Shown here in pieces: positions 1 through 64,000 of a stretch of 64,000 bases of DNA. The notes under the pieces are model-generated. The model saw nothing but the letters and a program-made list of their open reading frames with translations, had not been told where the DNA came from and did not search any database. This DNA is from Scatophagus argus (taxonomy: Eukaryota; Chordata; Actinopteri; Scatophagidae), in NCBI RefSeq assembly GCF_020382885.2, contig NC_058503.1, positions 23,030,535 through 23,094,534 of the forward strand. The letters are read 5' to 3'. Position numbers and translations under genes: made by a program. The number at the start of each line of letters is the position of its first letter. The stretch's first letter is position 1.

Positions 1-473
1 GTCCTGTTTACATGTTTATCCAGCAACTTCTATCAGAAATGTTTAACTTGTGATTTATAGTTGAGGCTTTGATCAGGACAGGAACTGTAAATAAGACCAA
101 ATGCTGCTATGCTAGTAGCATTGACATGAATAAAGATGGCCGACCCGTCTCCACTTACTGCCACTGTATTTGGGGTACAAGCGCTGCCATCTTGTTCTGG
201 TGATGTCATTTGGATCAGTAGTGATCGGGAGGTGGAGCTGCAGTACAGAGTTCCCACCCACACGCCTGTCTGAGCCAATAGCGGCCTGGCTGCTGTCCAG
301 AGCGAGAAACGGCAGTAAGAATGTGGGTTTGAACTGGAAACCCTGATCTCAGTGCTGTGATGGAGACATGATGGAGTACATCAGCTGGTTAGGAAAACTG
401 TTAGTCACTAACTGATCTCCAACTCAGAGGCTTGTTTGAACCGTTTCCTGTCCCGCTGCTAAGCGGACACACA

Positions 474-1008
474 TACACTATATAGACAAAAGTATTGGGA
501 CAACCGACCTTCACACCAACAGGGACTTTAATGACGTCTCATTGTAAACACACAGACAGCTTTGCAGCTCTAACAGCTTCCACTCTTCTGTGAAGGCTTT
601 CCACAACATGTTGGAGTGTTTCTGTGGGAATTTGTGCCCATTCATGCAGTAGAGCATTTGTGAGGTCACACACTGATGTTGGACCAAAAGGCCTGGCTCA
701 CAATCTCCGTTCCAGTTCATCCCAAAGGTGTTGGATGGGGTTGAGGTCAGGGCTCTGTGTGGGCCAGTCAAGTTCTTCCACACCAAACTCATCCAACCAT
801 GTCTTTATGGAGCTTTGCTTTGTGCACTGGGGCACAGTCATGCTGGAATAGAAAAGGGCCTTCAACAAACTGTTGCCACAAAGTTGGAAGCATAGCATTG
901 TCCAAAATGTCTTGGTATGCTGAAGCATTAAGGTTTCCCTTCACTGGAAGTCAGGGGCCGAGAACAAACCCTGAGGAACAGCCCCGTCCCAATACTTTTG
1001 TCTGTATT
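474..1008 (-). mobile_element. Tc1/mariner-type transposon remnant, copy 1
   Basis: Terminal inverted repeats are visible: the left end reads TAGACAAAAGTATTGGGAC from about 482, and the right end, ending near 1007, is its reverse complement (GTCCCAATACTTTTGTCTGTA). In between, on the minus strand, lie transposase pieces: a stretch with WLDEFGVEELDWP and SPDLNPIQHLWDEL (the last-catalytic-Glu region of DD34E transposases, about 698-928) and a C-terminal piece (511-792) in another frame. About 530 bp, frameshifted, therefore dead. It sits in a pde9a intron. Confidence 0.85.
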
Positions 1009-1906
1009 GACGGGGTAACAGACACAACCGTGTGGACACACAGTTGAATGCTCCGGTTTCTCCACCGTTAGCTGGTATAGCTACAGGGGAACACAAATCC
1101 TCTTCCTGTCCTGGTTGACAATGGCAGACGTGCTTCCTTCTTGCTGTAAATCAGGCCCTGGTGGCAGCTGAATAACAAAGCGCAGGGCTTAAAGAGGACC
1201 AACATGAACGTGAACGGTGTCATTCCCGCTGTGTGATCAGCATTTATATGATAATGATAAGTCTAAGCCGGAGACTCGTCTGTTGCAACTGTGAGAGCTT
1301 CTTCCTCCTCTGTCGGTGACGATCCAGTCCTCCTCTCCCTCCGGCTCAACCGGCTTAATTAATCACAGAGTGGAATTTTTTAACAGCACTGTTTTTAGTC
1401 GGCACTGACCTGTGACCTCCTCGTGAAACATGGAATGTGAGAGTCACACAATGTACAGCCTGCCCACCGACAATATCTCTCTTTTTCTTTTTTTACAATT
1501 TCTCGTAGCTGTTAGTTTATTGGCCTGCGGCGTTGAACTTTGCCCACAACAGTGGAGCTCGTAGCCAATGGCAGAGCTTTATTTGTGTGTCCGTCCCGTT
1601 CCCTGCTTTGTGTGGGAATCAAAAGCGGCCTGTTGACACGTCAAGCTGTCAGACGCTTCACTTCAGAGACCAGAGGGAAGCGGACACATTTTATTTCTGT
1701 CTGTGCCATCTGCGGCTTCGACCGTCTGACGCTCTCTGATTGGCTTACAGCAGGTGTGTTTATCAGGACTGTTGATGCTCCATACTTCTGGTTGCTATTG
1801 CATGTATAATCTGCCTCCGTGGGTTCAAGCTGTGTGTGTGTGTGTGTGTGAGCGAGCGTGTGTGTACAGTATATGTAACCCAGCTCCACGCTTGCTTTCC
1901 CCGCAG

Positions 1907-4900
1907 ATAAAGAGGAACTCTTTCAGAATGTGCTGACGCAAGTCGCAGAGCAGTTTTCAAGGTAAGCAGCTGACTGTTCACACTCTGTGCTGTGACTGCT
2001 TCATGTGGACGTTTTGCGTTTCTTCATCGTCTGTCGCTCTCTGTCTCCTTTGTTCCTTTGTCAGTCAGGTTGTCATTTGTTGTCCAGCGTACTGTTTGCT
2101 CTCTTGTATGAATTCTCCGATGAACAGACATTGAATGCGCGGCGGCCACATGTGAGCGTCAGCGTGTCCAGTGGTCTGTCTCGATCAGCTGATTCACGCC
2201 TTCCTCTGGGCCACGCCGGTGCCTCCAGATGCTGCGACACATCACAGCAGATGTGTGCAGGAGTCCAAGGGCAGCAATGCAGGCTAAAAGATTAGAGTGA
2301 AGACCTGACTGCAGCGCTGCAGTCTGAATAATCAGATATGAAGTTGTATAACAGAACTGATAAAACGCAGCGTTGGAGCCGTCAGGCTGTGGGCCGCAGT
2401 AATTATTTGTGTCAATCATTACTCACTTTGTGACTCAAATTTCTTCTTTTTTCAGACAAGTTAAAAACAAAAGAAAAAAAAATCAGTTTGAGGCTGAAAA
2501 GCTGATCTTTATTTGAGCTTTTTTTGTGGGCTGCAGTTCTGTTGGGTTTGCAGTCCAAATGTTCGATATACAAGAAGAGAAAAGAAACGTGTGCAGGCGT
2601 GTGGAAAGTCCACTTTTATACACAATATTTCATACTTTGTTAAACCCTGGTGTCAATAATTTTTATAATATCTCCACCTGTTTTTTTTCAGCTACTTGTT
2701 TGTACATTATAGTTGACTTGTCTTGGTTCGATCTTGTTGTTTCGGCTGCTTCTCTTTCTAAAGTGTGCAACACTGAGAGCATCTTGAGTGGTGAAATACG
2801 CTGCATTACCACCCAAATTTCCCAGAAGGTTTAGTCCCAGGAAGTACTTTTCAAGGAACTACAATTTGCTGTTGAGCAGTCTACTCGGAAAGCGTGGTGA
2901 GCTAAGCTACCAGGTACTCAGCATTAAATGACGTTTGAGTACGCTGAGGCCGCCCCCAGACGTTTACTAGAAGCTGTAGCTATCAGGCAAACTCACGGGT
3001 CTGGAAACTCTGCCAAAATGCTTGCGAACAGTGGAGCTAACAGCAGTGCAGCTGTCCAGCAATGAGCTTGTTGTCTATGCAAAGATTAGACAAATTAATC
3101 CGCTGATGTATGAAAAATCATTGGCTCATTTTGCAGCCCAGGCGAGTATTTCGTCATCAGTTCACTGGTTGTGCGATGTCCTCTGTGTCTCTGTGGTGAC
3201 GAGGAGCTTTTTAGAAACCGTGGCTTCGATAATATGAATAAAAATCCGAAATGCTCAGCGCTACAAGCCCCACCCTCAAAGTTGTACCCCTGAGCAGGTA
3301 CACTATGTAGACAAACGTATCCAGACACTCCTCTTCATGGGGCTGTTCCTCAGGGTTTGTTCTCGGCCCCTGACTTCCAGTGAAGGGAAATCTTAATGCT
3401 TCAGCACACCAAGACATTTTGGACAATGCTATGCTTCCAACTTTGTGGCAACAGTTTGTTGAAGGCCCTTTTCTATTCCAGCATGACTGTGCCCCAGTGC
3501 ACAAAGCAAAGCTCGGAGATTGTGAGCCAGGCCTTTTGGTCCAACATCAGTGTGTGACCTCACAAATGCTCTACTGCATGAATGGGCACAAATTCCCACA
3601 GAAACACTCCAACATGTTGTGGAAAGCCTTCACAGAAGAGTGGAAGCTGTTAGAGCTGCAAAGCTGTCTGTGTGTTTACAATGAGACGTCATTAAAGTCC
3701 CTGTTGGTGTGATGGTCGGGTGTCTCAATGCTTATATACTAACATTTATACCTATATAGTGTACTTCTTGTGGGGTTGAGTAATAGGACCCTGACCCTGC
3801 AGTAGAAGCAGACAGAATTCCTCCAAAGGCTCTTCGTCCCTGAAGAAAGTTCCTCTGTTGTAATGTCTCTTATTTAACTTGTCTCTCTTTTTCCCACCAC
3901 AGGGCGTTCAAGATCAACGAGCTGAAGACCGAGGTCACCAACCGTCTCGCCATGTTGGAGAAGAGAGTCGAGCGTAAGCCTGTTCCCATGTTCACACACC
4001 TCCACCTCGTGTTCAGCTGTAAAGCCACAGTTGGTTTAGAGTGCGAACAGGCTGCAGTGAGCCTCAGTAATCAGGTTCAGCTTTATCAGCAGGAGCTTCA
4101 TGTTAGCTAGCTTTGTTTCTGTACAGTAGTGCCTGGGCTGAGTGTGCATCAGAGGTAACTTCATGCCTTCAGCGCGTGTTGTCTGGACTTGTGCTCCTCC
4201 TCCGTTTATGACGAGGCTGTGATTAGATTAGCTGTGGTCTGCTAACCCACCTTCAGAGGCTGCTGACCTTCAGAGCAGCGTGTCATCATGTCATACCACA
4301 TCCTGTCAGGGGGTCGCGCCCCGTTGCTCTCTGCTCCTCAGCTGACCACCATCACTTTCCATTTTTTTGGGTGTTTATTATCTATGAGGAGGAAGTTTGT
4401 TCCTGTGAGGCAGCCGACCTGCTCGCTTGCTGCTGCAGTTTACATAGAGTTTATCTGATGGCATCTTGGCACAGAGTTCTGCCAAGATAAAGCTGTAAAC
4501 CAGGATCAATTAAGGTCTTGTGGTCATTTTTTTATAATAAAGGTCTCAGTGTTCAGCTGTTGTTGTCATTACCCACAGGAACATTTAATCAGTGATTGTT
4601 TTGCAATCGTTGCATCCTTCCCAGGACGGCTGTGATTTAAAATGAAGGTCAAATCGAGTGTGTGAGCTGTGCTTTGAGTCTTTGTTTCATCAGCAACACA
4701 AATCAGGCAGAAATCAGCAGGCAGAGTCTGCAGAGCTGCTGAGCTGAGCGGCTGCCGTTGGGTTTTTAAAACCTTTCAGTGATCTTTGCTCTGATGCTTT
4801 TGTTCTTCAGCTACAATGCAGCTTCATACTGGCTGTCACTGGAAGGCTTTAAGTACAATAGAATATAATCAGAAACTTAGCAACTGCAGAGAATGAGTAA

Positions 4901-7900
4901 TCATCAGCCGTCACCATCTCCACCTGCGCCTAACTAGCAGTCCAAAACGTGTCTGTGTGTTTGTCTGCAAGCTTTATTCTCAAAGTCTAACCAGATGGTG
5001 CATATTTATCGTGTGTTTAACAGCAACTGCTGTATGTTATACCTTTGAGATATACACGTATATCCTCCTTTAGTATGTGAAGGGTTTTTTTCTTTAGCTG
5101 AGGAAAGTTTGGAAGCTGCCAGAGACTTAAAGAAAAGAGGAAAGAATGGTAGCAAAGGGGGCTGCATCGAGTCCCTAATCGAGGGCCCGGATGGCAGGAT
5201 GGCAGAAAAACACTCAGATATTTGTGTTGTCATTGCTCTTTAATTTTCAGGCCAAACTGACAGGAAGCTGACATGAGAGATCACGCCAGTCAGTGTGTCG
5301 CGGCCCGTGCTGTGACATAACGCCGCCATGTGTGGGTGTGTCGCGTGGTGTTACTGCAAGTGTGTAATGCATGAAGTGCGTCTCTCTCTGGCTGCATGTG
5401 TGTGGCCACAGGATGCGACTGCGGTGCGCTGACCCTGTCGGTCGCCATGACAGCCTGAGGCCTCAGTTTGATTAGCTTTCTATTGGAGCAAAGTGATGGC
5501 GAACTGAGCAGCAGGATGTGACTGAAAGCTGCTCATTTGAAACATTTGAACAGGAACTGCCAGAAGTACATTATTTCCACAAGAAAGCTCAGGAAGAAGT
5601 GTCTGACTCTGGAGTTTTGGAAGACATGTTTCCTGCTACTTAAGTTCAGATGGGTTTGTGGATGCTTTCGATTCAAAGCAGGATTTCTTCCTGATCTCCC
5701 AGTTGTTTCAGGAGAATTTCTGTCCTCCGCTCCTCAAACACTTTTCTTTCAGCTCCCTGCTCGGCTGCACTGCAGTAGTAGTTTCACATCTGACGCACAG
5801 ACACTTCACACAAGCATGCCAATTGCCTGGATACCTGGTCGCTACAGCAACAGCGTGGCACCCACACAGCTCTCCATCCTCTCATGACTTTGGTCGCCAT
5901 GGTCACCTGTTTCAGCGGGAGCTGGAGTGCTGTCATAGGCGACCTTCACTCAGTTTGAGCAGGAGGGAGGAGGTGGACTGTTAAAGGCCAATAATGATGA
6001 CATGTGAGAGTCTGAGGAGTTCTGATCGATTGATGATCCCAGATCCAATCAGATGACAGACAGCTTCCCTCTGAGACCAGCTCTCTCAGTATCCACCTCC
6101 CTCTCAGCCAGGGTTTCCTGCTCTTGTATGGTTAAATGGATTAGCAGCTTGTGTGCATTTGCTTAGTTTCAATGCAGGATTTTTAGAGTGTAGTATTAGG
6201 ACTCTTAGTGAAATAAATGATCTGAAAAGTGTTAACAGTTTGAACACTGATGAACTGGTGGGATTCTGTGTCTGCAGTGGAGGGGATGAAGGTGGTGGAG
6301 ATCGAGAAATGTCGCAACGACATCAAGAAGCTCCGCGAGGAGATGGCATCGAGAAACAACAGGTGACGGCAGCCTCTGATCTCTTCATTAGCACCGTGTG
6401 TGAGGAATCAGCCCAGAGGGCAGTAACAGATCTGTTAAAGGGACAGTTCACCCCGAAAGCAAACACATCTGTTTCCTCCAACCTGTAGTGCTGTTTATCC
6501 TTCAGCAAGGTTTTGGTGTGAGCGGCAGAGTTTTGGAGATATCAGCTGTAGCGGCGTCTGCCTCCCCCTGAATATATTGAAACCGCAGGACAATTCACTT
6601 GTGCTGCTCCACGTGGCAAAAAATACATTTGAAAAACTCAACAGCCGTGTGTCTGTCCAGAAATCAGGACCCAGTTACTCCAGATAATCCACAGACCTCG
6701 ATGTAAGCAGATCCATGTAGGAACTATTTTCATTCTGTATCGCCACGTGGAAGGACACGTGCATCTACTCATGGATGAGAGGCTAACTAAGCTAACTACG
6801 AGCACGAGCCTCTCGTCCATGAAAAGACGCTCATTTTCTTCATACAGAAAGAAAATTCCTACATGAAACTAGCAAAAGTTCCAAAATACGGAAGCCCAAT
6901 GTGTCCAATATCAAGTAAATAATTTAAAAAAGAAAGTATGATGTAAGTAATCGTATAAATAAATTGTGTGAAACATACGGTTTAGCATTGCTGCTGCTCT
7001 AACTAACTTAAGCTAACTGGCTAATTGTGCTAGCCAGAATGAGATCATTGCAATGCATTATGGTATTTCAGGACACAGGAGCCAGAGACCCAGTAGTAGC
7101 AGTAGTACTTCTCATATATTTGTTGTTATTATAAGTATTTGTATTTGTACTAGTATTTACTCTCTTCCTTTGTAGCCTCAAGTTATTTTATTTTTTGTCT
7201 TCAGTAATTTCCTGGAAGACAATAAGAAGTTGACTCCTCGTAGAGACGTGCCCTCCTACCCAAAGGTAAGATTATCCTGTTTAACGTTCGGCTGTATGCT
7301 TTAAGTGCTGGTAAAAATGTTTTTTCTGTCAATTATTCAAATTCTCATTGTGTTTTTGGTATAATATAAGACAACAGATATAGTTCCATTAAATTAGATT
7401 TTTGTAGTGTAGTACCTTTCTGTATTACTGTTTGTGTATTTGCAGCGATATGCGCCAATTTACGGCATTCGCCATTTTGGTTTCCCACATCAATCAAATA
7501 CCAAGTTTTAGTTTGTTTAAACCAGGCGTCTAAGGTCTGGTGTAGCTATCGTTAGGACACTAATACACAACCGAAACCAAACTACTGTGGTTACGTTCAC
7601 ATGATGATAACTGAAGTTAGCTTACTGTAAGTTTACATTAGCAGAATGCTAGCACTTTATGGTAAGAAAAATGAACTGGGTTAGTATTTTTTTATTTTCA
7701 ATTCTGATAGATAGTTGATACTATATTAGCATAAACTAAAATAAAATCTGGTTTTGTCTAGAAGTGGGTGTAAATAATTATTTTAGCCACTTAGGTCCAC
7801 TTTTTCGTGTTCATTGAGGACGACCTCATGAGTGCCCCCCCCCAGGTGAATTTCAACCAACTTTGTGTGAATTGAGGGACTTTTCTTTAATTGAGGTTAA

Positions 7901-10900
7901 TTTTGGCTGGAGATTTTCTCTGTATGTTCACCTGTTGACAGCTAAGGCTTCCTTTAGCATGGCTGCCTCTTGTGTCTGTTAGACATTTAACCACTGAACA
8001 CAATTCAGGCAGTCCCTTTGTGGTGGGGTCCAACAGTCCAGGAAGACGTGGTGAAATGTAGTGATGAGTGTAGTAGTTGTGTGTAGAGGTGTGTGTGCCC
8101 CCGAGCCAGGCGGAGGTGGACAGGGTTAACTGCGAGCTCTGTTGCCTGCAGTACATGCTGTCACAACAGACCATAGACGCCCTCAAAAAACCCGCCTTCG
8201 ACGTCTGGCTGTGGGAGGCCAACGAGGTAAGACTGACCAGCTCGCTGAACCCGTCTCACCCACAACTCCCCTCTCTCCTCCCCCTCCTCTCCCCTCCCCA
8301 CTCCCCTTCTCCCTGTTTGGCCTGCTGTGTGTGTGTGCGCGTGTGTGTGTGTGTGTGTGTGTGTAGTACCATCTGTCTAAGGAGACAGTAGAAGCTCTTA
8401 GATTGCCTACATTCGATGCTTGGCAGTGGGAGCCCAATGAGGTGAGACTCACTTGTCATTAATACTTAGAAGTCTCTGCTTTAAGATATATGTAACATTA
8501 AAAGGTCTGAAAAGGATTTTACCTTCATTAAGTTTTGTTGAGTTGTATACTGTACATTAGCCCAAATGTTTCCAGTAATGTTCAGAGAAATCTCTTGTTT
8601 TATTCAGCCCAGGAGTGAGGAGGGAAGTCCAGCGCCTGAATAAAACTTTAAAACATTACATTGTCTGTAAACATTTTTGTCTGCGTCACGTGGTTGTTCA
8701 GCAGTTAGAACATCTCCCATGATGCCACGATCCTCACGTCTTTTGGTTTGTTTTTATCAAGACGCCCTCTAGTGGCCGTAGAGAATCAGTACCTTCAATT
8801 CAGTTCAGTTTATTTATGTAGTGCCAAGTACGACGGTAATCAAAGCCAGCAAGTTCATTTAGCTCGTATTCGTGTTTCCATGCAAAGTGCGCATTACGCC
8901 GCAAATTCAGAGGAAAAACTTTGAAATGGAGAAATAGTTTCAGGGCCGTGCAGTGAATCTGCGGGGCCAAAGGGAGGACTCATCACTGGCGTTCTGTTCT
9001 TCCAGATGCTGAGCTGTCTGGAGCACATGTACCATGACCTGGGTCTGGTCAAAGACTTCAACATCAACCCCATCACACTCAAGAGATGGCTGGTGAGACA
9101 TCTGCTCCTAGTTCAAGCCCAACATTAAACTTTTGTCCTAAGTCGTTTGTGTTGCATGATTTCTAGACGGGTTGAGGTGATGCAACACATGCAGGTCTCA
9201 ACCCTCCTGGCCTTTCTTTTCTTTTTCAGCTTTGCATTCACGACAACTACAAGAACAACCCCTTCCACAACTTCCGCCACTGTTTCTGTGTCACCCAGAT
9301 GATGTACAGCATGATCTGCCTCTGCAGCCTGCAGGTAACCAGCTTCATGCTGACCCAGCGTCCTGACTTCACCAGCACACGGCCGCTCAGGGCGTCCAGC
9401 TGCATCGTAACAAGCCGTTTATTAGCCTCGTAAAAGACTTGCTTCTGCGGTTATGTCCACCTGTGTGCACCATCAACACAAATTTGAATGAATATATTTA
9501 AAAACGTGCTGTAGTTGTCGTGGGACGAGAGGAGGAGACAAGATGCGCAAAAACAAGAGACGTTTGGGGATCTGGGGAAGCTCGGGAGGGAAGGACTGTG
9601 AGGGTGAGGAGGAGGAAGGGGAGGGGGAGGGTGAAGAGGAGATGTTTGTCTGAAAAGAGGAAAGCAAAGAGGAAGAGGAGCTGCTGCTGCTTCTTCTTCT
9701 TCTCATCTCTCCTCCCTCTGGGACGGCTGCTCACTCGAGGTTTAATTATCACAGGCTTAATGACTGATTATGACGCATCTGCACCAGTGATGTGCTAATG
9801 AGTTCTCACACGCACACACACGCACACACACACACACAGTGAGGGGGGAGGGTGGGATCTCACACACAGAGACATGATTTGATGTATTAATTAATATAGA
9901 CGGGTGTGTGTGTTCATTTTGCAGGAGAAGTTCACTCAGGTCGACATTTTGATTCTCATGACAGCTGCTGTGTGCCACGATCTTGATCACCCCGGATTCA
10001 ACAACACGTAAGTTGTTCCTCCACCTCCTCGTTCCTCCATCTCCTCCCTCATACCCGCCGTCTGTTCACGTCCTTCCTCGCCTCTCTCTTCTCTCCCTCT
10101 TCTTTCCAGGTACCAGATCAACGCCAGAACCGAGCTGGCGGTTCGCTACAACGACATCTCGCCGTTGGAGAACCACCACTGTGCCGTGGCCTTCCAGATC
10201 TTCTCTCAGCCCGACTGCAACATCTTCTCCAACTTTGACCCCGAGGCCTTCAAACAGATTCGACAGGTAGAGTCGTAACACTCAGCCAACACGTTCTCAG
10301 CTCAGCTCGTCACGTACCGCCGCCACACCGTAACACGAGCTCAACCTGAGGTAGATCAGATTAGGGAAAGATCCGTGACGTCTGTTTCCTTCCCCTCGCT
10401 GAGTTAACGTTGCTGTGGCCGTCCGATGCTGACGTGGATTGACGTGTTTGCAGTGGGATGAAACTAGGCTTGACCCTTGATTCAGATCAGATTTCTCTCT
10501 GTTGTGGACCGACAGATACTCAGCATGATAAAATCACAGACAGACTGACCTCAGCTCCACCACTAAGACGAGGGTTGATCTGTCACTGGGACATGGACTA
10601 GCATTCTGGATCAAATAATGTGTTTATTAGAGACGGGACTGTGCTACTTCCTGGCAGCGTCCTGTCCTGTTCGCCTGCCGGTAGCAGAACGTGTTTTCTA
10701 TCATCCATAAACAGCAAGAGACTTGAGCACCTCCAAGCACGTCAACAAACATCTGACTCAAAATACTCCAGTCAAATATCAGTCAAAAGTCACATGACTG
10801 ATTTTAAAAACTTTAGAGCTTCTGTGGGGAAAACAAAGCCCATCTGACGTCTGACCTCCTGCTGTCCTACAGGGAACCATCACGCTGATCCTGGCCACAG

Positions 10901-12381
10901 ACATGGCGCGACACGGGGAGATCCTGGACTCCTTCAAGCAGAAAGTCGACAACTTTGACTACACGGATGAGGAACATGTCACCTGTGTAAGAACACACTT
11001 TCATTCCACTTCGCTCCCACCGGGCGGGAAGGACACACAGGAAGTTATGACAGGAAACACATACGCCTTCTGCAGGTCACCACATTCACGTGGTTCATAC
11101 ACAACAAGTGTCCGTAATAGTAATGCAGTAGTATGACGAGTAAAGTTCTCTGAAAGCTGTTGTGAGTACTTGTACATTTTTCTGATCACATTTCTGTACT
11201 ACAGAATTAGCCAGTGCAGGACTTTTGCTTGTGAGTATCTTTACAGTGTAGTAGTACCACTAGCAGTACCTGTACGCAGATCTAAAATGCGTCTCATCGT
11301 GCCGCATGTTCACCGGTAATGTGACCACGGCGTGTCCCCGTGCAGCTCAAGATGGTGCTGATCAAGTGCTGCGACATCTCCAACGAGGTGCGGCCCATGG
11401 AGGTGGCCGAGCCCTGGGTTGACTGCCTGCTCGAGGAGTACTTCATGCAGGTGGGTTCGTCGTCCATTGCCGGTCTGGGCAGGTAGGGGTCTGGGGAAAA
11501 AGCCTTTAGACCAAAAAGAATTCTTTCAGACGGAACTGTTTTGCATCATGTTAGCAGTGAGCTGATGTTTGATAAGAGATCAACATGAAAAGGGAAATCG
11601 GTTTGCCTTTTTGATTCTGTTTAATTCCTCCGTGTTGATGTTGTCTGTCTGCCTGCCTGTCTGTCTGCGCTGCTCAGAGCGACAGGGAGAAGGCCGAGGG
11701 GCTTCCCGTGGCTCCCTTCATGGACAGAGAAAAGGTCACCAAGCCGACGGCTCAGATCGGCTTCATCAAGTTCGTCCTCATCCCCATGTTTGAGACCGTG
11801 ATGAAGGTGAGCGTGATGATGATGAAGGCCGCAGACGTATTCTCTGCATAGTTTGGTGTAAATACTACAGTACCCATGAGCCTCGGCTGCCGTCTCAGAG
11901 CTTTACATTCAGAACAAAGCACAGTGATCAAACGTCAGTCCTGTGGCGGATCAGCGGTGAATCGCTTGTGGTTGTGGTTGTCATAGTGCTCACGACTCTT
12001 CTGTACTGACAGAAATTCAATGTGTTGTGCTTGATGACACATGAGTGTAAAGTATAGAGTGACTGAAACACATTGCAGGTTCAACATGACAGTTACATAA
12101 AGTGTGTGTGTGTGTGTGTGTGTGTGTCCGTCCCACAGCTGTTCCCACAGATCGAGGAGGCGATGGTGCAGCCACTCAGAGAGTCAAGAGACCGATACGA
12201 AGAACTCAAACAGATTGATGACGCCATGAACGAGGTTGGAGGATTCCTATGAGTGTGTGTGTGTGTGTGTGTGTGTGCGAGCGTTTCATTGGTCCTCGGT
12301 GCCGACTCGTAACAAGTGATGTTCCCTCAGGTGCAGAAAAAGAAAAGTGAGAACTTGACGATGGGAGGGAAGAAGAAGTAA
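1907..12381 (+). CDS. pde9a: PDE9A, high-affinity cGMP-specific 3',5'-cyclic phosphodiesterase 9A (5' end outside window)
   Basis: It hydrolyses cGMP to 5'-GMP. Coding exons: 1907-1961, 3903-3973, 6278-6362, 7205-7265, 8152-8226 (or 8367-8441), 9006-9092, 9230-9334, 9925-10007, 10110-10266, 10873-10986, 11346-11450, 11678-11806, 12139-12234, 12331-12381. All have AG/GT borders and phases that join. The N-terminal exons give the coiled regulatory part ([15 protein letters not shown]). The catalytic HD domain follows: HNFRH (9266-9280), CHDLDHPG with the metal-binding His-Asp at 9976-9981, a metal-binding Asp in [11 protein letters not shown] (11373-11375) and the invariant purine-clamp Gln in AQIGF (11753-11755). 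Matched by eye to mammalian PDE9A, it is collinear to the stop at 12379. The start codon and first exons lie left of the window. The C-terminal tail is shorter than in human and Lys-rich (ends GGKKK). The donor after 12234 is weak (GTTGGA). Bases 1-1906 are intron with a Tc1 remnant. Confidence 0.96.
3299..3763 (+). mobile_element. Tc1/mariner-type transposon remnant, copy 2 (inverted relative to copy 1)
   Basis: The ends read TACACTATGTAGACAAACG (3299) and CCTATATAGTGTAC (to about 3763), an imperfect inverted pair. The interior matches copy 1 on the opposite strand. From about 3520 to 3713 it is the exact or almost exact reverse complement of 511-710 (by eye). A segment of roughly 117 bp holding the DDE C-terminal motif is deleted between [11 protein letters not shown] and the GDCEPGLLV stretch. 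It is a nonautonomous internal-deletion derivative in a pde9a intron. Confidence 0.85.
6435..6860 (+). repeat. Dispersed MITE-like repeat (family starting TTAAAGGGACAGTTCACC)
   Basis: It starts at a TTAA with AAAGGGACAGTTCACCCC, an end shared with the sequence at 33190-33568 in reverse orientation. Internal blocks match between the two (TTTTGGAGATATCA, GATAATCCA, CATGTAGGAACTATTTTC). It lies in the pde9a intron after the 6362 exon. The right border is not clear. Confidence 0.6.
8152..8226 (+). CDS. pde9a: pde9a tandem exon, version a (25 codons)
   Basis: This exon is 75 nt, phase 0 at both ends, with acceptor CCTGCAG and donor GTAAGA. It encodes [16 protein letters not shown] followed by DVWLWEANE, which aligns with the linker just before the catalytic domain ([13 protein letters not shown] in the next exon). 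An alternative version of the same length lies 140 nt downstream. This copy shares the VWLWE core with human PDE9A. Confidence 0.93.
8326..8364 (+). repeat. (GT)n microsatellite abutting the acceptor of pde9a exon version b
   Basis: About 39 nt of GT/GC-interrupted dinucleotides end two bases before the AG. A long C/T-rich tract (about 8268-8316) lies upstream, so the pyrimidine tract is separated from the AG by the GT run. Confidence 0.95.
8367..8441 (+). CDS. pde9a: pde9a tandem exon, version b (25 codons, duplicate of the 8152 exon)
   Basis: This exon is also 75 nt and phase 0-0, with acceptor TGTAG directly after a (GT)n tract and donor GTGAGA. It encodes [16 protein letters not shown] then DAWQWEPNE. 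It is 14/25 identical to version a, without gap or stop, and keeps Y, LS, T, AL, P, FD, W, WE and NE. Some residues (ET, PTF, EPNE) are closer to human PDE9A than version a. Using both would add 25 residues in frame; using one gives two protein variants. Mutually exclusive use is inferred, not seen. Confidence 0.87.
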
Positions 12382-12828
12382 AAGGTTTTGAAAAGGTAGG
12401 AGGGGACAGAACTTCCTGTGCGTCTCGGATCGGCGGGGTTCAAACTCCTGCAAACCGACTGTCTGTGTTTCGGTTTCAGCAGCTGTGAGCGTAGAACACG
12501 AGGGCGAAGCTGTCAGACATGTTGGTCTGCGACGGGCTGAAGGTCTTTTCCATCACTCTGTCACGTGTTGGAGAGCAGAGGAGCAGCAGGATGCTGCGAG
12601 ATCAGGATTTTAGTCTGTCAGAGGAGCAAATGAGTGGCTTTGAGACGCCGTTATGAACTACCGACGGACTCGAGGACCGGACCGACAACCCAAAGCCCTT
12701 TTCAGGAACCGTTTGTACAGCACAGACCACTACAGTCAACGATATTTAGATACGTATCTCGTTTTTTATTTGTGTTGTTTTTTACAGATTGTACAGATTT
12801 TTAGTGACCTTTGTTCTTTCCTATAAAA

Positions 12829-12834
12829 AATAAA
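12829..12834 (+). terminator. pde9a: pde9a polyadenylation signal
   Basis: An AATAAA hexamer lies about 450 nt after the stop, with a GT-rich stretch following (TCTTGTTTGGACTG). It is the first canonical signal downstream of the CDS. The sequence from here to 13327 (about 490 bases) holds no gene I can support; it is the tail-to-tail spacer between pde9a and wdr4. Confidence 0.75.
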
Positions 12835-13327
12835 AGAATTACTTCAATGACAGAATCTTGTTTGGACTGTTAATGAAGCTCTGTGGGCACTTCAGGCTTG
12901 TCAAGGATACACACAAACATCCCTGAAAAATTCCTCTGTAGAGTCCATCAAAGGGCTGCATCACGTGGACCAGTTTCAGCATCTTTCAGTTCACTGCTTT
13001 GGTTCACAGCTCGCATCAATGTGACTCTGAACACGCATTTAGCAGCTAAAGAGTCCTCAGGTGGAGACATTTAGACTTTCACTTCCTTCCACCGTAGTGA
13101 AAAATTTACGTGAAGTGTTCAAATTCACTGTTCAGGTTCAGGACACCCTTCAGATCAATTCTGTGCATGGGACAGAAATCTGTTTAAAAAATGGGGCACA
13201 GGAAGTCACGGGTACAGAGCAGCAGTGGATGTGAGGGGAGGACATATGTTGCATTCACAGACTGCGTGTTTCATTCAGTGGAAAGGGAAAGAGAAACAGA
13301 AGGTGCAGTTTAATGTAGGCTGCAGCG

Positions 13328-13333
13328 TTTATT
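13328..13333 (-). terminator. wdr4: wdr4 polyadenylation signal
   Basis: TTTATT on the plus strand is AATAAA on the minus strand, 187 nt after the wdr4 stop. An A-rich run follows on the plus strand. Confidence 0.7.
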
Positions 13334-13519
13334 GTAAAAAAAAAAAAAGAAGAAAAAAAAAATCAGCCAGAAACTTGAGCCAAACATAGAAATTCATCCA
13401 CACAGGCCATGTGGCGAAGCACACACGCTCGCCACACGCTTCTTCAGCGCTTCCGGTTCAACTCAGATTCATCGTTCAAGGCAGAAGGGAAATAACAGAG
13501 CTGTCTGCAAAGTGTCCCC

Positions 13520-16500
13520 TCAGGACTGAGTGGCGGCCTCTGGCGTCTCCGTCTTGGCCTTCTTCTTGCCGTTTGCTTGCTGCGCCTTCGTCCTCTTCAG
13601 CTGCTGCTCCTCCAGCCTCTGCTGCTTCTTCTGCAGGTACGCCGTCACGTTGTCAAAGCTCACCTTGTGCAGGTGCTCAAAGCGCTTGTTAGTCCTGGTG
13701 GAAGCTGTTGGGTGGGAGAGCAGCAGGAGGAAAAGGTTACTGACCCACAGCAACTCAAACAGAAACTGCTGAACGTGTTTGGGGGAGGCGGCGTGTCAGG
13801 TCATGTGACTCTGCAGGTTATTTCAGTGTGGAGGGCACAGGTGGGATGAGGATGAGTGTGTGTGTGTGTGTGTGTGTGAGATGACTCACCCTCGAGTGTG
13901 TCCCAGTGCGGCTTGAAGGCTGCAGTCACTCGGTTCAGCTCGGGGCTCTCAGCGTCACACTGGATGGAGCAGCAGAGCACGCAGGTCAGATCCTGAACCA
14001 AACTGCACTTTGAAAAGTGACATTTTAACAATTCACAGAGATAACAACACTGGCTCCACTCGATGGGACTGAACTGTTTCAACCTTCACTGACACTCAGG
14101 AACAAGAGGCCTGTTCAACAAGGGGGCAGAGCTTACACTGCAGGAGGCCAATGACAGTACATAAAACAGGCAAAGCGAAATACAGCAGCAGATGGTTACG
14201 ATCAGTGTATTGTTAGCACACGAGTGTCCTGATTCACGCTTCAAACCTGAGCATCAGAGTGTCAGGACTGAAGCTGTGGACACATTCAAACTGTTCCCAC
14301 TCTCGTGTTCGTCAACCAGCATCTGCCGACGAGCTTCACAACACATCTGCTCAGTCATCACACAGCTGAATGAGAACCAGATCAGATCCATCAGATTGTC
14401 CTTCTGTTTCGCTGAGTTGGGAAAAACAACCAAACTCACTTTTAAACGCAGGTGTAATTCGAGTCAAAGACAACAAAACGCTGTGAGGTTATGGAAGACA
14501 AGTTCCACCAGGGAGCTGAGGAAAGAACCTGGAAGTCATGATGAGAAACTGAGGCAAACAGGAAGTGATGCTGTTCTGGTTCATGAGCCTCCATCTTTGC
14601 ACGTGTCAGCAGTCAGAGCTGTGCAGCATCACGGAGAGGGGAGGAGGACAAACGCACTGAACGCGGCCCCCTGAGGGTACTCAGACAGGAAGCATGTGGA
14701 GACTTGTACTTCAGTCAGCGTGAAGTACTGATACACACTCTCAGTTATTCACTTATGTACTGGTTGCTTTTTTAACTTTAATGTCCAACCTTCAAGCTTT
14801 TCCTTCTTCTTCAGTGCACAAACACTGAGAGTGGACAGTGAAGCAGGGGACGTCTTGCGTCCAGCATGTTCACGTTGTATGGAATATTTAATGAGGGAGA
14901 AGGAAGAGGTGTGACAACCGTGTCAGACACACGTCCTTTTTATATCCGCCTTCATACACGTGTGGTCATTTATTTATTAATACATTTTGAACCTGACATC
15001 ACAATGTAAGGAGCAGCCTGAACATAAACTCAGAGCAGCCTCATGATGCCACATCGTGTGCTGTGTACCTCCCAGGAGTCTCCTCTGTGGGCGTACACTC
15101 GCAGCGGTGCGTCGCTGCAGTCCATTAGCACCCACAGCCGTCCCGCGGGGTCAAAGGTCACGTCCAGGGGGCAGCAGGGCAGCGGGAGCCTGCAGCGTGA
15201 CACCAGCTTCTCCTCATCCTCCACAGAGCAGAAGTGAAGCGTGGACACTCTGAGGACACACAGGAAGAGTCAGACTGATCAGCTGATCGCTCTGTCGCCT
15301 CCAGGCACAGTGAATACGGCACAGCCCAGCGACCTCCGCGGTGACTTTGTGCCTCTATATGTCCAAAAATACGTTTAACGACCGTGAGCAGAAATAGAAG
15401 CGTCAGTGCCATGTGAGAAACTGCTTCCTGTTCACAGAAACTCTACAAAAGGTTTGGACTGAGAGAGGAGAACTAAAGGCTTCAGAGCCTCACTGACTGC
15501 AGAGGAACTGCTGCCAACTCGCTCCTTCTGCAAGAAAAAAACACAACAATTCTGATGATCCATTCGTTTCCATCTGATAAAAGTTTGGCAGGTGAAGGGA
15601 GGGATTTTTTTGTCAGGATTGCTCAATGTTTGTTGTAATACTCATTCCAACCACTAGAGGCTGAAGTGCAACAACAACAGCTCAGGACGAAAAGCATTCG
15701 AGTCTTCCTCAGCATATCAGATCTGAGTGCTGAGTGCTTATCGTAGTAAAGTGAATTCACAATAATATCCTTACTGTTTTTCAAACTAAAGGAAGTTTGA
15801 AAAAATGAAAAAATCAGTTAATTTCTCTAATTTTGTTTACTGTGCGTTATGTTTCTTTTTTGACAACAGAATGAGACTGGAAACACGAGTGCAGGGAGGA
15901 GGAGGAGGAGGAGGAGGAGAGCCTGTAAACAGAAGTGTACAAAAAGAAGAAACACGTTTGATGAGCAGCAAAAAGTCGAGCAGATGAAGTGACAAACCAA
16001 AGGTATGTGAGTGTGTGTCGTGTGGGCGGACGCTGGCTAATAAACAGCTCACTGGCAGAGCAGGAATGTTTTTACGAGGACCGATTTGTCTCGTCACGTG
16101 TCTCTGCTGAGCGAACTGTGCTCATCCAGACTTTCTGAAGAAGAAACAGCAGAGGTGACTTTCACGCTCATTCTGTGAGGAAGTCGTGTGCGATGAAGAT
16201 GACGTCCTGATTGGCTCTCACCTCTCACACTGCACAGCAAGATGACGAGCGTCAGGAGAGCAGCTGATCCTGCACACCGCTGGCTTCTGGAGAGAAACAC
16301 ACAGATTGTTAACCTCTCCTTCCTCACAAATCACACGTTCTTCATCTGAAAAACAGCAGCCCTGGATGTGATTTTGTTTGGAAGGAATTCAAGGCTTAAA
16401 GCCAGCAGCTCATGTTTCCATGAACGCACTGCTGGAGAAGGTCACAGAGTGAGAGTCCACTCAGCTCAGGGTGGACACTCGCTCTGAAGGCAACAGCACA

Positions 16501-18994
16501 GAGGAGCAGCTCATCACGGGTTGATAACAATACAATAAATCAGCAGACATTAATGCTATTCTTATTAGCATGAACGTTAGCTGTCAAAGAGCCGGACGAG
16601 GCCCACAGGCTGACAGTCGTCCCACAACACGATGGTATCACGATATTATTGTGATTTTCAATGGAAATGTGAGCATTGTGATATGCAATGAACACACAGG
16701 AAGTCAGACACCAGGATGTCCTGCTGCATCCGGTCACATGTAACAGTATGCAAGCCAGCAAGCTTTCCTGGCTCTTTAATCCACAAAGCTCTGCTCAGCG
16801 AAAGTGACGCCACAGCGACTGAGTCAGCGAGCCAGCACAGACAGACGGCAGCTGATTGGCTGCGATCCACATCTCAGACTTTTTGATTTCAGATTTCAGA
16901 CAGACAGATAGACAGACTGCAGATGCAGTACGTACTGCACAGCCAAAGCACCATGGAAACCTGCTGTGCTGCAGAGGTGAACACACTGCAGTTACCTTCT
17001 GTCTGTCAGCGTCGGAGCTCCGCGTCTCCTCCAGCTCGTCCAGGTCCCAGCTCTGGAGCTGACGGCCGGACTCGTACTCCCACAGCTTCACGGTGCCGTC
17101 CTGTCAAACACACACACACACACACATACACACACACACACATACATCCGTGATGACACATTCACCAAGTCTGCTGATTCTTTCCTCTTTGTTGAGTAGA
17201 TTTAGCGAGCAGGTGGCAGGTACTGCTCTTCTGCTGCTCATTTGGAAACTTCAGGTGTTGAACTTGAGAGGCACGACAGTGATGGAGTGGGTGGTGTTAA
17301 CTCTGGGAACCACACACATACCCCTGATCCTGACAGCAGCCACTGTGGATGACTCTGTGGGACCAGCAGAGCACTGACAAACCTGCCGGGAAGAGAAAGC
17401 GGGGACACGAATGATGGCGAAACTCTTTGTGTGCAGGTGTTTGGTTCTCCTGAGGTTCAGTTACTCACTGCTGATGTCCCAGGCAGAAGGACTGGATGTT
17501 GTAGGGAGTCCCGAGGTGACTCACTCTGATCTTTTCATCGCGGTCGGCTGTGATGATGTACCTGTCGTCCGGCGACACGGTCTGAGAGACGGTAGGAAGT
17601 GTGAATCGTTAAACACTGACGCAAACTGATTCCCCAGAGTGCAGGTGTGACGGCTCTCCTGGTGTTTCTTACCACAGCTAACAGCATGGACAGGTGTCCC
17701 ATCTTCAGCTCGCCCTCCGTCTGCGGCTCCACCACCGAGAAGGAGTAAACGTCTCCTGATTTGTCAGCCGCCAGCAGCACGTCCTCAGCATGGCTGAACT
17801 GCAGGGAGGTGCACCTCCTCACCACACACCTGTGTAACACACACACACACAGGACTTATCAACGCACCTGTCAGACGGATTACCTGTCCAGAGTGTGAGT
17901 GCAGAGCTGAAGTCGGACCTGACGCTGATGCAACGCCACGAAGGCTCACAGTGAAACAGGACCAGCCTCTTGTTGTCATCAGTCAGTGCCAGCAGCTTCC
18001 CGGATGGCGACACGGCGAAGGTGAGGATTTTGTCACTTCCTGTTTCCTCTGAGGCGCCGTCATCGCTGATGACAGAGGAGACAAACTGAGAAACCTCCAC
18101 GTTCCCAATGCACTGCATTATGATGTCCCTGCTTTCTGTTCCCATAAATCTACAGGTCATATTTAAGAGAGCGGAAAGCTTGAGATTTATTTGAATTTGT
18201 TGTTTACGTTTTTCTTGCATATTTCAACCTTTTTGTACTAAAGTAAACATGTACGGCACATCAGTAAATGTACTCACTTACCTGTTGTGATCCTCATTCG
18301 TGCTCTTCGGCTTCTTCTCGGCAGCGCTGCAGTCGAACACAAACGCTTCCCTGCAGCAAAGAGCAGAAGAGTTCAGTGAGGACGACTTCCTGTTCGCTCT
18401 CAGAACCACCTTCACCTTCAGTGATGTTTGCTATGAGCTGAGATGCGTTCACCTGACGCTTTCAGGCACATGAAATCTGCTGTGATCACGTATGGCTGTG
18501 ACTAAGGGGTTACTGTGGGCAGGGTTGCCAGATTGGTCGGTTTCAGACGCTCACCTGAGAAACCGTCTGTGATTGGCCCATCTGTTTGTACTAAACTTCT
18601 TTTAAAAAGGCAAAAAGTCAGGAGTGTTCAGTTTGCTATGAGTTTCTTGTCTCTTACAAGTGCGGAAACAATTAATCAGTCAAACAACTCAAAAGTCTAT
18701 CAGCAACAATCGGTTTTGATATTCTGAAGTCATTTAATAAACAGCATGTCATTCGGCACCACACATGAGGTGACGACGATGAGATGAAAACTTTATCTCC
18801 GTGCTCTGCCGGTCAGTGGAGCAGGCTAACACTGCTAGCACGGCAAAGCTAACCCGACACGGCCGCAAACGACTCACACATGATGGCGGGAACGTTTAAA
18901 GGTGCTCAAACCTGCTCTGCTTGGTGTGAACCGCGACCAGTTTGGTGTCGCAGGTGAGAATAATCCACTCTCCGCAGAAGCCGACAGCAGCCAT
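13520..18994 (-). CDS. wdr4: WDR4, non-catalytic WD-repeat subunit of the tRNA (guanine-N7) methyltransferase
   Basis: It partners METTL1 to make m7G46 in tRNA in the nucleus. Exons, 5' to 3' on the minus strand: 18912-18994, 18282-18350, 17919-18065, 17673-17829, 17469-17581, 17322-17382, 16996-17100, 16222-16283, 15069-15249, 13890-13959, 13520-13704. The sum is 1233 nt, 410 aa (human 412). Landmarks: [10 protein letters not shown] start, [55 protein letters not shown] (WD blade), [31 protein letters not shown] and a C-terminal [17 protein letters not shown] helix with a Lys-rich tail. An upstream in-frame ATG at 19010-19012 would add six residues; I prefer the ATG at 18992-18994. Two donors are noncanonical in context (GTCCGA after 17919; GTTTGA after 18912) but are required by the reading frame. 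Convergent with pde9a, divergent from the ndufv3-type gene at 19748. Confidence 0.95.
17103..17147 (+). repeat. (CA)n microsatellite in wdr4, read as (UG)n in the transcript
   Basis: A CA/TA-interrupted dinucleotide run just upstream (minus-strand sense) of the wdr4 exon 16996-17100. Only TTTGACAG separates it from the exon. Confidence 0.93.
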
Positions 18995-19747
18995 GGCTTC
19001 GTGTGTTGTCATGCGACGGCGGCGCACGCGGGGAGCAGTGATGTCGTCGCGGAAAAATGACGTAGCTAGCCAAACAAACACACACGCCCCCCTACCAGAA
19101 AGTACAGAATGTACACAAGAGCTGCTGGTGTGTGTGTGTCCAGGCAGTGAAATGAGCAGCTTTCCTCCACTAAATACACCCGCTCAGCTTTCCGAACAGG
19201 AGAATAAAAACAAAGTGTGTCAACACCGCAAATAACGATGCCGAAGAGGCCAAACATGGCGCCAAAAACACTGAAATCTATCAGAAAACCCTATGAACGA
19301 AATGTCCAGCTCATATGAATGACTGAGCAGACCCCACAGTGTCGGATAAAGCAGCACACTCCGATGTTAACCACATATGAGACATTAGCAGGCAGTGCAG
19401 ACTGACTGATGCGGGGCTGTTTGTCACGCAGGGGGCGGAAACTGTCACGTCCACGCGTTACATAAAAGGTGAAAGACTCGGGCTGAGCTGTGACCACCAC
19501 AGAAGAAGCTCACTTCGTCTCCACACGGTAACCACCGCTTTTCATCTGTTCATTTGATACTGTGAGCACCTGACGCTGCGGGCTGCGCCTCGTCTCGCTG
19601 GGCACACAGCGCGTGGCAGCTGCTGCGCTTCTGCTCGTCACGCTCGTGTTTTGTGGTTTCGTGATTTCTCTCACCACACGTTGAAGACATTTTGACGTGG
19701 TTGTCGTCCCTGTTGTGATTGTGTGTCTGTCCCCGATGCACAGAAAG
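18995..19747. promoter_or_regulatory. Head-to-head promoter region between wdr4 (-) and the ndufv3-type chimeric gene (+)
   Basis: The two start codons are 754 bp apart and point away from each other. The stretch has several CpGs (CGGCGGCGCACGCGGGG near wdr4) and no TATA box. At the right-hand start codon AAAGATGGCGGC fits the YY1 consensus, common at nuclear-encoded mitochondrial genes. Short 5' UTRs are assumed; transcription starts cannot be read from sequence. Confidence 0.55.
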
Positions 19748-22700
19748 ATGGCGGCTTCCCTGCTGAGGATTGGACGGCTCGGTTGTGTCAAGGTAAACAA
19801 CATCAAGCGTTAACAACGTGAATGTGTCGGTGAGCTTTCATGGCTTTGCTGTAAACACTGAGCCGGTGCGTGTCTGACGCTTTGGACCGGGTCTTCAGCT
19901 GTCTGTCGGTGTCGTCTTCATGGCTGCAGTCAACCAGAATAATGTGTCTGTGAAGCTGCTCTTCTAATGGCGGTTTTCTCTATGAACACTTTGTGCTTCA
20001 CATCCACCAGTTCAACACGAACTGGTGGATCTGAACCACAAAGCTGAGCCACTTATTAAACAGGTTTAAACCAGACTCGCAGGGCTGGCAGCTGAAGCTC
20101 CACTCAACTGCTAATGAATGTGACTTTATGAGCACACCGAGTGCTCACAGCAGTTCTGGGTGTTTTTCATATGAATCTATGAGCAGGGCTTTGTTTGTGC
20201 AGGCTTGCTAAGACCTCACCAGTTAAAGAGGTCACCATTAGACTGGAAACTGCCCCTGCATGGACAGGATTACACTCCTTTTGACAAGCCACCGAAACAC
20301 CTGCCGTGCACTCAGACGTCTCAGAGTCTCCAGTGCTCATCCCACAGTTTAAGACGAAAAGACAGAAAGACGGAAAAGCGTCTGAACCTGGTAAACGTGC
20401 AGCAGACGTCCAGCGTTTAAGGAGTTCAGTGCTTTTATTGGTTTGAACTGGCAGCCAGTCAAACTTCTAAAAACATGATCAACATTTTTGATCAGAGAGG
20501 CCCCCTGAGGTTTATGTTCTGTTGTTTTGGTAACATAATGAATACACAGCTCGTGTGTGTGTGTGTGTGTGTGGTCAGTGTCTGCAGGCTGGCAGTTGGA
20601 GCACTGTGAGCAGAGCGCCAGCAGCTGCCGCCCTCAGCACAAAGTCCGGGGGATCCAAGAAGTCTTCGAAAAAGGACAGAGCAGGTAGGTTTCTGAGCGT
20701 CGCTGCCGCCGTCACGACACGCCGCTGAGCCTTCATCGCCTCTTTAATGAACTGTGGTACAAATGTCACAGATTTGGTGGAGGAAGAAACACGTCAGGCT
20801 TCAGTGTAGGTGAAAATTGCAGCTTCAAGTTCAGTAGTTACCACAGCAGCCTTCTGAAGTGTCTGCACGTCACCGTTACTCTTCACCTGATTTGTTTTTG
20901 GTTGGATGTCATATTTGCCAAAGACATAAACGTGTGAACAGATTCATCTCGTGCCTCTAGGATCCCTCTGAAAGGTCCAATAAGTGATGTGATGATTTCA
21001 TGGGGTACAAACGTAGGTTGAAAGACCAGCAGCAGACGTAACCTACAGCTAACCTACAGCTAACACTTTGTTAACCCCAAACATGATGGGGAAGCCCTGT
21101 CTGCTGATCCCAAAAGGAAAAGAATGGCTTTGGAAAACCTCTGACATCCGTTAAAGGCTCTTGTTCTTCTCAGTATTCGTAGGTTTTCTTTGACAGCAGG
21201 AATAAACGTTGGTGAGGAGGAATCACTGGGGCAAACGAAACCCAGAAGGCCTCCGTCAGCTTGATGGATTCCTTAAAGTGTCTCCACATGTAGTTATGAA
21301 TATTTTGCAGAAACCATGTGACAGATAGTTTCAATAGAGAAATCATCCATTCTAGAAGCTGCGTTTTAGCTTTCGTGGTTGACACGATCTATCTTGACAC
21401 CTTGCTGGGGAAAATGGCCGTACAGAAAAGGTCGTCCCCCGTCCCCCGTCCCGCGTGTCCTGGTGGGAACATGTAACATGCAGCAGCTGCTCGGTCATGG
21501 CCTCGGGTGAGACAGCAGTGTTGTGAATAAAAGAAACATATCTAACCTGTTGATACTGGAACTGGCTGCTTTTGGCGTTCGTGGCATGCTAGATGTTTGC
21601 ACCACAGTTCATCATATTCACTTTTGACTTTCCTTCCACAGGTTTTGAAGGTTGCGTCGCTGCTCACTGCCGTCGCTGACCTGTCAGCTGTGGTTTTAGG
21701 TCCTTTGGATGAGAATATATTCCAGTTCTTTTTAATATGAAGTAGTTACGGTTTTGTTAAGAGTTTTCTTGAAGCTTTTTACAATACATTTGTTTTATTC
21801 CTTTGGCTCATCACAGACTTGTGATGTTTTTCTTTTCTACTTGTTCTGTTTGTATTTACCTGTAAAGCTGTACATGTACTAGATGCCACCATCCAGGATT
21901 TTGTGTGTAAAATGTTGTTGCCATTTTGGTAAATGTGAGTTTATCATGGGCTTTTTGTCATACAGTCATATGCGTTTGTTTCAGGAAAATAATGCATCTT
22001 GTCTGCTTGCCCTCCTTCGTCCTAGAAAAGCACCAGGCTAAAACGTACTTCGATATAGAGAAACTTGTCCAGCACAAGCAATATGAGCTCCCCAAGAAGG
22101 AAGTTTCTCCAGCAGCAGTCGCTGCAGCAGCAGAAGCTGCAGCTAAACCAGTTGCAGAGCCCACACCCTCTGCTTCTGCACCTGAGGCTGTAGCGGTCCC
22201 CCCAGCGGTTGAAGCCACCCCGACTTCTGAACCCGCTTCATCAGCTGACGCCACACCTGCTGTTGAAGCGGTCTCTGAATCTGCTGTTGAAGCTGCACCG
22301 GTGGTTGAGGCTGTCACCGAGGTTGTAGCTGAAGTGGTTGCTGAGGCAGTACCAGCGGTTGAGGTTGTTGCAGAAGCTGCAGCATCTATAGCTGAAGCCG
22401 CTGCCCAAGTGAGTGAAGCTCCTGCTGAAGCTGCTGCAGCCCCAGATCCTGCAGCTGAAGCCTCTGCTGTTGAAGCTGCCCCAGCCCCTGAAGCTGCTCC
22501 AGCAGAACCTCCTGTTGAAGCAGCTGCTGAGGCCACACCTGTTGCTGAAGTTCCTGTTGAGGCTGCTCCTGAAGCCCCTGCTGCAGAAGCTGCACCAGTT
22601 GTGGAAGCTGTCCCTGAAGTTGTCTCTGCTGAAGCTCTTCCAGAAGCGACTCCAGAGCCCGTGGCCGAAGCTGCCCCCACAGAAGCCGAAGCTGCCCCTG

Positions 22701-25700
22701 CAGAAGCCGAAGCTGCCCCTGTAGAAGCTGAAACTGCCCCCGCAGAAGCCGAAGCTGCCCCTGCAGAAGTGACTCCAGAGCCCGTGGCCGAAGCTGCCCC
22801 TGCAGAAGCTGAAACTGCCCCCGCAGAAGCCGAAGCTGCCCCCGCAGAAGCGACTCCAGAGCCCGTGGCTGAAGCTGCCCCCGCAGAAGCTGAAGCTGCC
22901 CCCGCACAAGCGACTCCAGAGCCCGTGGCTGAAGCTGCCCCCGTAGAAGCGACTCCAGAGCCCGTGGCTGAAGCTGCCCCCGCAGAAGCGACTCCAGAGC
23001 CTGTGGCTGAAGCTGCCCCCGCAGAAGCTGAAGCTGCCCCCGCACAAGCGACTCCAGAGCCCGTGGCTGAAGCTGCCCCCGCAGAAGTGGCTGCGGAGGG
23101 TATCGAGGAGCTGGTGGATCCCGCTCCAGTCGTAGCTGAAGCTGCAGGAGAGGAGCTGCAGGCAGAGGCCCCAGCTGAACCCGTTGAAGCACCTGAGGGT
23201 ACACACTACAACCTCCCCCCTCCCCCACAATCCTTCTCTTTGCCTCTGTGGACCCTGCAGTCTACCAGCAGTCATTTTCATGTCCGTTTATTTGAACACA
23301 GTAGTTGTTTGTGATGAGTGTAAGGATAAACTGTAGAGATACCTGACGTCACAAACGCACATTTTTTTTTGGTTTTAGATTCACACAGCTTGTTCATAAT
23401 AGTCCCTCAGTGTTACCTGATGCATTTTAGCCCATAACCCTCAAACAGTATGTTCCTTTCTTCATGCCATGTCCACTCTTGTCCCACATGGCTCGGCCTT
23501 CTCTCATGTAGCTTTAGTTCATCTGATCTGTCTGATGTGTTTGTGCTGCTTCAGCCATTTTACTTTTGTTTGTCCTGACTGCACAGCATTTTGCTTTACT
23601 TATTTATTTATTTATTTTTTGCTTGGCTTTTTCCTACGCGTTTTTGGTTTTCACTTCGTACTAATGCTCGTTTCTTTTGTTTTCTATCATTTCCTCCCGG
23701 CTTCCTGCATAAGTGACTGTAACCTGTTCTTCCCTCCTTTTTAATTCCCACTCTTCTTCCCCAGAGGGTAGAAAGTCCCTCTCCGTCTCCGTCTCCGTCT
23801 CCCGGTGTTGTCTTGTCGTTTTCTGAAAGTGTCCCCCCTGACTTTGTGCTGGTGATTGTTCAACACTAAAGATAATGTTTTTAACAGATAGATAATGTTG
23901 CTCTTGTTTCTGCTGGTTAAGGAAAATGTTAAGGTTGCAGCCGTCACTCGCCATCTTGTTTATTGTTTGTTTGTTTGTTTTTTTCGCCGTCCTCCCCCTT
24001 CCTTCCCTCACACCTGCTGTACGTGTTCGGGAGTCGCATGTGATCAGTCCCTACATGTTTGATCCGATTGTTGCGTGTATTTTGTTAATGGATAATGTGT
24101 AAACTTTCCTTCCCTTTCTTTCATGGTAAAGGCACTTGGTGAGATTGCACCCTGGTTGCTGTGTGTGGAGTCACAGTTGAAGATTTTAAATCGGTTCTTT
24201 GGACTTCGCTGTTTTTGTTTGACGAGTCTGTTGGCCGCCGGTGCCTGACAGCAGCCCTGTGAATGTGTATCCTAGCATGACCTGTCACAGCAACCTTTTA
24301 ACCCGTCGACTGACCTGACCTTTCACATGTTCTTTCCTCTCTGACCCCTGTAGCTGGCTACTCTGTCCACCACCGCCAGGTGCTGTTCTCTGCATGAGGG
24401 TTATGGTTAAGAGACTGCACTGGTTAATTATTTGTTCAAGTCAAATGGACAGTTGATAGCATGGTCCTGGTTTATGAGGATTTTTCTGTGAAGGAAAACT
24501 AATATTTCTTCTCTTCCTGTGACTCTCAGTTCAATTGGACCCAATTCAGAAGCTCTTTGTGGACTCCATACGACAGTACTCCACCAGAAGCCAGTAAGTC
24601 TCACCGCCTTGGCTGGATTCAGAGCTGCTTCAGCTCATCGAGAAGAAGCGGAGGTTTAAACTGGCTGTGGGTTTAGCACAAGCTCAGATCACCCGAACGG
24701 CAGCCAAAATATACAGTGGGAGTGACCTTAAAGGTGCAGTCTGTAAGATACAGATGATCTGTGTTGCAGAAGCCAGCGTGTTAACCAGCTAGCCCTGCCT
24801 TGCCCTCTCTTGTAATGCCACTTTGTGCCTGTGGAGGCACTAGTCTGACAGCCCCGAGCAGCTATTTTCATCAGAGGAGGAAGGCGTTTCCTCGGGGGAG
24901 CATGATAAATGAGAGGGCGTGAAAGTTGCTCCCTTTCCAACAACTAAACTGGAATAAATGAAGCATAGCTCTGCATTTGCTTTGTGTTCAATCCATCAGA
25001 ATTACTGAACTAATCAGAGGTTTGACGGTTCAGCAGTGTCCTGCTGGTAAAATGCATTTAGGTGAGAGAATGATAACTGATCTTTGTTGTCGCCGTCCTC
25101 CTGCAGGGCTACTGGAGGGCTAGTCGATGCAGGGTCAGAGTATGAAAAGGCCTTGGCAGACGAGATATCAAAGCTTCAGAGACTCTATGGCGGAGGAGAC
25201 CTCACATCTTTCCCAGAGTTCAAATTCACAGGTGAGCCAAGTCAAACTACTGTCAGACGGCTAGTACAACTTGAAGTTTTCCTGTAAACAGCAGTACTTG
25301 GGATGGTATTAAACACCCAGACTAAATGTCAGCAACAGCACACCTTTACTGATCAGCGTTTACTCGTTTGAGTGGCTGAGATTATCAGGCGTTTGTTATG
25401 ATAGTGGACGCTTTGAAGGACGTCATCCTGCTTGTGCCATGTGGTCACTTACCAAAAAGAGAAATTAAGACCATTCATTTATATTTTAATGTGTTTCCCT
25501 GGTAACACGTGAGGGGATAACCTGGAACAATCATCACTGTCCCATAAGATTCAAGTGCAATGGAACGACAAACCTCAGCAGAGATTTCAAGTTCGCTCTC
25601 CTCTGACTCGGTCACGTTATGCTAACATCAAAGTCAGTAACAAACAGTAAATATAATCTGATAGGACAACAAGACTGTCAGCTATCCAGTCATGTCACTC

Positions 25701-26550
25701 TCCCCTCCTCTTCACCAGCAGATGATGGACACTGCAGGGTTCCAATCAGTGTTCACATTCATTAGTTATTTCAGTGAACAGACAGTTTGACTGGAGCTGT
25801 TTAGTAGGTGTCCATTATTGGGAATTAATGGACACCCTGCAACCAATCAGAATCATGGGTGTGGACATTGATGGTCCCCAGAGGTTTATTTGTAGTATTT
25901 TTAGTAAACTGATAATTAACTGTTTAATTAACCATTGATCAGTGTAGGGGTCATTTTCAAACCAAGTTCAAAAAGAGTTCTGTTGCTGACTCAAGTTCCA
26001 GGATCCAAAGAAATAAAAAGTGGAAATCTTCCATTTGAATCACGTTTTGCAATTTTATTTGACAAACTAAAAGATATACACAAAATATAATTCTGGTTCC
26101 AGATCTGTTAGCTGACAGGACGCGACACGGTCAGAAAACCGTGAGACTCCTGGCTTCTCAGGTCATGTCAGTATCCACTAATTAATCACCTGCCACCTTG
26201 GCGGCAACTGCAGCTATGTGCTTAAAGGGGCAGTACCTATTTTAATCATTAAAGTGCAATGACACTAAATACTAAGTTTTGTTTTTTTTGGTTTTTTTTG
26301 TTAAACCATGTACATCACTAATCCTAAATTCTGAATTATTCCAATGGGGAATCTAAATGAAATATCAAATATAAACACATAACATTATAGTTGAGTCTGT
26401 AAAGAACACATCTGGCACCTCCAATCAGGTTTTAGTCTGAATATTCTAACCGTAGCGACTTAAACGAATCGTCGTCGGACGTGCGCTGACTTAACGACTC
26501 TGCTTTGTGTTTGTTTAGAGCCCACGCTGGATGAAGTTTCCCAGAAGTGA
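19748..26550 (+). CDS. Chimeric NDUFV3 / ATP synthase coupling factor 6 gene (first ndufv3 tandem copy)
   Basis: Exons: 19748-19792, 20588-20684, optional 22026-23198, 24530-24593, 25107-25231, 26519-26550. With the long exon the product is 511 aa; without it 120 aa. The first exon (MAASLLRIGRLGCVK) matches the first exon of the downstream ndufv3 ([15 protein letters not shown]) and looks like a mitochondrial presequence. The last three exons read LDPIQKLFVDSIRQY, SQATGGLVDAGSEYEKALAD, FPEFKFTEPTLDEVSQK, clearly the mature ATP5PF (coupling factor 6, peripheral stalk of F1Fo ATP synthase; human LDPIQKLFVDKIREY). The NDUFV3 C-terminal domain is absent. All junctions fit: exon 2 and the long exon both end in phase 1, and the F6 exon enters in phase 1. 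Predicted: a mitochondrial F6-like protein carrying an NDUFV3 leader. Alternative: a separate F6-like gene with an unseen first exon in 23.2-24.5 kb. I found no presequence there. Confidence 0.78.
20552..20573 (+). repeat. (GT)n microsatellite upstream of exon 2 of the chimeric gene
   Basis: About 22 nt of GT ends 14 nt before the exon at 20588. The intervening sequence is GTCAGTGTCTGCAG. Confidence 0.93.
22026..23198 (+). CDS. Giant Ala/Glu/Pro-rich optional exon of the chimeric gene
   Basis: This exon is 1173 nt (391 codons), phase 1 at both ends, so skipping keeps the frame. The acceptor is CCTAG at 22024-22025. The earlier TTTCAG at 21984 would hit a stop. It begins EKHQAKTYFDIEKLV then becomes low complexity. 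From about 22640 it holds seven repeats of TPEPVAEAAP spaced 13, 20, 27 or 41 residues apart, that is 13 plus multiples of a seven-residue AEAEAAP-like block. The 3' end ([20 protein letters not shown]) is nearly identical to the end of the long exon of the second copy, and both use a GAGG/GTACAC donor. Human NDUFV3 also has a large alternative third exon. Reading through the donor gives a short tail ending at 23314. Confidence 0.85.
24530..26550 (+). CDS. ATP5PF-like (F6) terminal module, three exons
   Basis: Exons 24530-24593, 25107-25231 and 26519-26550 encode about 73 residues, covering almost the whole mature F6 subunit. Compared with human F6 they keep LDPIQKLFVD, the GG-VDA-SEY core, and the FPxFKF segment before the terminal tail. 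The tail is replaced (EPTLDEVSQK) and shorter. There are no stops or frameshifts, and splice sites are good (GTAAGT, GTGAGC), which argues against a pseudogene. The AATAAA at 26772 follows. In the second ndufv3 copy this position is taken by the NDUFV3 C-terminal exon. Confidence 0.88.
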
Positions 26551-26771
26551 ACATGAGCGCTTTGCTGTTGGAGTTTTTGTCACCTTTTTCCTGAACACCT
26601 GTGCTCTGTGGCGTGAGCAGCCTGCTCAGCGTCAGAGTTACGAACTGACCCTTTAGCTTCGTGTGTGACAGTAGAGCCTGTTTACCTGAATGATGTGCTT
26701 TTTTCTGGGCAGACGCTGTGAAATAAGCTTCATGTAGATGATAGCTGGGCTGAATGTAGAAGAAGAAAAAC

Positions 26772-26777
26772 AATAAA
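26772..26777 (+). terminator. Polyadenylation signal of the chimeric gene
   Basis: AATAAA lies 222 nt after the stop codon of the F6 module. Confidence 0.7.
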
Positions 26778-26939
26778 GGCCAGTTCATATTTGGTCTATC
26801 TTTCTTTCACACATCAACATCACAAATAAGGTAAGATAATCTTTTAATCAATTTTCGGTCACCACAGAACTGTCTTCCAAAGTATTGACATCGAGATAAA
26901 GCCTCTGTTATCTGTAAGCTGCAATTTAGACAAGAAACC

Positions 26940-27880
26940 ACAGATGAAAAAAGACTTCATCAACTTCACGCAAAAGATATTTGATGCTAAGCAAGCAGAG
27001 CCAGCTCCACCACTAACAGAGTGCCAGGAACGTTGGTATCTTTCCTTATTCGACGTTTACCATCCACGCAAGCCTGAGCAGAAAAGAGCAGAGTTCGATT
27101 CCAGTGCTAAATATGAAGGAGATTCTCTTAATGACATGCTCCTTTGTGGTCCTGATCTGAACAACACCCTCATCGGGGTCCTGAACTGAACAACACCCTC
27201 ATCGGGGTCCTGATCTGAACAACACCCTCATCGGGGTCCCGATCTGTTTCTGCAAAGAACCAGTCGCAGTTACTGCAGATGTGCAGTAGATGTTTTATTG
27301 TTTCACAGTCTGCGAGGAACATCGAGATTTTTTGAGGTTCTTGTGGTATGAAGACAACGACCTGCAGAAACCAGTGAAAGAGTTTTGCATGGCGGTTCAT
27401 GCATTTGCACAGTCTCTCACCAGTGGTTACTATTTACTACGAGCTGCCTCAGAGGCAACAGAGTCCACTCCCAGGACAAGAGAGTTTGTCATGTGCAACT
27501 TTTAAGTGGATGATGGACTTCGTTCCCCACTGAAACAGATGCTATCAAGGTCTTGCTGACGTCTCAAGAAATGCTAGCTGAGTCAAACATCACATCACAC
27601 AAGATGGCATCTAACAGCAGCAGCGTCATGCAAGCGTTCCCCACAAAAGACTGGCCGAAAGGTGCTAAAGTAATAGATATTGAAGGAGAATCGCCGCCAT
27701 TACAAAGAAGCCTCTCAGCTGGAACCTGGTGACAGACAGCCTCACCTTCTGTGTTTCCTCAGAGGAGAAACCTTTGACTAAAGGAGGCGTTCTGCTCCTC
27801 TCCTTTGCCTGCACAGTTTACAGCACTGCCTGTGAATATCGCCATCATCTGTCATGTCCTCTGTAAGGAAATGACCAAGG
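26940..27880 (+). mobile_element. Degraded BEL/Pao-type LTR retrotransposon pol fragment
   Basis: The reading pieces resemble BEL/Pao polyproteins: RWYLSLFDVYHPRKPEQKR, SLNDMLLCGPDLNNTLIGVL, then in another frame EEHRDFLRFLWYEDND and FCMAVHAFAQS, then KMASNSSSVMQAFPTKDW and PPLQRSLS. The reverse transcriptase region is broken by a 29-bp tandem repeat and by stops. No LTRs were recognised. It lies between the two ndufv3 copies. Confidence 0.75.
27150..27246 (+). repeat. 29-bp tandem repeat, three copies, inside the BEL/Pao remnant
   Basis: The units start at 27150, 27179 and 27208, with a fourth partial copy (TCCCGATCTG) from 27237. Each contains CTGAACAACACCCTCATCGG. 29 is not a multiple of 3, so the expansion breaks the pol frame. 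Confidence 0.9.
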
Positions 27881-27894
27881 TATTTGACTTTTTC

Positions 27895-28310
27895 ACAAGT
27901 AGACCAGCACTGCTTGTGGAAAAAATAACCAAATCATCCACATACATCAGTGACCAATCATACACCCGGTATTACAGGCTGTGATAGATCGTCCATATAA
28001 AGGTTAAGTATGCTCCCCTGTCTGACACCATTACTCACACTGAATGGGGCACCCCCATTTAACCTGCACCGTTCAATTGGCATACTGGTATGGCAGCACC
28101 CTCACTATGCATACAGGCACACTTAGTTCAACCATTTTAGTAAACAGTTTTTTATGGTAAATTCGATCAAAGGCCTCAGAGGCATCAATAAAACACACGA
28201 GAACTGACCAATTCTGATTATTAGACTTACTTACAATTTCTTTAAGAGCATAAATACACAAGTCAGTGTCATGGTTACGCTTAAAGCCAAACTGATTATC
28301 TGGAGAATTA
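27895..28310 (-). mobile_element. LINE (non-LTR retrotransposon) reverse transcriptase fragment
   Basis: The minus strand encodes FGFKRNHDTDLCIYALKEIV, VLVCFIDASEAFDRI and, further on, LMYVDDLVIFSTS. These are the palm motifs of a non-LTR reverse transcriptase (DAxxAFDR and the YxDD box). It is frameshifted and truncated at both ends. Confidence 0.8.
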
Positions 28311-28560
28311 AGATAAGATAATCCTTTGTTAGTCCCATAACTGGGAAATTACAGTGTTACAGCAGCAAACAGAGCATAGAAGGTGCAAAGCATGCAGGGA
28401 TAAGGGAAGGATGAGCATTCAAAAAGAATAAATACACAGGAAACAAGTACCAGCTGTACACAGTACAGAAAAGAAAAAGACTATTCACACTAGAGTCCCT
28501 CAAGTTATGATTAGTGGATGGATTGATTATTGTACCGATTTGTTTCAGGGACAAAGTATG
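28306..28560. repeat. Probable retroelement-derived repeat (AAGATAAGATAATCC...)
   Basis: It starts with AAGATAAGATAATCCTTTG and GTTACAGCAGCAAAC, a sequence type I associate with common teleost retroelement tails. It adjoins the LINE fragment. The border and family are uncertain. The remaining stretch, 28560-29905, is intergenic with no gene I can support; a short C+G-rich patch lies at 28900-28960. Confidence 0.4.
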
Positions 28561-29905
28561 TATGTACTGATCCTAGTAGTAGTGTTACATGAGTAAGGAC
28601 ATGTCATGTTGTGAACTATTCACTGCAGCTGTTATCACTGAAACACGACATGAGCTGCAGTTCGTACTACATTAATTAAAATATCTCATACTGAAAGGTG
28701 AAAACACGAGCAGCACAGAACCGTTCCGCTTTACACTCAGGTCGCTCCACTCTCGCGAGAATGTCACTTGGTTGCGCAGCTTTCCGAGATTTTACAAAGT
28801 ACCCATTTTCACAAAATAACTCACTCACCTGTTTCGGTGTAGGGCGATGGTGGGCTCGTAAAGGGTCCTGACCACAGGGCAGAGGCTGGTTTGAGCGGGG
28901 AGGTTAAAAAGCAGAGGACAGCGCCCGCGGGTCGTACCCCTGGCCCGCGGACCGATGGAGCATTGAAAACATCAGATATGTTTTGGAAGTAACCGCTGAG
29001 CTAAACCTCCGCCGTTTGCGCAGCTGTCTTGTGCATTATATATTTTCATCTTCAGTAAAAGACCTGCACCGGAAATACTTAGTACTTACTTTATAGCACG
29101 TAATTTTACTTATGTATGTAACAATAGAAAGTTCTAAAAAGTGAACCTGAAATATTTGAAGGAATTGTCGGCCTGTTTTCTGTTGTGCTGTTCTCTCGCA
29201 TACAGTGTAAAAGCTAGTTTTTACTGGAGTTGACTGAGGTTTCATTGTTGATTATTATCTTCATTCATCGAGCGATTGTTTTGTTTGGAAAAGTCCAAAC
29301 ATTATATCAGAATAGTTTCATTTAATTAATTTTCTGTCATCGTTTCAAATGTATAAACTGCTGGATGGTTTGATTTAAGGCAAAACATTTTGTAAAACTG
29401 TTTTTTGTGCTAAAAGCTTCAGCTGACTGAGCTAAACTTGCTGCGGCAACACTAATTCCATGCCGTATTATTTCATTTATTTATAAATCTTTATCGCCGC
29501 AGATCCATCGCACCCTGGACTCAACCTGCTCCACCTTCTGCCCTCTGGGGGGCGCTACAGAGCCCTGTGCACAGAAACAAGCAGACCCCAGAGCGATTTA
29601 ATCCCACAGCAATCGTGAACAATTAAATCGGTCCTCCAGTATCAATAACCTTATTACATTAACATATACACTTACCTGCAAATTTTATATTAAATATTTG
29701 ACAGTTTAAGAGTATGTGTGTAACACTGAGTGCAACTTAAACTTAAACTCAAATTCCTTGTGTGTATTTGCATTTTTTCACAGTAAAGCCGATTCTTGGA
29801 TTTGATTTAGAGACCGCTTGGCTTTGGTTCGTGCCAGTATATCGTTGTGGAACAGATGAGTGTCCCTCTGAGTTTCCCACCGGACCATAATACTAGGAAC
29901 ACAAA

Positions 29906-32900
29906 ATGGCCGCCTCTTTGCTTCGGTTAGGGCGACTGGGTTCCCTCAAGGTAACATTAAATATATTACTTCTCTGACGCTTTACATTTGTTGTGTTTTG
30001 TCACCAGACGTCCGCGGATGTGAGGGAGCTGACGGCAGGCGGGTGAAACCGCCGAGCGGAGGCGGACACACTGACGGCAGTCCCTGACTTTAACCCCGCC
30101 TGACGTACCTCTGAGCGAACACCGTTTTATAACCGGTTTCAACAAAAAAGTTCAACTGCTTTTAACATAAGTTTTTAATTTTGACATTTTACCACATCAT
30201 CCGCTATTTGTTGGCAAACTTCATCAGGTTAGTTAAAACAGCTAACAGTGGCTAAAAATGGCTAAGTCGTCACTGACTGTGAGGCGGTCAAAACACAGGT
30301 TAAATATACCTGTACAGTCACTTCTCCTCATAAGATATTATGGTGGACAACAACAATAACTACAGCTATGAAAGGTCAATTATAATAAGTATCATTTTAT
30401 CAAATTATTTTTCTTTCAAAACAAGATTTGACTGAATAGAAGCTTGTCTTGTGTCATCCCTTGCGTTGTTAACATTGCACGTTATCCAACAAAACATGAC
30501 ACTCACTAAATAACAAATAACATGTCATAAACAATGTTTACTATATCTTACATTTATCGGTTGAGTATACGACATCTCTGCCTCTTGATGTCAAACTGTG
30601 AAATGACATCCTTTTACCACATGAGGATGCAACTCGCAATTATTTTCGTAATCAGTTAATTACTCATGATGAATCCAATAGGCCTTTAAGCCATATAAAA
30701 GAAATAATCATTGCAGTTTCCCAGAACCCAAATTGACATGTTCAGTCAACTGGCGGACTGATCACACACTTCCTCGTGCTAGTAACAAAAGGTGCGTGTG
30801 TCTTCCTGCAGTGTGGTCAGGTGGAGAGCTGGGGCGTCCTGAGGGGTCGCTCGGCTGCTTCGTTCTGCACTCAGGCTGAAGAACCACCGAAGACCCCCAA
30901 AAAGACAAAGGCTGCAGGCAAGAGTAAGTCATCTGCTGTGTTAAGGAAGTTCTGCTGACTAGTTGATGTTGTGCTTTAATCATGTTTGACTCATTTATTT
31001 TCATTGTCTCCGTAACGTTATTCATTTTATATTTGTATATGATGTCAGAGCTTAACATGTGACTCTTTTCTTGCAGTGGCATAACGTCAAAAATTTGCTT
31101 TTTCTTCCAGTCGTCCATTTAATCTGGAATAATTTGTGGTTAAAATTAAGTTTGCATTAAAGTGCAGCTGATTGTGACTCTAAATACTATGACAGTATCA
31201 AGGTTAACAGTGAGTTTATGTGCTTTCTTGAATGATTATTGTGTTGCGGTCATTTCATTTTTCTGTTTTTGTGCAGTTTTGAAGTAAAGCGAGTCGTGCC
31301 ACTTCACTCGAAATGGTTGTTATCATTTAACTGCTTTTGTCCCATTTGCCGTTTTCCTCAGCAGCAGAGGCTCCAGATGAGAGAGCTGCCTTGCTAGCCT
31401 ACAAGACTGCTGTTGCCTTCCCAGTTAAACTTTCAGAGCCAGGAGTTTTCCCAGCACAGTCTCTAGGTGTAACTGAACTGTTGGTCAGCTCAGAAATGAC
31501 TGCAGCTGCTGCTCCGCCTGCCGCTGCTCCCAGTGAACCAGCTGCAGCTGAAGCTCCAGCTCCTGGCCCACATGTTGCTGAGGTTCTCGCTCATGCAGCT
31601 CCATCTGTAGCTGAACCTCCGGCTCATGCAACCTCAACACCAAACGATGCAGTCCCACCCACTCCTGCCTCCTCTGAGCCTGCACAACCAGCAGCCGACG
31701 GATCATCCTCTTCCTCCTCCAGCGACTCAGATTCTGACTCAGACTCAGACTCTGACTCTGACTCTGAGGACGAGAAGTCAGGAGTGAAGACTGAAACAAA
31801 GATTTCACCTCCTGAGGTGTCAGACTCCACTGTGAAAGGAGAAGCAGAAGTCCAGGAGGTCACTTCAGAAGTGAAGGAAGACACTAATGAAGCTAAGACA
31901 GAAGTTCGACCGGAGCCTGAAGCTACTCTTGCCTCTACTGAGGCTCCAGCAGCAGCAGCAGCAGCGGCATCTGCCACCGAGGAGGCACCCATTCTCGCCT
32001 CTGAGGAGTTAGTCGACTCTGCTGCTGAAATGCGCACTGCCAACGAAGTTGCTCCAGAGGGCACTGTGAGCAACACACAAGTCTCAGCTGAAGCAGTGGA
32101 AGCTACTCCAGAAGTCAGAGAAGATGTCGCCTCTGATGCTGTCCCTGGTGTCCAGACAGAAATTCCAGTTGAAGTGCTGACCAAAGCTGCAGCTCCAGAA
32201 AGAGCACAGACTGCCACTCCAGTAGAAACTGCAGAGCCTGCCTCCACTGAAGCCCCAGCAGGAGCTGCTGAAGAGCCTGTAGAAGCCGTAGAAGCCCCCG
32301 TGAAAGCTGCTGCAGAGCCTGCAGAGGCTGAAACTGCTGAGGTTGCAGCTGAAGGTTCAGAGCTGGTGGATCCCGCTCCAGTCATAGCTGAAGCTGCAGG
32401 AGAGGAGCTGCAGGCAGAGGCCACAGTTGAACCATCTGAGGGTACACACCACACCTGACTCTACCTTTTTCTTTGTGGACCTTTGAGCCCCCCAGATGAC
32501 CACACTCTTCTCTCTATTCCTTTTAACACATTCTGCATAATGTTAGGAGGCATCACACGCAGTAGTTTCTGTGTTTAAATAACATCTCTGGATCCTCTTT
32601 TTTTAACTTTTGCTCCATCGCTGTGACATCTGACCTCCCTGGCCTGGTTTTCAATTGTTTTGCATGAGGTGGATGTAGTGTCTTTTAGCCATGCTTGCGG
32701 GGCTATTTGGTGCATTTCCCGCATTTTCCTCTTTCTTGAACATTACTTTCACTTGCATTGCGGAAACTGAAGCTTAGACTTGTCCGTCTTTGTCCTTCAG
32801 CCGCCTGCACGTCTGTGGTGCTGCTGTTACTGTTTGATCAGGGTGATAACTCCTGCTGCACACTGCTGACTGCTCTGTCCCTCCTCCCTGTTGCCAAATG

Positions 32901-34473
32901 CATCTTCACTCTCATAATCACATGCTCACTGTGGCTCATGTATGTCTGTTTGTATGAATTAGGGCTCACAGGTTAATGTTGACTTCATGTTGAGGCTACA
33001 GGTAAACATGCAGGTGTTGGCCTTCATTGTGCCAGGTAATGCTATTGCTGACAGTAACGTTAGAGTGCACATGTTTGGCTGCAGTGAGGACGCGTCCCTG
33101 ACAGCAGCTGGATGAGCAGAAGCTGGGAGTGGTTGGAGTCAGAGGAAGTACTTCAGTATGAGTGTCATAAAAAAAACACTAAGAATACAACGAAAACATA
33201 TTTTCTGTTACCTGCGGTGCTACTCATCCGTCAAACTACACGTGGTGCTAAGAGCTAAAAAAACAAACAAACAAAAAGAATAGTCACCGACAAGCCTCTC
33301 GTCCACAAGTAGATTCTTTTTGCGTGGTGATACAGAAAGAAAATAGTTCCTACATGAAACTGCTAACAACAAGCTCTGGATTATCTTGACCGACCGGGTC
33401 ATGATTTAATGGTAAGAGACGTTGCTGTTGGATTTTATCACTTTGAGCACCACAAGTGAAGTGTCATCTAGTGAAGTGATATCTCCAAAACTATCTGGAT
33501 GGGTGAACGGCACCACAGGTGAGAGGAACCCGATGTAGTTTTTAATATGGGGTGAACTGTCCCTTTAACATTCCAGCACCTACAGCCCTTTGTTGCACTT
33601 CTCTGACCAGCTGGCTCATTCTGCTTCCGGGAACAAACCCCACACCTCACTGGTCACTCTGGTCTTTAGTTGTTCACTTCTCTCCTTTTTTCTTACTGTG
33701 TGAATCCGTTTTTCCCCCAGAGGAATTTGAAGTTGATTAATGAAAAAATGTGTTTTTAATATTTGTCTTTGTGGTTGTGGATGTGTAAGATTTATTTCTC
33801 TGCCTTGTGTTGCTTATAACCTTAATAACAGTCACAGCATGATAAGAGGGTTTCTGCAGACAATATTTTAGAGTGAACTGGTGTTTATGAAAGAATATTA
33901 ATATGATTTTGACTTGCTGCCCCCGTTTTTAAATCCATTTCATGCGCGCCGCTGCCAGCGCACCTCCAGTATGGGTTGCCTTTACTGCCTGATCCTTGAG
34001 GCCTTTCACACCAGTGTGTCTCCACACTCTGTTGGGGGTAATGCAGCCTGCCGCCACAGGAAATGCCCCACCGTAAACCACCTTTGTCAGCATGTGTGAA
34101 TATGTAAATGTGCTGTCCCTTCAAAAATCTTTTCAGATATCTTCAAAGCAAGCCACATTTTGCTTTCCATTTGTAGCTCAGGTCTTAATTACAGTTTTGG
34201 TTGCTTGAAATTCAGGATTGTATTTGGTTAATCGTGTTCTATTTCTGTCTTAATGCACGATTTTTGTACTGGCAGCGTTCTGAAAGCTCTGTTGTTTGTT
34301 CTCCTCCTTCTGCAGAGGCTGCAGCAGCGGCACCTCCAGAGCCAGAGGAGCCTTTCGATAACAGCACTTATAAGAACTACCAGCACCACGGCTACCATCA
34401 CTACACATTTGCAGACCTGGACGTGGAGATGGCCAAGTTCCGTCTCCCGCAGCCCTCCTCCGGCAGACAGTAG
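29906..34473 (+). CDS. ndufv3: NDUFV3, NADH:ubiquinone oxidoreductase subunit V3 (second tandem copy)
   Basis: This is the accessory subunit of the N-module of mitochondrial complex I. Exons: 29906-29950, 30812-30923, optional 31362-32441, 34316-34473. The product is 464 aa with the long exon or 104 aa without it (human short form 108 aa). It has an N-terminal presequence ([15 protein letters not shown]). The conserved C-terminal domain starts [17 protein letters not shown] and ends [11 protein letters not shown], matching human EPFDNTTYKNLQHHDY and FRMPQPSSGR. All internal junctions are phase 1 except the first (phase 0). The acceptor of the long exon is a triple CAGCAGCAG, allowing one- or two-codon variation. 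The poly(A) signal follows at 34603. It is the tandem partner of the chimeric gene at 19748, from which 3.4 kb of retroelement-rich DNA separates it. Confidence 0.95.
31362..32441 (+). CDS. ndufv3: Giant optional exon of ndufv3 (long isoform)
   Basis: This exon is 1080 nt (360 codons), symmetric phase 1, so it can be skipped. It begins with ordinary sequence ([20 protein letters not shown]), then runs Ala/Pro-rich. A Ser run followed by eight Ser-Asp pairs and SEDE (about 31702-31770) comes next, then acidic Glu/Val/Thr-rich sequence. It ends [20 protein letters not shown], the same end as the long exon at 22026-23198. The 5' halves of the two exons do not align by eye. This corresponds to the large alternative exon of mammalian NDUFV3. 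Confidence 0.85.
33190..33568 (-). repeat. Dispersed MITE-like repeat, second copy
   Basis: On the minus strand it starts TTAAAGGGACAGTTCACCCC at 33568 and shares ordered blocks with 6435-6860 (TTTTGGAGATATCA, GATAATCCAGAG, CATGTAGGAACTATTTTCTT). It lies in the last intron of ndufv3. The far end is undefined. Confidence 0.6.
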
Positions 34474-34602
34474 ACGAGCTGACCTCGCTGCAGACCTTTA
34501 TCTTGTTTAAAGATGATGGCGATGGTGTTGTTCCCCGTGACGTATGATCATCACTCCACCTGTGCGAGCTGCATGAAATTCTGCTGTTAAAAATCGTATA
34601 TT

Positions 34603-34608
34603 AATAAA
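34603..34608 (+). terminator. ndufv3: ndufv3 polyadenylation signal
   Basis: AATAAA lies 130 nt after the ndufv3 stop. Confidence 0.8.
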
Positions 34609-34959
34609 GTCCACAACAGAGAAATGAAGTACAGTGTGATTCTCTTATTAAAAGGAATTTGTGTGGAAGAAAAGATATAGGAAAAGATCAAACGCTTCTG
34701 TTGTGCTGCTTTCTGCCTCCAGGGGGATCATTTGAATAGAGCTGAGTGTGCAAGTGGTTTATCTGTGTTTCTGTCTTAATGATTACAATGTTTATTCCTC
34801 TAGCCTGCCTGCTTACAGATAACGTGCTGATCGTCTTCGCTCTATGCGTTGTTTAGGGAAAAAAACACTCATGTGTTGCCATGTTTGTGTACTCGTGTTT
34901 GTATGATGAGAGAATATGCATAAAGGATTGTAATGCCTGAGATATACATAGAAAATGTG

Positions 34960-35158
34960 TTAATGAGGGCAGCGAGTGTGTTTGCCAAGCAGCGGGTGCA
35001 GAGGGACTCTTCAGGCAGCAGGACGTCATGTCTCCGCCCACCTCATAAATATTCATGGGCCGAGCGCTGCTGCGTGCCCTTACGCGATGACGCAACGCGA
35101 CAACTGCGGGTCCCGATTGCTGCAGCCGCTTGTCAGTGTGACGAAGATTGGCACTCAG
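34960..35158 (+). promoter_or_regulatory. pknox1: Presumed pknox1 promoter and noncoding first exon
   Basis: A CpG-bearing patch contains ATAAATATTCATGGGC (35045) and TACGCGATGACGCAACGCG, a CRE/ATF-like TGACGCAA. It ends in a strong donor, CACTCAG/GTAAGC at 35158/35159. The first coding exon of pknox1 is 1.57 kb downstream and lacks an obvious promoter, so an untranslated first exon here is the simplest reading. The intron 35159-36716 has no other gene I can see. Confidence 0.5.
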
Positions 35159-36724
35159 GTAAGCTGTCACTCAAAATCCCTCTTTTTCCGTTCCCTATCA
35201 ATCAAACAATCTGGGCCGCACGCAAAAATGCCCCGGGGCGAGGAGCGCGGACTTAGTCAGGGCAGCAGAGGGTGTTTTTGGAAGGGAAGCAGAGGCGCCA
35301 GAGCTCTGGGAAGAATTAAAAAAAAATCTGTATACAGGGGAGGGGGGGTAAAAAAATATGTCGGCGTTTTGGGGGCAGAGGAGGATTGTGGAAAAGCAAA
35401 GGGCGAGAGCTAGAAACGAGGCCCGACAGTTGTAACGTTAGCGCGGAGGGGAGGGGAAGGAGAGGGCAGCTGTCCCCGCTTGATTGATTGACTGATGTGG
35501 GAAGGATTTGAAGATCAACCGGGCTAGCCTGGTGTGCAGCCAACTCTTCTTAATATCACTGCAATCGAGTTACTGCACACGGCGTACAAGAAATGCATAT
35601 TCATTTAAAATGTTAATCGAAAACGCTAAAGCGGCCGAAGCTGTCTTGTTATTTTGGCAAACGGCTCGCTTTGTATCAATCCGCAGCGGGGTCTTTTTTT
35701 GTACCTGGCTAGCTAGCTGGGTTAGCTTGTTTTTTGGCAGTGATTCTCCTGCTAAATATGGCGCTTTGTATTTTGGCTGCACCGTATCAGCATGAGAAAC
35801 ACTTTTAAGTTAACAGTTAGCCAGCGTGCTAATGTTAGCTGTAGCTCGGCCAGACGGTCCCTCTTTTGAGTTAACCTCAGATTTCGTTCGGAAGCTAGCG
35901 GGAGTAACGTTACAGGCTAGCTATCTGTTGTGGAAAAACAAGGTTAGCTTTAGCCGAGCTTTTTGTTTCCTGCGACAAACACAAACGTTATGTCAGTTAG
36001 ATGATAGTTGGCTAATGTTAGCTTCGAGGGTGTAAAAAAACTTCATGTTCCCTGGCCGCCACAGATAGTGTGAGAAGCTAATAGTGAGCTAAAAGCTAAG
36101 TTCATCGTGGTGGGTGTGTTAAAAGCAGATGCAGGGTAACGTTAACATGAGCTCGCTATTTATCACAGCAACGTACCTCAGCGTCGGTATATGAACCTCC
36201 TATGTTTTATTTAGGATCGGTATGGACAGAAATGTTTGTTTATTTCCAATAAGATACATCGAAATAAATCGTTAAACGTTACTCCTTTTTTTGGAGGGTG
36301 CCCACATTCCCTTGTTTTCCCCCAAACTGTGTGCAGATAACTTTACCATTAAAGATGTGATGTGAGATTTTTGGTGAAATTAAGTCTTTTAATTTCTTCT
36401 GCTGTTGTCCTACGTGTCCTCCAAACGGCACACGTTCAGTTTTTGCTCATATGAATGTCAACTTGTAATTCCTGACCCCGCGTGAAGTCGCATTAACCAG
36501 CATCCATGTTCAACATCAGTTCTTAGCTGTGCAGAAATAATCATTTTCATCCCCCCTCCGTCACACCAGCCCAGTGTACAAAGCTAATAATCTTTCATCC
36601 TGACATCATGACTGTTTCACCAATAAACAACACTCTAATGATGTAATATGTGCATTGTGTAGGTTGGCCACCTGTCCCTGCTCTCTATAATGCCCCAGTG
36701 TTTGCAGCATCTGCAGTGAACGTG

Positions 36725-39700
36725 ATGGCAGCCCAGTCGGTTTCCATAGACAAGTACCCAAAGGGAGAGCATCAGGTGGGTGAGAGGGAGAAATCTGGTT
36801 TGGGACCTCGAGGCCTGACACATCCTGCTTCCAACTGACTTGGCTGCATTTCTTTTCTTTTTTTTGGCTTGTTTGCTTTGAGTGTTTGTAATAATGACAC
36901 CGAAATGTTTCGGGATGCAGCCTTTACTATTCTGCTTTTTTTGCCCATAGATATGCCCCAACACACACAGTTATTTCTGGTGGCGATAAGTCAGCCTAGA
37001 TAGCCAAACAAAGGGAAACACATTATGCACGTAACACTAGAACACAGCCAGTGTTAATACTATTACATCAGTTTGTCGGCTGCATGTGTGCCTGTGTGAT
37101 TCAGGCCGCCACAAATAAATCAGCATATGAGAGCCACTGATGCAGTGTGAAGCCTCCTTTTCTGCCTTTTATTTATCTGTCTGTGCTTATGTAAATTGCT
37201 TACAAAACAAGGGCCAAATTTGGTGGTGTCGAGAGCTGAGAAGGAGCTATGACTAATAGGAAATTTTCCACCCCAAGCAAGTGATTATTTTTAGCTTGTT
37301 TGCACTCAATTTAAGTCATTGTTGTTCTCAGTCACATGGTTGGGGATGAGATTTATGCTCTGGGTTGCTGGTAGGAAGGCACGGTGTGAAAATATGAAAG
37401 AGAAGGTGGTCTGATGTATGAATGTGCCCCGAGCTGAGTGTCGCAGAGGCTGCGGCCACATTTTAATGTGTCCTTTTATTTGCACGCGGTGGCAAGTGTG
37501 AGCACGCAGGTTCTGGATTATATTCCCCCTTGCGATCAGATCTTAACGGCAGATGTGTTAGTGTTGAGGTCTTGAGGATTGTAACACAGCAATGTGTGGA
37601 TGCAGTCTAGTTTGACTGGAGGACGCGAAAGATTGCAGACACACGTTTAAATCTGTCAAACCACAAGAAGAAAGTTTACAAAAAATCCAACAACTCTCAA
37701 CAAAAAAGTGCTGACATAACTGCCGACTAATAACACCACCAGTACCTCCATCTGCCTTCGTTGGCCCCAGTGAAAAGTGTTCATGCTTGTTTCAAATTCT
37801 TTCTCATATGAGAAACGTATTGCTTCTGAGGTGGTTTTCAGATCGTGTCCTCATGACGTTCCAGAGCCTTCGTATTGAAACAAGGCTCTGTGTGAAGCTT
37901 TGCCCTGCAGCTGCTCTGTCTTCACATGATGTCTTTATGTCTCTCATTCTCCGCCTTTCTCTTCACCTCGTCTGTCAGTTTCTGTCTCTCTATCTGATTC
38001 TGTCACTTTCTCACTCCTTTTGTCTTCTTTTCTTCTGCAGATGCAAGGTGTGGCAGCAGTAGACAGCGATTCGGAGCAGAAGTTCATTGAGGGGACATTA
38101 GCAGAGGCGTCCAGCCCGGCGCCCACAGAGCCGCAGACACCCATGGACGCGGACAAAGCCTCCATATATCGGTAGAACTAATTCTGCTCTTGTGTTTGTG
38201 AGAGAACCAGAACAACATCCCTCTGTGCCTGAATCTGTGTCTTTCTCTGTCTAACATCCAGAAACTAAACCATCACCAGGAATCATCAATCATATGATGA
38301 AGTCCTCCCGTTTGTTCATGTGACCTTCATGTCACTCTCTGGCATTTGAAATGGGAGGGTGTTTTAACAACAACTGCTGATTTTTGTCTGAACTTATGGA
38401 AATGTTTGTCACTTCTTTGTTATGTCCACACTGTCCACTTGCAGTTGACTCAGGGCCAAAAACAACAAGTCACATGGTCTCACTAGCAGCTAATTTATTG
38501 GATGATTGGTGCCAGTGTACTGGATTGTAGGAGTACGTTTCATAGTCTTAGTAATAGATATGTGAAAAAAAACTGAGTTTCATATGCCCTGAACTTTCAC
38601 ATTTTGGAAGCCATAAGAGCTGCAGTGATTAGCTGATTAGTCAGTTACTTGATTTTTTTTTTTTTTTTTTTTTACCACTTGCCCGATGGAGCCAGTGAGT
38701 TTCTGGATTTTGTAGAGCCCTGCGGTTGCAGCCCTCGTGTTCTGATAGTGTGGAGGAAGTGTAACGTCCTTTCGTATGAGCAGCCTCTCGTGTGTCTCTC
38801 AGGCATCCCCTGTTCCCCCTCTTGGCCCTGCTGTTTGAGAAGTGTGAACAGTCCACGCTGAGCTCAGACTGCATCACCTCGGCCAGCTTCGATGTGGACA
38901 TTGAGAACTTTGTCCGCAGTCAGGAGAAGGAGGGAAAGCCGTTCTTCAGCGAGGACCCCGAACTCGACAACTTGGTGAGGTCATTCTCCCGTTTCTGGTT
39001 GTTGAAGACCATTCCTCTGTTATGCAGTGCTGTGGACCATAAATCACCAGAACTAACGTAACAGTGAACTACATTTTAGAGTGGATGTATGCTGTTGGCA
39101 GCATAAACAGACTTGGTGAAAAACAAAAGAGCACAAGAGAATGATTTTAAAATGGAGTGAAATCTTGTTGACTGGTATTAATCTAATTTCATCCCGTTCA
39201 TATCCACTAAAGGTTGGATGTTTTGTGACGGTAACATGAACACATGACTGAAAAACAGTTTTAGTTCTGGCACAGGGACGTGAGGTATTTCACAAAGAAA
39301 TACAACATGAAACACAAACACACACCAGTCAAGCGCCCTTCGACCTCAGCAGCTCAGTGACCGGCAGTCCTCTCCAAACATTCATTAGAACACAACCTTC
39401 TCAGAAAGACTGGAAGCCACAGTCAGAGTCAGTGACTCTGGGCTCAATCCTGAAAAGTCTTTAAAACAAACTCTCTGACAACGTTGCGTTTCCTGTGATT
39501 ATCTCATAATAAAAGTCAGCTTTGCTTTACTGTTCGGTTTAAATGTGATGCTGCAGCAGAAAGTATCGGGTTTGCATTAGCAGTAAGTTAATGCTGTTGT
39601 TGTTAAATGTCGAGTGTAATCACAAGTTTATTAGCGGATGGGAACGTTTGCTCACTGTAGCGTCCCTGCTTTAAAACCACTGACTTCAGTTTCCTTTTAC

Positions 39701-40777
39701 AAAGGTATTAGAGTGTTGAATTTAATGGCTGCCTCTTTAACATCAGTGATTTGAAACATCCGTCGAGCAGCCTGTGAACTGATGTTGTCAGTTGAAACGC
39801 TGCACCTTTTTTTAGCTGCAGGATGGCCGAGAGTTGTGTTCTGACTGTAGCAGAAGCTCGTTTCTCTCCTCACTGCGGTGTGACATGAGGAAAAGTCTGC
39901 TGACGCGGGTCCAGCCTCCTCTGGCTGTTCACCGGACAGCAGCTGGTCAGGACAGGTGTCCGCCACGCACCTGAGAAGTAAAGGCGCTTGAGACTGTCAT
40001 GAGAGCTCAGTCATCTCAAAGTGGACGCGCGTCACTTTGAGCAAAAACAAAAGTCTCGTTGAACGCAGCGAACCTGCAGAAAACTACGAGAGTGAAATAC
40101 TGTAATAAAATCGGAGCGAGCAGTACGTCAGAGGAATAGAAGCTATGAAATGAAGCAGGACAGGGCAAACATTTAGCTTAAGAAAGACTTTGCACGCTGC
40201 TATGAACTCTTCTCATGTCTTTTAGATGGTGAAAGCCATCCAGGTGCTGCGGATCCACCTGCTGGAGCTGGAGAAGGTGAGCGACCTGTGCAAGGACTTC
40301 TGTAGCCGCTACATCGCCTGCCTCAAGACCAAGATGAACAGCGAGACTCTGCTGAGTGGAGACCCGGGCAGCCCGTACTCCCCCGTCCAAGGCCCGGTCC
40401 AGAACTTCTCACCCACCAAGACTCAGGTGTGTATCGGCGGCATCATCATCATCATCACCACTGCTCATAGCATCAGCTTGCTTCTTCACATCGGGAAGCT
40501 AAATCAGTGTGCTTTAAAACACGCTCTGTGCTCTGCAGACCCCCAGCTCCATCTCGGGGACACTCAGTCCCCAGGGGCAAATCGTGGTGCCCGCGTCAGC
40601 CCTGCAGCAGGGCAACGTAACCGTGACAGCAGTGAACCCCACCCAGGTGGTCGCAGGTATGTCATCGTGGCATACAACTCCTCCCTCAGGTACTGTCCTG
40701 TTGTAGCTGCAGCTGAGATACCATAATGTACCAGTGGGACACTCTGATCAGAGAGCTCTCTGCAGTGGATTAGACTA

Positions 40778-40829
<52 letters not shown>

Positions 40830-43710
40830 GTGCGTGTGTGTGTGTGTGTTAATTCCAGGTGGCACCGTGTACCAGCCCGTCACAGTCGTCACTCCTCAGG
40901 GCCAGGTGGTTACACAGGCTCTGTCTCCTGGGACAATACGCGTCCAAAACAATCAGGTAGTACACCTGTCTTTTAGCCTGGAACTTTTATTGGGTCCCGG
41001 CAGAGGAAAAAGTTTTAAAAGTACTGGTCTAAAACAAAGTTCCAGCAGGACTCTTTGATAAACTAAAGACAGTTTAGAATGAACTTCCTAATGAAGTGTA
41101 GGTGTTTAGCTGCGGGACTTCAGATCCCTGAAAAGGTTTCTGTTTAGGCATTGAAAGATTTTATGGGGATAAAATTCAGCTGTTTCCATGGAGACGGTTT
41201 GTCTGGCAGACGAAGAGAACAGAGGAGGAGAAGATTAGACTCCTGGAGAAATACAATGAAAGCACAAACTAAAAAGAAGATGTGATCTGCAAACAGAAAA
41301 CAAATGTGGGAGGAAGCTGCATTGAAAATAATTTCAAAATTAATTCAACAAGTCTGATAAGAGGTCCAAAAAAACAACAACTCGGCCAATAAAGAGACCA
41401 AAACTGGTTAAAATGACTTTGAACGTAGTTAAACGCTCACTTGAAGGTGAGACAAACGGTGAAAGAAATCTGTGCAGAAGTCACTCGTGACAAAGATGAC
41501 TTCTTCTGTTCCTTCAGCTGAACACGGAGACGAGGAGAAAAGCTTTAACACTTCAGTGAACATTTTAAGGAAACTTTAAGGGGAACACTTGAGGGTTTCT
41601 GTGCTTTTGTGTTTTTATTTTTAGGAAACACTGGAAAGTCTTAACTTGTGGTGTTTTGCGGATGATTTAAATTGTTGTGTGTTAGTTATCAAGAATATTT
41701 TATTATTTGTGTGAAAAATAAAGTTCTTTACCCGAGGTGATTGTTAAATTTGACAATAATTTGAATCAGGCACCACAACCTTCCAGATGTTCCAGACCTT
41801 CCATATGACAGCAGCACAGTCCCTGATGTTCATCTCAGGACCACAATGTGAACCGCGTGATGCAGAATGTATTAGAAACACTCAAATACTGTGGAAAACT
41901 TTCGCTCGCCAGCTCATGAATGCTTTTTGTTGATCAGAATGAGCTTTTGAGGGATGTTGCTCGTCAGGAAGCTAAAATCCAAACTGCGGTTGTGCTGAGA
42001 AGGTTTTCCATCTGAACAGAACAATGTGTGGTTGATGTGAACGAATGTCTGTGTGCTCAGCTCCAGCTGCAGTTTCACCAGGACCTGAACCTCTTTAATC
42101 ACGACGACAACTCAACCAAGAACAAACGCGGCGTTCTGCCCAAACACGCCACCAACGTCATGCGCTCGTGGCTCTTCCAGCACATTGGGGTGAGTCAGTG
42201 TGCACCAGAAGGCTTCCTCTGAATCCCTGAGAACAGGAAGCACTGAAGCTTTTTCATTTCCTGTTCTGTCCCGCAGCACCCGTATCCCACAGAGGACGAA
42301 AAGAAACAGATCGCCACTCAGACAAACCTGACGCTTCTGCAGGTCAACAACTGGTGAGTTTGGATGTTGTGAAGCTGCACCGTCCAGAGTCCATGTCTGC
42401 ACACGGGGACACTGCTCATGTTATTCACTTTCCTTCATGCCAAGGGTGTAAATCACCAGTTTCATCGCGACACAGTTTGATATGGATTATCTGGACAATG
42501 ATGTGTGTGCTGACATCACAAAGTGTGTCTGACTCAGTGCAGTCCAGCCAATGCCAGACCAGCCTGTGTCTTCCTGTGTCTCCAGGTTTATAAATGCACG
42601 GAGACGGATCTTGCAGCCCATGTTGGACGCCAGCTCCTCTGAGACGCCAAAAGCTAAGAAGAAGACGCCTCAGAACCGGCCACTGCAGCGCTTCTGGCCC
42701 GACTCCATCGCCGCAGGGGGAGGAGCTCACCAGCAAGTCACCATGCCAGACGGTACGCAGTGCAGGGGGGTCAAAGACTCAGTGAAGCTAAATGCTACAG
42801 CAGACAAAACATCTAAATGGTTTCATCATTGTGCCTCCTAAGCTTTCTGTGATGTTGTTTGAGTGCAGCCAATCAGATCATTGCAGGTACCATCAGACTG
42901 CAGCCACAGATCACATGAACTTCCTGCTAAAGTCTCCTTCTTATCAAACTGACAGACATGAACTCGTGTCTGCAGCCTCGCTTGTTAAGCTACAGTTAAG
43001 AGCTCTGCTAACATCAGATCATGAATTAGCTGCTCAGCTGCACGCTGGGGCCACGCTGACCGATAAGGGCCACAAACTGGGACGTTACTGAGCTGACCGT
43101 TGTTGTCTGGTGTCGGTATGCTTGCCGCCTCTACCTTTAAGTGTTTCAGAAATTCAAACACTTAGTGTTGATTCTAAAAACGTTCTGTCTGGTCATCGAG
43201 TCGGAACAATTTCAAACCAGCTGCCTTTGAACAGAAACCGTGAGGAGATTTGTGTTTCTGTCTTGACGACTGTTGGTGTAACTTGTCGCTGGAGGTGAGT
43301 AAGAGTCAGTGTGAGGCCTTTAGTCCAGTCTGAATGTAGACGGCGCCCTCTGTTGGCTCGGTGTATTTCGCTCGCGTCCTCAATAGATGTGGTCCTTCGT
43401 CTTCGTAATGACGTAAAGTTTGTTTACTTTGTCTCAACCTGTGAGACTTTAAATGATTGAGAGAGTTTCTGCTGCAGCTCAGCGCCCTGCAGTCCAAGTG
43501 TTTTCAGCCGTATTCGTTTGACCCTCAGGTACAATGGTGACCATGATCGGGGAGAGTCTGCAGAGCCTGACGTCAGACGGCGCCACGCTGGCGGTCCAGC
43601 AGGTCATGCTGGGAGGCCACAGCGAAGACGAGTCGGGGGACAGCGGAGAAGAGGACGACGACGCGGACATGGCCGGGCTGGGCCTGGACAACAGCGACTC
43701 ATTGCAGTAG
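36725..43710 (+). CDS. pknox1: PKNOX1 (PREP1), TALE-class homeodomain transcription factor
   Basis: It is a nuclear PBX partner. Coding exons: 36725-36775, 38041-38171, 38803-38974, 40226-40426, 40539-40656, 40859-40956, 42061-42189, 42277-42353, 42586-42752, 43529-43710. The sum is 1326 nt, 441 aa (human 436). The MEIS/PREP N-terminal blocks are [17 protein letters not shown] with FDVDIENFV, and [18 protein letters not shown] with [16 protein letters not shown]. The Gln/Val/Thr-rich middle reads [19 protein letters not shown]. The homeodomain has the TALE loop ([48 protein letters not shown]). An acidic tail ends NSDSLQ. The start follows acceptors at 36706-36716. The 3' UTR is about 1.5 kb. 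Confidence 0.97.
40780..40849 (+). repeat. (TG)n microsatellite just upstream of pknox1 exon 40859-40956
   Basis: About 70 nt of TG with a few TGCG interruptions, ending 9 nt before the acceptor (AATTCCAG). Confidence 0.95.
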
Positions 43711-45255
43711 AGGACACACTCCCTCACACTCTGATCCACACGTACACACGAGACGTGCGTAAACAGAATCACACACACGCATTAGGTTTACTTCGAGCAC
43801 AAACCTGCGGGACTCGAACCGTCCTGCGCTCTTCCGACGCTCCACCCTGCTGAACGGCCGTTTACGCTGCGTGTGTGTACGTCAGGAGTTTCATTTCAGA
43901 AACCCTTTTATAATTATTTAGTTGATGTATGCGAGTGCACTTTTTTGTATATTTAAGCTCAAAAAAGATTAAATCCAACAAACGGAAGAGAAAAAAAGAA
44001 GTGTTAAAAAACACAAAGCAAGTTTGTATGCTCCGTTACTAAATGTTGACTGATTTCTCATTTTGTTCCCCGTCCCCCGGCCCAACTCTCATTTTGGATG
44101 CCAACATTTTCAAGTTGTATCTCTAAGGGTTTGTCTTCACTTTTCTGCATGCTTGTGTTTGAGTAGATGTGCGCACTCTTTTACGACCGACTCCGCGGTC
44201 CTCACGCGGGCCGAGTGGAGAGAATGCGGGGAATAAAAGAGGAAAGATGCTTATTTTTATATACAAACATGAAAGTAGTGGTTTTTCGTTTCATTTTTGT
44301 GTTTTGTAAGGAATATTTATGTACAGATTCATAATTAAAGCTAGTGACCCTGTTTTCCAGGGTTCTTTGAAGTTTTCTAAAAAACAGAAAAAAGGAATTG
44401 AATGCTGATGAAAATTGCTATTTAAATTGGTTTTAAACTTGCGATACTAACAAGGCCTTACATGTGTTCTTTTCTAAAGAATTCTCGCCAAGAAGCACAA
44501 AAACACAAAGTCTCACCTTCTGTGAATTTGGTCAAAAAGACACTAAACCGCAGAAACCCGGTGTGGTTCTGCCAAGCGTCGTTAATAATTTTACTTTGTG
44601 TGCTGCATCGTCCCCACACTTCTCTGAATCTCGCACAGCAGCTTCCTGCAGCGCTCACGAATTTTAAATCATTGTGTATACCATACGTTAAGTCTTTTAA
44701 TCATCTTACCGTAGCAGCGTAGGCGTCACTTTCTCAGATGCACAATCCAGAACACTATGCTAATCACACAATCACAACATGAACTCCGTCACCAACGAAG
44801 AAGAAGCGGTGGACTTGTTGCACGCACTCAACTTTTAATTTATGTACACGTACATGCTACTGCGTTGGAAACAAAGCTGGACTGGTGGGCCGATGCCCGC
44901 CTGAAGGACTGAGCGCTGCAGCCCCTGCCACTACACACACACGTAGTGAAAGATCTGAAATCTCTTTATCAATAATGTTGATATGACTGCACAACTTTGG
45001 GGTGCCTCTTGTTTGAATATCTGTAATATTGTACTGTCTGTCAATATTTGCAGTAATCTGGTTGATTTCCCTCTTGTAAAGATGGTTAATTTCATGCAGC
45101 CTGACGGGGGGGTAGGCAGGGTGGGTGGGGGGGCCGTGGTGACTCTGGCCGGGCCCTCGCTGAGCTCTCGGTTCCTCACTTGCGTCTGTCTTGCTTTTTA
45201 TGAAGCGTTCTTCACTTTTCTCTTGTCTGTTTTGCCTTAGAGCTTTCTATTTTGG

Positions 45256-45261
45256 AATAAA
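45256..45261 (+). terminator. pknox1: pknox1 distal polyadenylation signal
   Basis: AATAAA is followed by GT-rich sequence. A weaker candidate, AATTAAA, lies near 44333. The interval 43711-45255 reads as A/T-rich 3' UTR without other genes. Confidence 0.6.
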
Positions 45262-47410
45262 CGATGCCTAACTCTCCGCTGTGCACCGTCTCTTCTCTCA
45301 GCTCCACCAGCTTTGCCCCGAACAGGAAGTGTGCAGATGGAAGGCTCGGTCAGTCTGAGTTTTGATTGGTGTTTGTCGCGTGTTGAAGCCTCCGAGCAGA
45401 GAAGTAACTCGACGGTTCAGTTGTCTGAGCTCACAGCTGGAGAGTTTTGAGCCTCTTCTCTCTGAAAGAAGACACAGAATGGAAACATGGAGGGATGTCT
45501 TTGTTTAAACTCAGGTTTTAAGCTTAAAAGTTACTTAAACCCCCAGATATGCAGAGTTTGTGAAAATAAAATGATTGGTAGTTAATACCAGGTGAGAAAT
45601 CATTTTTGATCTCATTTGAGTTGTTTTAAAAATAGTGAAGAGCCATTTAGTTCTGTGTACTTCTCATCTCTGACAACATAAGATGGGCCCAGAAAACCCA
45701 TCAGGCTGAATACAAATGTCCACCCTCTGGACCATGATGCGTTCACTGTCATCACGTCAAGTCTGAGAGGGCATCAGACTGCACAGCTGTGGAAGCTGCT
45801 GACCCGCCTGAACACTGCGATAACAAAATGAATTTCTTGACATTAGTTCTGGCCTATGAGATACAAGTAACATTTTAATAAGGTGTGTTTTACACGTTCC
45901 CAAGTTCTTTTTGTCGTTTTAGTCCACAGTTGGAGAAACTACAACATAACGACTGTATTGTATGAATTGTTTGTAATTCAGTCAGCGAAGTCTTTAGGTT
46001 GCATCCGAACGGCGTCTCCGTCTGTGGTCTGAAGGCAAAGCGGGTGAGGACAGCCGTCGGCGCTGATGGAGCGGTGAAGTCCCCACATTTGTGTTCAGCC
46101 TTAAAAAGAAAAGGTGAAAATCACCACAAGCCTTCCATGCTGACAGCTGCAGCTACGTGAAAAGAGGGTTACTCTGTTGTGCGAGCTGGCTGCCATTCAG
46201 GACCGACTTTACGAGTGTGTGTCAAACGAGACGACGCCACATGTGCGACTGTTGGGTGTGTGGTCTTTCTAGTTCTTTCACTCTAACAGTTTTATGACAA
46301 ACTAACTTTCTTGAGCTGGAAAAAAATATCTTTCAAAATGACAGACATCTTATGTGTAATTCATGGCACAATTCAAACAGGACCAAAACATTGTTTGTTT
46401 CACATCATTAACCACATGTTTGTGTGAAAATAAGGTCCCAGATAAAATGAAAAGTAAAACCCTGCGTTTGGCTGTACAGAATGGACAATCAACAGTCATA
46501 GTTCAGAAGACTTTGATTTCTGTGTGAACACAAGGGGACTTTTCAGGGTTTAAGAGGGTGAATTAAATGGGGGAATGATTGCAATTTTCCATCAGTGAAT
46601 GAATTCCCAAGAGAAATTCCTTTCATGCGTGTTTGTTCGGACTCTTGCGGTCGATTCAGTTCTGGAAGTTTGTCTCCATGTGGTCTGTGAGAGCAGAGCG
46701 AACAGAAACGGTGTACGTTCTCGTATCACACAATCCAAGAGGTAAAAGGAGCTCTGTGACACGTGTCGCATTTCAAAGCTTTGAGCATGTAGAGGCAGCT
46801 GAAATCAGGCCAGCTCCTGCTTCCCTGCCAGCTGCTGTCGTCGGACTCCACGACGCAGGAGAACCAGCTGTCGGCCCGCGTCACGCACGCCGAGGTCACC
46901 AACGGCTGCTTTCCTTCAAATTCCCCCCTTTAAAATTTGATCTCGTCACTTTCTCCATTTTCACTATTAAATCACAGTATTTGTTTTAGAGAAGGTGCTT
47001 GTTTGCCACAGGCTGTAACTTTATATTCACAACATGTCGTGTGAAGTGATTGGTCCAGTCAGTGTAGCCTTTGGCGTCTGGCTGGCTACGTCACTCTGTT
47101 GGTTTGTTCTTGTTGCATGGATCTGTTTGTCAGTCTGCCAGTTTTGTGAAGTCTGAAACCAGTAATGGAGGACAAAAATATCGCCTGAAAAGTCGATTGT
47201 GTTTGCCTTTAAGATCAACGTCATTCACCTGCTCTGCGTAACGAACAGAAAACACCGTCCTGTTTACGTTGTAGTCCATCATGAAACCACGAGGTTCCTT
47301 TAAATATATTTAGTATTCTTTAAAATCCCAAACTGAGCGGTGTGTGTCCTGCAGAGACGTGCCGACCACATGGTGAATCGTCTGCACGCCGTATGTTTGG
47401 GGAGGCGGAG
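45262..47410. other. Intergenic spacer between pknox1 and tmprss3
   Basis: No gene is supported here. The ORFs are short and without recognisable domains. One GC-rich patch (about 46800-46915) has coding-like composition and an acceptor-like start and is discussed as a finding. The tmprss3 3' UTR must lie in the right end, but I see no clear canonical poly(A) signal there. Confidence 0.5.
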
Positions 47411-55004
<7,594 letters not shown>

Positions 55005-56337
55005 TGTGCCATCGTCCACGCTGTGCTGCGCTTCGTCTAAGACCGTGTCCCCCCGACTCTCCCTGTCTTTATGCTCTTTTCACTCCCTTTTCTCCCTCCG
55101 TCTCTCTGCCTTAATGGCTGCCCTCCTGCCGTGCCGACACTTTGGTGCAAAGAGACACCTGAGCAGGTGAGTGCTGCCACTTGGAGTGGGGATCAGGTGA
55201 CCCTGCACCTCCCACTCTGTGGGTCAGGTTACATACTCGTGTGTCCCCACAGCGTCCACAGAGGCAGCGTGGAGGAGGAGGAGGGAGGCTGCTGGTCACT
55301 GCTGGACGCCGTCCACTGGCTTCACCGTCCAGCTGGGACGACTTCTGGAGCAGCTCAGTGAGGTGTGTTGTGTGGACAGTCCAGAACGACTTTGTCTCAC
55401 GTAGTGAGTCAGTGCTGTCTGCAACGCGGTGACATGAGACAGAAGAGATGACTTTATTTATCCTCCACTCAATTCATCTCTTTTTGTTTTAGAAGCAGAA
55501 TGTGTGGAAAGATCGTAAAGACCCAACGGCACAGTGTGGTTCTAAAGAAAAGACGTATTTTATTTAGTCAGGCACTCTGAAGCAGAAGTAAATAAAACCA
55601 CACAAACAAAACAAACAGACTCATAAGCTACAGTTTAAATAACTATGAACTTATTTTACTGAACATTTTTATAAACGTGAGCAGTCACTCAATAATTCAT
55701 CAGTACTGATAAAGAACAGAGTGAACAGTAATTTGGAGCAGATTTTTACAGACACACAGGACCAGCACCCCGGAGTCCAGCACCCCGGAGTCCAGCACCC
55801 CGGAGTCCAGCACCCAGGAGTCCAGCACCCAGGAGTCCAGCACCCCGGAGTCCAGCACCCCAGTCCCATGTGAAACCAACAGTAAACCATAATCTGTTTT
55901 AACTGACGTCTACAAGATAACTCGCATAATATTTTTAAACTTATTTGAACTGCTTTGCGAGGTCATGTGATGAAAGACACCTGACTTTCCTGCATGTCTA
56001 AACTTTATGAAAAAACAGTGAGAAGCTTAAAATGCATGAGATGACAGATGAGGTGTCCTTCAAAGTGTGGTGCTGCTCATACGCCACCCAGGAGCTCACG
56101 TTGAGCAGACATCGTAACGTCAGTGCTCGTTCGAGCTCCGTTTTGGTCTCTACCAGCTGCTGAGTGACGCAGCCTTTGTGCTCAGTTCAGTCAGTAAAGC
56201 TCCACATAATCCCTCACATTTAGTCTCCCTCACGTGGGACTGGTTTCAGTGGTTTGTTGGGGCCCAGTTGCTGTTGTCCAGTTTCCGTTTCCTTCCTCAC
56301 ATCACTGGAACAGCTGGCTTGTAGCAGCAGCCCCCGA
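55005..56337. other. Spacer between tmprss3 5' end and the FGF gene stop (includes FGF 3' UTR)
   Basis: The left part (55005-55560) is upstream of tmprss3, with no TATA box or other gene recognised. The right part is the likely 3' UTR of the FGF gene: TTTATT at 55559-55564 gives AATAAA on the minus strand, about 775 nt after its stop. Confidence 0.45.
55762..55863. repeat. 15-bp minisatellite, nearly seven copies
   Basis: The unit is CCAGCACCCCGGAGT, tandem from 55762. Units 4 and 5 carry CCCAGGAGT instead of CCCCGGAGT. It lies in the presumed 3' UTR of the FGF gene. On the minus strand it spells CWTPG repeats, but nothing supports translation. Confidence 0.93.
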
Positions 56338-57545
56338 TCACAGCGTCCTCCGGGGCAGGAAGTGGGTGCAGGACTGGTGGCGGTTCACGCTGTTGCCCCT
56401 CTTGAGCTCTCCCTTGTGGGAAAGAGCCAGGTAGAAGCCTGGGTGAGCCAGAGAGGAGTAGGTGGTGTAGTGGTTCTCCTCCAGGTTCTCCTTCAGCAGG
56501 CAGTCGTCAGAGAACTGCTCCTGGAAGAAGACATTTAATCTCATCAGAGTCAGTTTTTGGACCTGCTGGGTTGATCACAAATGACTCTCAGGTGTGAGAA
56601 ACCGAGCCACGTACCGCCCCGTACGCCAGTCCGTCTCCACTCATACAGAGGTACAAGCCACTCTTGACTCCTCTGATGCCCACCACTCCATGGTTCATAG
56701 CGAACAGCTTCAGCCAGCCTGGAGGAGACAAAGAAATGCAGAATGAGCAAAACATACGGATGAAAAAAAGATGTTCACATAAAAGAAGAATAAACCAATG
56801 TGTGTGTGCAGAACGGTTCACACGTTCCACCAAGATAACAGACGCTGGTACTCCTGGCCTGAACTCACAGTTCTCTGTGGGTTTGTGGGCGCCTCCCACG
56901 GAGCCGTTGCCTTGAATCTGGAGATGGTAGCCAATCCCAATGCGGCAGTAGAGCAGCTGCTGTTTGAGCCCTTCTCTGACTGGATGAGGACTAGAACCTG
57001 CTTAATGAAGAGATGATTGGCCATTTTTGATTGGTTGATGACACTTTCATCCAGGAAGAGTGTGAAGTGTGAAGTATCAAAAAATGGGAATGCTCACGTG
57101 AAGTACAAGTAAATCAAAACTGTACTTTATACAGTACTTAGTTACATTCCATCAGCGGTTGTTCTAAAGATTTTCATTTTTACCACCAATGCTCATCAAC
57201 CCAAATATCAGTTATTGGTCGATCCCTCGTTACCTGGCAGCAACTTCGCATGAAGAGAGGAGGCTGCATCAGAGCCAAAGTAACACAATAAACTCGTTCT
57301 GATGACCACCGGATCAGTCAGGTCTTGGTGACACAGGATCAGCACGTTTTGGCAGCTTGAAACACACCACACCTGTTGTGAAGTGGCTCACCTTTGCCCT
57401 TCAGCAGGGAGTCCCTCAGGTGCAGCTTCCAGAGGCCTCGGAGGCGAGCGCTCTGGTCCTCGGGTGAAGCCGCGGTTTCCTGTCTCTCCGCTCCCACCGC
57501 TCGATCGCACATACTGAAGACGAGCAGCAGCAAGGACACGTTCAT
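56338..57545 (-). CDS. FGF-family secreted ligand, FGF4/6-like
   Basis: Exons: 57392-57545, 56869-56979, 56615-56718, 56338-56520. The sum is 552 nt, 183 aa. The signal peptide is MNVSLLLLVFSMCDRAVGA. The beta-trefoil core begins LLYCRIGIGYHLQIQGNGSV with GGAHKPTEN (compare FGF4/6 LYCNVGIGFHLQ...GGAH), then GVVGIRGVKSGLYLCMSGDG, DDCLLKENLEENHYTTYSS, PGFYLALSHKGELKRGN and the terminal THFLPR shared by FGF4/5/6 and FGF9-type ligands. An alternative acceptor for exon 2 (high end 56997) adds six residues in frame. The exon layout has one more intron than the usual three-exon FGF. It is divergent, so the exact paralogue is not assigned. As a ligand it should act on FGFR at the cell surface. Confidence 0.87.
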
Positions 57546-57954
57546 CCTGAAACACATCGGACATGTCCTTCAGTCATGTCCACAGCGTCCGGTCCAGTGA
57601 GTGAGTCTGTCCTGCAGCTGCAGCTCAGGCCTTCGTCCCTTCTGGCCTCATCCCGTCGACACACTTCCTGCTTTTATCTCCTCTCCTGGCGCTGAGCGAC
57701 ACGGTGAGATACCGAGCTCCTATCAGCAGCCTCGACACGTGCTGCTGCTTCACCCGCTGCTGCTGAGCCGCTTCGCAGCTCGGCCTCTTAAATACGCAGG
57801 AAGGTTCATGCAGGAAAGCCCTGACGGCGTTTTAGTGCACACGTCAACGTGTTGTCACGTCGCCCAATCGGGCCCCTGACGGGCGAGAGACATGCACACT
57901 GTCTGTTCGGTATCACACTCACTGAGATTGGAGAGCAGCTGAGCTGATAGTGGG

Positions 57955-57989
<35 letters not shown>

Positions 57990-58636
57990 GTGTTTTCTTC
58001 ACTTGTGGGGACAGCACAGATTTCATTTCCTGGAGACTCGACCCTAACTCGATCTTCACCCTGAAGTTGAATGTGGACTCTGTTAGCAGAGTGACACACG
58101 TCGTGTTGAAGGTAACATCATGTCTGTTTTTTCCACAAATATGCCACACGGACAAATGTATGTGGACACCTGAACATTGCGCCTACTCTTCTGGTTTTGT
58201 TCAGATGTCAGACCAGCTGCTTCTGCTGTGCTCATGTGGATCAGGTCTGGATCACAGTCTGAGTGTGCCAAGTGTGAGGTAACCAGTTGGCTTCTTTCTT
58301 CTGTAATGCAGCGATGCCACCAGGTTTTAAAGAGCAGTAAAGTTTGAGCGACAGCATGTGGGTGTGTGCTGTGTTGGACGTGCAGCGGGGACGATTTCCT
58401 GTCGCCTTGTTGGTGTCAGTCTGAGTCAGTCTGAAAATGAGTGAAATCTTTCCTTCACCGTCACTGGACGTTCCCGCTGTCGCCCTGATGTTTTCGTGTC
58501 GCTGTTCGTCCCGCGGCCCGTGCCGAGTCACAGGATGTTTCCTTCTGACATCACTCCTCTGATAGCACAGCATCTTCAATCAGCACACAGTGTCTGACAC
58601 AACACTTCCTATCTGACACCAGTTACAGCACAGACA
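57546..58636. other. Intergenic region upstream of the FGF gene
   Basis: No gene is supported. It contains a (CA)n tract at 57957-57987. The FGF promoter is expected just right of 57545, but no TATA box is obvious. Confidence 0.5.
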
Positions 58637-58642
58637 TTTATT
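58637..58642 (-). terminator. ccdc93: ccdc93 polyadenylation signal
   Basis: TTTATT on the plus strand (AATAAA on the minus strand) lies about 395 nt after the ccdc93 stop. Confidence 0.6.
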
Positions 58643-59036
58643 CTTTGACTCATTGAACACTGCTTGTACATGTACATGTGCACGCTGTGTGCACGTTTAA
58701 AGGACTTCAGTTGACAAACATCCTGTCGCACAACATGTTCTGTCCACCTGCTGCAGTTTTAAAGGTGTGGAGTTCGGGTTAGTCGAGTTGTGATTCGATT
58801 AGACATGACAGCAACCTGTTTGAACACAGTCAGGATTTGTAGTTTTGTGCTGACAGGCTCCTGCACGCCAACCGTGTTTCAGTCGGCTGCATTTGGCACG
58901 CGTGAACACTGGAAATGTCCCAGTTAACATGTCATAAGTGTGTTTACAACGTTAAACAGCCATGAAGAAGAAACAACACGTGGAACATTCAGAAAAGTGC
59001 TGCGTTCACGTTGACCGTCCGTCTGGGATCAGCTCA

Positions 59037-59472
59037 CTACGACGCTCCTTTGGCCCTCAGCTTGGACAGCAGCATCTCGTTCTTCCGACACTCCTGTAAC
59101 GAAAACATTTCATCTTCACCATCTTCGCCATCATCATCATCACACGTGAGCTTTAATCAGCGATGCTTTGCTGTTACAGCTTCACGTCACTGCTGAACGC
59201 TGCAGCTGTGAAACTCGCGCTTCCACGAGTCTGCAGCAGTGACGACTGACCTGATCAGCGTCACTGTGGACACGTTTGATGCGTCTCCATCACATTACAT
59301 ACTTAGTGAGGACTATTTTGACTTCCGAGCCTCCACACTGAGCTCCTCACCTCTTTAAAGTCCTTCACTGTTTTGAAGTAAAGCCTCTGCTTGTCGAGCA
59401 GCTCCAGGTACTCGTCATTCAGCTGATCTCTTCTCATTTTGTTCTCCTGCTTCTTCTTCTCCATCTAGAGGA

Positions 59473-59513
<41 letters not shown>

Positions 59514-62500
59514 CAGGTTTCTTTCATTCAGCCACTCGAGTCGAGTGGTAACACGGTGAAGGCGGCCGTACCTTGATGCGACTCTGTTTAATGCCCTCCA
59601 CGATTTGCTCCATCTGCCTGAGGAACTGATCCTTGGCTGCTGAAGACGACATGGCCCTGCATGACAGAACGCCACACTCTCAGTCTCTGCTTTTGTTCCC
59701 ACAAACGCAACACAGACGAGTGTGTTTGGACTTACTGTTGGAAGTTGTCGTGGATGGAGTTCAGCAGATTCACCTACAGACACACAAAAACATTTTGGCC
59801 TCATTAACAACATTTATTTGTCCCACAGACTGAGACAAAGTCCTCCCGGACGTCAGCTGACCGTCTCACCTCCTTCTCCAGGTAAACCTTCTTGTCGTCT
59901 AACGTGTTGTACAGAGTGAAGAACTGCTTGGTCTCTTTGTGTGTTGCAGACACTGAAAAGACACAAGAACGGGTTTAAAGTCTTCGCTTCAGCTTTTGGG
60001 ACGTTTGGTGTCGTCCTCTCCGAGTCCGCTCGCACCCACCTTGGCTGTAGAGCTCGATGAACCTCTTCTGATACTGGGTCAGCTCGGCCCGGCTCGGCAC
60101 CTCGTCGATCTTCCTCTGCAGGATGGCGATCTCGCGGTTCCTCCGGGCCTGAGCGCAGTGAAGAGAGCACCGAGTGTGGATCGGTCCGCCACAGAAAACA
60201 GTCCCCGACAAGTGAGAGAACGTGTACCAGTTTGATGTTTTAATCGGAGCTCACTGGCCAGTTTGCTCATGGCAGAAACATTTTCATATGTAACTTCACT
60301 GTGAACTGTGGTGTTTTTCATAGTCCAGATTGTAGTGGATGTAATTAACCCTTTGTGTTGAGAATCGGGACTGCAGCTCTCATGAGTGGAGTCAAAACAC
60401 GTTACCTCCCCAACAAAACATCTGACTGACTGATCAAACAATGAAATAACGTCCACATTTTGGTGTCCGTTTCGATGTCCCTCAGACAGGACAGCAGCTT
60501 TGTCCCAAAGTGTTTCAACTCACACTCATGCAGCAGTACAGTGGCGTGTGGTAGCAACATACTGGCAGTTTGTGTCGTTCTTATCTGCAGTCTGTAATCT
60601 GTGACCTCAGTGCAGCTGAATCTAATCTGGCGTTGCCGTGTGGTTACCATGAGCAGGCGGATCTTCTGCAGCTTCTCTCTGTCCGTGTCGTACTGTTTGT
60701 CTATCAGCTGGTTCCTCTCCTGGGAAAACACAAACACTTCAGACTGCCGTGTCGTCCCGAGGGGTTCCGGTTCACGCGGGACACGAACAGAAGCGGAGAC
60801 GTACCTTCTGCTCCTCCGTGTCCTGCCCCGTCGCCGCCTTCAGCTCCTCGATGTTCTGCTGCAGACGGACCATCTCCTCCTGGACACAACGTCCACACGT
60901 CAGAGACAAACTCACAATGTAAGGCTGCTGGGGAGAGCAGCTTCATTCAAAATGAAATAAACAAATATGGCTATGAAATAAACAAAACAAATAAATGCAT
61001 ACATTTAATCATTTCACAGGACTTTTATGTCACGATGCCACATTTATTTCCTGGCACTGTGAGTCCCGTGAGGCACATAAATGTATTTACTGATTTCATC
61101 TTGAATGAAACGGCTAAAAAACAAAAGACAAGTTATAATCAGGTAATCTTGGTTATTGTTAAAATATCAAAATGAAAAAACAGCGTCAGCAGGATGTCGA
61201 ATGTGTGCGTGCATGCGTGTGCACGTGCGTGCGCGTCGACACACTCACTCGGCAGTGTGTGCGGAACTCCTGCTCCTGCTGCTTCAGGTTCTCGCTCATG
61301 GTCACCAGAGCCCTCAGCTTGTCCAACACGCTGCTCAACAGAACAACAAACAGTCAGAGGACACAGCGTCCACGCTGCTCTGAGCGTCCATCGTGTGATT
61401 GGCCGACAGTTCGGCCTCTACATGAAACAGCAACGAGTTTAACAGAAACGGTGTCTGATTTAGCTGAAGCTGGATCGTGTTTTATGGAGGAAATACTTTC
61501 TGCTTTTCCCTCCGGCTGCTCTCACTGGATGAGTGTGTGTGTGAGGACGTACACCTGAGGTCTTATTCCAGGCTCTCAAACAAGCCCACGACGCTCACCT
61601 GCTGTCGGCCTGCTCCTCCAGCTCCTCCACAGACTTCAGCTCCTTGTCCAGTTTCTCTGAGCGCTCGGTGGCCTGCGAAGACACACGAACGCCTCATGAG
61701 TCGCTCCATCTTACAAATGTCTGCTGAAGCTGAAGTCACGTCACGCTTCCCTTCTTGCCACGTTTATCGCGGCGTCTCACCTCCGTCAGGCTTCTCTTGA
61801 CCTCGTCGCAGCCTTTCTTCACCTCGGCATGCTTGGCTTTTAGCTGTCGACAGAATGTTTACACACTCGTTACTGTCAGTCATGAGAGCCTCTCTGAACA
61901 GTCTGCTTTAACGGGTCCATTTCCGTGTCCCTCCAGGCTCACGTGGACTCAGACAGTCCGGAGTCTGTCTGAGTCCACATGTGGGTGTGTGTGTGAGTGG
62001 ACCGCTGACCTCCTCCAGTTCTTTAGTCTTGTTCTGGATCTGCTTGTTGAGCGAAGCCACCGCCCTGCGGTGCTGCTGCAGGGGGCCGTAGCGCTCTGAA
62101 CGCTCCTCCGCCGACAGCTCGGACTGCTGCGGGGACAAACAGCGAGTCACGACACGGACGTGCGACAGGACGCTTCAGTGGGCGTGCTGTGCTCTGTGAA
62201 CACCTCAGAAGCAGTAACCAGCACGTGACACCTTCACATCCATTCATGAGCTGCTACCTCTGCATGCTAGCTTTCACCAAACTGGAAGCTCCTAGACTGA
62301 TTTCTCCAGTGCACTGAGATCAGTGAAAACTATCAATTATGGGCTGCACCTTGAACAAACGCAGGTGGAAGCATTTTGTGAATCACGTGTGCCGCTCACC
62401 TTCTCGGCGTACTCGGAGGCGATCTGTTTGATCTCCTCAGACTGCAGTCCCACGATCTGACCCACCGCACTCGCCGTCAGCTTCCCCTGCACAGACACAA

Positions 62501-63775
62501 GCTGCGGTCAGAACCTGGACACGAGGACGAGTCATCATCTGTGTGTGGGGGACAGAAGCTGTCGCCTACCTCTTCGTTAGCCATGGCGGCCATGCTGGTC
62601 ATCAGGGTTTTGATTCTCATCTGAGGGGAAAAACAAACTCGTCACATCTTACAGCAGTGAGTTCTCAGTGCTTCACGGGGACGAGCGCTCACCTCCTCCG
62701 CCGCCTGCAGGTCGTCTTCCTCCGACACCTCCGCCATCCCAGGGGGCAGCGCCTGGGCGCCGCCGGCCAGCGAAGCCTTCCTGTCATCCACCTGGAGGAG
62801 GAAGACAGGATGAAGACGCAGGAACGGGAAATGCTGGAGCAGACGTGAAGAACCTTCTCACTGTGAGGCCTACCTTGTCTTGTTTGGACTGTTTGCTGAA
62901 TCCGTATCGCCTACAGAAAAACAACAAGCGAGAAAAACTTCACGTGGGAGGAAAGTCAGCATTTGGTTTTGCCCACAGCAGCAACGCCATGCCACATGAC
63001 CACACGAGCACACGAGGGGCAGCAGTCCAGCCCCTCAGCTGGAAGCAGCAGCACAGTTTGCATCCAACATGCCTAAAACACGTGAACATTCTGAGCAACC
63101 CGGAGAACCACACAGCACGTCTCACACGTTCATACGGTACTTACAGGAGGAACTCTGACACTCTAGTACACAGGTGGAGATGGATGGATGGAAAAACAAC
63201 ATGTCAGACAGGTAGGACACTTCACATGAGGTGTGTGGAGGAAAGACAGGAAGTCATCTGCTAAACAACAAGGGGGGGGGGGGGATGTCGGCTGACTGAT
63301 CGGCCACTTCCTGCTCCAAGAAACTGGTACTCTATTGGTCTTTGAACATGTGGGTCGACCTCTGGCTGGCAGCGTGCTGAGACCACGTCTCAAAATGTTC
63401 CGCCGCTTGTGGTCAAAGAGGAGAAGCGAATGGCCGACAGGGATGTGCTACAGACGAATTGAGCTGAGGGGAAACCTTACCTGCCGTATTCCAGCAGAGT
63501 GGAGTGAACTCTGGACTCCTCGTCCAGCAGCTCCCCCGCATCCTTCTGCCTCCTGTACTTCCTCTGGGGCTTGTACACTTCCTGGAAAACACCAGTGCTC
63601 AGGTCCTCGTGTTTAGTTTAACATAAAGTATCCTATCAGTTGTAAAAGGGCTCGTTTCTGTCTTCATACGTTGCACATTTTTACTTTGTGAATAATTAGT
63701 GTGATGAGCGTCACTCACCAACACGTCCAGGACTGCACTCACAGCCTGCTCTTTCCTCTGCAGAAACTCTTCATC
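59037..63775 (-). CDS. ccdc93: CCDC93, CCC (Commander) complex subunit, 3' part (5' end beyond window)
   Basis: It is a coiled-coil subunit that works with CCDC22 and COMMD proteins in endosomal receptor recycling. Exons 5' to 3': 63719-63775, 63481-63581, 62874-62910, 62693-62791, 62570-62620, 62400-62486, 62010-62126, 61781-61843, 61599-61672, 61249-61330, 60805-60879, 60648-60719, 60040-60148, 59870-59952, 59736-59773, 59572-59656, 59351-59464, 59037-59093. Eighteen exons, 466 residues, all in phase. About 165 N-terminal residues (NN-CH domain) are off the right edge. Landmarks: [125 protein letters not shown] and the end [15 protein letters not shown]. It matches human CCDC93 to the last residues. 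Long heptad-like coiled coil occupies most of this part. Confidence 0.96.
59473..59510 (+). repeat. (CA)n microsatellite in ccdc93, read as (GU)n in the transcript
   Basis: 38 nt of CA on the plus strand. In the ccdc93 transcript it is a UG run whose 3' end is 8 nt before the acceptor of exon 59351-59464. Confidence 0.95.
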
Positions 63776-64000
63776 CTGGACCACAGGGTTTCACAGCACA
63801 GGTCAACACTTAGAGGAAGACTCAGCCGAACACCAGATCGTCTTCAACCACCAACCAAGGTGGGAAGTAAAGCTACAACCTGCAGAGCGCTGCAGCTTAT
63901 TTCTGTCTCTCGTACGTCAGACAGGCTCGTCTGTGCTTTTCTGCTCGTTTTATTTTCTGATATGGAAAATACGTCCTCTTCTCCTTCCACGAGGAGGAGA

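Follow-up and report, generated by a model that had tools for sequence, protein, structure and literature searches.

A Scatophagus argus gene joining NDUFV3-type leader exons to coupling factor 6 of ATP synthase

In a 64,000-nucleotide window of Scatophagus argus DNA (the whole stretch analysed), the gene at 19748-26550, here gene A, opens like ndufv3 and closes like a gene for coupling factor 6 (F6), which raises the question of which respiratory complex its product would serve and how such a gene arose. F6 has b, d and OSCP as its partners in the ATP synthase peripheral stalk, and the C-terminal domain of NDUFV3 binds NDUFV1/NDUFV2. A genome search revealed three F6 loci: gene A, a second chimera on C10 (1931006-1927421, minus strand) and, with a leader of its own, a canonical atp5pf on C24, which makes gene A an extra copy. 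The initial annotation had proposed an NDUFV3 leader joined to F6 in fitting frame and phases, and this was borne out by the structure of gene A: it is intact, with two leader exons homologous to those of ndufv3, an optional 391-codon exon and three F6 exons, all with GT/AG ends, an open frame and homology in both halves.

19748..19792, + strand: gene A coding exon 1, mitochondrial-type leader MAASLLRIGRLGCVK, in frame, GT donor
20579..20684, + strand: gene A coding exon 2, leader end and basic linker, AG/GT ends, phase 1 end
20588, + strand: alternative acceptor of gene A exon 2 (exon 20588-20684), in frame as well
22026..23198, + strand: gene A giant exon of 391 codons, rich in Ala/Glu/Pro/Val, net charge -77, starting and ending in phase 1
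22026..22075, + strand: giant exon start, EKHQAKTYFDIEKLVQH, its first codon shared with exon 2; C10 exon 3 begins similarly (KKAKPQPAVDIATLLEH)
23108..23181, + strand: tract 96% identical to 32360-32433 in ndufv3 (71/74 bases), probable gene conversion
24530..24593, + strand: gene A F6 exon a, VQLDPIQKLFVDSIRQYSTRSQ, matching the F6 domain
25107..25231, + strand: gene A F6 exon b, ATGGLVDAGSEYEKALADEISKLQRLYGGGDLTSFPEFKFT, phase 2 start and phase 1 end, as in C24 atp5pf and the C10 copy
26519..26550, + strand: gene A F6 exon c, EPTLDEVSQK and stop, from splicing and translation
26772..26777, + strand: possible polyadenylation signal AATAAA of gene A

Translation gave no internal stop in either form, the long form with the giant exon having 514 aa. 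The short product, annotated at 120 aa, has that length with the acceptor at 20588; it may instead be 123 aa, because acceptor 20579 corresponds to that of the ndufv3 neighbour. Because it begins and ends in phase 1, the giant exon can be skipped.

In the short form, Pfam ATP-synt_F6 (PF05511) aligns with residues 52-114 at 90.3 bits (curated cut-off 27.9 bits) and a solved F6 chain with residues 52-121 at 1.6e-19, which excludes chance for the F6 part. Gene A thus has the same mature domain as F6 (ATP5PF/ATP5J), and its two introns within the domain, phase 2 and phase 1, stand at the same residues in the C10 copy and C24 atp5pf; it differs from F6 in its leader of two NDUFV3-type exons, in the optional 391-residue insert before the domain and at seven of 34 otherwise invariant positions. 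These 34 positions do not vary between canonical F6 of the fish and two chains from mammals; gene A keeps 27 of them, and the C10 copy has lost 11. Comparison of the F6 part of gene A with C10 gave pS 0.68 and pN 0.29, and with C24 pS 0.74 and pN 0.23 (46 to 48 synonymous sites). On these values the F6 protein of gene A has been kept under constraint while synonymous sites stand at or near saturation.

The direct neighbour of gene A, gene B at 29906-34473, is ndufv3 itself.

29906..29950, + strand: gene B (ndufv3) exon 1, 15 residues
30812..30923, + strand: gene B exon 2
31368..32441, + strand: gene B giant exon with Ser/Asp string; acceptors 31362, 31365 and 31368 all in frame
34316..34473, + strand: gene B C-terminal exon, PF15880 match of 65 bits, the sole NDUFV3 domain over the cut-off in the genome search

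Exon 1 of gene A scored 58.0 against that of ndufv3 (shuffles 9.9 +/- 5.3; 0/5000 as high), exon 2 scored 45.5 (reached by 1/5000 shuffles) and the two together 103.5 (shuffles 7.2 +/- 8.1; 0/5000 as high), upholding the view that this F6 paralogue carries an NDUFV3-type leader. The leader exons also scored 48.5 against those of the C10 copy, with 0/5000 shuffles as high. The gene A leader showed no likeness to the canonical atp5pf leader, 1075/5000 shuffles reaching the score. The first exons of genes A and B had been called near-identical; they are alike as protein (12/15 residues) but not as DNA (31/45 bases), with pS 0.79 and pN 0.11 over 15 codons and 13 synonymous sites, so that here too synonymous change is at or close to saturation. 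Searched against the genome, the 123-aa product had seven matches, namely four exons at the three F6 loci, exon 2 and the first F6 exon of gene A, and a chance-level match on C24 (E 0.24); the leader exons of gene B and C10 were not listed. Since the C10 leader, C10 exon 3 and the gene B leader are absent from the genome protein searches, the evidence for their likeness to gene A is that of the pairwise tests.

The initial annotation was also right that gene A lacks the NDUFV3 C-terminal exon, gene B alone exceeding the family cut-off genome-wide. A genome search for a relic of this exon returned gene B and four matches at E 3.3 to 6.0, and tblastn found none beyond chance in gene A or in 80 kb of C10, its matches being gene B and two of chance level on C10 (E 0.085 and 0.22). 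The serine string of the NDUFV3 long isoform lies in gene B at 31703-31783; in gene A the search gave only a chance-level match on the other strand (E 0.43). Gene A therefore resembles NDUFV3 in that exons 1 and 2 are homologous, the giant exon is symmetrical with disordered acidic sequence, and the two giant exons have shared their 3' end recently, but it is without the complex I-binding C-terminal domain and, in these searches, without the Ser/Asp string; leader exons and a skippable giant exon alone do not make it an NDUFV3.

The annotated long isoform with a 391-residue insert agrees with the frame, which is open over all 391 codons. The exon is a low-complexity repeat array with internal repeats and matched no family in Pfam. 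Its start compared with C10 exon 3 gave an ungapped score of 24, reached by 2/20000 shuffles for a stretch chosen by eye; over 31 residues 20/2000 shuffles reached the score, and a genome search with 34 residues of the start found gene A only. Its end scored 31.0 against C10 (shuffles 18.8 +/- 7.1; 285/5000 as high), so that conservation there is not clear. The matching giant-exon ends claimed for genes A and B were confirmed, their 3' ends being near-identical (96% over 74 bases), with near-identity confined to them; a wider match over 23023-23210, splice donor included, has 76.6% identity. This 3' end is the sole recent-looking part of the gene, probably reflecting gene conversion.

The chimera on C10 has the same general layout, with an NDUFV3-type leader, a disordered middle and three F6 exons, and its long form has 285 aa. 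It shares with gene A the F6 entry point, the F6 intron phases and the leader type; it differs in that its disordered part is split into two exons of 32 and 137 codons of other composition, and no NDUFV3 C-terminal exon was found in the surrounding 80 kb. F6 identity between gene A and C10 is 37/70, and the two have 42/71 and 40/70 with canonical F6. In the F6 tree none of the three topologies was rejected (AU 0.30, 0.34 and 0.72), the best pairing C10 with canonical F6. Among 381 and 23 pattern matches in GTDB genomes and IMG/VR, tblastn found 0 relatives, as expected for a fish gene.

Transcript evidence comes from Japanese flounder, in which component comp69204_c0 is annotated as ATP synthase coupling factor 6 and listed with primers (PMC4267937). 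The complement of one of these primers matches gene A exon 1 at 18/19 bases and has four mismatches to ndufv3 exon 1; eight primers for other genes, of the 18 in the table of that paper, gave 4 to 6 mismatches. The second primer of the pair found no site in gene A, its best fit in the modelled mRNA having eight mismatches. The matching primer is directed upstream of the start codon, so the variation in splicing that was verified in flounder probably concerns the 5' part and not the giant exon. The link between leader and F6 in flounder is that given by the annotation of comp69204_c0.

With moderate confidence, we read gene A as an intact, long-retained F6 paralogue with an NDUFV3-type front, in which splicing sets whether ATP synthase carries an acidic tail. 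We would expect the gene to be expressed in Scatophagus argus and its leader to import the product into the matrix, where it would be cut off. With the giant exon skipped, the product would be an F6 close to normal, extended at its N terminus by a short basic stretch; with the exon included, the F6 would bear a disordered acidic tail some 390 residues long. Either would compete with canonical F6 for the peripheral-stalk place, and it is by this competition that splicing could set the tail on ATP synthase. Import, cleavage, splicing in Scatophagus argus and assembly into complex V are thus predicted steps, and so is whatever the tail may do. Such control would parallel NDUFV3 splicing at the tip of complex I, for which exon-3 skipping and two protein isoforms on the complex are given as established in mammals (PMC5293009, PMC11749709, PMC8762328). 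Once its leader is cleaved, the short form would retain little NDUFV3 sequence, so nothing here puts that form at complex I.

The main competitor to this proposal, which we consider unlikely though worth serious attention, is that gene A is no more than an additional F6 gene whose transit peptide is unusual, its giant exon being skipped or neutral padding and no regulated tail being made. The low-complexity repeats of the exon and the uncertain conservation of its end between gene A and C10 (285/5000 shuffles) fit this reading; yet the frame has stayed open across 391 codons, the exon start resembles that of the C10 copy, which has open disordered exons too, and for NDUFV3 the long isoform is said to predominate in liver and brain of mammals (PMC8762328). 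A separate question is whether NDUFV3-type leader genes took up F6 exons twice. Gene A and C10 do not group by their F6 parts, with no topology rejected, their mutual identity (37/70) is below that of either with canonical F6, and the leader of gene A is nearer to gene B than to C10. The latter likeness can be explained by the A-B gene conversion apparent at 23108-23181, and since F6 entry point, phase, leader type and the start of the disordered part all agree, two identical captures are improbable.

We give still less credence to F6 exons that use their own first exon and never join the NDUFV3-type exons. No match to the canonical F6 leader was found in 18500-36000, including between 23198 and 24530 (tblastn E <= 1), and four matches in the C10 stretch (E 0.40 to 0.77) were taken as chance; the frames and phases of gene A fit, the C10 layout is the same, and the flounder F6 component contains the primer site of gene A exon 1. 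Least credible of all is an assembly join or a decaying gene, given the second chimera on another chromosome, the GT/AG splice sites, open frame and possible polyadenylation signal, and near-saturated synonymous sites with a conserved protein.

The C10 chimera and these near-saturated sites also speak, with the missing NDUFV3 relic, against the origin first proposed, in which one copy swapped its terminal exon locally after tandem duplication; a recent local swap is probably not how gene A arose. As to its age, a piece of the type we take to be pdxk occurs at two places, beside the C10 chimera and on C11, and supports kinship of C10 and C11. Other neighbours are silent or point elsewhere: other copies of the intersectin piece lie on C1 and C19, the FGF piece of the window has no other genome match at E <= 0.001, and adenosine-deaminase family matches fall on C7, C9, C11, C12, C13, C14, C18 and C24, with none on C10. 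A Meis/PKNOX match on C10 was considered as a second pknox1 and rejected, as it reads as Meis. On this mixed record, it is plausible only that the chimera dates to the teleost genome duplication.

A wider view, which we put forward tentatively, is that one gene family supplies an alternatively spliced disordered matrix tail both to NDUFV3 at the complex I tip and to chimeric F6 in the ATP synthase stalk, the terminal exon being an interchangeable anchor. This layout would predate the C11/C10 split and possibly the genome duplication of teleosts; even NDUFV3 itself could derive from such a chimera. Guerrero-Castillo et al. 2017 reportedly assign NDUFV3 to metazoa, with an additional exon confined to vertebrates; contrary to them, Bridges et al. 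2017 are said to have found no NDUFV3 in jawless fish. Gene A bears on that origin.

Duplicated respiratory-chain subunits are common in teleosts. A survey in tilapia covered 93 nuclear OXPHOS genes; its passage naming six duplicated and three triplicated ones does not include F6 (PMC11900210). Our literature search found no description of this chimera, nor of a subunit of one respiratory complex on the front end of another's subunit gene. Fish F6 and ndufv3-like annotations are open to mix-up. If the proposal is true, a tail under splicing control can pass by exon shuffling from complex I to complex V, and gene A would allow a direct test of what the tail of the NDUFV3 long isoform, its role still unsettled, does on another complex. 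In some fish tissues, ATP synthase could be decorated differently by the retained pair of F6 paralogues, with their complex I type leader and optional tail of 390 residues.

Analysis of gene A, the chimeric gene that joins NDUFV3-type leader exons to three exons of ATP synthase coupling factor 6 (F6), bore out the initial annotation in nearly every detail. The window (23030535-23094534 of contig C11), which we judge by its genes to be of ray-finned fish type, was analyzed together with the whole genome (570.7 Mb, 48 contigs).

Features of the window and F6 loci elsewhere in the genome
16798-18223: frames that we take to be WDR4-like
19748-26550, plus strand: gene A, chimeric, coding exons in frame
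19748-19792, 20579-20684, 24530-24593, 25107-25231, 26519-26550, plus strand: coding exons of the 123-aa form of gene A (translation)
23108-23181 (gene A) and 32360-32433 (gene B): 96%-identity island at the ends of both giant exons, in otherwise diverged tandem genes
26772: AATAAA 3′ of gene A (sequence)
29906-34473, plus strand: gene B, ndufv3, NDUFV3 C-terminal domain (65 bits)
38801-40723: Meis_PKNOX_N exons
48603-48944: trypsin-like exons
56591-57001: FGF exons
C10 1931006-1927421, minus strand: second chimera, with leader MAAALFRGRLCLR, exon 2 of the gene A design, two disordered exons and three F6 exons
C24: canonical atp5pf, three coding exons specifying the leader (MALHRLFQLSSVLRS...) and F6 (genome search and translation)

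Use of the in-frame alternative acceptor at 20588 gives 120 instead of 123 aa, and inclusion of the giant exon (22026-23198) gives a translated product of 514 aa that includes a 391-residue acidic tail (net charge -77). ATP-synt_F6 matched residues 52-114 of the short form with 90.3 bits. Twelve solved-structure sequences matched gene A at E ≤ 0.1, ten being F6 by name (E 1.6e-19 to 1.8e-15) and two being repeat proteins (E 0.008 and 0.02). The giant exon also holds a coding tandem repeat (22664-23087; units of 21, 39, 60, 81 and 138 bases), the length of which possibly differs among individuals.

Gene B encodes a short form of 104 aa and a long form of 462 aa, and its Ser/Asp string resembles the serine string of the mammalian NDUFV3 long isoform (PMC5293009). 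Exons 1 and 2 of the two genes aligned with a score of 103.5, reached by none of 5000 shuffles (7.2 ± 8.1). The earlier proposal that an F6 paralogue carries a leader of NDUFV3 type stands as to structure. The likeness is stronger in exon 1 (12/15 residues and 31/45 bases identical) than in exon 2. Synonymous sites of exon 1 look saturated, with pS 0.79 over only 13 sites as against pN 0.11; the two genes thus probably stem from an old duplication, with selection maintaining the leader. Near-identical DNA between the giant exons is limited to their 3′ end (96% over 74 bases); set against the diverged exon 1, this candidate tract most probably reflects a recent gene conversion. The genome search returned a single NDUFV3 C-terminal domain above the cut-off, that of gene B, and four other matches that fell well short of it (E 3.3 to 6.0). 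Between the two genes lie a retroelement-like protein remnant (26848-27186) with VYHPRKPEQKRAEFDSSAKYEGDSLNDMLLCGPDLNNTL, presumably a motif of BEL/Pao-type elements, and at the remnant a 29-base tandem repeat (27148-27246).

The F6 family search, which models no introns and may overlook very short exons, gave four exon matches at three loci: gene A, the second chimera on C10 and canonical atp5pf on C24. About 7 kb from the last lies an exon that we take to be JAM2-like, JAM2-ATP5PF presumably being the human order. The C10 chimera has a long form of 285 aa and could also yield short forms of 148 and 116 aa. Its leader resembles those of gene A (score 48.5) and gene B (40.5), neither score being reached in 5000 shuffles, and shows no likeness to the canonical F6 leader (score reached by 2531/5000). 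Taken exon by exon, its likeness to gene A is weaker (exon 1, 24/5000 shuffles; exon 2, 13/5000). The first 17 residues of the disordered part, a stretch picked by eye, also align between the chimeras (2/20000), as does its start over 31 residues (20/2000); searches of the genome with protein queries recovered neither the leader and disordered stretches of C10 nor the leader of gene B. F6 is entered at the same point and phase in both chimeras, with one extra codon in gene A, and both later F6 introns share position and phase in gene A, C10 and C24, indicating that the F6 exons arrived together with their introns and not via a retrotransposed copy.

The initial annotation had proposed a local tandem duplication after which one ndufv3 copy exchanged its terminal exon for an F6 module. 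An older chimeric layout takes the place of this history. It is represented at least twice in the genome, by gene A and C10, and likely predates the C10/C11 split and plausibly the teleost genome duplication. In the F6 part, 68% of synonymous and 29% of nonsynonymous sites differ between the two. A pdxk-type piece, found both adjoining the C10 chimera and on C11, fits their being a pair from that duplication; four other comparisons (Meis/PKNOX, intersectin, FGF and the adenosine-deaminase family) added no support, and the F6 tree did not distinguish the three topologies of A, C10 and C24. The C10 chimera is flanked by genes that we take from protein sequence to be pyridoxal-kinase-like and, by its 3′ end, intersectin-like, with one SH3 domain confirmed by Pfam. 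About 26 kb away is a 633-residue open frame (C10:1899145-1901043), presumably akin to fish NACHT/NLR immune genes. In the window, the WDR4-NDUFV3-PKNOX1 order corresponds to human 21q22.3; a Pfam scan of one piece of the WDR4-like frames gave no match.

In a Japanese flounder RNA-seq study (PMC4267937), one transcript component bears the annotation 'ATP synthase coupling factor 6'. Of the primer pair given for it, one primer complements AGATGGCGGCTTCCTTGCT, a sequence that aligns to gene A (19746-19764) with a single mismatch (a match with three or fewer is expected 0.01 times by chance in the window). The primer has four mismatches at ndufv3 exon 1 and five and six at its best sites in the C10 and C24 stretches, and eight other-gene primers, of 18 in the flounder table, had 4 to 6 at their best window sites. 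This specificity, with the component annotation, indicates that an F6-annotated transcript in another fish carries the first exon of gene A. No placement in gene A was found for the second primer. Sanger-verified splice isoforms are reported there for primers 'C1', taken to be AC1 of the table; as the matching primer extends from the start codon in the upstream direction, these isoforms probably differ toward the 5′ end and do not prove giant-exon skipping.

Among the matches listed (titles and abstract starts), the open-licence full-text literature yielded no description of the chimera, and predicted fish protein sets may well contain it labelled as F6 or NDUFV3. In the available portion of a tilapia OXPHOS survey (PMC11900210), six nuclear genes are named as duplicated and three as triplicated, with F6 in neither group. 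Mammalian NDUFV3 forms short and long isoforms by exon 3 inclusion, sharing the complex I-bound part, with a disordered N-terminal stretch added in the long one (PMC8762328, PMC5293009); in human fibroblasts, PTBP1 binding is described as shielding the third exon from skipping (PMC11749709). Gene A retains the front of this design and exchanges the anchor, F6 replacing the NDUFV3 C-terminus. Canonical fish F6 and two mammalian chains share 34 invariant positions; C10 retains 23 of these and gene A 27, the latter count making binding of gene A F6 to the peripheral stalk plausible. The product of gene A would likely be an alternative subunit of the peripheral stalk, carrying or lacking the acidic 391-residue tail.
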